Origin: Umbilicaria muhlenbergii
Lineage: Eukaryota; Ascomycota; Lecanoromycetes; Umbilicariales; Umbilicariaceae
DNA: 64,000 nt
Assembly: GCA_000611775.1 (NCBI GenBank)
Contig: KK106987.1
Coordinates: forward strand, 62,001-126,000
Reading direction: 5' to 3'
Positions 1-64,000 of this stretch are shown here, one piece after another. A program made the translations under genes and the position numbers. The notes under the pieces are model-generated. The model did no database searches. It saw nothing but the letters and a program-made list of their open reading frames with translations, and was not told the origin of the DNA. Numbering within the stretch: position 1 is the stretch's first letter; each line of letters opens with the position of its first letter.

Positions 1-559
1 ATGAAATATCATCATCTTCAATGCAGCTGAATTCTACAGTCATGATACAATCACCTCTTGATATAACAGATTATCAGAACTCTATCACTTTCTTTCAACC
101 TCACACAAAGAGATTGACAAGATGCTCATTTGAGACTGCTGATGATCAAGACTTTCTCATCACATTCTGACTGAACTATGATGTTGGGATCTGACGCAGG
201 TTGCAAGACAGTCAGTGCAGGAAATTTCAGCACATCTTGATATCATCATCAATCATGAACTGTTCTGAAGCCGCTCAGACACTAAAAAGGATCATCAAAG
301 CAAAACTGACAACAACAACAAAAGTATGACACAGACGTCATACTATGACAGAAAAGAATCCCTCACTGAACAATAAACAACCTGTACTCAATTCATTCAA
401 TTCAGCTGTGAAAAAGAGAACAACTCATGAGGTTTCTATCATGAAAGTGATCACAATCAGAGCCAGAATCTCAATCATATATTAATCACTGAGGGAGCAA
501 TTATGATGATGACATGAACATTCACAACCCCCTCACGCTGACAAGGAGACTTCATCCCA

Positions 560-3500
560 AGGAATGAAGTGAATGCATGAAGGTCAGCAGGTCTCTGCAT
601 TAAATATGAAGTCATCAGCCACTGAACAAATGATTGTATGACTGAATGATCTACAGCCGTCTTCACAGCAGTCAATGTGAATAAATGACTCATGAATCAC
701 CTTCAGTTTGCCTCACTACTGATTATTGATGATATTCCACGTCTGATATCAGGGCAACTAGAGGTGGAACTGCACATAACAACAATGAGTGATATGATGA
801 GCAAATCTTCACAATATTCATATATTATCAACAATGGCAGCCAGGGTAATATAATCACATGAGATGTTGTCAATAAGCTGTTCTTATCAACTGAATCCTA
901 TGAGGCTCAAGGTAATGCATGAGGTAATGTGATTGAGCTATCAGAGTCTGTCATACTGATGATTACAGCATATGACACTGATGATTAATCTTATCACTAT
1001 AGCAATTGTTTCTTTATCACACAAGACAACACATCAGCTCCTTTTGTCCTCAGGCTATCATTTCTAGTTCATGCAAACTCAAATCACTACTATGATATGA
1101 GTAAATTCTTATGAAGAAAGCCAAAACATACTACTGCACATCATATATTCATCACTGGTGAAAAGAAGGCTTTGAAGAATGTTTTATGTATGAACAACCT
1201 CATCATTACTGACTGCTTTATAGGGCCGGCGGACCTAGTGGCTGATATGAAAAAATATACCCTTCAGATGAACTCATTACAGTACAACAGAGGTAAAGAT
1301 GTGTACAACACATTATCACCTGAATATCATGATTACACAGACATATTTCAGGTGACTGAGAAACAGTCTCTGCCTGAGAGAGGTTCACATGACTATGTCA
1401 TTGACTTGAAACCAGGGCAGCAACCTTCATTCAGAAAGTTATACTCAATGTCTCTGATTAAGCTTGATGTACTGAAGGTATATTTAGATGACATTATGAA
1501 AGCAGACATAATCTGCAAATTAATATCACCTGCAGCTTCACCTGTCATGTTCATGCTTAAATCAGACGGAAGCCTGCGACTGATCATTGATTATAAGCAG
1601 TTGAATGACATTATCATTAAGAACTGTTATCCTCTACCACTCATATCAGATATGTTGAACCGTCTTCAAGGAGTTAAGAAGTTCACTAAGCTGAACTGCA
1701 AGAATGCATATAATTGAATATGAATCAAGGGTGAAGATGAGTGAAAAACAGCATTCTGAACATGATTCAGCCTGTTCAAATATCTTGTCATGTCTTTCAG
1801 TCTCACAAATGCTCCTGCTATGTTTCAGGCCTTCATTGATAAAGCTCTTGATGAGTTCCTTGATATAACCTGCATGATTTATCTAGATGATATCCTGATC
1901 TTCAGCAAAGATGAATCTGAACATGAGGAGCATGTATGACAAGTAATAAATAAATTATGATGTCATGATCTTCACCTTAAGATCAGCAAATGCTTCTTCA
2001 ATGCAATGAAAGTGAACTTCCTGAGGTTTAAGATCAATACTGAAGGCATACATATGAGTTCAGAAAGGATTCACGCCGTTGAAGAATGACTACCCTCAGA
2101 GAACATTCATGAATTGCAGGTCTTTCTAGGCTTCATTAACTTTTTCTGAAGGTTTATAAGAGATTATTCATGAATTGCAGCACCACTGTTAAATCTCCTG
2201 AAAACAGGAAAGAATAAAAAGAAGATTAAGGATACATCACCCTCTCCTCTTCAATCTCAACAGACTGTTATTAAAAGAAAGCAGAACAGCCTGATCTCAT
2301 TGTGAAGATTTAATACAAAGTATTCAGCATGCAACCTGCAAGTCAGAGGAGAGCTACAACAAGAAAACATCATATCTGTCTCTTTTTCACTCTCAGGAGT
2401 TACATTGAAAGCATTTAATGCTCTGAAGAAGACCTTCATGAGTGCTTCATTGCTACATTATTTCAATGAAAACAAACTCATGAGGGTTGAAATGAACACC
2501 TCTGAATTCACAATTGATGAAATCTTGACGCAACACTTTGAGATTGATGATCAATTGCACTGATTATCAGTTACTTACTACAGCAAGAAGCTGCTAGATA
2601 CTGAGACCTGATATGATACAGATGAGCAAGAGCTCCTTGTCATCATGAAAATCATGCATCATTGACAGCACTACTGTCAGGGTGCTAGACATCAAATTGT
2701 CATACTGACTGATTATGCAAACCTTGTTTGATTCATGACTACCTCAAACCTCACACAAAGGCAGCTCAAGTGAGCTGAAAAGCTCACTGAGTATGATTTT
2801 AAGATCACATATTAAGAGGGCAAGAAGAACCCTGCTGATGATTTGTCAAGATGACCTGATTATGAACTGCTGAAGGCTGCCAGTACCTCAATCACTGCTG
2901 AAATAATGCAACAGTCCTTTCATTTAGGAAGCAAGGATTATAAGTCAGTGCAGGAGAAATTATACACACTTGTCATAATGATGCTGTGGTCAAGACGCTC
3001 AGTATGACAGGAGCTACAACAAGAGAACATCATACTTGTCACAATGAATACTATTGATATGATGAACACTGAAGATGATGATCTCATCAGAACATCAGTG
3101 ATGCAGAACTTATCTGCTCAAGAAGAAGCAAGTCATGATGAATATGTTAATATGATGAATACTGAAGCTGGCAGCATGATTGAAACACCAGCAGTTCATG
3201 ATCTACATGCTTGAGAAGCAAGCCGTGATGAATATATCAGTATGATGAATACTGAAGCTGATGATACAACTGAAACATCAGCAGTCTGTGACCTACATGC
3301 TCAAGAAGCAAGCCGTGACTGAATAAGAGAGTTTAAATATGCAGAGCCTCAGCAGCACTCAATCAAGAATAACTCAGCAAACACTGCAATTATGAATGAT
3401 GACACAAGTCATGTTTCTATTAACCTTTAAATTGAGGATAGTGCTTCTGCTGACACTGTTGAAGCACTTCAACTCATGTCTACTCACTCATCAATAGGTG

Positions 3501-5110
3501 AGGAGATAACAGCTTATATAAGAATGTTTATTAAACAACTTGAATGTGCAATTCATACTGAGCAGTTGAAAGACAGTTTGATATGATGAGTATGACAAGG
3601 ATTAGCTACCCCTTTTGAGGATAAAAACAACTTGACTGAGTCTGAGATGATAAATATAAATATAGACATGAACTCTGAGATGATCATGACATCAGAAATG
3701 CAGTCAAATATGACATCTATACTGTCAAATATACAAAAACATTGGCAAGAAATAAATGATGTCATACATTATAATGATAAGGTCTACATTCTGCAGAACT
3801 CTGCCCTTCACAATGCAGTGATCAGTTGATTTCATGATGATGTTTTTGCAGGTCATTTCAGGAAATCAAGAATTACAGAATTAATGCAGCAATCTTATGA
3901 CTGACCTGATGCTGTCAGAGATGTATGATGTTACTGTCATGACTGTGTTGAATGTCAAAAGGTGAAGTCAGCTCATCACAAATCATACAGATTATTGAAC
4001 TCATTATCAGTCCTGAAAGTGTCATGACATACAGTGACAATGAACTTCATTACAGACCTGTCACTGAGCAGCACATATGAAAGTATGACATGAGATTTAA
4101 TCCTCATCATAATTGATAAGTTGATCAAAATGACTCACTATATTTCAGTACAGAAGACAATGTCAGTTGCTGACTTCATTGAAGTATTTATTCAGGACAT
4201 AGTTAAGCATCATGACGTGTCAAAAGTTTTAATCACAGACAGAGACAAGCTGTTTATGTCAGAGCAGTGAATCAGCTTCTGCTTTCACATGTGATGTCAT
4301 CATAACATGTCAACAGCTTTTCACCCACAAACTGATGATCAAACAGAGAGGCAGAACCAGTCCCTGAAGGTGTATTTATGCATATTCATTAATGAGCAGC
4401 AAGAGGACTGAGTGAAGCTCTTACTCTGCATGAAGTTCTCATACAACAACTTCATACATGCTGCTACAGGAAAGAGCCCCTTTCAGTTTAACTTAAAGTG
4501 AGACCCTCAGATGAGCCTAAGTAAGCTGTTTATACAGCACTCACATGAACAAATAAGACCCTATGCAGATGCACAGCAGCTTCAAGATCAAATTGCAACA
4601 ACTTGAGAGCAGCTATGACAGGTCAACAAGACATATGCAAATTATTATAATCAGTGCTGAATGAAGATAACATTCAAAGAAGGTGATTTAGTACTGATCA
4701 ATGAAAAGAATGTGTCAGTGAACAAGCAGATGAAGAAACTGCATTGAAAAAAGCTCAGCTCATTCATGATATGACATGTGATAAGTCAATCATCATATGA
4801 ACTTGACCTCTCAGAGGATTGAAACATCTATAACATATTCAATGTCACTTTATTGAAGTCATTTCAAGACACACGTCATGTGTCTCCTGCATTGGCAGGA
4901 AAAGACCTGCTACTCAACTGAGATGATGAGTGAGAAGTCAAGGCAATTGTGAATAACTGCATTCATGATGACAGGCTTCAATACCTCATCAAATGAAAGC
5001 TGACAGACCAGGTGTGAGATGACACATGAGAGTCAACACACTTCATTCACAATGCAAAGACAAAAATGTGAAAATTTCATGCTGACAACCCTGACAAACA
5101 GAAATTCAGG
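560..5110 (+). pseudogene. Broken gag-pol of chromovirus copy 1
   Basis: The polyprotein made protease, reverse transcriptase, RNase H and integrase for retrotransposition. A gag knuckle reads CIKYEVISH with the second Cys changed to Tyr (about 594-640). Protease is near 740-880 and its Asp reads as Asn. Reverse transcriptase spans about 1300-2200 with MIYLDDILIFSKD near 1871-1910. RNase H is near 2480-2860. Integrase spans about 3810-4900, starting with a His-His-Cys-Cys finger (CHDCVECQK). The chromodomain, near 4925-5100, holds YLIKWK with Trp as TGA. Its longest open stretch is 1172-1717. Almost every stop is TGA and falls where Trp or Arg is expected, for example after FTKLNCKNAYN. Family identity is secure; exact borders are estimates. 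Confidence 0.9.
3000..3330 (+). repeat. Degenerate tandem repeat in the pol linker of copy 1
   Basis: Between RNase H and integrase, blocks containing AAGCAAGCCGTGATGAATAT and GATGAATACTGAAGCTG recur about every 100 bases, each copy diverged. The inverted element has the same blocks near 22190-22360. The translated stretch is acidic and low in complexity, so it is probably a spacer between enzyme domains rather than a folded domain. Confidence 0.6.
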
Positions 5111-5111
5111 T

Positions 5112-5230
5112 GAGCCTTAAGACATGACCCTTCAAGATTGATTGAGAAGCTGTCACAAAAGTCATGAGCCTTAAGATGTGACTCTTTGAGATCAATTGAG
5201 AGGCTGTCACAAAAGTCATGAGCCTTAAGA
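5112..5230 (+). repeat. 54-bp tandem repeat after the chromodomain, two copies plus start of a third
   Basis: Units begin with GAGCCTTAAGA at 5112, 5166 and 5220 and contain GCTGTCACAAAAGTCATGA. The inverted copy of the element carries three full units near 20261-20431. The repeat lies just past the chromodomain, at the end of pol. Confidence 0.8.
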
Positions 5231-5931
5231 ACTGAAAACTTTGTCAGCTTTATTAACTTAATCTTTTATGACAGAGCCTGTGCCTTACAACAAGTATGAC
5301 AGAAGCTACAACATTATGATGTTATGATGAGATCTTTAATAGAATTACTGCATGAACTACATTATCACAGATGTGTCACATTGCAGAGAACACTTAAGCA
5401 CAGAAGCATTTCATTTCAAGTCTGAAGATCAAAATGAACCTGAGATCAACATCTTGCACTCAACCTCTCATCAGTGTCATGTCAAGTCACCCTCATTTAT
5501 CTACTTGTCTTTCATCATCTTAAACTCTTCTTCACTGTCTGATGAAGCCTCTGACCTCATCTCCTCAACACAGCGCTGCTCACAGAGTTCAATATACTCT
5601 TGATGATGATGAGATTAATGAGTGTTGAGGATGCAGAGAGCGTGAGCAGTGTCCTTTAACAAGACAGCAAGAGCCTGAATGAGCTCCTCAGGACTACTGA
5701 ATTAACATTAATCACCTCATTATGAATGTCATGAGACTCATGTTGAGGAGCAGCTGCAGGGGGTGTGAAGGATGCTGATAATGACTGATAAGAAGTGACA
5801 GCATGAGGATCTGATGATCAGTCATTAAACGCTATGACTAATTAGCAATGCAAAAGTACGACATAAAGTATGACAAAAGTATGACACTTTGTCATACTAA
5901 ACAAAACAAAAGGGGATTGAGGAAGGCAGAC

Positions 5932-6153
5932 TTACAGTGTGTCATCACCCCTCTGATCATCATAGACATGCGTCAGGACAACAACATCAGAGCTCTCAGA
6001 GTCAAGAGCAGTGATGATCAAAGGCTCTGTCATGCATTGCTCATGAGGGTTGCAGAGAGATATGCAACACGTGCAGGCTCTCCTGTCTGACACAAAGCAG
6101 TGATCAACTCCAGCCCTTATACAAGAGTCACAGTGAGCAGTACTCAACAACAT
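5932..6153 (-). other. Conserved Cys-rich antisense ORF in chromovirus copy 1
   Basis: A 73-codon frame runs against the direction of the retrotransposon, downstream of pol. It includes HCFVSDRRACTCCISLCN and PHEQCM. The matching frame in copy 2 (19300-19518) is also open, with the same end point and the same cysteines. No known domain is recognised. It may be a real antisense ORF, an exon of a longer one, or chance openness in a region poor in stops on that strand. Confidence 0.35.
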
Positions 6154-6933
6154 GTGACTGAGGTTCTCTCAAATCACACGCTCATGATGATGAGCCTGCT
6201 GCACGTGAGCTGGCAGCAAGGTATCATCACAACATCACACAGAGCAGGAATCACTGCTGAAGATGTCACTCAGAGGTAGACACCTGACCCTCTTCAGGCG
6301 CTGAACAGTCAATTTTATCATCCTGTTTCCCTGTCTCTTTCTGGAGGTGTCAATCACCACAGTTTCACTCACTGACTCTGACTCAGAGCCCTCCTCATCA
6401 CACTGAGCTCAGAGATTGATGAGCTTCCCTGACAGAGGCGGGTCTCCACTGTTGTCCACGGCCGTGGGTTTGAGAGTTCAAGTATTGATTGCCTATATAC
6501 CATGTTAGCATTCATATGAAGTATGACAGGAAGTATGACATCACAAATGAAGCGTGAGCTGCAAGCTTCATGATGCTCCCTTCATGAGGTGAACACCTCT
6601 GCAATGAGGGATGACGTCATGAAGTCACCAGGTCACTCAATGAGCTGTGAAAAAGTCATGAGAAGTACAACAACATGTCATAAGAGAGATGATGAAGAAG
6701 AAACACAAGGGAAGGGTGTTTTGAACCTACAGTAAACATTTTGATTTTGATGTTTATGTTAGGAGGAACTTACTGCCAGGCGTGATATCATAACAATTAA
6801 GTGAGGCATGTGATCAGCCTTACTTTAGCACAGTTTCACATCCTCACCCTACATGATCAATCACTTATCAGGCCATCATGGTGATGTCTATGATGACAGA
6901 TTCAGAGTCAATTGGCATCAGGGATGACACCAT

Positions 6934-6949
6934 GAGAAGGGGAATGCTG
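6934..6949 (+). other. Polypurine tract of chromovirus copy 1
   Basis: GAGAAGGGGAATGCTG lies directly before the 3' LTR and would prime plus-strand DNA synthesis. The same tract adjoins the 3' LTR of copy 2. Confidence 0.75.
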
Positions 6950-7230
6950 TGTCAGGGCCACCATATAATAGTATGACAGTACAACACTAATATGACATTA
7001 TAATATGACACTATAGTATGACATTATATAAATATGATGACTCAGCGCCTAGCGCCTTGGCATCAAGTGAAAACTCTTCACAAGGAGGTTCAGAAACCTG
7101 CTTCCTCAGTGATCAGTTTTGCCACTGAATAGAAGATGTATAACCACTGCATTGACCCTATCATGACTTTTGTCTACGACACCCCGTTCAAACACCACTA
7201 CGACGACCGTCATACACCCAGCCCCTTACA
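6950..7230 (+). repeat. 3' LTR of chromovirus copy 1 (281 bp)
   Basis: It begins TGTCAGGGCCACC and ends CCCCTTACA, and matches in reverse the two LTRs at 18216-18496 and 26119-26399, with the same length. It differs from them by more than transitions, so it may belong to an older or divergent subgroup. AT-rich blocks built on GTATGACA repeat near its start. Confidence 0.93.
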
Positions 7231-7324
7231 CGGAGACAGGTTCATATATTACTAAGTAATACTGTCACAAAATAGTAGGCTGAGACTGATTGTAGGCTGA
7301 TTTTTAATTGCTTGTTGAAGGTGT

Positions 7325-8030
7325 TGTATAATCAGGTGTTTTGAACTCTAGCAAAGTCATGTTCTACTGCAATTCAACAGTGAGACATGACTGCATTATA
7401 AGTCAATTCATCTCAAGACAGAGCTTGAGCAGTGGTGCTCTGAAATGCCCCAAAAATTCCATATGCCTCATTGTAGGCAGGGTCTTCATAGAGGTATAAT
7501 TGATCCTCTGAAGCAGCATTATTGAAGAGCTATTAAACTGTTAATAAAGGAGGTTTAAAAAGGAAGAAACTCACTGTTTTAAGCTTGTCTTCAAGCTCAG
7601 ATTCAACAAAAACAGGTCAATCTTTCTTCAGCCCTTCAAACAGCTCAATTAAGCTAGATATCAAGCCATCTGAGGTTACAATTGACTGATATTTGAAGCA
7701 GTGACACTTCTTATATTCTGAGTAGTAGACCTGCTGCTCCTGTTCAGGTCTACATACCTTTTAAAGGGTTTCATCAATGTAGCCTCAATAGCAGTCACCC
7801 CCTCCTGCAGCCAAAATTGCCCTGGAAAATGTCTGTAAGTGAGCCATTGTCAGCCTTCTAGGGTTTCACTCCATCATACCCTTAAATAGAAGGACTAGGT
7901 GGTGTACAACGTCATAGAAGACTGTTGATAGCCAGCTTCAAGACTTTCCAAATAGGTCACATAGGCCCACAAGCCGGTTGAGCCATGAAAGTCTATGTAA
8001 CAATAGGCAAAAGGCCTCCTCAGGGAGGGC
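7325..8030 (-). pseudogene. Relic PIF/Harbinger-like (DDE_Tnp_4) transposase
   Basis: Joining short frames on the - strand gives the signature of fungal Harbinger-type DDE transposases, which cut and paste DNA. The order is a helical part with LVGLCDLFGK and STVFYDVVHHL (about 8020-7900), a catalytic segment with YIDETL (about 7780), YYSEYKKCHCFKYQSIVTS (about 7700), LYEDPAYNEAYGIFG (about 7480), and IAVEHDFARVQN at the end (about 7340). The frame holds TGA at expected Trp and Arg sites, one TAA and at least one frame change, so it is dead. No terminal inverted repeats were found, so the outer limits of the element are unknown. Confidence 0.75.
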
Positions 8031-8952
8031 TTGATATCAGTTTTGATATTTGATTTTGTTGAGGCGGAGGAGAGGAAGGATTCATTGAATTTCAAGCTTG
8101 TTAAACCTGCTTTATGTTAGTTATTCCTGTCTCAAAAGGGAGGGGTTTAAAAACCGTAGAAATGCTGTTGTTTTGGCATTAGACCAGGCATCAAGGTTAA
8201 AGGGGGCTCAGAGGTACTCAATTGAAGACTTATACACGTATGAAAGAAGGGGTCATAGGCGTTGAGCACCCGTCAAAGTTGTATGACAGCAGCAGCAGCG
8301 GCGAGCATCATCCCATAGGTGGGCAACAGTAAGAACAACAGCAAGAGCAGCAGCAGTCTTCCTACACTGTAGGGAAGCCATGAATTTGAATCTAAATACA
8401 CGTATAAAGCAGGCGCCAACGCGTACGCAAAGAAAGAAATTATATTGGCCTAATTCGGCCATGGCCAAGGGCGGCGATGACCTAACGTGAATAGGTCTAA
8501 AGCCTGCATATGAGGTGGTAGGGGGGGGTTGAGGTGGCAGGGGGGTGCGAAACCTCTCTAATAGGAATCGAACCTATCATGTTACATAGGACTTCCAACA
8601 ACAGGCACACCAAGTCAGCAAGTGTTACTATTCGCCTAAATTCCAATAATACAGGCCCCACCTAGAGGCAGGTGCTCTATAGTGTTTTAGGAGTGACCCT
8701 GGCCCTAGCCGCGATAGCCTTTTGCCTGGGTTAGCTAGCTCATGTGTCATTATCCAATTCCTGCAGGCACACTGACTCAGCAAGTGTGTTCCTATTCGCC
8801 ACACTTTCCTACGACATCAGGCAATCGAAGTCATTCGGAGCCACTGGAATGATCCAAGACGTGCCGAAGGACTCACCTGAAACGAGCCGCTCTGCTCACC
8901 CTTTCTGGTAGTCCTTCAGGGTCAACGCCATCCCCCCCCAGAAGACGCCACC
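8031..8952. other. Non-coding stretch with short degenerate repeats
   Basis: No gene is supported. A motif of about 35 bases (AGGCACAC, then TCAGCAAGTGT, then CTATTCGCC) occurs twice, near 8604-8637 and 8765-8801. Short G-rich runs lie near 8520-8550. The last part is probably the promoter region of the gene that starts at 8953. Confidence 0.5.
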
Positions 8953-9444
8953 ATGCCCCCCACCATCTTCCTCGACCCCCGCTACCCCGGTACGCTCGTC
9001 CGCCGCGCCATGGCGCTCGAAGCGACCTTCAACATCCTCGGCGCAATCCCCATGCTCGTCTTCCCCTCCGCCTTCGTCAGCCTGATGACGACCTCCGGCA
9101 CCGCCCCCCCAGCCGCCGTCCAACTGATGCAATGGCTTGGCGCCTTGACCTTGGGTCTGACGCCGCAGCTGCTGCTGGCGCTGCCGAACACGAAGACGGC
9201 GATTGAGAGCCGGGCGATGGTGTATGTGACGCTGGGGGCGGGGGAGGCGATGTTGATACCGGTGTTGGTGTGGCAGGCGTGGGTGGCAGGCCGTGGTGCG
9301 GAGGACGGGTTTACGGCGAGGGCGTTGGTGGGGGCTGCGGGGATGTTGATAGGGCCGCTGGTGGGGAGGGCGTGGGTGTTGGGTTGGCGGCCGGAGATGC
9401 TGGGACGGTATGTGGAGGGAGAGGAGGGGAGGAAGGGGATGTAG
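8953..9444 (+). CDS. Small multi-pass membrane protein, function unknown
   Basis: This 163-residue protein has no intron. It starts MPPTIFLDPRYPG and has about four hydrophobic segments: roughly residues 20-45 (NILGAIPMLVFPSAFVSLM), 57-77, 90-108 and 124-143. The tail is charged (EGEEGRKGM). Length and layout fit a small fungal integral membrane protein, but no family is recognised. Codons are GC-rich, unlike the transposon DNA to the left. An open frame of similar length on the other strand (8982-9500) is probably a shadow of this codon use, since the + frame alone has regular membrane spans. The start chosen is the first ATG, in a CACCATG context. Confidence 0.65.
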   Translation: MPPTIFLDPRYPGTLVRRAMALEATFNILGAIPMLVFPSAFVSLMTTSGTAPPAAVQLMQWLGALTLGLTPQLLLALPNTKTAIESRAMVYVTLGAGEAMLIPVLVWQAWVAGRGAEDGFTARALVGAAGMLIGPLVGRAWVLGWRPEMLGRYVEGEEGRKGM

Positions 9445-10077
9445 GAGTTTCTGGGAAGGTGGTTGGAGGGAGGGGCATGAAAGCAGTGTATATGAGGCAA
9501 GCGGGAAGAATTGGAGATGGTTTCTATTTGTTAGAGGCCTTCTAGCTGATTATCTGAGAAGGTTGCTTGCTTGCAGCATGCTGTGTTCATGGGCATGGAA
9601 GTCCAAGTGTGAGAATCCGCTCATACTCATTTACTCCGTACCTTACGCTTCGTCAGTCGCCACATTCATCACATGCCGCTAAAACCTAGCCAAGGAAAGC
9701 CGCTAGCTGCAAAGTGGGATCCTACCTAAGGTACCTTAGGTAGCTGAATTGGAGTCAGGGCTGTCCCCGGAGGACAGTGAATGATTGAGAGCCTGGATGA
9801 CTAACTGAGTCATAGGGTCAGCAGAGACGAACATACATGTACTTGATTGTCAAGCCTGCATGCGATAGATGACATACTGCTGTGCCACTTCCAACTTAGG
9901 TTATCCGCAGGATTCCAGAAGGATTCCAGAAGGATTCTCTAGAGTCCGATCTGGCAGTTCCTACAGCTCCTACGGCTGCTACGGCTCCTACGGCTCCTAC
10001 AGCTCTGCCCCACGTCGGCCAATCCCACTCAGATATCTACCAGCATTCTTGAAAACCTTCATCAGTCACAAGCAGCC
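9445..10077. other. Intergenic region with a perfect 22-bp palindrome
   Basis: No gene is supported. At 9722-9743 two 11-base arms of CTACCTAAGGT meet head to head as a perfect palindrome centred on GTAC. Near 9965-10000 a CTACGGCTC/CTACAGCTC motif is repeated in tandem. The last part is the probable 5' UTR of the hydrolase gene. Confidence 0.7.
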
Positions 10078-10928
10078 ATGTCAAAGCCGATCTTCTTCTG
10101 CGTTCCAGGTGGATCATGCACTCCCGAGTACTACGACCCCATTAGAAAGAGTCTCACCGCTCATGGATACTCTTCTGTCGCAATAGACCTTCCCTCTGTC
10201 GGTGCGAAACCGGCCAAGTACGACTTCACTGAAGATGTCGAAGCGATCAGGGAAGGTGTCACAAAACTCGTCGAGACAGGCGAAGAAGTAGTTGTCGTTC
10301 TGCATTCTTATGCTGGTTTGCCGGGCGGACAGGCACTCAAGGGTTTGGGCAGAACGGAGCGAGAGAAGCAAGGACTCAAGGGTGGCGTAATTCAACTTGT
10401 CTATATGATGTCTTGGATTGTTCCAGAAGGATTTCAGGGAGTGGAGAGAGGTGACACGTCAAAGTTCATGCCGTTTCAGATGATTGATCTCGAGGTACCT
10501 ATCTTATTTCTTTCCTTGCTTGCTACATTCGTTCAATGACACCATTACACAACTTCTGACAACGTACCCAGGCCGGCACCTCTACACCTAACCCGAAGAT
10601 GACTGCAGAATACTTCTACAACGACTTACCCCAGGACCAACAAGTATACTGGACCTCGAAGCTACAGCCCATCAGCATCGGTGTTCTCTGGAGCAAGACT
10701 TCCTATGCGGCCTGGAGGGTCATCCCGACTACAGCCGTGCTCAGCGAAAAGGATATGACCGTGCCTCTGCAATTTGCCGAGCACATGCTGGCAACAGCGC
10801 AAGCTGACAAGCCGAACATGATTGATACGGTGGTGAGCAATAAAACGGCGGGGCACTTCCCTATGTTGAGCCAGCCGGATTGGACAGTCGATATGCTTCG
10901 CAGAGCTGCTGGGGAGAAGAATTTGTAG
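10078..10928 (+). CDS. Alpha/beta hydrolase, two exons
   Basis: Exons are 10078-10494 and 10572-10928, split by a 77-bp intron (GTACCT..CCCAG) at phase 0. The protein has 257 residues. The start MSKPIFFCVPGGSC gives the oxyanion-hole strand typical of the fold. The nucleophile elbow is VVLHSYAGLPGG (about residues 78-89, Ser in HSYAG), and the catalytic His is likely in AGHFPMLSQPDW near the end. The acid is probably the Asp in LSEKDMTVP. It belongs to the small cytosolic esterase-like group common in fungi; the substrate cannot be told. There is no signal peptide. The frame shows none of the TGA damage seen in the transposons. Confidence 0.88.
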
Positions 10929-11295
10929 AGTAAGCGGACTGACCATTTCCAATACAACTGGTAAGCTTGATTAGCAGGCGCTCCCCCAGGTCTCAGTCAA
11001 CCACGAAGCTTACCTTTGCGCTCTATATGGCATGAAATCCTCACAGAATGCATGACCCTGAACGAATTGTCAACTTGTCATCTTCTGCTGCTGTTGTACG
11101 AGGCTTGCGCAGGACACCAAACTCACACTAAAAGGTGGAAAGCGGCCTTGGTCTATCCAATTCGGATTCCATCAGCCGGCGGCATAAGTTCTCCGGTCTC
11201 AAGCAGATAGCTATTGCAGAGGTAAAGCCTTGACCACGACAATAACAGAGATCAAAGAGTTCGTGACCTACGTATTATTTACAATGTGTACATTC
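10929..11295. other. Intergenic stretch between convergent genes
   Basis: No gene is supported. The hydrolase ends on the left and the pirin gene ends on the right, so this holds both 3' ends. A 64-codon open frame at 11016-11210 has no recognisable content. Confidence 0.5.
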
Positions 11296-12243
11296 CTACT
11301 GCGAATCCAGCACGACCAGCTCAGCCTCAGCTTCGCCAACAGACTCGACGGAGATCACGTCACCAGAATTGACCTTCGAAACATACGCGCCATCCCCCTC
11401 TTGCAACACCAAATCCTCCCTACCAGCCAGCCGTACCTTCGCGCTCCCATTCTTCGTCATCGGCAAATGCACATAAACATGCCTCCCCTCTTTCTCCCTC
11501 ACCACATCCCCCTCCCCACCAACCCTATATTTAAGCCTCCTACCCACCCCCACAATCCCCGCACTCATCACCAAATCCGCATGAACAGGAATCGTCCCCT
11601 CGATCACCGGCTCCGCCTTCTCCTCCTCCTCAGCCGTCGCCTCCGGCCCCGCCTTCAACGGCGAAATAATCGGCACAAACCCCCTCCTCTTATCCGCCTC
11701 GTCAAAAGTCCGCGTATGATACCTCGGCACCAACCCCTTCCTCCACGGCGTGGCCCAAATCTGCAAAAAGTGCACCCACTCCTGCGACTCATTCTGCTCA
11801 CTATGCGCGACGCCCCTCCCGCCAGTGGTGAACTGCACGTCCCCCCTCCTCATGCGATAAAAGTCATCTCGATTGGCCTCCTTCCCCTCCCGGCCCTTCG
11901 CGACCATCGAGTCGCGGTGCGTCAACTCCCCGCTCAGGACATAGCTGAAGATCTCGGCGTCGCGGTGCGGGTGGGTGGGGAAGCCGGTGTGCGGGGCGAC
12001 GCGGTCTTCGTTGAGGACGCGCAGGCAGCCGAAGCTGGTGTGGGCCGGGTCGTGGTAGGAGGCGAAGGAGAAGGTGTGGTGGGTGTTGAGCCAGCCGTGG
12101 TCGGCGTGGCCGCGGGAGGAGGAGCGGCGCGGGACGATGAGGGCGTGGGAGAGGGATTCGGACATGGTGGGTTTGGGGACTCGGGTGCTGTAGAGGCGGG
12201 GGAGGAGGGAAAGGAGGTGGGGGTTGGCGGAGCGGAGCGCCAC
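11296..12243 (-). CDS. Pirin-family cupin protein
   Basis: One uninterrupted 315-residue frame matches the pirin family: bicupin proteins, some of which act as iron-dependent quercetin 2,3-dioxygenases or transcription cofactors. The N-terminal cupin has HADHGWLNTHHTFSFASY (about residues 46-63), the metal site HPHRDAEIFSYVLSGELTH (about 92-110) and GGRGVAHSEQNES (about 140-152). The C-terminal cupin covers about 210-310. The first 25 residues (MALRSANPHLLSLLPRLYSTR) are basic, amphipathic and free of acids, which suggests mitochondrial import. A second in-frame Met at residue 27 (MSESLSH) would give a cytosolic or nuclear form. A 340-codon frame on the other strand is a shadow. Confidence 0.9.
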   Translation of the reverse strand: MALRSANPHLLSLLPRLYSTRVPKPTMSESLSHALIVPRRSSSRGHADHGWLNTHHTFSFASYHDPAHTSFGCLRVLNEDRVAPHTGFPTHPHRDAEIFSYVLSGELTHRDSMVAKGREGKEANRDDFYRMRRGDVQFTTGGRGVAHSEQNESQEWVHFLQIWATPWRKGLVPRYHTRTFDEADKRRGFVPIISPLKAGPEATAEEEEKAEPVIEGTIPVHADLVMSAGIVGVGRRLKYRVGGEGDVVREKEGRHVYVHLPMTKNGSAKVRLAGREDLVLQEGDGAYVSKVNSGDVISVESVGEAEAELVVLDSQ

Positions 12244-13508
12244 TGTGGGTGACTAAGCGCTGACTGAAGCCGGGGTTTTTATCGTCATGACCTTTTTGAT
12301 AGTCCGTGAATGTTCGTCCGGCCTTGGTTGTTTAGTAAGTACCGACTAAACAGGTAGACAACCGGCAAGACGTTCGATGAGAGAAGTCAAAAATCTCAAT
12401 TGAGATTAGAGGTTGTCTAGCTGTTTAGTCAGCATACATCTCATGATAGGGCTGAGCAAGGGCTGCCTTAGTTAGCGAGGTCAGTAAGGTACCTTAGTGG
12501 GTCGCCCCGCGTAGGATATAAGTCCAGCCTCGGCTGTCAGGAAGGGAGTAATCCTTGCGCGGATACCTCAGACTTGTCCGGCCCTCCTTCTCCTACTCCT
12601 TCTCCTTCTCCTTCTCCTTCTTGAATCTTCGCCATCTTGCTTCGGCGTAGTAGATTGTGTGGCACTGCGCGTTCTTCGAATAAGTTTGCGCTTGATGAAC
12701 GCGCTAAGGGGCTCCCCAGCCAGTGGCTTTTGACTTCCCATCCCTACTGCAAGTTTGGCAGCCTCAAATCGACCCCTTAATCCCTTGTTAAGGTCCACGA
12801 TGTGCCAAGATCTTAACATCCCTGCCTACACGCTTGTTATAATGGATATCAAGCACAAAATGTCTTCGTATCTATGTCGAGAGCGTCCACGCGTTCGAAG
12901 AGGTGTATCCCTCCACTCTCTTATTTCCATCACGTCTGCTTGTACTATTATGGGCTTGTACAGCGACTCCTATTTCGGTTCTGTTGATCGATTGCATCGA
13001 CCGCGCTCATGCATTTGAGTCGCTTTGATGTCTTCTGCGCTTCCGGTCTTCAATTATCGCGCTCGATCGATCGTGGCTTTTAACTGCCACAGTGAGGCAT
13101 TGGTTCTAACCTTAACGGTTGTATGAACACCTGTACATTGAAACGAAAGGAAGGAGAGGCGCAATGTAGAAAGGTTCGCGCCGCTCCCAAAAATGGACTG
13201 CGGAAGATCGGTGGAACTTCGCCACTTTTAAATACATCTACTAGAGGGATTATGAGTTTATTCAGTCCAGCCACGAGCTGAGCAATTGTCAATATCTCTG
13301 AAGAAGGTATTGTAATTGGTCTCGAGCCTTGGCAAGCTGTCCAGGCGCCGCGTGGGACTTGCGTTCCTCGCCAACCTCATGGAATGTATTAATCTGCCAC
13401 GCGATGGAACTTCTTCAACCACGCTCTTTTTTTTCTTCTGATATAAGTCCAACTTTCTCTGTGTTCTTAATCTACTCGTCATTCATTCTAGAAACGTTTC
13501 TTGCAGTC
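12244..13508. other. Long intergenic region with a CTTCTC microsatellite
   Basis: No gene is supported; several short frames lack coding character. A run of CTTCTC-type units lies near 12585-12630. A degenerate inverted pair (GACTAAACAG near 12343 and CTGTTTAGTC near 12420) flanks a short AT-rich stretch. The right part is the upstream region of the glucanase gene. Confidence 0.45.
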
Positions 13509-16337
13509 ATGTCGTTCTCATCATTCATTCTTAGATCAGGCGTTGTATCGCTGGCATACCTTTCATTCTTAGCAGAGCCTGTCACAGCTTTGACAAGCAA
13601 TACCTATCTATTACATTCCGAATACGCAGGAGCAAACTTCTTCGATGGCTTTGATTTCTATACTGTGAGCCTCCTACGAGCTCGTACATGCAATCTATGC
13701 AGATCATACTGACACGAAGATAAGGGGGATGACCCGACCCACGGCTTCGTCACGTAAGGTCTCCGGCTCGATCTACACCTTTTACAAAACTGACTCCGAT
13801 GTAGTTATGTGAACCAAGCTACAGCCCGGGCCAACTTGCTGATCGCGAGTGCCGATGGCCAGCCAGCGTACATGGGCGTGGACTACCGTAATACCTACGA
13901 TCCAAATATGTTTCCCGGCGGAAGAACCAGTGTCCGAATCTCAACCAAGGAAGCCTTGACGCACGGCTTGATCATCTCCGATATCGCACATATGCCTGGT
14001 GGAATCTGCGGGACTTGGCCTGCTCGTAAGTCGCTAGTAAGCTGCGGGAAGAATGATACTAAGCCGGTATAGATTGGACGTTAGGTCCAGATTGGCCATC
14101 GAGTGGCGAGATCGACATCATCGAAGGTGTCAACAGCGCCTCCCAAAACCTGATGAGTCTGCACACGTAAGGCTTCGTTATAATGGAACCTTCGCAAGCC
14201 TTGCTTACCTGGTTCTGCTGCAGGTCACCTAACTGCACGATCGCTGGCGACGCGGAGCTAGGTACCCTTCAATCGAACAACTGTGACACAACGGTATGTT
14301 CCACAAAGCCACTTGCCCTTATTAGCCGGCCAGCACTGAGATTACTGCAGGTCAACTGGAACGCCGGATGCGGCGTCTTAGCAGACACAACTACTAGCTA
14401 CGGCACCGATTTTAATCGTGGTAACGGTGGCGTGTACGCGACACAATGGACATCTGACTACATCAGGATATGGTTCTTTGCAGCTGGCTCCGTTCCGTCT
14501 GATATTGTAGCCGGGATGCCTGATCCGTCTTTGTGGGGCCCGCCTCAAGCCAACCTCCAGGGTTCTTGCGACATTGACACTCATTTTGCAAACCACAACA
14601 TTATCTTCGACACTACTTTCTGTGGAGACTATGCTGGCAACGTATGGCACTCAGACCCGACGTGCAAGGCTTTGGCTCCAAGTTGCGATGACTATGTCGC
14701 CGGTAACCCAGCCGCATTTCAAGACGCGTAAGGAATCCCCGCCATCAGTATTCTGACCCTTCCTGTGCGCCTTTGCGGTCCGGCTAATTCAATGACAGGT
14801 ACTGGAGTATCAATTCCGTGAAAGTGTACAAGCTCGCTGCACCAAGCAACTCGTCTACTTCGTCTACATCTGCTGCAGCATCCACAACCTCGTCCGGTGT
14901 CCACTTCAGTGATACCATGGTTTCATCCACCAGCCTTAGCTCAATGGTTCCTCAATCGTCAGTTCTGGCTCCCGGTATGGGCAACACCACCGCCGCCGCT
15001 GTGACTCCCACCTCTACCGCCAGCTCGTCTTCTGTTACTTACGGAGCTGCCGTATCGACTGGATTGACAGCGGTATCCACCGGTACTGGGGCCCCCTCAT
15101 CTAACCCCCAGGTCGTTGGCACTTTCCGATATGTTGGATGCGTCGGCTCGAAGTCTGGATACTCGACGTTTACTCAGGTTGACGACTCTGCAGAGATGAC
15201 GCTTGAGCGCTGTACTCTGGAATGCGCCAGCTACAAATACGCTGGCGTCTTCAACGAGTAAGTCTCCAACTTCCCTTTTCTCGGCCCCCGCTAATCACGG
15301 AATGTCCTAGGCTTTGCCTTTGCGGCAACACGCTAGATGCCAATACAGGTACCAATTTCACCCAGGGTACCTGCAATACGCCCTGCCCAGGAAACCCAAG
15401 CCAGATCTGTGGTGGTCAAGTTGCCGCTAGCAGCCGGCTTACGAGGCGGCAAACGGCTTTGAACAGTGTGCTGCTATCCCTGTACACCAACACTGCTGTC
15501 GTGGACGCCGCCAGCGCAGATACCACGTTACCTGGCTCGACTGCCGCCCCCGGCGGTGTTGCAGCCACATCGTTGCCGACAGCCGTGACTTTCGGCATGC
15601 CAGGAGTGACCACCACCAGCGCCGCACTCACCTCCGCCCAACCCCAGTCCTCCGTTCTCGGATTCGGAATGGGTGGAGGGATCGCGCCGTCAGACATATA
15701 CACCACAGTCCTCACAAGTAAGCCTCCTTCCCTTCCCTTCCCCATATCATATACCATCTGTTCCACATCACTAACCCCCTTTCTCCACCCCGCAGCCGTC
15801 TACGTCGACGTCTGCCCCACCGGTCTCACAACCCTCACCACCACCCTAACCACAACCCAATGCTCCTGCCTCGCCCGCGGCGCTACTGCTACACCCGCCA
15901 TCACCATCCCTATGACCGTCGTCGAGAAAGTCTGTACCGCCTGCGGCGAGTCGGGCGCTGCGTCGACGTTGACCGTTACCGTTCCAATCGCTAGGACCGT
16001 CCGTGTTGGTGCTGTCGCCAACTCGTCTACCGTTGCAACCACCTCCAATTCTACGACTGCGACTATCTCACCGGGAGCGTTCCATAACGCGCAGCCGAAC
16101 CAAAGGAACGGCAGCAGTGCTTCGACGTCCGTGACCACCACCCGTTCAACCATGGTGGTTGCTCCGGCCGCGACGCCGAATAGAGACATCGCTGCTGCTG
16201 CGGGTGCGGCGAACGCGACTGGTGCGTTCAACGCTACGGGGTCGAGCTCGGTGGTCATGTTCGAGGGAGGAGCGGGGATGATGGGGGTGAGTTTGGGGAT
16301 GCTGGTGCTGGGGGCGGTGGCGGTGATGGTGCTGTGA
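13509..16337 (+). CDS. GH16 endo-beta-1,3(4)-glucanase with WSC domain and likely GPI signal
   Basis: Nine exons join in frame to 784 residues: 13509-13664, 13725-13753, 13805-14025, 14073-14166, 14224-14293, 14351-14727, 14799-15257, 15311-15717 and 15796-16337. A signal peptide ([11 protein letters not shown] to VTA) leads into FFDGFDFYT, typical of fungal GH16 enzymes that cut or remodel beta-glucan. The catalytic motif GEIDIIEG lies at about residues 146-153 in exon 4. After the catalytic domain comes a Ser/Thr linker, then a WSC domain ([10 protein letters not shown] to SQICGG, about 513-590), a second long Ser/Thr-rich stretch, and a hydrophobic end ([19 protein letters not shown]) without basic tail, as in GPI-anchored wall proteins. 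Exon 2 is only 29 bases. The enzyme likely acts at the cell wall. Confidence 0.9.
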
Positions 16338-17427
16338 TCTGTGATGCTTATAGCGGGCTTCTCGGGTGGGGATGGGAGCCCCCGGGGTGGGAATGGGGGT
16401 TGTTATTATGGAGTATAACTTTGGGGGCATTGCTTGGATATATTTATTGGGATTGAGGTTGAGGTGGATAGTGTATAGATGGTGGATTCTATGATATATA
16501 GTATTTAGTTATATAGAGTTCATTATTAGAATAGAATAGAGGATCTCGCAAACGCGGAGTTGAGTTGCATAATGAATGTCTTTTTCCTACAAGAATTCAC
16601 TAGGTTATTCCCCGCTATTACTCTTGGTATTAGATAAATACTAGTACCGTGCAGATGCTATGTAATCTCTCCACAGCTGTAATTCTTTTAGCCACACGGC
16701 TTTGGTTTCCAGAATTGTCAACCATAAGAGCTTCAGTCGTGCTATACAAGCTACGCCTTTGTTCGTAGGAGGCATTGTGTGAAGTAATCAGATACAAGCG
16801 TCACTAGTCTGCTCCGGCCGGGTGGAGGAAGGGTTGGGGGGTGGGGGGGTGGGGGGGGGGATGAAGAGGGACAGGAGCGATATGGACCGTTGCAGGCTCC
16901 TTAGCTGTGAGTGGGATGATGTTCGATTGATACTGGTTAGTATGCATAGAGTAAGAAGGCATGATGGGATGTCATCTATGCTCCCTCGAACATTTCAAAT
17001 GATCAACTTTCATGGACTTCATCATTGTTGCTGGCATCGTTGTATTCACTGTACCTTCTCTCTGCTGCCAATTGTCTGTTCCCAACAACGCCCTCTCCGC
17101 CTGCCTCGAGCGGCACCCAACTGAGGAGCCCTTTCGTCTCCTATTTATTGTTGCTAGTGAGTCATTCGATACTTCAAACGTGCTTCATGTTGAATATGCA
17201 CGCTATCGGCCCTCAGTCGTCGCATATAGGCGCAAGTCGGGGTGAATGTCGCGGGTTAGGCTCCTCAGCGGCTTGTCTACGGGCAGTCACACCCCCACAG
17301 TCACACCTAAGCCAGCTTCAAGGTAGTTAGCGCCACATCCCTAGGGTGAGCCAGCCCGGCCTCCATGCTAATTTACTAGCTGAAAGCTAGACTTCGCTGA
17401 GCAGCTGGCGCCGCGACAACGCTGAGA
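16338..17427. other. Intergenic region, no gene supported
   Basis: It begins with the AT-rich 3' flank of the glucanase gene. Near 16825-16862 there is a run of Gs broken by single Ts. Overlapping short frames near 16822-17330 look like chance. The region ends at the left target duplication of the MULE. Confidence 0.5.
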
Positions 17428-17436
17428 AAATTCAAC

Positions 17437-17522
17437 CGGCAAATATCCCCCGAGTACCCCTTTTTTTTTTTTCTTTCCGGGGAGTACCCCTTTTTGACTG
17501 TATATCGCGGAAGTACCCCCCC
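17437..17522 (+). repeat. Left TIR of the MULE
   Basis: About 86 bases, nearly identical to the reverse complement of 27467-27552. It contains several GGGGAGTACCCC-like blocks and a poly-T run that differs by about a base between the ends. Such repeated blocks could be transposase binding sites. Confidence 0.9.
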
Positions 17523-17537
17523 CTTTCCCCAAGTGGG

Positions 17538-17668
17538 GTTATATCAGGGGTGTTACCCCCCTGAATTAAACCCCGCTGTCGCTGCCGCTAGTCCCGCTTA
17601 AAGAAATAATATATCAGGGGAGTACCCCCCCCCTTGAATTAGACCCCGCAGTCACTGCCGCTAGTCCA
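17538..17668. repeat. Subterminal direct repeats inside the left MULE end
   Basis: Two units of roughly 60 bases each begin ATATCAGGGG, pass through ACCCCCC and end CTGCCGCTAGTCC, with a short AT-rich spacer between them. They follow the TIR directly and probably belong to the transposition signal. Confidence 0.75.
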
Positions 17669-18210
17669 TGAAGCCTGCACTTGATAAACTCCCGTTTCCC
17701 TCAACCTTTTCATTTTCACTGAACTCACCTTCCTACCGTAAACCAAGCTTTCAGAACAACCTCAGTTGACAGTCACAATGTCTCTCGCAACCTCAAATGT
17801 CTCAATTACTGTGAGAACCACATTTCCCTTCATGGCTGAAGCCTGAATGGCTGTGAATTAATGAGTTGTTGATCAACAGGAGTCCTATAAGTCCATAAAG
17901 CGTAAGCCATGAGTATTAATTTGTAGAAAGAAGGATGAAGAGGATTGTGACTTTCAAATCAGAGTCAATGAAAAGAGGAAGATCAGAGAAGCCACTGTGA
18001 CTGTCCTTCAGCATCATACATGCCTGAAAAGCACTCATTCTAGATTCAGAATCACCAATTCAGCAGCCCTCATTCTCAGCAATTCATTCATCAGTGCTCT
18101 CATTGCAGATGACTGAAATGTACGCTTTAAGCAAATTCAAACTAATGAGAAAATGCATCACAGAAACAAAATCCCCTATCTGACGTCCTGATGAGTGAGA
18201 GAAAGGGGTT

Positions 18211-18215
18211 GAAAC
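18211..18215. repeat. Target duplication GAAAC, left of chromovirus copy 2
   Basis: The same five bases follow the other LTR at 26400-26404. Five base pairs is the usual size for Ty3/gypsy integrases. Confidence 0.93.
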
Positions 18216-18496
18216 TGTAAGTGGCGGGGAGTACGACAGAGCGTCGTAGTGGTGTTTGAACAGGGTGTCATAGGCAATATAGTCATGATGAGGCCAATGC
18301 AATGATTATACATCTTCTATTCAGTGGCAAAACTGATCACTGAGGAAGCAGGTTTCTGAACCTCCTTGTGAAGAGTTTTACTTGATGCCAAGGCGCTAGG
18401 CGCTGAGTCATCATGTCTATATAATGTCATACTATAGTGTTGTACTATAGTGTTGTACTTGTCGTACTGTCATACTATTATATGGTGGCCCTGACA
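18216..18496 (-). repeat. 3' LTR of chromovirus copy 2
   Basis: On the + strand it reads TGTAAGTGGCGGGG to GGTGGCCCTGACA, 281 bases. It carries the mutated form (CA or TG) at most CpG sites where its partner keeps CG. Confidence 0.95.
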
Positions 18497-18512
18497 CAGC
18501 ATTCCCCTTCTC
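18497..18512 (-). other. Polypurine tract of chromovirus copy 2
   Basis: On the - strand GAGAAGGGGAATGCTG directly precedes the 3' LTR, as in copy 1. Confidence 0.75.
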
Positions 18513-19299
18513 ATGATGTCATCCCTGAGGTCAATTGACTCTGAATCTGTCATCATAGACATCATCATGATGGCCTGATAAGTGGTTGATCATGTAGAGT
18601 GAGGATGTGAAACTGCGCTAAGGTAAGGCTGATCACATGCCTCACTTAATTGTGATGATATCATGCCTGGCAGTAAGTTCCTCCTAACATAAACATTGAA
18701 ATCAAAATGTTTATTGTAGGTTCAAAACACTCTTTCCTTGTGTTTCTTCTTTGTCATCTCTCTTATGACATGTCATCATACTTCTCATGACTTTTTCACA
18801 GCTCATTGAGTGACCTGATGACTTCATGATGTCATCCTCATTGCAGAGGTGTTCACCTCATGAAGGGAGCATCATGAAGCTTGCAGCTCACAGCTCAACA
18901 TTCTTGTGATGTTGTACTTCCTGTCATACATCATATGGATGCTAACATGCTATATAGGCAATCAATACTCAAACTCTTGAACTCACGGTCACGGACAACA
19001 GTGGAGACCTGCCTCCGTCAGGGAAGCTCATTGATCTCTGAGCTCAATGTGATGAGGAGGGCTCTGAGTCAGAGTCAGTGAGTGAAACTGTGATGATCAA
19101 CATCTTCAGAAAGAGATGAGGAAACAGAGTGATAAAATCAACTGTTCAACACTTGAAGAGGGTCAGGTGTCTACCTTTGAGTGACATCTTCAACAGTGAT
19201 TTCTGCTCTGTGTGATGTCATGATGATACCTCACTGCCGGCTCATGTGCAGCAGGCTCATCATCATGAGTGTGTGATTTGAGAGAACCTCAGTCACACA

Positions 19300-19518
19300 T
19301 TGTCAGGTACTGCTCACTGTGACCCTTGTATAAGAGCTGAAGTTGATCACTGCTTTGTGTCAGACAGAGGAGCCTGCACGTGTTGCATATCTCTCTGCAA
19401 CCCTCATGAGCAATGCATGACAGAGTCTCTGATCATCACTGCTCTTGACTCTGAGAGCTCTGATGTTGTTGTCCCGGCGCATGTTTATGGTGATCAGAGG
19501 AGTGACAGCACACTGTAA
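19300..19518 (+). other. Conserved Cys-rich antisense ORF in chromovirus copy 2
   Basis: This 72-codon frame is antisense to the element and matches 5932-6153, including GACTCCISLCN, PHEQCM and the end in TL before TAA. Its start differs (MSGTAHCDPCIRAEVDHC). No function is known. Confidence 0.35.
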
Positions 19519-20260
19519 GTCTGCCTTCCTTAATCCCCTTTTGTTTTGTTTAGTATGACAAAGTGTTGTACTTTATGTCATACTTTTTGTCATACTTTAT
19601 GTCATACTTTTGTCATACTTTATGTTGTACTTTTGCATTGTTAACTAGTCATAGTGTTCAATGACTGATCATCAGATCCTCATGCTGCTGTCTTTTATCA
19701 ATCATTATCAGCACTCTTCACGCCCCCTGCAGCTGCTCCTCAACATGAGTCTCACAGCATTCATAATGAGGTGATTAATGTTAATTCAGTAATTCTGAGG
19801 AGCTCATTCAGGCTCTTGCTGTTTTACTGAAAAGCATTACTCACGCTCTCTGCATCCTCAATGCTCATCAATCTCATCATCATCAAGAGTATATTGAACT
19901 CTGTGAGCAGCACTGTGTTGAGGAGATGAGGTCAAAAGCCTCAGCAGATAGTGAAGAAGAGTTCAAGATGATGAAAGATAAATAAATAAATGAGAGTGAC
20001 TTGATGCAGCACTGATGAGGGGTTGAGTGAAGATGTTGATCTCAGATTCATTTTGATCTTTAAACCTGAAATGAAATGCTTCTGCGCTTGAGTGTTCTCT
20101 GCAATGTGACATGTCTGTGATAATGTAGTTCATGCAGTAATTCTATTAAAGATCCTGTCATAACATCATAGCATCATAGCCTCTGTCATACTTGTCATAG
20201 AGCACAGGCTCTGTCATAAGAGATTAAGTTAATAAAGCTGACAAAGTTTTCAGTTTTTAA

Positions 20261-20431
20261 GACTCATGACTTTTGTGACAGCTTCTCAATCAATTTTGAA
20301 GGGTCATGTCTTAAGACTCATGACTTTTGTGACAGCTTCTTAATTAATCTTGAAGGGTCACATCTTAAGGCTCATGACTTTTGTGACAGCTTCTCAATTG
20401 ATCTTGAAGAGTCATGTCTTAAGACTCACTT
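20261..20431 (-). repeat. 54-bp tandem repeat, three copies, in chromovirus copy 2
   Basis: Each unit contains CTCATGACTTTTGTGACAGC and a diverged TTGAAGGGTCA block. Copy 1 has two full units at the same place, so unit number varies between copies. Confidence 0.8.
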
Positions 20432-20439
20432 GAATTTCT

Positions 20440-23400
20440 GTTTGTCAGAGTTGTCAGCATGAAATTTTCACATTTTTGTCTTTACATTGCAGATGAAGTG
20501 TGTTGACTCTCATGTGTCATCTCACACCTGGTTCATCAGCTTTCATTTAATGAGGTATTGAAGCCTGCTGTCATGAACATGATTATTCACAATTGCCTTG
20601 ACTTCTCACTCATCATCTCAGTTGAGTAGTAGGTCTTTTCCTGCCAATGCAGAAGACACATGATGTGTGTCTCAAAATGACTTCAATAAAGTGATGTTGA
20701 ATATGTTATAAATGTTTTGATCCTCTGAGAGGTCAAGTTCATACAATGACTGATTTATCACATGTCATATCATGAATGAGCTGAGCTTTTTTCAATGCAG
20801 TTTCTTCATCTGCTTGTTCATTGACACATTCTTTTCATTGATCAGTATTAAATCACCTTCTTTGAATGTTATCTCCGTTCAGCGCTGATTATAATAATTT
20901 ACATACATCTCATTAACCTGTCATAACTGCTCTTAAGCTGTTGCAATTTGATCTTGAAGCTGCTGTGCATCTGCATAAGATCTTATTTATTCATGTGAGT
21001 GCTGTATAAGTGACCTACTTAAGTTCATCTGAGGGTCTCACTTTAAGTTAAGCTGAAAGGGGCTCTTTCCTGTAGCAGCATGTATGAAGTTGTTGTACAA
21101 GAACTTCATGCAGAGTAGAAGCTTCACTCAGTCCTCTTGCTGCTCATTAATGAATATGCATAAATACACCTTCAGGGACTGATTCTGCCTCTCTGTTTAA
21201 CTGTCAGTTTGCAGGTGAAAAGCTGTTGACATGTTATGATGACATCACATGTGAAAGCAGAAGCTGATTCACTGCTCTGATGTAAACAGCTTGTCTCTGT
21301 CTGTGATTAAGACTTTTGACACATCATGATGCTTGATTATGTTCTGAATAAACACTTCAATGAAGTCAGCAACTGACATTGTCTTCTGTACTGAAATATA
21401 GTGAGCCATTTTGGTCAACTTATCAACTATGACAAGGATTGAATCTCATGTCATATTTTCATACATGCTGCTCAGTGGCAGATCTGTAATGAAGTTCATT
21501 GTCATCATATGTCATGACTCAGTTGAGACTGACAATGAGTTTAATAACTTGTATGATTTGTGATGAGCTGACTTCACCTTTTGGCATTCAACACAGTCAT
21601 GACAGTAATGTTGTACATCTCTGACAGCATCAGGTCAGTCATAAGATCACTGCATTAATTTTGTAATTCTTGATTTCCTGAAATGGCCTGCAAAGACATC
21701 ATCATGAAATCAACTGATCACTGCATTGCAGAGGGCAGGGTTCTGTGAAATGTAAATCTTATCATCATAATATATGACATCCTCAATTTCCTCTCAACGT
21801 TTCATTATGTCAGGGAGTATTGTCATCATATTTGTCATTTCTGACCCGGTCAAGTTGTTTTTATCCTCAAGAGGGGTAGTTAATCCCTGTTGTACTCATC
21901 ATATCAAATCATCTTTCAACTGTTCAGTATGAATTGTACATTCAAGTTGTTCAATAAACATCCTTGTATAAGCTGTTATCTCCTCACCTAGGGGTGAGTG
22001 AGTAAACATGAGCTGAAGCGCTTCAACAGTGTCAGCAGAAGGAGCATTATCCTCAATTTAAAAGTTAATAAAAATGTGACTTGCATCATCATTCATAATT
22101 ACAGTGCCTGCTGTGTTATCCTTGATTGAATGCTGCTCAGGTTCTGCATACTCAGACTTTTTCATTCAGTCACAGCTTGCTTCTTGAGCATATAAGTCAC
22201 AAACTGCTGATGTTTCAGTCATATCATCAGCTTCAGTATTCATCATACTGATATGTTCATCACGGCTTGCTTCTCAAGCATGTAGGTCACAGACTGCTGA
22301 TGTTTCAATCATGTCATCAACTTCAGTATTCATCATACTGATATTATTCATTATGACAGATATGACATTCTTTTGTTGTAGCTCCTGTCATACTGAGCAT
22401 CTTGACTGCAGCATTATTGTAACAAGTGCATATAATTTCTCCTGCACTGACTTATAATCCTTGCTTCTTAAATGAAAGGACTGTCACATTATTTCAGTGA
22501 TGATTGAGGTACTGACAGCCTTCAGCAGTTCATAATCAGGTTGTCTTGATAGATCATCAGCAGAGTTCTTCTTGTCCTCTTGATATGTGACCTTAAAATC
22601 ATACTCAGTGAGCTTTTCAGCTCACTTGAGCTGCCTTCATGTGAGGTTTGAGGTAGTCATAAACCAAACAAGGTTTGTGTGATCAGTCAATATGATGATC
22701 AGGTGCCTAGCGCCTCAACAGTAGTGTCATTAATGATGCATGACTTTCATGATGACAAGGAGCTCTTGCTCATCTGTATCATATCAGATCTCAATATCTA
22801 GCAGCTTCTTGCTGTAGTAAGTAACTGATAATCAGTGCAATTGATCATTGACCTCAAAGTGTTGCATCAAGATTTCATCAATTGTGAATTCAGAGGCGTC
22901 TGTTTCAACCCTCATGAGTTTGTTTTCATCAAAATAGTGTAACAATGAAGCACTCATGAAGGTTTTCTTTAAAGCATTAAATGCTTTCAATGTGACTCCT
23001 GAGAGTGGAAAAGAGGCAGGTATGATGTTTTCTTATCATAACTCTCCTCTGACTTGCAGGTTGTGTGCTGAATATTCTGTATTAAATCTTCACAATGAGG
23101 TCAGGCTGTTCTGCTTTCTTTTAGTAACAGTCTGTTGAGACTGAAGAGAAGAGGATGATGTATCTTTAATCTTCTTTTTATTCTTTCCTGTTTTCAGGAG
23201 ATTTAACAGTGATGCTGTAATTCATGAATAATCCCTTATAAACCTTCAGAAGAAGTTAATGAAGCTTAAAAAGACCTGCAATTCATGAATGTTCTTTGAG
23301 GGTAATCATTCTTTGATGACGTGAATCCTTTCTGAACTCATATGTATGCCTTCAGTATTGATCTTAAACATCAGGAAGTTCACTTCTGTTGCATTAAAGA

Positions 23401-26062
23401 AGCATTTGCTGATCTTAAGATGAAGATCATGATGTCATAATGCAGTTAATACTTGTCATACATGCTCCTCATGTTCAGATTCATCTTTGCTGAAGATCAA
23501 GATATCATCTAAATAAATCATGCAGATTATATCAAGGAACTCATCAAGAGCTTTATTAATGAATGCCTGAAACATAGCAGGAGCATTCATGAGACTGAAA
23601 AGCATGACAAGATATTTGAACAAGCTGAATCATGTTCAGAATGCTGTTTTTCACTCATCTTCACCCTTGATTCATATTCAATTATATGCATCCTTGCAGT
23701 TCAGCTTAGTGAACTTCTTAACTCCTTGAAGATGATTCAACATGTCTGATATAAGTGATAGTGAGTAGAGATTTTTAATGATAATATCATTCAAGCGCTT
23801 ATAATCAATGACTAGTCATAGGCTGCCGTCTGATTTTGATACAAACATAACAGGTGAAGCTGCAGGTGATATTAATTTGCAGATTATGCCTGCCTTCATA
23901 ACATCATCTAAATATACCTTCAGTACATTGAGTTCAGCTGAAGACATCAAGTATAACTTTCTGAATGAAGGTTGCTGCTCTGATTTCAAGTCAATGACAT
24001 GATCATGTGAACCTCTCTCAGGTAAAGACTGCTTCTCAGCTGCTTAAAATATGTCTGTGAAGTCATGATATTCAGGAGGTAGACTGTCATAAACACTGTC
24101 ATACTTTTTGTCATATCACAATGAGTTCATCTGTAGGGTATATTTTTTCATATCAGTCACTAGGTTCATCAGCCCTATAAAGCAGTCAGTAATGATGAGG
24201 TTGTTCATACATAGAACATTCTTCAACACCTTTTTTTCATCAGTGATGAATATATGACATGCAGTAGTATGTTTTGGCTTTCTTCATAGGAATTTACCCA
24301 TATCATAGTAGTGATTTGAGTTTGCATGAACTAGAAATGATAACCTGAGGACAAAAGGAGCTGATGTGTTGTCTTGTGTGATAAAGAAACAATTGCTATA
24401 GCAGTAAAGTTAACTGTCAGTGTCATATGTTGTAATCATCAGTACAACAGACTCTGATAGCTCAATCACATTACCTCATGCATTACCTTGAGCCTCATAA
24501 GATTCAGTCAGTAAGAACAGCTTATTGACAACATCTCATGTGATTGTATTGCCCTGACTGCTGTTGTCAATAATATATGAATATTTTTTCTTCAGATCAT
24601 CTCTTGTCATATGAAAGTTCACCTCTAGCTGCTCTGATATCAGATGTGAGATATCATCAATGATAAATAAGAAGATGAGCTGAAGGTTGATCATGAGTCA
24701 TTTATTCACATCAACTGCAGTAGTGACTGCTGTTGATCATCTCATCATACATTCATTTGTTCAATGACTGATGACTTCACACTTAATACAGAGGCCTGCT
24801 GCTTTTCATGCATTCACTTCATTCTTAAGAATAAAATCTTCTTGTCAGCATGAGGATCCTGTGAACATCTGCATTGTTGTCATGATCACTTTCTCCGCAA
24901 CTGATATGTGATTTGAATTTCAGCTTTGATCACGGCTACTTCTTTAATAAAAGCCTCATGAATTGTTTCCTCTTCCATGATTGAATTGTTGAGGGTGAGA
25001 GGTTTGTTGTTCAGTGAAAGATTCTTTTCTGTCATAGTACAATGTCTGTGTTGTACTTTTGTCATTGTTGTCAGTTTTGCTTTAATGATCCTTTTTGGTG
25101 TCTGAGCGGCTTCAGAACAGTTCATGATTGATGATGACATCAAGATGTGCTGAAATTTCCTGCACTGACTGTCTTGCAACCTGCGTCAGATCTCAACATC
25201 ATAGTTCAGTCAGAACATGATAAGGAAGCCTTGATCATCAGTGATCTTGAATGAGTGTCTCATCAATTTCCTTGTGTGAAGCTGAAAGAAAGCAGTAGAG
25301 TTCTGATAATCTGTCATATCAGAAGGTGATTGTATCATGGCTGTGAAGTTCAACTGCATTGAAGGTGATGATATTTCATTCATTCATGTCTTCATCAGGG
25401 GATAGGTTCTTCTCTAGAATCTTTAGAAAGTTGTCATAAATGACTTAAGTGTGATCATGCTGCTTCTTTTGCTTTCATCATTCACTCATGACTGTTTTCT
25501 CAAGGTAGGTGCCTGCTCAGATGATGAAATCTCATTCAGTAAAGAATTGCTCTGACATCAGCTCTCAGTTCTGATTAATTTCATTCAAGTATTCTTGAAG
25601 TCTTCATCTCATGATTTTGACACCTCCTGCATAGAGATGAGGCTCTCATGACTTTATAAGGTGTTGAAAAGAGGGAGGTGCAATATCTGTCATAGCTCAA
25701 CATCATAATTCATGTGGCAAACCTGCGTCATTCTCTGAATTTGTCATAATTGAAGAACCTTCTTGCAGGTGTTGATTGAGCTTCTGAAGCTTTCTTTTAT
25801 TGTCCTCAAACTCAATTTCTTGTTGTATGCGTCATAACTGTAGTCACTGACACTTGATGACCTCCTGATTATGAGCAGTGACTGCCTCAAGGTCTTCAAT
25901 GATGTTGTTGAAGTTGCCTGCAGTGATATGTTCATCATCATCAATGATGTCAGAAGTAAGGGTATCAATGACTGATAATGTAGACCTGCTAATTGAAGGG
26001 CCTGCCTCAGCTTGATTGTCAACTGTTTCACTGACCTGATGAGATTGAAGCGTTGGTGCCAT
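20440..26062 (-). pseudogene. Broken gag-pol of chromovirus copy 2
   Basis: Gag begins MAPTLQSHQVSETVD at 26062, about 57 bases inside the 5' LTR. It ends with the knuckle CIKCEVISH followed by TNEC near 24745-24800, where all three Cys and the His survive; copy 1 has lost the second Cys. Protease follows (YSYIIDNSSQGN, near 24560), then reverse transcriptase (about 23200-24250, YLDD near 23510), RNase H (about 22560-22920), integrase (about 20700-21750) and chromodomain (about 20450-20620). The longest open pieces are 25744-26082 and 24886-25179. Stops are again mostly TGA. The product would build particles and integrate the element; this copy cannot make it. Confidence 0.9.
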
Positions 26063-26102
26063 CGTGTCTTATTTGCTTTCAACGTGACCGTTCGCCCGAA
26101 GG

Positions 26103-26118
26103 TACTGAGCGATCAGTA
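26103..26118. other. Perfect 16-base hairpin at the primer position of copy 2
   Basis: Directly inside the 5' LTR the + strand reads TACTGAGCGATCAGTA, a 6-bp perfect stem with a four-base loop. No TGG-type tRNA primer site is seen here. It may be a self-structured primer region or coincidence. Confidence 0.5.
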
Positions 26119-26399
26119 TGTAAGTGGCGGGGAGTACGACAGAGCGTCATAGTGATGTTTGAACGGGGTGTCATAGGCAATATAGTCATGATGAGGCCAA
26201 TGCAATGGTTATACATCTTCTATTCAGTGGCAAAACTGATCACTGAGGAAGCAGGTTTCTGAACCTCCTTGCGAAGAGTTTTACTTGATGCCAAGGCGCT
26301 AGGCGCTGAGTCATCATGTCTATATAATGTCGTACTATAGTGTCGTACTATAGTGTCGTACTTGTCGTACTGTCGTACTATTATATGGTGGCCCTGACA
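26119..26399 (-). repeat. 5' LTR of chromovirus copy 2
   Basis: 281 bases, the partner of 18216-18496, followed by the target duplication GAAAC at 26400-26404. It holds a tandem cluster of GTCGTACTATAGT units near 26328-26375, CpG sites that are mutated in the other LTR. Confidence 0.95.
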
Positions 26400-27466
26400 G
26401 AAACATTCATTTTGAGGATGAAGCTCACTCATTTTGATGAATCCTGGCCTTGCCTGTGGAAATGAGAAAAGCTGAAGCCCGTACTGCAATAGAGACTGAT
26501 GATGTTGGCTGTTTTCTTCATTATTGGGTGGTTCCAAAGGCTACAAAGCAGGCGTTTTCTCATTGCTGAAACTTCATCACCATGGACGGAACTTTCATGA
26601 AGGCACGTCACAAATTGATGCTCCTGGCTGTTATCACTGTTGATGGAAATGGTGAGACGCTACCAATTGCATGATGCCTTGTACGGGTTGAAAATACCCT
26701 AAACTGGAACTGGTTTCTCCATGGAATTCGCCCTTTTTTTGACGGCCTCAAGGCGGAAGATGCTGTTATAATTAGTGATCATCAAAAAGGCTTGAAAAAC
26801 GCAGTGAAGAGAAACTTCCCTCACGCCATTCATAGCCACTGCTCACAGCATATTGCGGAGAAGCTAGGGCTCAAGTTCTCAAAGAAATGTGTGCTTCTAT
26901 TCCGCCAAGCAGTCGTGGCCAAATCCAGGGGTTTATTCAATGATATTATGAGAAAGATTGAAGATGAGTCGGCTGTCTGTGCACTGTATATCCAGGGAAT
27001 TCCAAAGGAACGCTGAGCAAAGCATGCTTTTCCACGCCCTTGATATGGATTTACTACATCCAACATTGTTGAGTCCACCAACGGTCATTGACTTGAAGCC
27101 TGTGAGAAGCCTGCTCTTGAGCTTCTAGCCTCTGTCTGGACGGGGGTTATGCAGAAGATCTATGATCGACAGTCCCGTCAGCATATCACTATCAGAATCA
27201 CAGATTATGCCCTTAAGCACCTGGAGAAGGAGCGAGAGCAATCCAGCAAAAATTATGTCACAGACTCTGATGCCCTGATTGCCCTGGTGACATCCCCTAC
27301 TGGCGCATCCCATTTAGTGGACTTAGGAAAGAAGGAGTGCACTTGCCTTGAGTTCCAGGATCATCAATTACCCTGTCGGCATGCTCTGCAAGTATGTCGA
27401 GAACGGAGGCTGGAAAGGGAGCTTTATGCAAGCCATACCTACTCTATAGAGGCGTGTAATTTTTAG

Positions 27467-27552
27467 TGGGGGGGTACTCCCGCGATATACAGTCAAAAAG
27501 GGGTACTCCCCGGAAAGAAAAAAAAAAGGGGGTACTCGGGGGATATTTGCCG
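27467..27552 (-). repeat. Right TIR of the MULE
   Basis: Inverted match of 17437-17522, directly after the transposase stop codon. Confidence 0.9.
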
Positions 27553-27561
27553 CAATTCAAC

Positions 27562-28785
27562 TGCATTTGAGGCATTTGAGAAGGCTTTTGGGAAGGTAGA
27601 ATATCATGCGGTTTCATGCTTTGCACGTTATATGCGGACCCAACCAACATGCTTATAGGAGATAACTCACTTGTGCTTCATATTATCTCACGCAAACACC
27701 AAGAGTACGTCAATGGTCTCTGAACAGACCTCTAGAGCGAGAGTTGAATATGATGGTCTCGTAGTAAAGGGAAACGATTTTTGCACGCTAATACAGATAG
27801 AAAGAGAGCCACAGCCATGTTCGAAGATGGCGCCGCGAGACCGCAAACCTTGTTAGTGGCTCAGGTCACGCTCGTTGCTTCGGAAATGGCTGGCTGGTGA
27901 AGAAAAAGCAGCTCCCATGCTGTCATCCATCATAGCAGATGTTGCCTTCACGTATCTCCTGCAGAGGAGGCATTGTATATCCAGAGCCTGGGCTGCAGGT
28001 ACTCCGTCTCATTCCATCCCAATGGCTACTGTTATAAGATAAGCGGTAAGCCCTCCGCATTAAAATGATACTAACTCCTAGTTCGTTGACTGTAGTAGCT
28101 CACAACAGTCAAGGCTTGCAGAGCACGTAAGATTGGACGTTAACACTCTGTCGGTCATGGAAGTCGGAAGAACCCCTTGAACTTTCGGGCTCTGAAATCA
28201 TCAAAGATCTCAAAGACCGCGAAAACAATTTCGGTCAGCCCTTCCGCTCATTCTTGGCTCGACGCCTGATGTTGCAAAAGCCTGGTATAATGGGTTGTCT
28301 TCATGGCCAACCCAGCTGTGGGATAATGACAACGGCGCTATTGTGCTCGCTGGTTATGCCGCACATTCTATGACCTTTCCTAGGATTTTCCGCTTCTATA
28401 TCCCATTTACTGTTTTAAAACATCCATCTGACTCCGGTTCTTGGTAAGAGAGTGGCCAAGGTTTGAACAACAGCATTCATGATGCTTCATACTTCCTTTC
28501 ATCAGGTCCAAGAGATGAGGTCAATATCTTCAGAAGGCCTTGCTGGGGCGGTCTTAGCAGATGAGAAGGAAGTCAAGTTGAGAGATTAAGAAGTGGTTTG
28601 AATATCGCATGAGAATAGCATAATGGGTTAGGATTGATCGCAGCTGCAACTGGCGTCCCTATTTTGCTTCGGGTTGGCAGCAGAAGCCTGGGAGCATATC
28701 TTAGTCTGGCATCTGAGGTCGTCTTTTCCGTCAACATGAGTTAGCTTACCATTGTGTGCCCACCGCATCACACTTCCTGCTCCTC
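27562..28785. other. Intergenic region, no gene supported
   Basis: It lies between the MULE and the 3' end of the NLR gene. Open frames are short and unrecognised, and base composition is moderate without the TGA-rich bias of the transposons. Confidence 0.5.
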
Positions 28786-31700
28786 TTAACATCCATCTTC
28801 TAGATCCTTCTCTACTGAGTTCCCTTTCGCTTCCTTGGCAGCGTCTGCTTCCTTGAAAATCTCCACAATCTCGAACTGTCCATATGCATCCGCCATCTCC
28901 ATCGCAGTCCTGAACCTAGTACCCTCAGGAACAGTCGACGCACCCTTTGAGAGCAGGTACTTGACCACGTCTCTGTGGCCGTTCGCACAGGCAGCAAACA
29001 AAGGAGGTCCCATCCAAGAACGGCTGGTCTCAACGGAGGCTCCGGCTTCCACAAGTTCTCGTACAATACTGACATTCCCGCTCGAACTAGCAGCCCATAC
29101 AGGCGTTCCGTAGTTTGAGGAAGAGCTATTGATAAGGTTGTCTTGGGTTTCTTTCATCGAGAGGAATTTGGACACAATTTGTTCGGCTCCCAAGGAGCAA
29201 GCGATATGAAGTGGTCGAGATCCGCTATAGTCTTCGACATTAGGATCCAAGCCTTTACCGATAAGATGATCAATCGTCTGAATAGACATAGATCGTACCG
29301 CATAATGTAAAGCAGTCTCGCCCCACGCATTCTTGGCAAAAATATCACCGCCTTTTCCGGACAGGAAATTGATAGTGTCAATCTTCCCGACGCTTGCAGC
29401 CAGATGCACAGGTGTCTGACCTGTTTTTTTTTCTCGAAGATCGATGATATGACCCTCGTCCATCAGTGATTGGAGAATTGCATTGTCTCCAGCAGCTACA
29501 GCTGGCCAGATCGGAGAAGAAGCTACAAGAAAGCCCAAGTCTTTCCCCGCCTTAGCACCAGCATGGTTGAGGATTATCTGTGCTCCATTGAACTTTGAAG
29601 CTTTTGCAAAGTCGAGTGCTGTTGCCCCAGAGTTGTCTGTCGCGTTAACTCTGGCCTTGAGTTTTAAGAGCAACCTCAGAGCTGTTCGATGGTTGCCAGC
29701 AGCAGCTAAGTGTAGACAAGAAGCCCCACCGTAGTTAGACGCATTCACATCCGCACCATTCTGCACTAACAACAACATGATTTCATCGCATCCTGCAGCG
29801 GCAGCAGAAAGAAGAGCGGTCAGACCAAGATAATCTCTGGACGATGTACTTGCGCCCCTTTGTAGTAGGGCTTCGATAGCACGGAATTTTCCAACCTTAG
29901 CAGCTAAGTGAAGAGGTGTGAAACCCGAATTATCCCGAGCTTCAATTTGTGCTCCCGCCTGTAGTAGTAGCCTGATGATGCTCTTCTTGTCAACGCTGTC
30001 ATTGTCTGTTGACACAGTGGTATGAAGCGCCGTCTGCCCCACGGTATTAGTAGCTTTGACATCTGCTCCAGTACCGATTAGTAATTTGCACAGGGGCTCT
30101 TGAGCTGCCGCCGCCGCACAATGCAAAGGAGTTGAGAGATCTTGGTTCAGACAATTAACGGCTGATGAGTTTCCAATGTACTCCACGAAGGCGGCCACAA
30201 TTTGCACTGAACCAAACGCAGCTGCAGCATGCAACGCGGTATAACCTCCGCCATTGTAAATCTCTGGATTGGCGTTGCATCTAAGTAATAATTTAACCGA
30301 TTCACGGTCATTTAATTCGGCAGCTGCATGCAATACAGTCGATTTGTCTTTGTCCCTTGCAACATTCGGATCTGCACCGGCCTTTATTAGCATAGAGCAC
30401 CTTTTTGCTCGATCCACGAAATTTGAGATGAAGCCAAACACATAGTATAGCGGAGTTTGGCCTTTATCATCTGCGGCATTGACATCAGCGCCGGACCGGA
30501 TGAGAATTTCCATAAGATCAGTATTGTCGGGATTTCCTGATGCGAAGTGAATAGGGCACTGGTAATAGACGTTCCTCGAGTTCACATCCGTCCCTTCCTT
30601 CAACATGTATTCAAGGAGGTCGCCGCTTGATAAGAGGCACGCTCTATGCACGGGATAGTTACCATCTATATCCATTGAATCAAAGAGCTCCTCTTGTGAG
30701 AGAAGTAGAAGCTCGACAGCATTACAAAAGATTCTTCGAGCTTCGTCCCGCAACTTGTGTCTCTGTTCAGCTTCAAAGAAGTCATGCTTGATTAACACCA
30801 TGAAGGCTTCGTGGTTTCCAACATCGAGTTTAGGAACTTCGAACTCCCGACCAATTGCACTAACGGATTCAAAGGAGAGTAAGAGCTCAAGAAGCTTGGA
30901 CGCTCCTTCTCGCCAGGCTTTCTGAAAGGTTCTTCGGATCTCTTCTAGAGAGAGCAGCCCATATTCGTGGGCGGTCTTCAAAATCATCTGGTCCATCATT
31001 GGAGTCTTTGAGCTGAATACAAGAGGCTCTTCGTTTGCAGGAAGTTGTAATCCTTGTCCAACCACAAAGGCGAGAAGTTCGTTATTTCCGCAGACGCAAG
31101 CTGAGCGGAAACTCCTAACCTTTCTCTCATTTGAAAGCTCGAGATCGACATGGTCTCCAAAGAGCCGCCTGGCATTCTCTGGGGGCCCCCTCCTCAGTGC
31201 TAAAGTGAAGGGCGAATCTCCGCTTTGACAGAGAGAGTGTACGTCGGCCCCTTTAGCGAGTAATTCAGATATGACAGCTGAGTTCTCTCTGTCAGTCGCT
31301 ATCATAAGTGCTGACTGACCAGTTCCGTTTCGTGCTTCCACATCAGCACCCTTAAGAAGCGCTAACCTGACTGCTGTTCTTTTGCCTAATGCAGCAGCTG
31401 TGAGAAGCGCCTGAGTAGCTTTTGCGAAGTCTCCTCCATCTAGAGACCATGGTTGGTCGTATTCTGCAAAGCCGTAGTCTCTACCACCCATGAACTTCAA
31501 CAAGTGATCTCTTAGTTCTGGTAAGCACAGGAGCAGATCCAAAATCTGATTGAATCTAGGGAGAGCTTTATCTTTACCGCCAACCCTGTCTAAGACAGAA
31601 TAAAGCTTTGAATGATTAACCCCCACATCATCTGATGTAGGCGACCATGTTCCTCCGCTGTCAACTAGCAGCCTGCAGATGTCTTCGTGCAAGTGAAGTA

Positions 31701-34452
31701 TTGCCGCGCAGAATGGGGTAAGTTGTGAGAAGTTACCTGCAGATAATGGATAGCCTATTTGGCTTAAAGCATTGGCTTTGGCACCAGCTAAGAGGAGATT
31801 CCTAGCAATGGAAAATCTGCGGGACCGCTGCTCAGCTATAGTATACTGTGATAGGCCACCCCCCGTTACGCCCCCGTCGACAGAAGGCAAGCCACGTTCA
31901 ATGAGCTGGTATGTCGTTGTTGGATGCCCCATGCAAAGATGAAGAGGTGAAGCAGGAAAGTCATCTGTCTCGTTTGGCGTTGCGCCCTCCTTGAGAAGTC
32001 GGCTGGTTGTTGCGGAAAGTAGTAGAGCGGTGCTTAGCTGAAGAGCTGTCCACGGACCATGCACGCTTTGGACGAGCCACGACTCGTTACCTGCAATAGC
32101 TTGTTGCAGGTGAATTGGGCCACGAACATTCAAGAACGAATTCCAAGTCGCAAGCATTCCAGGAATTTTCATCGAGAATAACCGACGGCAAGCCGGGCAA
32201 TCAACCGGATCTAAGCCAACAAAAGCTAAGTAATCTGCAAGCTTTAATGCTGCGTGCTCGTAGAAGGCGTAATGCATCGTAAACTCTTTCCAGGCCCTCT
32301 GCTCCATTATGACTTGAGTTTCATCAAAGTCTTCCAGAGACAAATAGAGAAGGCAAGTCTCCGCAAGATACGCCATATCCGCCTCAGGATCAACCAGATA
32401 TTGACGAGCGATCTCGCTTGATATTCTTTGGGGCTCCTCCAGAAGAAATTCCTTGACAGTGAAGTGGGAAAGCTCAAGTCTGTTGGTCTTCTTGTTCAAC
32501 CGAACCAGACTGCTGCACCAGTCCACGATATCCATTTCGTCTGGAATACGGTCATAATCAAGGGTTGCCCCTTTTCCAAGTGAAATTGCATGGGAAAGAC
32601 CGGGAAGGGTTAAGTTGAAGTTATCGCGGATGTCTTCTCGCTGTAACGCAAGCCACTTGAAAGTTTTTCGTATGAGCTCAGTGGTTTGCGGTGAGTAGTC
32701 TCTCTCCAAGCGTTCCAGAATCCGTATGTATGTCGCAGGCAAGTCAGGAGGTAGGTGGTTTAGGGCCTCTCTGCGTTCAGTGTCGTTCGGTAAGGTACAC
32801 AAGTAGTCCAACTGGCACTTGCACCACATGAACCTTCGATTTGAATTAGCGGCAAAAAAATATTTCAGGCTGTTGGCATGCATACATGCCGCAGGCCCCC
32901 TTGATGAGGGTCTCAACAATTTCTATACGTAGCCCCTTATCCCTGAACCGCAGCTTCCGAGAGCGGCGTGAAACTTCGGCAGCGACGTAGAGTTCGAGAT
33001 CGGCAGAGTTCGCTGCAATTGAGATGGGAGTAAAGCTGGTCAACGTCTCTCCTATGTCGACTTCTTCACGACTTGCGATCATGGTTCGGATAGATCCGAC
33101 TTTCTCATCGTGTAGCCGTGATAAAACGCCAACGAGCGCAGAGCGATCAATGCCAGCTGCGGCGCCACACTCATCAAGACCATCGATAACCAAGGTGACG
33201 TCGCTGAAATATATGGAAATCCTTTGTATGAGCCTGCCCAGGCTCTCTTCGTTTGGTCGCTTCGGGGGGAGCCTTTCAGGATGATGCAGCTTGTAGAAGT
33301 CTTGGACTTCGCGAAGAGCTTTAGCGTTTTGTTTGACCAGCTGCGTTGCAAGAGATCCAAGGACATTGAGCGGATCCTGGCTGACAGCGCTTTTGTAGTC
33401 GCAATAGTAATAGGCGACGCCGTAACCCTTCATAGCGAAGACCCTCTCAATGACTAGAGAAGACAGGATGGTTTTCCCAGCGCCTGGTATGCCATAAATC
33501 CAGAGGCCAGAGTTCGTTTTTCCAATCCATTCCGTGAACCCGGGAAGATCAAACACCCACTGACCGGTTCCTTCGTGATGTAAACCACGTGCAGTCTGGT
33601 GATTAGTGGAAGGGTCATAAGATGACAGCCATTGGAAGAGCCTCTGGACTTCCTTCCCTGTGATACCGAAACATCAGCCAGTATCGAGTATACCTCAGTC
33701 CCGGATACGTTACCCTCTTCTTGGGCTTCGGTGAGAGCGAGTGTCTTTCTTGCATCAGCTTGAATCTCAGCTAATGCACCACTGGTCACTTCCTGTTGGC
33801 CGAGGATTTTACGGATATTCGACCTGAATGACTCAGCCTTGCATTTCTGCTACTTGTATGATACTGTACCTTTGGTCGCTAGAAAGAGCAAGGATGCACG
33901 TGCTCTTGTGACGCTCAACCTGCTCAATCAATTCCATTGTGTCTCCTTTAGAGAGAGGCCACTTTAGCGCCACTTGAATGATCGTGGATAACTTAGAAGG
34001 CTTGTGCTTCATCTCCCCTGCTTCATGCTGGTACTGTGAGGTTGTATTAGGTGCCTTGGGGTCCTTCCGGTCTTCAATTTCTCTATCAAATCGTCCGAAT
34101 ATCTGTTCGATCGTCTTGAGTGTCTTTTGGCAGTTGTAAACATATTGCATAGTTCCAAGAGCGTTACCTGGCACAAAGTCAGTATGATCGAAAACAGAAA
34201 GTAAGTCCCGAGATTCCCGGTGGCCTAACCATCTTCATCTCTGTGGTAATCATTCTTGTCTTCATATTCTTCTGCTTCTTGTTCGAGTCGGCCGAGCAAG
34301 CTTCCAAGTGCGCTTGTCTCACTGATCAGTCGCTCGACATCTTCATCGCAGCCTTTCACGGCTTTCACATATCGAAAGCCTCTTGTGACTACGGTATCCG
34401 CCAGTGAAGCTAGCCCAGCGACACCTACTGCAATTGAAAATGGATCGGTCAT
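28786..34452 (-). CDS. NACHT-ankyrin NLR/STAND receptor
   Basis: Five exons join in frame to 1816 residues: 34230-34452, 33870-34167, 33714-33823, 32886-33657 and 28786-32833, with introns of 62, 46, 56 and 52 bp. The start MTDPFSIAVGVAGLASLADT (residues 1-70) resembles the fungal STAND N-terminal domain (PigL_N/Helo-like group). NACHT follows, with Walker A GIPGAGKT (about 266-275) and Walker B LVIDGLDEC (about 361-370). Then comes the winged-helix-like LPPDLPATYIRILERL, a helical part, and about 18 diverged ankyrin repeats to the end (for example DNSGFTPLHLAAKVGKFRA). Such proteins sense non-self or damage and switch on an N-terminal effector. The repeats are unlike each other, so they are not of the fast-evolving, near-identical type. 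The frame has no TGA lesions. An in-frame extension to 34659 is possible. Confidence 0.9.
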
Positions 34453-34573
34453 CTTGTCACTTTCCTGTTTCCATGTCCCACTTAGGTATTGAATGCTGAA
34501 GTCAACGGCGTCACGCTGATGAGCACTATATACGCAGCAACGACGACGATGTTGTTGGAAGCAGAATTTAAGC

Positions 34574-34672
34574 AAGGCTGGAAGCAAGGCTGAAAGCAAG
34601 GCCGAAAGCAAGGCCGAAAGCAAGGCTGAAAGCAAGGCTGAAAGCACAGCTGAAAGCACAGCTGAACTGCGC
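34574..34672 (-). repeat. 12-bp minisatellite before the NLR start
   Basis: About eight units of GCAAGGCTGAAA/GCAAGGCCGAAA lie 120-220 bases upstream of the chosen NLR start. On the - strand they are in frame with it and translate as SALL repeats, without a stop between. They could be 5' UTR or a hydrophobic N-terminal extension of 69 residues starting at 34659. Confidence 0.8.
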
Positions 34673-35197
34673 CACAGCGTTGCCCCAAGCGCCTCATGAA
34701 CCCACCACAGCCCTTATGATACCTTGCTAAGGTATCTATCTGTTCCAATTAATTGAGAAGCCCTCTCGCAATAGCATCAGCCATTAGGGCGTATTATCGT
34801 AAATTCGTACCAAAGCATGACAGTCTTAGGTTTCAAGTACACAAACACCACAGAACAACGTAGTTTACACACCAAATCCAGGGTAAAGTCCCGGTTTGGG
34901 TAAACGATGTTGCGGCAACGCTGGCAAGAAAAGTGCAGTCTGACTCGGCACGTGACGCACAAAGAAAACCCTCATCACGCCGACCTCCCCTCTGCTATAT
35001 TCTTTCATATAGACAGTTATCAAAGTAGCTAGACACGGTGAAATCCACAGCGCTGTTCTCGGCGCCAACCATGAAAAGCACTAGACCCTCAATCCAGAGC
35101 CAGTTTTCACACCCACAAACAGCAGCATCCCCTACCCACCAGCCCCTCCACCCCCTCCAAAAACCTCCTACCCACCGACCCAGCCATCCCCCCACCA
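34673..35197. other. Intergenic region, no gene supported
   Basis: Upstream region of the NLR gene and 3' flank of the secreted-protein gene. A GATACCTTGCTAAGGTATC inverted repeat lies near 34718-34736, like the palindrome at 9722. The right end is C-rich. Confidence 0.5.
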
Positions 35198-36372
35198 CTA
35201 AATACAAATCGCCGTGAAAGAAAACGCCATACACCCAGCCCTAACACTCGATCCCAGCACCACCCCCGCCCCCGCATTCGTCATACCCGGACAAATTTGA
35301 AAAATACTCTGAGTCTGATCCACACACTGCAGCGCATTCGACGGCGACACCGAGCACGTCGCGTACACATAGCCAGCCGCCGCAATTTGCGCCTGAGTGT
35401 CGAAGTAGAAGAGAAAAATCGTGGTGCCGGCATCAGTGTTGGCGTATTGCGTACCGTCGGTCAGATGTCCCGCTATGTCGATATGTAACTGTGAGGCAGC
35501 GGCCGGGTCGGAGACGAAGGCCAAAGCGTCGTTGGCGCCGTCGCCGGTAGAGATGACTTGGGCGTATTGGCCGTCGACGCCGGGGCCGCCGCCGGAGGCT
35601 TGGAGGATGAAGGTCGGGGTGGCTTGGGGGCATTGGGTGAAAGTGACAACCTGGACGACGTCGTCGATGGTGGTTGCGGTGGCGGTGACGGTGGCGAGAT
35701 TTGTTTGGACGGAGGTGGTGGTGGCGGTGACGGTGATGGTGCTTGTGGATGTGGTGGTGGTTGAGGGGGTGGGGGCGGTGGTGGTGGATCTAGTGAAGCC
35801 GACGCAGGAGCAGGCGCTGGAGTAGCGGACGGAGCCGGAGCAGGCTGATGCGTAGGCTGGGATGCTTGAGGGTGCCACGGTCATTTGGCGGGGGGCGAGG
35901 GTGATGGAGTGGGGATGACGGACAAGCGCTTCTGCGTCGAAACGCTTGGCCAAGAGGTTGACGACCGCTGTAGATGTAGTTTCATCTGTAATTGTCACCA
36001 AGTTCGTGATAGTGTTGACGACTGTGGTCGTCATTGGGACTGTGGTGGTCGTTGTACTTGTGGTGTAGGCTGTAGCTGTTATGGTCCTGGGGATTTTCTA
36101 TCAGTGGAGGCTCAAGGTTCAAGATGGTGGAGCGACGTACGTAGTTGCCGGCGTAACGGTGGTCAAGAAGTAGGAGGCACAGTCGGCCGTGCCATGTCTC
36201 GTGGAAAAAGCGGATGCTTGAACAGCTTTGAAAACTTCAGTAGATAGACATTAACTAAAGAGCAGCCACCTCACTTACCACGAAGGCAGTTGTTCGCGCT
36301 GCAGGAGGCGGTGGGTGAAGCAAGAGCTGCAGCCACCGCAGACAGAAGTGTGACTAAAGTTCTGTGATACAT
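35198..36372 (-). CDS. Secreted Thr-rich protein of unknown function
   Basis: Three exons (36279-36372, 36141-36225, 35198-36086; introns 53 and 54 bp) join to 355 residues. A signal peptide (MYHRTLVTLLSAVAAALASP) is followed by Cys-containing ASCSANNCLR, Thr-rich tracts that could carry O-glycans, a KR site (LLAKRFDAEAL, about residue 110) that may be cut by a Kex2-type protease, a CSGSVRYSSACSC motif, a second Thr tract, and a C-terminal globular part of about 150 residues with paired cysteines (YATCSVSPSNALQC, QICPGM). No GPI-type end is seen. The globular part is not recognised. It lies between the NLR and the CorA-like gene, all on the same strand. Confidence 0.82.
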
Positions 36373-38652
36373 GATGAATAGCAAGACCCAATGAAAGTCA
36401 AGAGAACCAGGAGTTGCTTGGGCTTGAGGTTGTGCTTGATGAGTCGAGAATCTGATTTCGCTCGGCCGGTCTGGCTTTTTGTATTCACTTGAGCGCGGTC
36501 ATTTTCTTTTCCCCGTGGCGTCGTGAGCTGGATAATAGCTCACGGTGCAAAGAGAGTGGCTCCACTGGATTCCAGCTCCCAATAGTCAATAATGGAGCGA
36601 TCAATAATGGAGCGATAGCAGCAAGATCGAACATGTTGGCCAGTGGTCACTAACCAGCACAGGTCTAAGCACAGCACTCTTTCGGATTGACATGGTTCTG
36701 AAGATGTACCAAGAAAGGAAAACATAGATCAAGTCCCTTGGACATCCCCGGTAAAGGCTTGGTGGCTGTCGTCGCAGGGGCTGAGGAGAAAAAGCTTATT
36801 GCATCGCCAGCACGAGGAACAAGGTACCCCTAGCATGGGGAAGCCGCGGTCACTCTCAATAAAGTCGAATGAAGCTTGAGATCAAGAGGTCGACGCGGGG
36901 AAGCAAGCTTCTCCATAAGTTAGCGTTGCACTTGCCGACCCCACAGAGTAGGGCCTCAAGCATCCAGAGCAGTGTCCAGCTCTTACAGAGCAAGCCAATT
37001 CCAGTAACCCACTCAATCTCCAATTTCCGCCAAGCGTAGTTCCAAACCCCGCGATAGTACGAGGCGCCGCCCAGAAGTGAGTTCTTTACCTGTTCGGGCA
37101 AGTTTCTAAGAGGGCAGCGTGTCTGATTGGCTCAACCACCCTGTGTCGCTTGTTTTCTGGGTCTCTGCACAGATCGACTGCCTTACTCATCGAAGATTTT
37201 AGACCGGAACGTTCTGATTTGAAGGCTTTGATTGGTAGGATAGCATACCTGAATAGGTAAAGAACTCACTTTTGGGCGGCGCCTTGTAAACAGTAAAGAA
37301 GCGAAATTTGGCATCGTCAACGTACCTTACCTTAGCGCCTCAGGCGAGCCTTAGCTCTTCACTGGCGCGAATGGGGAAAACTGAATCAAGCAATACCCAG
37401 CTCTTACCATCAAGCCACAAGAAGGCTTATCGGAGTCCGAGAGACAAGCCCGAGCGTGATAGAAACAGACAGAGGTCCAGAACAACTGATACCCTCAGGT
37501 ACTGATGTATCCACAACGTGTCCTGACCACAGTGAACATACCTTACCAAAGCCGGGGGCCAACAAACTGTCCATCCGAACCCAGGCTGACAATCCAACCC
37601 CTTGACCGCTCGACCTGACCAAACAGGACAAGTGCTACGGCCTTGTACAAAAGAAGACCCAATCCTGCGGCACCCTGCAAGAGACCCTGACTCCGGTACA
37701 TGGTGCAAGCATTGTGCGTATGCCAAGCGCGCAGAGGCCACTTCTTCTCGTGCTGTTTGGTTCTGCCCCGCCGACATACAGAGTCTATGAACAGACTGAC
37801 CTACTCCATTGAAGTTCCAGACCATTCAATGTAGAAACAGCACCGAAACCCTTTGACCATCCTAACAACACTTCCACCATGTGCTCGGAGTGCCGGAGTA
37901 GACCCCGGCCATGAGTGCACAGATTCCGCAAGCGTGCCAATACATCTGCGTCGGTACCTCGTAGTTGGAAGTTGAAAGGTTAAACACGACTGAATCGGGA
38001 CGACCTAGTGCCAGAACCGACGCCTCGACCGGCCGCGCCGGGCGCCGCTCGGCCGGTGGTGGGGTAAAGCTTGATGGAGCTTGACGAAGCTTGCAAGAGG
38101 TCAACGATGTACCTTAGGTCCTATTGATCACATTTAATGTATAAGTGATACGCTGCAAAATCACATTTCTTCATGTGTGTGCTTACTTGCTTAAGTAGAG
38201 CTTGCTTTAACTCTGAAAAATAACACAAAATCCTTCAACAGACTTTCAATATACTGACAAAGTGAAAAATGACGTACATAATATCATAAGACTAAGGTAT
38301 GTAACGAGTGTTCACAAGCGTATTGACCCACGCTTATGTTAGCAAAACAATATTGAACTTTCAACTGACAAGAGTATATAGAAATGATTGAGAGTCCTTC
38401 ACAGGTTCAGCGTTGATATATATAATTGCTGAGTCTTCATTATATTGTCGTAATGTTGAGGTACCGTGTCACGCGCAGAACGCTTTAACATTTCAAACAC
38501 TATTAACGCAACGGCCCCTGCACAAAGGTATCAGCTCTCGGCGGCGCGTGATGCAAGTTCGGCAACGACTTGGAGGCTGCCACCTCCGGGACCATGTCAT
38601 TGGACTCTCCGCCCACCTCACCATCCTTCTCTTTCATCGCCGCTCGCCTCCG
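36373..38652. other. Long intergenic region, no gene supported
   Basis: Short open frames near 36856-37101, 37308-37825 and 37862-38104 lack recognisable content and have no convincing splice partners. Partial TACCTTAGG-like motifs occur near 37320 and 38110. The stretch from 38120 to 38450 is AT-rich. Confidence 0.45.
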
Positions 38653-40876
38653 TTACCCTTGTACGCGCGCAAGCAAGCCTTGCCGCTGGCTCTCTGAAAG
38701 GTCCTTCTTCTTCTCTAGAGTATTCGTCGCCAACTTTTGCGGCGGCTGCTTTTCCTCATGCTTTTTGTGCGTATGCATCCACGCAAACCATAGTCCCAGG
38801 ACCCCTAGCGTCAGCGGGACGGCAACAACCCAGTAGATCCAGAATCGTGTAGACACTACAGGGTCCGTTTGGCCCGCTTGCCAATTGAACATGCTCATAG
38901 AAAACATGGAGGAGATAGCGGTCGCAGGGAGGAAGGCGATGGTCATGACAGCAATGGTCCGCATGGCGAAGCTGTCGTCCTTGGTGATGGCCGCGATGTT
39001 CGTGCTGATGGCTGCCATGCGGAGGTTCTCCTTGTTATCGCGCTGCGCGATCAGGTTGTATACGATCTGTAGCTGGCCCGCGGCGATTTTCTGGTTGCAG
39101 GAGATTTCGAGTAGAAGGGCAGCGTGCTCTGATTGGAGGTTCGTGAGGCGCCGCGAGAGGGCATGAGCTAAAGGTCGCCATTCGGCTTGAGGGATGCCGT
39201 CGTGGCGGACGCCGTCGTGGGGACTTACAAGGGGCTCGGTAATGGGAGGGAAGTGGCTGAATAGGTTGGATACCAGGGTGACGTTGGCGTTAAGGCGCAT
39301 CTCATGGAAGGCGAGGCGGGAGATGATATTGTTGAGCATGCGAGTCAGATACTCGAAGTCCTGCTCAGGGGTTTGCTGTTGAACTGAGTCCTCGATCTTT
39401 CCCGGCTGCCAGTTTCCGTGCCAGGTAGTCTTGTTCTCAACCTCGAAGAGTTCAGAGGCAAGGCGCTTGATCCCGTTTGAGTCGGCTTCGGTGAGAAGCT
39501 CGCATAGTAGTGTTGGAAGTAGCAGAGGATGGGTAGATGAGAACAGGAACTCTTTCAGTTCGTGCAAGAGACACGCTAACTCCTTTTCTTGGAAGCCATG
39601 TAAAACAGCGAACGTGGTCCTCGCTTTGTAGTCCCACGACAATGCAATGGTCCAATTTTGGGAGTTGGAAATGGGAGTTCGCATCACAAACGATGTTAGG
39701 CCTTCGATATCATCCTCTAGACAAAGGAGAACAGGCGTGCCGGTGACCATAACGCGGAAGAATTCAGCCGGCAGACGGAAGTCTGCCATAATGCCTACAA
39801 ATCCTTGCTCGGAAAATGATATGCCATTAGGCCTCAGGCTTCTGAAGCAAACGTCGCATATGATCAGTCGGAGCTGCAACAATTTATCAATGCTTCCTCG
39901 ACCACCATCTGTAGGAGGCGACGCGAGTCCTTCGGTTAGCTGTGCTCGGTTGACTTTTCGTGAAACTATCGCTCGTGTATATCGCGACTCTAATTCATCG
40001 TCAAATTCTTGGAACTTGACTTGATCTTCATTCATGGCAGAGATGCCTTGCGACTACACACAATTAGCTTTCCAGTCGATCCTCGGGCTATGAGAAAGGC
40101 TGACTCTGGTTAAGGGGAGGCTGAGCAACCCATTCTTATCTGGTGCGAAACACGTTTTGTGGAAGAAGTGCTTATGGCGGGGTTTTAAATTGTCTATGTA
40201 GTTAGACCTTTCAGCATCACGGCTGACACCTTCATGGGATCGTGTTGCAGATGGTCTTGATTGACTTTCCACGCTGAAGCGCCGTTCTTCGCTAGCCCTA
40301 ACGGTGTCCTCCGCCCTGGAGTCAGCGTCACCGAGTCGGTTCCTTATTTCATGTGCTATGGCGGAGCTGAGTTCTTGGGTGTGATCATGAATTTGTAGGT
40401 TGTCCAATTGTCTGAGCTCATGCTTTAGCCAATATCGAATGTAAGCAGAGTTGTTGGAGAACCAACAAAAATAACGACAATTCCGATTGCAGCCTATCCA
40501 GCCTTTTCAAGAAGTTATCCAAGTCTTGTCCATTGAGAAACAATAGCATTTTAATCCTTCTTACATTCGATACATTCGGGGTTGGTGAAATATGCTTGGC
40601 AATGATTTCCAAGGTGTCTCGTGTTCTTTCAACCACAGAACTGAGGCTAATTATACCTTCAGAAGACAGCAAAGTCGGTTTAATTTGAATTCGGCGAATG
40701 AGTGCTTGGAATACCATAGTCACCTCATCGATGCTATCCGCGAGATCGACCCCTTTTCTCGGGAGGTTCCGGTAGCTCCGTAGTTGCAAACTTGTCTTTA
40801 CACCAGCGTCCATAACAGCAATCAGGCTGCTGGCAAGGCCGAGAACTGAGACTGAATCCATCGTAGAGACTGACAC
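38653..40876 (-). CDS. CorA-like membrane protein with NLR-type N-terminal domain
   Basis: Proposed exons 40467-40876, 40105-40411 and 38653-40053 join in frame to 705 residues; the introns are 55 bp (GTTGGT..CTCAG) and 51 bp (GTCAGC..GTGTAG), with weak donors. The start (MDSVSVLGLASSLIAVMDAG, second Met at 40861) resembles the fungal STAND N-terminal domain and runs into a Leu-rich coiled coil (LDRLQSELSLFL). The last 460 residues are a CorA-like protein: long helices (HEMRLNANVTLVSNLF, DNKENLRMAAISTNIAAIT) and two C-terminal membrane spans (MTIAFLPATAISSMFSMSMF; FWIYWVVAVPLTLGVLGLWF). The GMN selectivity motif is replaced by MSM, so magnesium transport is doubtful. If the introns are wrong, it is two or three adjacent small genes. 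Confidence 0.65.
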
Positions 40877-41431
40877 AGTTCAACCCACGACGCGCTCACG
40901 GGCAAATAGACATTGGAAACGACAGCTTAAACACGGCAGAAATCACAATGCTGATGTAATAACACGAGTCGAGAGGGAGCCAAAAGGGGATGAAGGTGAT
41001 AAAGATGTAGATATATCAAGAGCTTCTAATTCAAGCTGGGAATACTCATCCACGGAAAGACATACGTATACGTCGTCAGTATATTACAAATTGAGCGGAC
41101 GATCTGATTGGCTCAAAATTTCCCACTGTCGCATAACCCAAGGCTTGGCGGAACATGACTTTTTCCAAAGGCTTACCGCAGGTGAGGGCGCAGGGGGGGT
41201 CTCAGGGAGTCTCTCTTTGGAAATTTCCTTTAATTCTCCCTTATACTGATTTTATCCCTGAAATGCGTAGTATATATCCGCTAGAAAGCGCTAAAAATCG
41301 ACTCTTAACGACCATCTAGCCTTTCTAAAGCGCTTTTGCAAATATGATCCTTTTGCACTGCCTCTCACCTGCTTGCGGGCGGCCTACCACTAGTACCTAA
41401 TACTGAAGGTTTGAATTCAGCCTCGTTCCAG
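40877..41431. other. Intergenic region, no gene supported
   Basis: Upstream of the CorA-like gene. An inverted pair built on AAAGCGCT (41285 and 41328) spans an AT-rich core and may be a small foldback relic. Confidence 0.4.
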
Positions 41432-41696
41432 ACCCCGGCACGCGAACAGCAAAAAAAAAACGAAATCCCCCACCAAATTGTAGCGGGAGGGGTGGGCGAC
41501 TGTCTCACAGGATTTCATTAATAAACAGGTGCATTCTATGCCTTAGAGGCTTAAGGACTGTATAGATAGCGGCGGAGCAATTACAAACTTCTAAATCTAT
41601 AATTTTTGATTCATAAACAATTTAATTTTGGGGGGTGGAAGCCTGCTACAATTTGGTGGGGGATTTCGGTTTTTTTTGCTGTTCGCGTGCCCGGGT
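41432..41696. mobile_element. MITE-like foldback element
   Basis: About 265 bases are bounded by inverted repeats of some 55 bases. Both ends read inward ACCC, then GGCACGCGAACAGC, a poly-A run, then CGAAATCCCCCACCAAATTG, with one mismatch near the tip and a length difference in the A run. There is no coding capacity and no clear target duplication. It is likely mobilised by a transposase encoded elsewhere. Confidence 0.75.
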
Positions 41697-41960
41697 AGGC
41701 AACCTTGTTCAGCGCTAATGAATATAAGGTAAGGCGGGGCGGCGGTGACGAGAAGGAATATGTATGAGAAGGAAAGTGTGGGGGCGCTGCGGGATGAGGA
41801 TTCTTGCTTAAGGAGGTGCTTTGATGATTGAAAGAGCATGAGCAACGGCTTGCATGATGACTTTATTATGATATCACAAATTGCGATGTTTGTGTTAATG
41901 AAATGATGGTGTGACGACTTGACGTTCCTCTCTGCGACTTAATTTATGGTAACTAAGCAT
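41697..41960. other. Spacer between two transposons
   Basis: AT-rich stretch without a gene. Its last five bases, AGCAT (41956-41960), are the left target duplication of the next element. Confidence 0.6.
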
Positions 41961-42143
41961 TAATAGATATGCTAGATAGATAGATAGATAAAAGGTATCT
42001 AAGCATATGGTAGATGTTGTGCAGCTCGTACATAAGTAAGTGATGCAAACTCTGCATGCTATATGGGGTCCTCGCCACCCCTAGCGGCAGCCTTACTAGG
42101 CTGCCTCAGCTGGAGTACTTGAGTTTAGGCGCACTATTCAACA
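41961..42143 (-). repeat. 3' LTR of the deleted copia element
   Basis: 183 bases, ending ATTCAACA on the + strand, with a TAGATAGATAGATAGAT microsatellite near its outer end. The tract GCAGGGAGAG on the - strand adjoins it as a polypurine tract (42144-42153). Confidence 0.92.
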
Positions 42144-42239
42144 CTCTCCCTGCAACTATACTCAAGTCACTCAACCTGCATCGTCATACAAGCCCTAGTT
42201 GTTTGTCAGCGCAACAGCTAGCATCTTACTCTGTTTTTC

Positions 42240-42625
42240 TCTCCCGGTTCAGCCCTCTCTGCTGACTCAGCCCTGGCCTCTTCACCTGGTTGACCCTCTC
42301 CTGGTTCAGCCCTCTGCTGGCTCAGCTCTGGCCTCTCCACCTGATTGACCCTCCGCTGGCTCAGCCCTTCACTGATTCAGCCCTTCACTGTGTTGAATTT
42401 GGTCGCTGTCGGCTTACGGCAGTCGCTTATCGGGGTGATTTCGGGGTGGATTTCAGGGTGGATTTCGGGGTTCAGGCCCCTCAGCCATGGCCTTATAATT
42501 AGGCGAATTCTCCTTTGTTTTAGCAGTCAGTCAGTCCTTATCGATATTTACAACACACTGATTCAGCCCTTCACTGATTCAGCCCTTCACTGATTCAGCC
42601 CTTCACTGATTCAGCCCTTCAGTCT
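42240..42625. repeat. TTCAGCCCT tandem repeats in the deleted copia element
   Basis: Four clean units of ACTGATTCAGCCCTTC (16 bases) lie at 42557-42622, with many diverged relatives (GGTTCAGCCCTCT, GGCTCAGC) from 42248 to 42400. They replace most of pol. Confidence 0.8.
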
Positions 42626-42719
42626 CTTCAGCTGGTGCCGGCCTGCAACTCTCTCTCCCGTCAGCGCTGACTTTCAAGTGTATGTCTCTCTCTTGAACAT
42701 CTCCTTCACTCTGACTCTT

Positions 42720-43460
42720 GGCGGTCTGTACAAGCCTGGCTTTGAATCGTGCTATTCTTCCTTTCTCATCACACTTAATCTTAAAAACTCACTTGCACTC
42801 AACAGGCTTCCTGCCCTGCGGCAATGATTCAATGACTCAAACTGTGTATGACCTCAGGTTTGCTAGTTCATCTTCAATGACCTCTCGCCACTGCCCTTAT
42901 CATGGCTCTCACTCTCAGCCTCATGGACGTTCTCATCCCTGACAATACGCTGGTCTCTCCCGCTCTGACTCTTGACAGTTGATCTTCCCTTGCCTTGACC
43001 CTTGGCAGCATCCTTTTCAGTTGCCCACTGTGCATTTGCGCCCTTCAAACATGCCTCAAAGGTGTCAACTACCAGAGCACTTGCACCGTATGAAGTTTGC
43101 CTCTCAGGACACACTCTCATATGAAGCTTCTTGAGGATGAATAGATCTAGTGTCACAACACCCGCCTGTGACCTAGCTGATCACTTCAACCTCACCACTA
43201 TGCAATCTTTCATAGATTCATCAGTGGCTGATGAGACAGCTCACCGTGTATCAATCATACCTGTTGATGACTCAACTGAAACAAGGTTCTTTTCACTTGA
43301 ACATCCTCTTTTATGAGGTGACGCTGACATGTCCTCCTCAGCCTCTTTAGAAAATTGTGGTTGATTGTTGTGATTCATATGATTTTGTTGAACGTTGTTG
43401 ATGTTCAGATCAACAACTAACTTGCGCAGGTGATCATGTTTGTGTGATGCATCAGGCACT
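42720..43460 (-). pseudogene. Copia gag/pol remnant
   Basis: The frames 43241-43459 and 42863-43156 on the - strand are polar and charged. They run into a reverse-transcriptase start (QWREVIEDELANLRSYTV near 42890, SLPQGRKPVECK and VFKIKCDEKGRIARFKARLV near 42740-42810). Trp sites before VIESLP and VFKIK are TGA. The rest of pol is missing, so the remnant is non-functional. Confidence 0.75.
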
Positions 43461-43647
43461 TCTGTCTGCTGAACTCATCAGTAGTATATGTAGTGCTGAT
43501 GTACTCAACTTCATTCTCATCACACTGCGTGTTGGTCGTTGTTGGCCATAGTGGTTTAGGGGTATGGGGGGTGAGCAGTCAGGCGCAATTTCTGTATGAC
43601 GGGGGTGATTCTTTCATGACTTTGTTATTGCTTAGCAGTAGTGCTCC

Positions 43648-43661
43648 CCGGGCTCATAACC
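43648..43661 (-). other. Primer-binding site, half-tRNA type, deleted copia element
   Basis: On the + strand CCGGGCTCATAACC abuts the 5' LTR. It matches the anticodon arm of initiator tRNA-Met (CAT anticodon with flanking GGGCT and AACC), as in Drosophila copia, which is primed by a tRNA-iMet fragment. Confidence 0.75.
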
Positions 43662-43844
43662 TAATAGATATGCTAGATAGATAGATAGATAAAAGGTATC
43701 TAAGCATATGGTAGATGTTGTGCAGCTCGTACGTAAGTAAGTGATGCAAACTCTGCATGCTATATGGGGTCCTCACCACCCCTAGCGGCAGCCTTACTAG
43801 GCTGCCTCAGCTGGAGTACTTGAGTCTAGGCGCACTATTCAACA
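43662..43844 (-). repeat. 5' LTR of the deleted copia element
   Basis: 183 bases, nearly identical to 41961-42143; the differences seen are transitions (for example CGTACA/CGTACG and TCGCC/TCACC). Confidence 0.92.
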
Positions 43845-43849
43845 AGCAT

Positions 43850-45678
43850 AATTATTAGGAGGTTGAGTGACACAGTGACAGAAGCGCGGCAATCGATGAT
43901 GAGATTATTTTCCCTGTGACATTTTCTTCATAAGGAAAAGAAGAGAGGGTTTTGAAGAATCCATCATGATGACGAAGATGATAAACAATAAAATGCCTGA
44001 GACTTTTACTTTCTCACTAGAAGCAGTAGCTGACCCATGAGCGCTTACTTTATATCCTAATATATATACATTATACGCACCCTGAACTTAAAATTAATGA
44101 CTACTGTTTTGTTCTCAGAAGGGAGTAAGACCGCTTTAAAAGGAGAAACAAGTATCCCATTATCAATAAATAATCGCTTGACTCTACTTGCATGTTAATG
44201 CTTGATTCAGTATTCATTGTGTTTCCCCTGCGTAGTCAATATCTCCAAGCATCATGTCACATATCAATTCCAGAGGCCAACCAAAACACACTATCCCCCC
44301 CAAAAACCGCTCCAAACCACTCAGCACCGACCGTACCGAAAAAAGCAGTCTCATCTCACAGACTCACGGGCATGCCAACCCCCCACCCTTCCCCCAAATT
44401 TCCGCCCCTTCAGGCTCACCTCCCGTGCCTGCGCGCCTATCCGGCAGCCCGCATGCGTGCCTGCAACCCTCACATATGAATCCATCTCGATTCGCAACCA
44501 CAAGTAGGCACCTCATCGCATCTCAACCTCTCCCTCTCCCTTCTGCTCTCGCTGTCTCTGTCTCTATCTCTACCTCTATCTCCGTCTTGATCCCCCGTCG
44601 CCATCCCCCGTCGCCATCACTCGCGCCATCACAATCTCAGTAAAACCCCCCAACCTAAATAACACCTCCCCCAACCCCCCACCACCACACTACAGCTTCA
44701 ACCCCACCAGAGACCCTCACCCGCCACTCCAACCACTCCAACCACCACCACCACAACAACAACCAGAACCCCCGATCCCCAATCCCCGATCCCCGATCCC
44801 AGCGTCAATCAAGCGTCAAAGACGAAAAAAGACCACAAGAACAGAACAAAGGCCGCAAAACCCCAGACCAGAGCGGAGAGAACCCAGAGACCGTAAAGCA
44901 AGTAGCAAGTCACGGGATGCGATAGTGCGTGCGTCCGAAGCTCGAGTGTAGTTCTATGGCTGTGATGGTGATGGTTTCTGAGGTTGGAAGGCGGAGGTTG
45001 GAAGGCGGATTTGACTGTGGCGGGAAGAAAACCACAACTTCTCTAGAATCTCGATTGAGGAGGGGGGAAAGAAAGACCCCGGTGGTGAAGATGGTGGTGG
45101 GTTGGAAATGAAGATGTGGCTGCGGAGTATAGGTGCCCGGTGCAGGTCCGGGTCAGGGAAGGAAGGTATAGATGCTGGCAAAACCAACGCGGCATGATCA
45201 CAGATCCATGAGAAATCGGGCATTCGTGGTGACTGCGAGAGAAACATTTTGACATAGATAAAATGCACGGATGCTCGAAACCGGACTCGAAAACGAGCTC
45301 GATAAATGCTCCTTCCCCGATGCACCGAACCACCCTCTCAGCTCTGAATGCCGTCCCATGCGCTGCGACTGTTTCCCTCCCCTCCTCGCTCAGAAGCGCC
45401 GCAGATCTAGCCACAGGAAAATCCCCAGAGCTTTTCCTCTCCGCCGTTGTATTCTCCGTCGCGATGGTTGAGACTTCCTTCGGCCTCTGTCCTTCCGGGC
45501 TTCCAAAACCCACCCCGTCTCTCTCCCCCCAGTTCCAGCTCTTTCCTCAAGCGGCTCGATCGACAACTCGAGGGCGCGGCAGTCGCAGTGATGGACTTTG
45601 TGTCCGACTCCTGGCGATGGGTCCCGTGACCACGCGGAGCTAGTAGATAGAGCACCCTGGCTGGAAACCCAAGCGGCC
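43850..45678. other. Gene-poor, C-rich low-complexity region
   Basis: From 44280 to 44780 the + strand is rich in C and A, with CCCCGATCC repeats near 44780, giving open but repetitive frames in three phases. Nothing recognisable is encoded. The right part is the 3' flank of the MFS transporter gene. Confidence 0.5.
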
Positions 45679-47421
45679 TCATTTCTCCTGCGCCGGCTCG
45701 ATCGCAACCGGCTGGCGGCCTCTCCCGCTCGCCGCCGACTCGCGACTCATGATCCGCGTGACCTCCCTGTGCAACTCGGCCTTTTCGTCGGCGGTGAGTT
45801 CGCTCTTGGCCTTGTTGATGCGGATAAAGAGCACGAACAGAACAAGCGGGATGAGCGACGCGGCGACGGCGAACCAAAACGCGACTTTGTAGCTCCGTTT
45901 CATCCCGAGGTGCGCCGTGGCGGTCGCCGCGATGTCGGCGAAACCGAGGAAGAAGCTGATGCCGAGGAAGAGGGTGCTGTTGATCAAGGCGCCGGCGAGA
46001 CCTTGCCGGCTCTGCGGCAGGCTGGTGGTGATGAAGATGTTGGTGACGTTGTAGGTGATGTCGATGCCGAGGGTGGCGCCGAGCATGGCCGGGAAGACGT
46101 AGGCCCAGTAGTTGGGGGTTTCGGGGATGATGGCGAAGAGGAGGACGGAGATGGTGTAGCCGATGCCGGAGAGGACTAGAAGGACTGTTCCGGGGAGGAG
46201 GTGGAGGAGGAGGCCGCCGGTGAGGGAGAGGATGAGGCCGCCGGTGGCCATGGGGGCGTACCAGGCGGTTGTCAGCAGAGGACCCGCGCCGAGAACGCTT
46301 TGGATGCTGTAGATATGGTGAGCGGAGGCTTTTGGAACGGGTACTTGGAGCAGGACTTACTAGATGCTCGCGTAGAGCAGATAGATGCCGAAGACACCAT
46401 AAGAAAAGAAAAGTGCAACAACGAGGGGTTTCATTTGTGGTACCTTGAACAAATCGAACGGCAACAATGGCATAGTCGCAACCCAACCCTCGACGTAAAA
46501 CGCCGCGCCGAGGAAGAGAGCCCCCGCGATCATTGTGACATACACGTACGGCGTTCTCCACCCCTGGGGAGCATGCGAACTGTCCGTGATCGCGAAGACA
46601 ATCAAGATCAGCCCCGGCACAATCGTCGCGACCCCCCACCAATCCATCTTGATCTGATTCCCCCGCCTCTCCGCCATATCCGAGGGCACGGTCAAAACCG
46701 CCATCACCGTCACCATGCCCAACAGAATCCCGCCGATCCAAAAGTACCACCCCCATCTCAAAAACTGGCCACTCAGACCGGCAATAAAGATCCCACCGAA
46801 GAATCCAACCGGTGCACACGCGCCATAGACACTAAACACCAAATTCTTCCTCGGCCCCGGCCGATAAATCGAGCCCATCAACATGATGCCCGAGGGCAAG
46901 AACGCGGCGGGACCGAGCCCCTGCAACGCGCGGCAGAAATCCAACATGAGCGCGTTGACGCTGAAGCCGGCGATGACGGACCAGAGAAAGAACCAGGCGA
47001 GGCCGAAGATGAAAAGCGGGTAGCCGCCATACATATCGGCGAGGCGGCCGAAGGGGAGGAGGAAGGCGCCGGTGACGAGGGTGAAGGCGCTGGCGGGCCA
47101 AGTCTGCGACGCCTCCGGGATCTCGAGCGCGGTGGCCAGCGTGGGCAGGATGAGGTTGAAGCCGCTGATGAAGTATTCCTGGTTTGCGGGGGCGGTGAGC
47201 ACGGGGAGTGATTCATACATCTGCTGGGATGTGGGATGGGGGTTGCTTACGGCCATCAAGATGGAGGTCAGGAGCGAGATGCAGAATCCCATCTCCTGCC
47301 AAAAGGTGGTGAATGTGTCCGGTCGCTGCCGTCCTAGGCGCTCAATGCGGGCGGTGATGTCCTCCTCATCGTCGCTGTGGGTGGCTGGATTCTGCAGGCC
47401 TGCATTGTCGTTGACGGCCAT
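45679..47421 (-). CDS. MFS multidrug-type transporter, DHA2/ATR1-like
   Basis: Exons 47251-47421, 46361-47178 and 45679-46306 join to 538 residues, with introns of 72 bp (GTAAGC..ACCAG) and 54 bp (GTAAGT..TACAG). The first intron is in frame and open, so a reader could miss it; removing it restores ILMAEYFISGFN, as in the family. The motif GRLADMYGGYPLFIFG follows span 2. About 12-14 membrane spans are visible, and the tail is charged (TADEKAELHREVTRIMSRE). The family exports drugs, borate or other small compounds from the plasma membrane; the substrate is not known. The start MAVNDNAGLQ was preferred to one 90 bases upstream because family members have short acidic N-termini. There are no TGA lesions. 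Confidence 0.88.
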
Positions 47422-49523
47422 GGAATTAAGCGCGGTTATAAGAAGTTCTATCGGTAGTGGACCAATGAGGTCGCTTGCTATCGGATGTTGCACAAGATGC
47501 CGGTGTAACAATAATAATCTGAGGGAGGACAGACCAGAGAGGCGGCGGATCCATTGCTAGCTATAGGCACAAACTTCCATCCGAAGGTTCCGGCTAGACA
47601 AGGGCAATCCGGGGTATGTGATGACATATCCGAGTAATTCACTTGTTGACAAATGAGGTCATCATGCCTGGTGGTGAAAAGAAGGGTCCAGGCGTGCTTG
47701 GTTCAGGGTGCATCTGGCTGGGTCTTGATTGTCAGGCACGCCGTGGCCCCAGGATGCTATCTGATTCGTCACGCACTGCAGTCGGTGTTTGGAATCGCCG
47801 TGCTTGGGGGATCCTTTCCTACCTGTAGAGCGAATCAAGTCTACGTGGTGCCGAGCGTTGAGGCAGATCAAAGGCGATATGACGACCTGAAGACTAAGCG
47901 TTAAGCTTAACAATCCTCGTCGCGGTCAATGACAGCAATTGACCAATGGGCGTCCACAGCTGGAAATCAAGACCAACCCGTGTCATCATTAATGCCACTG
48001 CATCTTTCGTCCCTCGCTGTCCTTGTTGTCAGTGGGAACATGTCTGACTCAGCGTATTGTTCAGCTGTCAGGCCATATCGCCTACCTTAGGCCATGTCGC
48101 CTAGACCATCTCATTCGCTGCCCCGCAGAAGCGGGGCTCAGGCGCTTTCGCAAAGGGCAGGTCCATCCTGCCCCACGCTACCGGTCCCTTGATCGGGTTA
48201 GGCGCAGCCAACACCGAGAAACGAGAATGGCGACAGGATCTCCAACTTCACCACACAGGCGCGGGAGGGGAGGAGGGATACAAGAAGCTTACAAACATAT
48301 CACGTGTCGAGACCCCTGATGTGTGTCTGCTTACTATGTTGTTCCCTCTCCAGTGCCTTTCGAGCTTTGACACTGGTGTATGATCGACCTCCGCACCTCG
48401 TCCGCATCATCTGTACAAGCCGCTGGTGCTACCTTGCAAGAATTTCCACCGACCGGACGGGAGACTCATATGTCCAAAGTGATTTGAACAGCTAGATTGC
48501 AATGAACCAAATTTCCCTACTTCCATTTATCGAAGTTGCCTATCACCAGAATCCAACCCCAGAACTTAAGGTGCGGGCCACAAAGAACCGCATCCTCCAG
48601 CATGCTTCAAGTGCAATTCCTTCACACCTCACACAGCATCTTCCGGAATTTAATTGTACTCTCTCATGATCTCCCTCGGCTCACCCGGCGAATATTTCTT
48701 GTCGTGGTGGAGATACTTCATCCCGTTGACTAATACATGTCAGCATAGCCCATAGGCTTCTTCAGCCGAACGGAGCCACCAACCTCCGTTATTGACCATT
48801 GTCTGTTCCCTCTTCTGGGACATGTTCACGATAAACAGTGAAGATCAGTTATCAAACTCCTGCCTGTACAGCCTAGCGCCCTAGAGCTTGTGGAAGGCAG
48901 ACATTGGATCGGGCGAACGAAAGATCGGGCTTGGAGCACCCATGATCTATTCCGTGACATCCAAGACATGCTGGTTGACATGGAATCCTGGCACCATATA
49001 CTCCTGGACGTCTTGTGGTCAGATGTCTGCCGATTCCTAGTCGCTACGAAGCTTTCCTACCTTAATCATTGGTGGGCACACCGACATATTGCGCGTAGTT
49101 TTGCCTTGATGATAGTGGACATCCCCGCGATCCTGCAACGCCTTGCTTTCCTCGATCAATTTGCCATTCATCTTGTCGACCAATGCTGCCGGAATGGCGT
49201 TGGTGATGGCGGCCATCCGTCCCTACGGGGTTACTCGAGCTGGAATTCTTTAATGTCAGTGTATGCAACGAGTCGTGTGCTGTTGGTGACTTCCGCATTT
49301 CTGAAGCGTTTCCCTCGAAGTGAGACGACCATCACGCTCTTCATCTGAGACTTGTTCGGCTCTGTTTTAAGGCTCAATGAGGTCGGCATTTGCAGCTGGC
49401 GCCATGGTTCGTTGATATTGCCGTTGATATAATTGATAAGAGCGCAGATATGCTCCTTCTCTTGCGGATTTGAGGACGAGCGAACGCCTCCTTTGATGGT
49501 CGATGAGTTCAATACGGATAGTC
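47422..49523. other. Long region without a supported gene
   Basis: Several broken frames are seen on the - strand between about 48660 and 49350; pieces such as AIPAALVDKMNGKLIEESKA and RNMSVCPPMIK look protein-like but need two or more stops or splices to join. This may be a decayed gene; no family is claimed. The part from 47560 to 48500 shows nothing. Confidence 0.4.
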
Positions 49524-49790
49524 GGTTCAGGCGCGGAAGGAAATCATTTCCGATTTCAGGTCGCGGTTCATATGACTGGAAGTGCGAGATATCCGGCGTT
49601 GACTGGCAAATTCCCGGCCTCCACTCACCACGTAGGCAATGGAGTGTATAATGAAAAGTCCATTCGGGGGCGGAAGGAAGCCGTGTCCGATTTCGGATGG
49701 CAGTCCACATGACTGGGAGCACGACATATCCGGCGTCTATTGACAAGTTCTCGGCTTCCAATCACCCCTCAGACATGTGCAACAAGTCGA
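49524..49790. repeat. Tandem duplication of about 137 bp
   Basis: Two diverged direct copies start near 49530 and 49667. Shared blocks are GCGGAAGGAA, TCCGATTTC, ATGACTGG, ATATCCGGCGT and TTGAC, in order. Differences are many, so the duplication is old. Confidence 0.7.
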
Positions 49791-50720
49791 AAGATATATG
49801 GGGACTTGCTATTCCGCACGTAACACTGAAAATGCTTCAGACATATGAATTCGACGTTGCCGATACATACTGCAATGGGTAAGGCCTCAGGGGCGATGGA
49901 TATAACAGGGGAGACGACAGCGCGGCAAACGATGTAGACGGAGTGAAGAAGGCATGGCACAGCAAAAGAGAAGGAACTTTAACCTCGAACCTACATTCCT
50001 TGGTGTGGGGTCCCCACTCCCAGATGAAGAGGAACGCTGGCGGTCGAACGTAAGGAACGCCACATCCAGATGCGTACGTTAGGGCAAGCCAGGATGCCTT
50101 GTGACGAGGGAAGCGCAACGGCATTTGATTCGTTGAGAAATCGAGAAGTTCGCAATAAGGTGCTTACCGTACCTCAACAACCAGATATCCACGCTAGTTT
50201 ATGCGGGGAAAAAGGTGGACGCGGGGAAGCGAGAATTTACATTCAGCCTTAGATGGCCGGAAATAGTGAGGAGCACCAAGACAGCATGCCAACTACTCTC
50301 GGCATCCCACGCATGACTGGAAGTAAACTATACGTTCATCTTGACCAGACTCGGCGCTCCCACCTGGAGTGCCAACCGACCCTAACTGTGTACATCGATA
50401 TACTAACCATACAAGGACGCCAGATGGCGAGCAGCCATTGCTGGAAGCTACATGAATCCGGGGAATGTGATCCAGACTTAGAATGTTGGGTAACCAGCTA
50501 GCCATACTTTTTGATCTGCCCAAGCTTCGCTGGAAGTATGCCTAGTTCTCTTCTCTATCACATGCCTGTTCCTGGAGTTCAATAGCGTGAACCCGAGAGT
50601 AGGAAAATACCCCGGACGCACATGGCATTCCCCAAATGTACCCCCTGTTATACAAGCCCTAGGTAGCTTTGGGGAGTGATAAGATCACCGTCTTTCCCAG
50701 ACTTCTGATTCCTGCATGTA
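49791..50720. other. Region without a supported gene
   Basis: Open frames at 49837-50124, 50253-50501 and 50293-50523 are short and unlike known proteins. There are no repeats or transposon ends. Confidence 0.4.
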
Positions 50721-50779
50721 ACTTCTCCTCGTCAGACCATCCGAGAGAACTATCCAGATTTATCCAGCGCCCTGGAAAA

Positions 50780-51066
50780 GGTCTGTACTTATTTCTGTAC
50801 CGTCTTTGTTGCCATCGGCTCATTGTGAGTTACTCAACAGCTCGCCTTAGCAGTCATAGCTAATCAAGAGCAGCCTCTTCGGATATGATTCCGGCTGTGT
50901 CCAGACCCTTCTGGCCCAGCCGCTCTTCATCGTCTACTTCCGTGATCTTCCGGGAGCTCTTCTCGGTGCGGTCATCTCCTCCTACGCCGGCTGTGCTGCG
51001 GTGGGTTGTGTTATTACGGGATAGTCGGCAGATCCCCTGGGTCGGAGACAGAACCGTCCACCTGGG
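50780..51066 (+). pseudogene. Fragment of an MFS sugar transporter
   Basis: The stretch TYFCTVFVAIGS (to about 50825), a likely intron (GTGAGT..GCAG, about 53 bp), then FLFGYDSGCVQTLLAQP and ISSYAGCAAVG match the first two membrane spans of fungal sugar porters (usual GxLFGYDxG). A TAG stands where Trp is expected before SADPLGRRQ. Nothing of the remaining ten or so spans follows. It is a dead remnant of a gene of about 500 residues. Confidence 0.65.
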
Positions 51067-51721
51067 AGGGTAGGTCATTCCGGATCTAGTCAGGTGAGTG
51101 AAGGATTGCAACTGGTCGGGCGTCGAGTGTCATCGCCCTTGAACCTCCCGGTCAAGCCGACCTTCCTCACCCTCCCGCACGCGCGCAACCGCCCGCCTCC
51201 CCCTCGCCCTCTCCATCCAACGCCGCACCCACCCACCTCACCGGCATCAACGGCATAACCTCCCACCCATCCCCCAGCCAGCCCACCTCCAACCCCATCC
51301 TCCCCACCCTCGGCCACAGCATCCGGGGCGCCCTAGTCAACAAGGGAGTCTGCGCCTTCTCCATCGATCGCCGGGGCCGCGTTAAGACTATCCTATCTCG
51401 TTCGGCACGGGCCGGCGGTCGTCGGTACGTGCGTGACTATCCGTTTCGTTTCGGCCCGCGGGGTGGTATCCGCTGTTGATACCGACGGGGCGGGAAAAGC
51501 GGGTCTTGTTTTCTGCGGGGTGGACGCCACGGACGGGGGTTCGACGGCACGGGGCTGGCTTGTTCGATGGTGGTGTTTCTCGCGGGGGATGCGATGTGCG
51601 CGCGGGGGGGCCGTGTTACGTTGGATTCATAAACTCTACTCAGGCCTTCCAGTCATTGTAGAACGTGCCAAGGCAAGAGAAGTGATAGGATATGACTATT
51701 ACGGACAAGGGAGATGTATGG
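51067..51721. other. C-rich then G-rich stretch, no gene supported
   Basis: Open frames on both strands reflect base bias. It ends at the left LTR of the copia element. Confidence 0.45.
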
Positions 51722-51978
51722 TGTTGTAAGGAACGATTATTTAGAGGCCAAATAAATGTATTGTATCTGCCTAAATATCGCCCAAATGATATAAATGAAC
51801 GTGAGGAAGAAAGCAGAAACTTGAAGCTTTTGAGCTGTTAATATACATGTTAAGGAGCTTTTCGCTAAGCCAAAACATACGTACACCCATGACGTGACTG
51901 CTTCTCTTGCTAGGAACCCCTGCCCTAAACCCCTGCCTCAATGACGTCTGCTCAGCGGTGAATCAGTGAAATTCAACA
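51722..51978 (-). repeat. 3' LTR of the copia element
   Basis: On the + strand TGTTGTAAGGAACG to GAAATTCAACA, 257 bases. It is the more mutated of the pair, with TG or CA at sites that are CG in the right LTR. Confidence 0.93.
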
Positions 51979-53491
51979 CTCCCTCTTCGGCTTCGCTGCC
52001 AGCGGCTTTCAGGGGTAACTCTGAAACATAAAATGAATAAAATAATGTTTAATGAGCGTTAGATTTGGCCTCTGTAAGTGGTAGGTAAAATGGCGGCCAA
52101 AATGGCTCAACTAGAACTGAAATAAAAACATGAGTAGACAACCACGTGCTCTGAAGACCTAGGGAGTTCGTCGGAAGGGGATTTCAGTACGCTCTTTCAA
52201 ATGGTCATACTGACTAGGCTTGAAAAAGCAGTCCTGAAGAACCCTAAGCGTTGATGAGATCAAGTAGGGAAAGTTCAGTCTGGAATTTCTCCCTCGTAAG
52301 TGACTTCGTCAAGCAGTCGGCAGGCATATCAGCAGTAGGGATGTAGATGAGTATAATAAGGCCGTCTTCTAAGGCTTCCCTTACATAATGGTACTGCACC
52401 TCAATATGCTTGATCCTGACGTGGAATTCAGGATTTTTGGTGAGCTTCATGCTCAACTGGTTGTCCTCATATAATTGGGCTGGAGAACAGTTTAAAAACC
52501 GTGTTAACTTGACTCCTTTAAGCCACTCCGTGATCCAGGCTGCTGTCTTGGCGGCGTTGCATAATTCAACATATTCAGCCTCAGTGATTGATGTGGCGGT
52601 GGTCTTTTGCTTTCAGCTAGATCATGATATTGCTCCCTCAGCAAGAGTAAACACATATCTGTATGTGAACTTCCTGTCTGTGGCGTCTTCAGCGTAGTCT
52701 GAGTCTGAATAGCCCTTTATACTCATAGGGGTAGTCCCTGAAAATGTAATTTTCAGGTCTTTCATGCCTTGCAGGTAATGAAACACACGCTGCAAGCCTG
52801 CTCAATTTCAGACAGACGGGGCGTGGCAAAATTGGCTGAATTTGCTCACAGTGAAGGCCAAGTTCAGGCGGGTGACAGTCATGACGTACATCAGGCTTCT
52901 GACCGCCTTTTGATATTTCAATTGGTCCGTCATTGACTCATCATCTAGGGCTGGTTTTATGTATTCATAGCCGTCTATTGGTGTAGAAACGGCTTTTGAA
53001 TGATTCATAAAGAACTCCTTAAGAACCTTGCTAACATAAGCATATTGATCAATCATAAGGGTTCAATTTTTTCAATTTCAGCGTATTTGAATTTCAAGGC
53101 AGACATTTGACTCACTCAAATCCTTCATATTGTACGCCTTTTGAAGCTTCATTTTAACTTTCGTAATTGCTTTCATTTCCTTCAAGAAAATGAGCAAATC
53201 ATCAACATAAAGGGCAATAATTACCCCTGAATTCTCATTTAGAAAAACAGAATTATCTCTGAACAGTCTGACAAACCCTAGGTCATGTAGGGTGGCTCAG
53301 AAGGTGTTGTTTCAAACTCATTCAAACTGCTTTAAATCATATAACCCCTTGATTAAATGGCAGGCCATTTTCTTAGACCCCTTGTATGACAACCCCTCTG
53401 AGAGTTTCATATATATTTCCTCTTCAAGCTCACCGGTGAGGTATGCGCTAATGATGTTCATTTGGTGTATATGCATGTCTTCATACGCTGC

Positions 53492-53496
53492 AATAG
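53492..53496. repeat. Target duplication AATAG, left of the nested chromovirus
   Basis: Repeated exactly at 60103-60107, on the other side of the nested element. Confidence 0.93.
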
Positions 53497-53929
53497 TGTA
53501 ACGGGTGGTGTCGTAGTGACGGGGATAGTACAATCATTCAATGAACTATACCAATGTTCATCTAACCACGGCGCTTGGTTCAATGAACTACTGATCATAT
53601 GTAGACTTGAATAAGCTAGAAGGCAGTAGACTTATGAGATTGCATTTGATACATGAGTTGAGCATGAGCTCCTAACTATGAATCTACCTGTGGTTATATA
53701 GTACTTTAGAAGACTCATGTGTGACTGTACTGCTTTATGTGTATAATCTTACTGCTCAGGGTGCTCATGCCCTGAGCACCATGAGTGGTTGAGTGCTTGA
53801 GGTGCTCATGCCCTGAGCATCATGAGTGATTGAGTGCTCAAGGTGCTCATGCCCTGAGCATCATGAGCAGTATCACATGTACGCCTGCTACATGTATCAA
53901 CAAGGTACTGTTAGGTGAGAGGTGTAACA
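53497..53929 (-). repeat. 3' LTR of the nested chromovirus
   Basis: 433 bases, TGTAACGGGTGG to GAGGTGTAACA on the + strand. Its right part holds three units of about 43 bases, each containing GGTGCTCATGCCCTGAGCA, itself partly self-complementary. Confidence 0.95.
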
Positions 53930-54479
53930 CTAGCTCTCCTCTCAACATTTTCATCCTTGAAAACTCAACCTTCCTCATGCCTTCATTCAGTATCAGAAAG
54001 AAGAAGTCATTCACTTTTCATCATTCTCATCTGGCTGATTTGATCACCAAAAACGGATGAATTGTCATGTGAACATGCAGTCACTGTCTAATCAGTGGCA
54101 AGGAGTGCAAGATGTTGAATGATTGTGACAAGTGTGACACCTGCGTCAGGCTGAGTGTTTCTTGCAACTTGTTCATATCTCTGAAGGAGATCAACAAGGT
54201 GAGTGCAGAGATTCATCACCTGAAAAAGGAAAAGGATGCCGTCACGGCACAAAAGTGAGAGATGAAGGTGAAGAAAGAGAGACTTCACAAACAAATCACT
54301 TTTTTAAGGAAGAAGCAGTCAGACTTGATCTGTACTGAACTTCAGAACATTGAAGAGCTGAAGATGAATGAGTGCATGACTGCTGTGACTGCTGATCTTT
54401 CTATTAAGCCTTCACTTGACTTTCTTGCATCTGAGGCTTTCAGCCTTGATGATGTGAACTGACTTCCTGCAGGTTTCTT

Positions 54480-57400
54480 TGATGGAACTGATGCAGTTTC
54501 ATCACACAATGAGTGAGATTCTCCTCTGGCTCTCATGTGTTTCCTTCACTGTTGTATCCTTTTCATTTGATCAAGTAGTGTGACTCATCATTTATGTTTT
54601 ACTGATCTAGGATTTCTTCTACCTTGAATTCAGCATCTTGACTCTTCAGGTTGATCTCTGGTGATTTCTCTTGTATTGATGTTTTCAGGTCTGCTGATTT
54701 GAGTAGTGATACATGAAATACTGAATGTATTCACATAGTGAGTGAAAGCTCAAGCTCATAGTTGACGCTTCCTTTAATCTTTGCAATTTGAAAAGGTCTC
54801 AACTTCATGTGGTTCAATTTATTGTTAAGTCATTTAGTCTTGATATTGTGACATAAGAGGTATACTTTATTCCTCTCTTTGAGAATAAGTCCCTTATCTC
54901 TCTTTTTATTATGATATACCACTGATCTTTCTGAGGTAAATTTGATGTCTCTTTGTAGCATTTCATGCAGGTTCTTGAGGTGATTCACTTGTACTTTAAC
55001 TTTCTGTGCTATCATTACTAATCCCCTGGCCTCATTCATAGCTGAGTTGAAATCATAATTGATGTAGAATGATGATACTTCAGTTGTCTCTGTTGCTGCT
55101 GAGTTGTATGTTAACTGAGCTATCAGTAAGAGTTCTACTCAATTAATTTGCTGATAATTAACATAACATCATAAGTACTGTTTCATAGTTTGATTTAATC
55201 ATTCTGTCTGCCCGTCCATCTGAGGATGATATGACGTTGATAACTTGTGATGTATTCTCAACTGGTTCACTAATGATTTTCAGAACTTGAAGGTAAAGAG
55301 TTTATCTCTATCAGAGATTATCTCTTCTGACAGTTCATGATTGACTGTTATAACTCTTAAAAACATATATGTGAGTTCTTCTGCTGATGATGCTTCATTA
55401 TAAGGTATGAAGTATCTGTACTTCATAAGTCTGTTGATGATAATTAATATTGAATCATAAACTGCTCTCATCAGGGGTTCTTTTGACTTTGATAGCTTAA
55501 CCACAAAGTTTAATGTGATACTTGCTCATGGTCTCAATGGTGTTCTTGATGACTTGAGTAAATCATATGACTTATGTTGATCTGCTTTGCTTCTTCAGCA
55601 GATGTCACATTTTCAGATGATTTCCTCAACCTTCTTCCTCATGTGTGAGAAGTAATATGTTCTTATGAGTCATTCTATCATCTTGTTGATTCCTTGATGA
55701 TCATGTGTCTTGTTGAAATGACTTTCTTTCATTAGTTTTCATTGAAGACTAACAGGAATGTAGATTAAGTCTTGAAAAAGTAGTAAGTCTTTCTCCTTTT
55801 TAAAGTTTTCATGATCTTTAATATTCTGAAGAATCTGCTGTGCTAGCTTATCATTCTTCAATGCTTTTTGAATCTTGTTTTTAAAAACATCATCCTCAAC
55901 CTGTATGATGAGGTTGAATTGTCTGTTGAAAGACATGTTCCCTTGCTCATCCTCCTGAAGGATAGCATGACTGATGACTGACTTATCTTGTAAGTAATCA
56001 GCTCATTGACTGAGAGCATTCACTTTGACATTCTCTGATTCTTTTCAATAATGAATTCTGAAATTGTACTGTGATAATTCTTCTGATCAACGTACCTGTC
56101 TTTGATTTAAGACTTTCATTGTCATGAAATACAACAGATTTTTGTGATCTGAGTATACCTGAACCTCATGTTTAAGTCCTTTCAGATACACACGTCATTG
56201 CTTGAATGCATCAACAATAGTTAACAGCTCTTTGTCATGTATCTCATAATTCATTTCAGCGCTTGAAAACTTTCTTGAATAAAAAGCTACTGGCTGTAAA
56301 CATCTCTTATCATCTGACTGATTGATGCATGCTCCTATAGCTTCATCTGATGTGTTCATCTCAAGCGTAATAAGTTTCTCAGGGTCAAAACTCATGAGAA
56401 TTGATTAAGAAGTGAATCTCTTCTTCAACTCATCAAAGGCTTTTTGTGCTTCAGGTGATCACTTGAATTTCTGATCTTTCTTGATCAACTCTGTTAGAGG
56501 TGATGTGAGTTTTAAATACTTTTTGATAAACTTTTTATAGAAGTTTGTGAACTCAAGGAAGGACTGTACTTCCTTGACATTCTTTAATATTAATCATTCA
56601 ACCACAGATCATATCTTCTCAAGATTCATTCATAACCTTTCTGATGTTACAATGAAACCTAGGAAGTGTACTTCCTTGAAATGAAAAAGACTTTTCTCAG
56701 GCTTTACTCATAATCCTGCATCTTGAAGTGCTTGCAGGACTTTTCAGACATGCTGAACATGCTGCTCCTTTGACTTGAAGTAGATCAGTATGTCATCAAG
56801 GTAGATGATCACAAACTGATTCAAGTATTCTCACAGTACATTATTGATAAAAGCCTGAAAAGTTGCTGACGCGTTTGTCAATTCAAAAGGCATTACCAGA
56901 TACTCATAGAGTCTGAACCTCATTCAGAACACAGTTTTTCATTCATCTCCTTCTTTGATATGAATCTGGTTGAAGGCTCCTGAAATATTGAACTTGATGA
57001 ATCATTACACTCCCTGAAACTGATCCTGCAGTTCTGAAATGAGCAGCAAAGGGTAACTGTTCTTGATGATAATGTTGTTCAATGCTTGATAATTGACACA
57101 CAACCTGAGTGAACCATCTGATTTTGGCACAAACAGTATTGAATATTCAGCTGAAGATTGTGATTCTTGTATGAATCCTTTTCACAAATTCTCCTTTAAG
57201 TATTCTCACAAAGCATTTAACTTCTGAGGTGACAATGAGTAGATAAGTTGCTTCATTGACATGCAACCTTTCATGATCTTAATTTCATGATCTCATTCTT
57301 GATGTTTCAGCAAGGCGTCCTGATCCTTTACAGTCATAAACAATTCTTTGAAGTCTTTGTATTCTTTAGGGATAGATAACTTGATAACAAAGTCTCAGTC

Positions 57401-59628
57401 ATTGTTGACTCACCTGCTTCACAGTACCTTTGCATCAGGATTCTTCAGTTCCTCACATGTTTCTTCTGCTGACATAGTGAAAATCTTCACTCCTTCAGGT
57501 GAGTTCAGGACTGAATATAACTTGTTCAGATTATCACCCTTAACAAAGTATATCTCATTTTCAGCTCAATTGATCATCAGATTTGCTGCTCAGAGTCATG
57601 ATATCCTCAGGACTATATCACTTCCTGGTTGCTTCATTATGTTGAATTGAATCTTCTCCCAATGTCAACCTAAATGCATGAGAGTGGGAACCGTCTCTCA
57701 GTTTACTCATTCATTGTTATACTTCATAAAGGTCTCATTGAACCCTTGAAGTTTAAAGGGATTCTGCTTCACCCGTGTTTGAATTACATGTTTCACAGCA
57801 AATCCTGAGTTCATGAAGTTCCCTGTGCAGCCACTGTCTATTAACAGTCAGGCTGATTGATCATTGACTTTGACTCAGACATGAAAATTGCTCATGTCTT
57901 CCTGTGCTGCAGCAGTGAATTCCTTCTGTCATTCACTGCTTGAAGGCTTTGAAGTAAATGTCTTCAGAAGCCTCTGACCTGAAGGGCCTTCTAGTTTTTT
58001 GAACTAAAAGAGGAGAAACTTAAGTTCTTTTCTACATACTTGAAGTCTTCTGGATTCACTCTCTGAGCTGAATGTTTGCTCAGATCTCTTTTGAAGTATT
58101 CACTTCAGAGTTCTCATACTTTCATGTGAAGTTCTCATGAGATGTGTGCTTCATCAAGGGTAACATATCCTCCTCTGATGATGAACTGAGAACCTTTCAG
58201 AGGTATCTCCTTGATTATATCTCAATAGTTGATGTCCTCACAGTTTTGCTTCTGTGTAAATGCATCTCAAATAATGTAAAAGATCTGATCCTTTACCTTC
58301 TTTATTCACTTCACATACTCTTCTTTCTTACTGAGGGCATTGAGTATTTCAGTGTATGTTTGAATTCACCTTTCTTCATGAGTAGTTAATCATTCATCAT
58401 TATCTTCTTTCATAAGTTCCCCTGAATCTTCAGAAGATGCTACTTTCATGAACTCTTCCTCCTCATTAGATGAGGGTATTGTATCATCACTGTCAACATA
58501 ATTGCTTTTCAAGTTGAACTGCTCTCACCTGTCTTGATGTTGTTCTATGTCTGTGATGAGGTCTCTGTGAGAGGCTGCAGCATATTCTTTTGCCTTCTTT
58601 GATTGACATGAAAATCATTCAGAGCTGTCTTTGTCACTTCAGTGAACTGTGCAGCTGTCATCATAACAAGCTGTTCAGAACATAGTGTTATGCTGAACTG
58701 ATTATTTCAGTGCTGACTTTTTGAGAGCGGCGGCATATGTCTTCTTTTTTGATGAAAAGGTTTTTGTTGAGATTTAACAATTGCATGTGAAATGTCCTGA
58801 CTTCTCACAGCTATAGCAATTTTCTTTGATTTTAGTACTCTTGAGTAACTGCTTGATTCTCTTCTGAAATCAATTTCTTCAGAAAGTCACATCAATCTTC
58901 ATTGACTGAGGGCTGTAATAAGGTTGATTATTATACTGAGTGCTCTCATGAGGCTTGTTTGCTTTCAGTGGTACATAGTTCTTCTGACTTTTCTTCATAG
59001 ATCTTTATCATCTTTCATACACGCGGTTGTTGATAATGACTGATTTTTCAATCATCTTGACCAAGGTACTTGATCACTCTGATTAAGAGATTTCATCTTT
59101 GATGAAGTCCTTCAGGCCTTTGTAATACTGCATAGTCAAGGCAGTATCATCTCAATTCATGTACATGACATGTCTTTGAAAGTTTGCTGCATATGTTGTG
59201 ACAGCTCCTTTCTGCACAATATTGCAGATTTCTCACTTCATGATCCTTTTCTGATTAATGATCTCAAACATGATTCTTATCTGCTTCTTGAATTCTTTCA
59301 GACTGAAGAAGATCTCATTTGTCTCATCATCATGATCCTTCTTCTCATTTTTCATATAATCTCAGAGGGTCAGCTCAAATCAATTGAGGGCATCAGACCT
59401 CAAGTAAAAGAATGTATACAATACTTTGTCAGACTCCTTCTTGAACATGATATGATTGAGGTGAATGTAAGTATCAAGCTGAGTGAGGAATGAACTCAAC
59501 ATTCTACATTCCCTTAAGAACTTGTCTGATGATGAGATCTTGATCTTCATCCTTGATGATGTCAGGCTCCTCATGACTGATGAGTCACAGCTGAAGGCTG
59601 TCATCCTTTTGAGGAACTCATGAGTCAC
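54480..59628 (-). pseudogene. Broken gag-pol of the nested chromovirus
   Basis: Gag starts MTHEFLKRMTAFSCD at 59628 and ends with an intact knuckle CYSCEKSGHFTCNC (58783-58817). Protease-like frames follow near 57800. Reverse transcriptase covers about 56400-57250 with IIYLDDILIYFK near 56790-56815. RNase H holds TLEMNTSDEAIGACINQ (about 56350) and [13 protein letters not shown]. Integrase spans about 54750-55850 (EIISDRDKLFTFKF, YHPQMDGQTE). The chromodomain at about 54490-54640 has VEEILD, then YLIK-KGYNSEGNT-EPEEN, where both dashes are Trp sites read as TGA. The small frames of 54262-54536 are shadows. Confidence 0.9.
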
Positions 59629-59669
59629 AGTTCATTTCATGACTGATATCTTGAAGTTGATGCTCAAAA

Positions 59670-60102
59670 TGTAACAGGTAATGTCATAGTGACGGGGATA
59701 ATACAATCATTCAATGAACTATATCAACATTCATCTAACCACGGCGCTTGATTCAATGAACTACTGATCACATGTAGACTTGAATAAGCTAAAAGGCAGT
59801 AAACCTATGAGATTGCATTCAATACATGAGTTGAGCATGAGCTCCTAACTATGAATCTACCTGTGATTATATAATACTTTAGAAGACTCATGTGTGACTG
59901 TACTGCTCTATGTGTGTAACTTTACTGCTCAGGGTGCTCATGCCCTGAGCATCATGAGCAGTTGAGTGCTCAAGGTGCTCATGCCCTGAGCATCATGAGC
60001 AGTTGAGTGCTCAAGGTGCTCATGCTCTGAGCATCATGAGCAGTACCACATGTACGCCTGCTATGCGTACCAACAAGGTACCATTAGGTGAGAGGTGTAA
60101 CA
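59670..60102 (-). repeat. 5' LTR of the nested chromovirus
   Basis: 433 bases, partner of 53497-53929, followed by AATAG (60103-60107). It has the same three 43-base units near 59925-60045. Confidence 0.95.
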
Positions 60103-63100
60103 AATAGCCAGAAGCATGCGTAGTGAGTTGAAATGTAAGGTTGAGGCAAAGGTTTCTTCATAGTCAATCTCATATTGTTGGGAAAATCCTCTGATGACTA
60201 GCCTGGCTTTGAAGCGCTTGATAAGGTCACTGAAAGTGTATTTAACCTTGAATACTCATTTAGAAGTGATTGATTGGCGCCCTTTAGGCAGTTCAATCAA
60301 TTCTCATGTCTCATTTGCTGTCAAAGAATTTAACTCTTCTTCTATGGCTTGTAATCATTGATGTTGATAGGTAAGGCTTCAGACAGCCTTCTTGTACATA
60401 GAAGGCTCATGTATATGCTCCTGCACTGTCATATTAGCATAGTGAGGGTTTGATTTCATTATTCAGCCAGATCAAGTAGTGTATGGCACTGAGGCCTGCT
60501 GCCGCAGCGGCCTCAAATTCTGCTTCAGAATTTCAGTGGCTGATTCAGAGGTCAAGTGTATGATTTCAGAGGCTTCTTCAGAGTCAGAAGAACCTTCCTC
60601 ATTATCCTCAGCTTGTTTCAGTTGCATATCATTGTTGTTTGAATTTTCTTCAAAATTTTCAGTTTGATTTTCAGGCCCCTGAGTTGACGTCAGAGGCTCT
60701 GATAAATTCATCACTGCTTCAGGGCCTTCAGGGCTTGAAGACATTACTCTCTCACTTTCAGTGCACCTCTGAGCAAGTTCCTGTGGCGTTAAAACCACTG
60801 AGTAATCATCATCATCTGTATATGAGTTCATGAAGTCCTCATTTGCTTTGAAACATTCTGAATTTTCCAGTAGGCTTCCGCCTTTCTCTCTCTTGAGGAA
60901 CAAAATGTGCATATGTATTTCCACCTGCTTTTTCACTTGATTTCAGACCTGAAATTGCTGGTTGCTCTTACAATAACTCATGAAAACCCCTTTATAAGAC
61001 GTGTTTTCAAGTTTCACCTGTTTTTCCTTCAGTATATGGCAATGAACAACACACCTGAATGAGCATAGGTGTTCAATGAAGGGTTTAAACCTTTTATATA
61101 ATTCATATGAAGTCCTTCCTCCATGGTCATCTCCTAAAGGAAGGTGATTCTTTAGGTAACAGACAGTTTTGACAGCTTCACCTCAAAATTTAATTGATAA
61201 TTGAGTGTTGTAAAGCATGCATCTAGTTGCTTTCATAATCATATGATTTAAGCGTTCAGAGACGCTGTTCTGCTCAGGCGTGTAGATGATGATAAATTTG
61301 AATTTCACCCCCTCTGACCCTCATATGCTTGCCAATTTCATATATTCTCCGCCATTGTCAGCCTGTACAACCTTCAATTTCTCATCAGTTTCTTTCTCAG
61401 CTTTCATCTTTCAAGTCTCAAATATTTCATAGATATCCATCTTCTTTGCCATTAAGAAAATATCAGAATATCAGGCAAATTCATTCATAAAGGTAACAAA
61501 ATACTGGTTTTCACATAAAGTATTAACACAGTAGGCTCCTCAAATGTCTGAATAAACTCATTGCAGATGTTTTATAATCATTGGCTTTGACTCCTTGACC
61601 TGTACCTGTATCATCTTGTTATGCAAGCATGTTGAGCAGGCTTTCTCTGCCTCATTAGAGTGTAATTCACGGGTTATACCCTTCACACACGGCTTGAGGT
61701 GTTGCATACAGCTTGCCTCAGCATGGTCAAACCTCTGATGTCACTTTCAGTAGTCAGATTGAGCCTGTGTGGAAAAATTGAAATTTTCAGAGGTTTCAGA
61801 GGTAATGTGCCCTAAACCTGTTTTTGAATAAGAGGTGATGAAACTGGCAATCATGCTGCCTGATACTGCTCTCATTAACTCTGAAGTGAGTCTTGATGTA
61901 GGTGATCCTCCCCCTGCTGTCACTGAGACTGTCAGGCTGCTCATCAATTTTTGATAAGCTTGAACCTTAAAGGCCACTTTTGCGCTCATTGACTTGACAA
62001 CATAAACTGAACTGTGTTGGTTTGCTGTGATCATGACGCTTTCATTATGCTTAAAAACAACATTTTTAAGCTTAAATTCAACTGTTATTCCGTGCTTGCT
62101 TGCTGCCTCAATCAACAACAAATTTCCATCCAATTCAGGAACATAGAGGACGTCATTTAGAGTGAGTTTTCTCCCTTCAAAATCAACTTTCACCTTGCTC
62201 ATACCAGCTGCTTTTATCAAGTGCTCATTGACTAAGCAGACTTCCATGTAATAGTTCTGAATTTCAACAAAAATTGCTCAATTCAGAGTCATGTGGTGGC
62301 TCACTTCAGAGTTCACAATTCAGCAGTTGAGGGTTAATTCTAGGTTGACTAAGGCTTTCATAGTCACTGCCTTTCATGCTCACTCATCTGAGTTGAACTC
62401 ATTGTCCTGGCTAGTCAGATCTTTCAAATTTTTCAAATCTTCCACCAGCCCCAGATTTTCATTGGCTTGCCGTGCATTTGCCTTGAACTTTGGCAGTGAT
62501 TTAACTCTGTTAGAAGGTAGTTCTTCCCCGTCTTTCATCTTCAAAGCGTAGTAATCAGAGGTGAAATGCCCTCTTTTCTGACACTGAAAACATGTTTTTC
62601 CTGTCTTGTCATCTTTGCCTTTGCTTCCTGCTTGAGCTGCATTTGCAGTGGCATTATTAGTCAATTTATTATTCAACGCTTCTTCCATTTCTCACTCCTT
62701 CAATTGGCGTAGAACGGTCTTGATTTCAGGGTTCATGATTTCATTGTTTATTTGAAATACAACTGAGCTGTAAGGCTCCTCCTTTAAAGAGTCAAGGAAC
62801 ACTTCCTGAATCATGTCATCATTGATGAGCGCCTTTGGTTTAAGCATCATAATCTTCACCTGAATTTTCTTCAAGGTGTGATAAGCCTGCTCCGCCGTCT
62901 CCTTCAGTCCTTGCTTGTAATTGATGAATGCTTTAAGCTGTGACTGATAATACAACTTGCCCTTAAGCTTCTTGATGTTCTCAAGGCGGTCTTAAAGCTC
63001 TTTTGCTGTCTTCAGTTTGTAGAATGTTCTGTCCTCCTGGGAGCAAAGTGACAATATGTTGTTTCAGGCCTTCTTATCAGTCCTTCTCCACTTCTTATAC

Positions 63101-63534
63101 TCCTCAATGAGAGGCTTCAATGTCTTTTCATCCAAATCCTTCTTCTCCTCTGACGCAGCGTCAGTCCTGTCTATGACGTCTCAGTAGTCTCATGCTTTCA
63201 AATAACCCCTTGTTCTCCCTGCTCATTGAGCGTAGTTCATCTCATTGAGTTTGACTAAGCCTGAGGCCTTCAGAGACTCATATTTCATGCTCTTTTAAGG
63301 CCATGTGACTGCCTTCTGCGTACGCGGCGGCGTGGATAACAACTCAGGGGTGTGGGTATTTATTTGAAGTTCTATTGGTCGAGCCTTCATATATGTATAG
63401 ACGTTTCTATTCGTTTGATTTTCAAAGTGGAATTCGTACGAAGAATTGACGTCTTTTTCAGTCGGTTTTTCAACTTTATAACTGGCCGATATCGAAGGTT
63501 TATATCGAAGCAAACTTTGGTTGCTCAACTTGCT

Positions 63535-63600
63535 CGACGGCGGCGGGGGTGGCGACGGCGGGGTTGGCGGCGGCGGGGGTTAGGGCGGAGGTGGTAGGCA
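63535..63600 (-). repeat. GGCGGCGGGG simple repeat in the copia leader
   Basis: G-rich units (GGCGGCGGGGGTGGCGAC and variants) lie between the primer site and the leader ORF. On the element's own strand they are C-rich. Confidence 0.7.
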
Positions 63601-63629
63601 ACAGCAACAGGCAGTAGTTTAGACACTGA

Positions 63630-63643
63630 CCGGGCTCATAACC
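63630..63643 (-). other. Primer-binding site, half-tRNA type, copia element
   Basis: CCGGGCTCATAACC on the + strand abuts the 5' LTR, identical in sequence and position to the site at 43648-43661. It fits pairing with the anticodon arm of initiator tRNA-Met. Confidence 0.78.
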
Positions 63644-63900
63644 TGTTGTAAGGAACGATTATTTAGAGGCCAAATAAATGTATTGTATCTGCCTAAATAT
63701 CGCCCAAATGATATAAATGAACGTGAGGAAGAAAGCAGAAACTCAAGGCTTTTGAGCTGTTAATATACATGTTAAGGAGCTTTTCACTAAGCCAAAACAT
63801 ACGTACACCCATGACGTGACTGCTTCTCTTGCTAGGAACCCCTGCCCTAAACCCCTGCCCCAATGACGTCTGCTCGGCGGCGAATCGGCGAAATTCAACA
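63644..63900 (-). repeat. 5' LTR of the copia element
   Basis: 257 bases, less mutated than its partner (for example TCGGCGAA against TCAGTGAA). G-rich DNA follows to the window end. Confidence 0.93.
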
Positions 63901-64000
63901 GGAGGTTGGTGGGCTGGTTGGGGAGGTGGGGGTTGTGGGGATGGGTGGGACGGAACCGGGGGTGGGAGGGGGAGGATGATGGTGCTGAGAAGGGGGGGGT
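63901..64000. other. G-rich flank at the window end
   Basis: GGTGGG-type repeats; no gene seen. Confidence 0.5.

Follow-up and report, generated by a model that had tools for sequence, protein, structure and literature searches.

RIP-like C-to-T hypermutation of repeats in Umbilicaria muehlenbergii with a preference for adenine two bases downstream of the mutated cytosine

RIP, as described in Neurospora crassa, requires an adenine immediately 3′ of the mutated cytosine, i.e., CpA (available parts of PMC12543289 and PMC7862722). In its accessible sections, a survey of 1,239 fungi published in 2025 presents the CpA preference as common to RIP-like defences; the 130 species with strong recent signatures named there belong to four classes that do not include Lecanoromycetes, a class that is present in its list of non-coding k-mer enrichment (PMC12543289). 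RIP-like mutation is also described in Microbotryum, a basidiomycete in which, according to the available excerpt, no RID gene was found (PMC4352252). A text search of the literature did not find RIP together with CpCpA, CpNpA or TpCpA was absent among the matches listed, and the main text of a paper on the transposable elements of Umbilicaria pustulata makes no mention of RIP, point mutation or CpG. A survey of RIP contexts in ascomycetes by Clutterbuck (2011), mentioned in PMC4352252, may report related preferences. The window analyzed here is a stretch of 64,000 nucleotides from contig KK106987.1 of U. muehlenbergii (deposited as U. muhlenbergii). We consider that the mutations found in its repeats are best, and probably correctly, read as the product of RIP, or of a close relative, with a shifted sequence preference.

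A hypermutated Ty3/gypsy element occupies the window between its left LTR (53497..53929) and its right LTR (59670..60102), which is the 5′ LTR relative to the element genes on the minus strand. Target-site duplications, AATAG, flank it at 53492..53496 and 60103..60107. The interior (53930..59669, minus strand, GC 0.366) has coding frames interrupted mainly by TGA, and the element was typed as Ty3/gypsy on the basis of an RT_RNaseH fragment at 56195..56404, minus strand (Pfam PF17919, E 2.4e-20; PF17917, E 6.7e-17). The insertion is nested in a Copia gene. A piece of the Copia reverse transcriptase, profile positions 30-78, lies beside the insertion at 60061..60255 (minus strand, PF07727, E 1.6e-9) and its continuation, profile positions 69-125, is found at 53318..53533 (minus strand, PF07727, E 1.5e-11); the two open reading frames overlap the LTR end by 42 bp and the LTR start by 37 bp, respectively. 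A preliminary description, made by reading the letters of the window, had estimated about 37 differences between the 433-bp LTRs. The gapless alignment showed exactly 37, all of them transitions, with zero indels, distributed as CpG (17), CCA (7), CTA (6), CTA/G (1), CTT (2), CCT (1), CAC (2) and CAT (1). TG in one LTR facing CA in the other, also described then, accounts for 12 of the 17 CpG differences, which form six TG/CA pairs. The TGA stops and surviving CAG and CAA codons described there were confirmed: the reading frame that holds the RNase H piece (minus strand, span 55000-58300) has 42 TGA, 2 TAA and 1 TAG stops, together with 31 CAA and 34 CAG codons; the same frame has no CGA codon and a single TGG.

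The transition-only pattern was present in all 12 within-element LTR pairs examined, which added up to 382 transitions and 2 transversions with no gap columns. Both LTRs were changed in every pair, and the changes were strongly lopsided in two of them (3 vs 28; 2 vs 33). The gypsy interior was aligned with 12 further genomic copies, and its comparison with one of them, the L016 interior, gave 451 transitions and 9 transversions. The transition excess was lower between different copies than within elements, with 42528 transitions to 2912 transversions among the 13 gypsy interiors, 21571 to 1983 among 34 LTR copies and 8712 to 846 in a second LTR family. This second family, in which the mutation rule is the same as in the gypsy family, is represented in the window by a copy cut by the window start (1..7230) and by an inverted second copy found by self-comparison (18216..26399). 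An 800-bp piece of it has at least 40 genomic matches, and one scanned piece had no Pfam match. The 281-bp LTRs of the inverted copy (18216-18496 and 26119-26399) differ at nine positions, all transitions. Short repeats of 183-281 bp showed few differences, mostly in the same contexts, and 21 of 21 were transitions; these repeats are below the usual RIP length and may be parts of larger ones.

The clearest test of context was provided by a Harbinger-like DNA transposon, for which a nearly unmutated copy in contig 1 served as reference. With such a near-intact reference, an artefact arising from the assumption of an ancestral C is unlikely. The right part of the transposon (7231..8562) has 67 C-to-T changes with respect to the contig-1 copy, all within 7242-8297, and changes in the Harbinger-like copy occurred on both strands (79 and 89). 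The most frequently changed cytosines were those in CCA (62/99) and CGA (18/32). CTA had 17/85 and CAA 14/124, and CAT, CAG and CAC together had 4 changes in 276. Taken as a class, C-N-A was mutated at 111 of 340 positions, compared with 57 of 1082 for any other C (p=7e-36). The dinucleotide values were 46/158 for CpG, 81/391 for CpC and 18/400 for CpA. CpA, the preferred target in RIP, was among the least mutated contexts, and change led by CpA, which the preliminary description had named as an outcome that would speak against its proposal, was absent in the copies examined. The base at -1 had little effect (T 58/372, A 32/279, C 42/388, G 36/382); at LTR CpG sites the mutated fraction was 0.34 with T at -1 and 0.41-0.51 with the other bases, so that the T at -1 typical of Microbotryum was not favored. 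Mutation spreading from the LTR element into unique flanking DNA (7231-8297) is a possible reading that we find less likely, as this stretch is part of a transposon with a copy in contig 1. In addition, the left half of the transposon, across the LTR element from the right part, is mutated too, and on both sides the mutated tract stops short of the end of the repeated segment, by 187 and 265 bp. The DNA immediately outside the repeat has a normal appearance.

The same order of contexts was observed in the 34 LTR copies, the 13 gypsy interiors, the second LTR family and the DNA transposon. The A that accompanies the mutated C is not its immediate neighbor, as in CA, but the second base downstream of it. 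Targets rank in the order CGA and CCA (G or C at +1 followed by A), other CpG, and then CTA and CAA. A logistic fit run on disjoint pairs showed preferences of G>C>T>>A at +1 and of A at +2, with most of the signal in these two positions: dropping the +1 or the +2 term cost 381-545 in deviance, dropping +3 cost 69-96, and dropping -1 or -2 cost 16 or less. The preliminary description, in which RIP-like C-to-T hypermutation with a preference other than CpA was proposed, agrees with the alignments of three repeat families. Its wording of the context as CpG plus CCA was correct in that both are mutated, but an A at +2 preceded by G or C is the better rule. An adjoining CpG does not explain the mutation of the first C of CCA. 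In CCG trinucleotides whose CpG was intact in both copies, the first C was unchanged throughout (0/404 in gypsy interiors, 0/94 in the second family), and 5 of 40 were changed with respect to the Harbinger reference copy. It is A in third position that turns the first C of CC[G/A] into a target. At nine LTR sites of the form C-(C/T)-(G/A), selected for C or T in the middle, G or A in third place and at least three copies keeping the first C, the first base was T in 81 of the 98 copies ending in A and in 14 of the 208 ending in G. A looser filter that admitted columns with a single C, perhaps an ancestral T, gave 133/150 and 58/258 at 12 sites. With T in the middle, the two sites that passed the stricter filter had 11/32 with A vs 0/36 with G, and the three LTR CA[G/A] sites that were clearly mutated had 11/13 with A and 21/89 with G.

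The alternative that survives best is that two processes overlap, decay of methylated CpG and a separate RIP preferring C-C-A/C-T-A. It is favored by the Harbinger-like copy, where CpG is raised at any +2 base (CGT 10/35, CGC 10/52, CGG 8/39) and C-H requires A (93/308 with A at +2 vs 29/956 otherwise). However, A at +2 raises CpG as well, as seen at CGA, and an additive +1/+2 rule fits the data with terms that agree between two families. We regard this alternative as possible but rather doubtful. Since shifted RIP is part of both, it overlaps with the reading that we prefer, and our confidence in one is not exclusive of the other.

C:G to T:A transitions were concentrated in repeated DNA, as in RIP, and confined to it in the stretches examined. 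The spared DNA includes the gene-rich parts of the window, the methyltransferase loci, the sequences beyond the Harbinger ends and the six 120-bp 5S genes read, of 15 5S matches, which keep CpG and CCA. The observed/expected ratios of CGA and CCA were 0.98 and 1.15 in the gene-rich DNA of the window and 0.01 and 0.17 in AT-rich blocks; the same bias in non-repeat DNA, the other outcome named beforehand as adverse, was absent. L012, a partial duplicate of a DNMT5-like gene, is 79% identical to it with 55 transversions and at most a weak bias, and is uninformative as a gene-duplicate test. The AT-rich blocks had TpA/ApT of about 0.5 and (CpA+TpG)/(ApC+GpT) of about 1.6-2.0. The usual RIP indices are therefore reversed, and scans based on them would tend to miss repeats in spite of their many C-to-T changes.

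The RID and DIM-2 type genes that the preliminary description proposed to look for are present, together with a DNMT5-like gene. In the RID-like gene (L010), a plausible intron separates two reading frames, each of which has PF00145, and this RID/Masc1-type gene is apparently intact. The nearest named relative of its protein is from Lasallia pustulata (69% identity). Among the 120 relatives listed, PPCQ was found in 118, PPCQFFS in at least 103 and LEQT in at least 104, motifs that we take to be marks of RID. The DIM-2-like protein (L009) matches PDB 9bap, with the entry name DNA cytosine-5 methyltransferase and presumably DIM-2 itself, at E 4e-173. The DNMT5-like gene (L011) matches PDB 7r76, named Rad8, at E 8e-64, and its PF00145 match is followed 2.7 kb downstream by one to SNF2. 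The replication-focus domain of DNMT1 (PF12047) had zero matches here, but it had none in the control genomes either.

With these genes at hand, the repeats could also have undergone a slow decay without premeiotic RIP, in which DNMT5 and DIM-2 would methylate their CpG and C-N-A sites in vegetative cells, and the methylated cytosines would deaminate spontaneously to T over time. The DNMT5-like gene, the strength of CpG as a target and the common TG/CA pairs (6118 in 78 pairs of gypsy interiors) are in its favor. Moreover, DNMT5 maintains CpG methylation in Cryptococcus (accessible text of PMC7862722), and methylation decay has been put forward as the origin of the CpG changes found in repeats of basidiomycetes (excerpt of PMC4352252). 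However, the transition excess in LTR pairs and between the window and L016 interiors is very large for neutral ageing, CCA is mutated as often as CGA, and CpG 5mC in thalli of other Umbilicaria species is reported to be very low, about 0.012% or less in the available part of PMC12492740. We find this explanation unlikely. If retrotransposon cDNA or single-stranded repeat DNA were edited by a cytidine deaminase, whether APOBEC-like or of another type, this would fit the almost pure C-to-T change and the affected retroelements, but it is highly improbable, as both strands are mutated, the DNA transposon, which has no cDNA, is mutated too, and the rule lies on the 3′ side with little effect of the 5′ base, the one that sets APOBEC and AID targets. 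CpG methylation decay of the Masc2/DNMT1-RFD type was rejected as sole cause because CCA, CTA and CAA are mutated, whereas intact CCG is hardly ever changed at its 5′ C.

We think it likely that a repeat-directed C-to-T process of the RIP kind, with a 3′-side C-S-A preference, is carried out by the cytosine methyltransferases of the fungus. RID would be the first candidate enzyme and DIM-2 the second. The bases 3′ of the target C set the preference, which is strongest for A at +2 preceded by G or C and weaker for CpG, CTA and CAA; CpA, the usual RIP target, is nearly spared. The process would act before meiosis, homology would be its trigger, and the methyltransferase would act via methylation. 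C5-methyltransferases have 3′-side preferences (CpG, CpA, CHG), and the 3′-side context rule was counted in favor of a methyltransferase-type process. The unequal mutation of the Harbinger-like copies (168 vs 22) runs against this explanation because RIP usually mutates both members of a pair; copies arriving at different times may account for it. The 183-281-bp repeats, the weak L012 bias, the lower excess between copies and the few mutated CpA LTR sites were also counted against it, as was the lack of the CpA preference that usually marks RIP. More tentatively, and with slightly more doubt than confidence, we suggest that the adenine recognized by RID (or DIM-2) has here shifted downstream by one base, so that C-A is replaced by C-[G/C]-A. 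If so, this would be a three-base RIP that converts CGA and TGG codons into TGA stops with CpA nearly untouched, RIP specificity would be an evolvable property of the target-recognition part of the enzyme, and genome surveys that use CpA/TpA indices would be blind to such cases. What determines the sequence preference of RIP could be approached by comparing RID and DIM-2 between lineages with adenine at +1 and at +2. U. muehlenbergii has been described as transformable (PMC3999499).

Among the known systems, N. crassa RIP shares with the process described here the C-to-T changes in repeats on both strands, inactivation by stops, and RID- and DIM-2-like genes; it differs in that A is at +2 here, CpA is nearly spared and the stops are mostly TGA instead of TAA or TAG. 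The MATE elements of Aspergillus nidulans are similar in having CpG as main target in a fungus with a RID-type gene, but in the available text CpA is their second target, while CCA leads here (PMC2621366, PMC7862722). Microbotryum, with TpCpG, also shows a trinucleotide preference that includes CpG, although the accessible part of that report places it on the 5′ side, T at -1, where the base hardly matters in U. muehlenbergii (PMC5381629). The repeats of Tuber melanosporum, an ascomycete with RID- and Dim2-class genes, have CpG-biased transitions; the excerpted text gives their targets as CpG plus CpA (CpT in one passage) and does not report a +2 A rule (PMC4352252). The lichen fungus Cladonia rangiformis, also of the Lecanoromycetes, has homologues of RID and DIM-2, and its retrotransposons are mutated; the available section places the peak of its TE-derived DNA at about 16% GC and does not analyze contexts (PMC12542154). 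In contrast, the 13 gypsy interiors of U. muehlenbergii have 33-38% GC, as expected where few contexts are targeted.

The mutation of repeats in this genome departs from repeat-induced point mutation (RIP) in its target, with A at the second (+2) instead of the first (+1) base 3′ of the mutated C. The Ty3/gypsy retrotransposon at 53497-60102 is 6,606 bp long, has its genes on the minus strand and AATAG target-site duplications at both ends, and is inserted in a Copia reverse-transcriptase gene, one piece of which lies on either side (PF07727, profile positions 30-78 and 69-125). The preliminary description held that its 433-bp LTRs differ by transitions only, and all 37 differing sites were indeed transitions, with 0 gaps. 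The TGA stops and the survival of CAA and CAG that it described were also found in the RNase H frame (RT_RNaseH fragment at 56195-56404, minus strand; PF17919, E 2.4e-20), which contains 42 TGA, 2 TAA and 1 TAG; 31 CAA and 34 CAG remain, and there are 0 CGA and 1 TGG. Classical RIP turns CAA and CAG into TAA and TAG stops. Here TGA stops arise from the target CGA and from TGG, which is the target CCA read on the opposite strand. In this LTR pair the lost C was mostly on the plus strand in the left LTR (53497-53929; 13/16) and on the minus strand in the right one (59670-60102; 16/21). Such strand clustering was absent across all 12 LTR pairs analyzed (same-strand neighbours 177/358, expected 198).

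The context could be tested most cleanly on a DNA transposon with short inverted ends, which we take to be Harbinger-like. Its right part is at 7231-8562 and its left part at contig 7 positions 59309-60980 (the window being 62001-126000 of that contig), past an LTR element of the second family (below) that splits it. Two segments of the transposon were searched against the genome, and each matched one further place only, on contig 1, where the copy holds a DDE_Tnp_4 fragment (PF13359, E 3.2e-11). Over 3,005 aligned columns, T in the contig-7 copy faced C in the contig-1 copy at 168 sites (79 and 89 by strand), the reverse was seen at 22, and there were 12 transversions. Taking the contig-1 copy as reference, C to T changes affected CCA 62/99, CGA 18/32, CGT 10/35, CGG 8/39, CTA 17/85, CGC 10/52, CCG 5/40, CAA 14/124, CCC 5/89, CCT 9/163, CTG 4/123, CAT 2/80, CAG 2/125, CTT 2/143, CAC 0/71 and CTC 0/122. 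C-N-A was changed at 111/340 sites and other C at 57/1082 (p 7e-36), or 93/308 and 29/956 without CpG (p 1e-37). The mutated tract ends inside the repeated segment, 187 bp from its left end and 265 bp from its right, and immediately outside that segment CpG and CCA occur in ordinary numbers. The contig-1 copy (locus L052) contains, at about 1100-1450, a long tract of low complexity that reads in frame as poly-Glu or poly-Lys; it is mostly missing from the contig-7 copy, as a gap between aligned pieces.

The searched genome (34,788,950 bp, 7 contigs) contains at least 42 matches to the gypsy LTR, the scoring having covered 40 out of 361 first-look candidates. The 12 LTR pairs, each from a single element, differ by 382 transitions and 2 transversions, distributed as CpG 173, CCA 64, CTA 57, CCT 20, CTA/G 16, CTT 15, CAA 10, CCC 7, CTC 6, CCA/G 5, CTG 5, CAT 2, CAC 2 and CAG 0. 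In two gypsy copies (L020 and L021), one LTR is nearly unchanged and its partner carries 28-33 changes (2 to 33 and 3 to 28). Column analysis used 34 full-length copies, leaving out six near-full-length copies and two partial ones excluded by the length filter. The fraction of T was 0.67 in CGA, 0.61 in CCA, 0.47 in CCG, 0.31-0.37 in other CpG, 0.25 in CTA, 0.23 in CCT, 0.15 in CAA, 0.09 in CAG, 0.08 in CCC, 0.06 in CTT, 0.05 in CTG, 0.02 in CTC, 0.01 in CAC and 0.00 in CAT. Per-site means were 0.37 for C-Y-A (24 sites) versus 0.088 for C-Y-Y (55 sites; p 1e-5), and CpG (46 sites) differed from CpA (62 sites) with p 2e-16, these p values being a guide only as the copies are related. The high CCG value is largely due to copies whose G is already A: at nine CC[G/A] sites under the stricter filter, the first C was T in 81/98 copies with A versus 14/208 with G (133/150 versus 58/258 at 12 sites under the looser filter). 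With T in the middle (2 sites) the counts were 11/32 versus 0/36. With A in the middle (3 sites) they were 11/13 versus 21/89, so the LTR does have a few mutated CpA sites.

Gypsy interiors were compared in 78 non-independent pairs from 13 copies, counting sites with flanks identical in both copies, and gave 42528 transitions and 2912 transversions. The mutated fraction was 0.80 for CGA, 0.59 for CCA, 0.32 for CGT, 0.30 for CGC, 0.29 for CTA, 0.21 for CGG, 0.14 for CCT, 0.12 for CAA, 0.030 for CAT, 0.013 for CAG and 0/404 for CCG. A second LTR family, with copies at 1-7230 and, inverted, at 18216-26399, has at least 40 genomic matches; the one piece scanned against Pfam gave no match. Its 34 pairs from 12 loci (8712 transitions, 846 transversions) nearly reproduce the context order: CGA 5/7, CCA 0.68, CGT 0.40, CTA 0.27, CGC 0.26, CCT 0.15, CGG 0.14, CAA 0.11, CAG 0.006 and CCG 0/94. 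When disjoint pairs were fitted by logistic regression, six in one family and five in the other, the +1 base (in the order G>C>T>>A) and A at +2 weighed similarly in both families, +3 had a small effect (A or T) and -1 and -2 little.

In gene-rich parts of the window, CpG observed/expected is 0.64-1.04 in 2-kb steps, except for 0.42 at 42001, with CCA at 1.15 and CGA at 0.98. In the AT-rich DNA, represented by three 6-kb blocks, there are 2 CGA/TCG in total (0.01), with CCA at 0.17 and TCA raised to 2.82. Six of the 15 5S matches were read, and every one retains 5 CpG and 7 CCA/TGG. Short repeats were also changed: a 257-bp repeat (51722-51978 and 63644-63900, 96.5% identity) and a 183-bp repeat (41961-42143 and 43662-43844, 98.4%) together differ at 12 sites, every one a transition, with CGA to TGA accounting for six. 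SNF2-domain fragments on contigs 2 (654906-655493), 3 (4547608-4548201) and 4 (4427580-4427894) contain 4-10 in-frame TGA and 0-2 TAA; they agree with the same rule and may represent mutated duplicates of a gene or a repeated element.

RID- and DIM-2-like genes, for which a search had been proposed, are present, the PF00145 profile identifying four places. The DIM-2-like gene has 9bap as closest solved relative (E 4e-173) and a BAH match (E 4.3e-7) of 30.3 bits, slightly below the Pfam cut-off of 30.8. The RID-like gene carries PPCQFFS and LEQT motifs; in the list of its 120 best matches out of 238, the protein shares 69% identity with one of Lasallia pustulata (Umbilicariaceae, Lecanoromycetes) and, across 56% of the query, 59% with one of Umbilicaria vellea. 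A DNMT5-like gene on contig 5 matches 7r76 (E 8e-64), with an SNF2 match 2.7 kb further on, at 2352186. CpG observed/expected is 0.91-0.93 at the loci of these three apparently intact genes. The fourth, on contig 1, is an incomplete and decayed gene related to the DNMT5-like one (79% identity over 947 columns, 55 transversions) with only a weak C to T bias (CpG lost 20 versus 9 in the reverse direction).

Judged from sequence, the near-pure transitions, the repeat-only damage in the stretches examined and the RID/DIM-2-like genes would agree with RIP. Counting against this reading are the unequal damage of the two Harbinger-like copies and in 2/12 LTR pairs, the changes in short repeats and the presence of a few mutated CpA sites in the LTR. 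Slow decay of methylcytosine fits less well than an active process, to which the excess of transitions over transversions is better suited; in addition, very low 5mC at CpG has been reported for thalli of other Umbilicaria (PMC12492740). An APOBEC-type deaminase does not fit as the mutator, because the preference lies on the 3′ side of the target C, which agrees with a C5-methyltransferase. Other departures from the usual RIP target, in accounts whose excerpts hold no +2 rule, are CpG together with CpA in A. nidulans MATE (PMC2621366), CpT (PMC4352252) and TpCpG in Microbotryum (PMC5381629).
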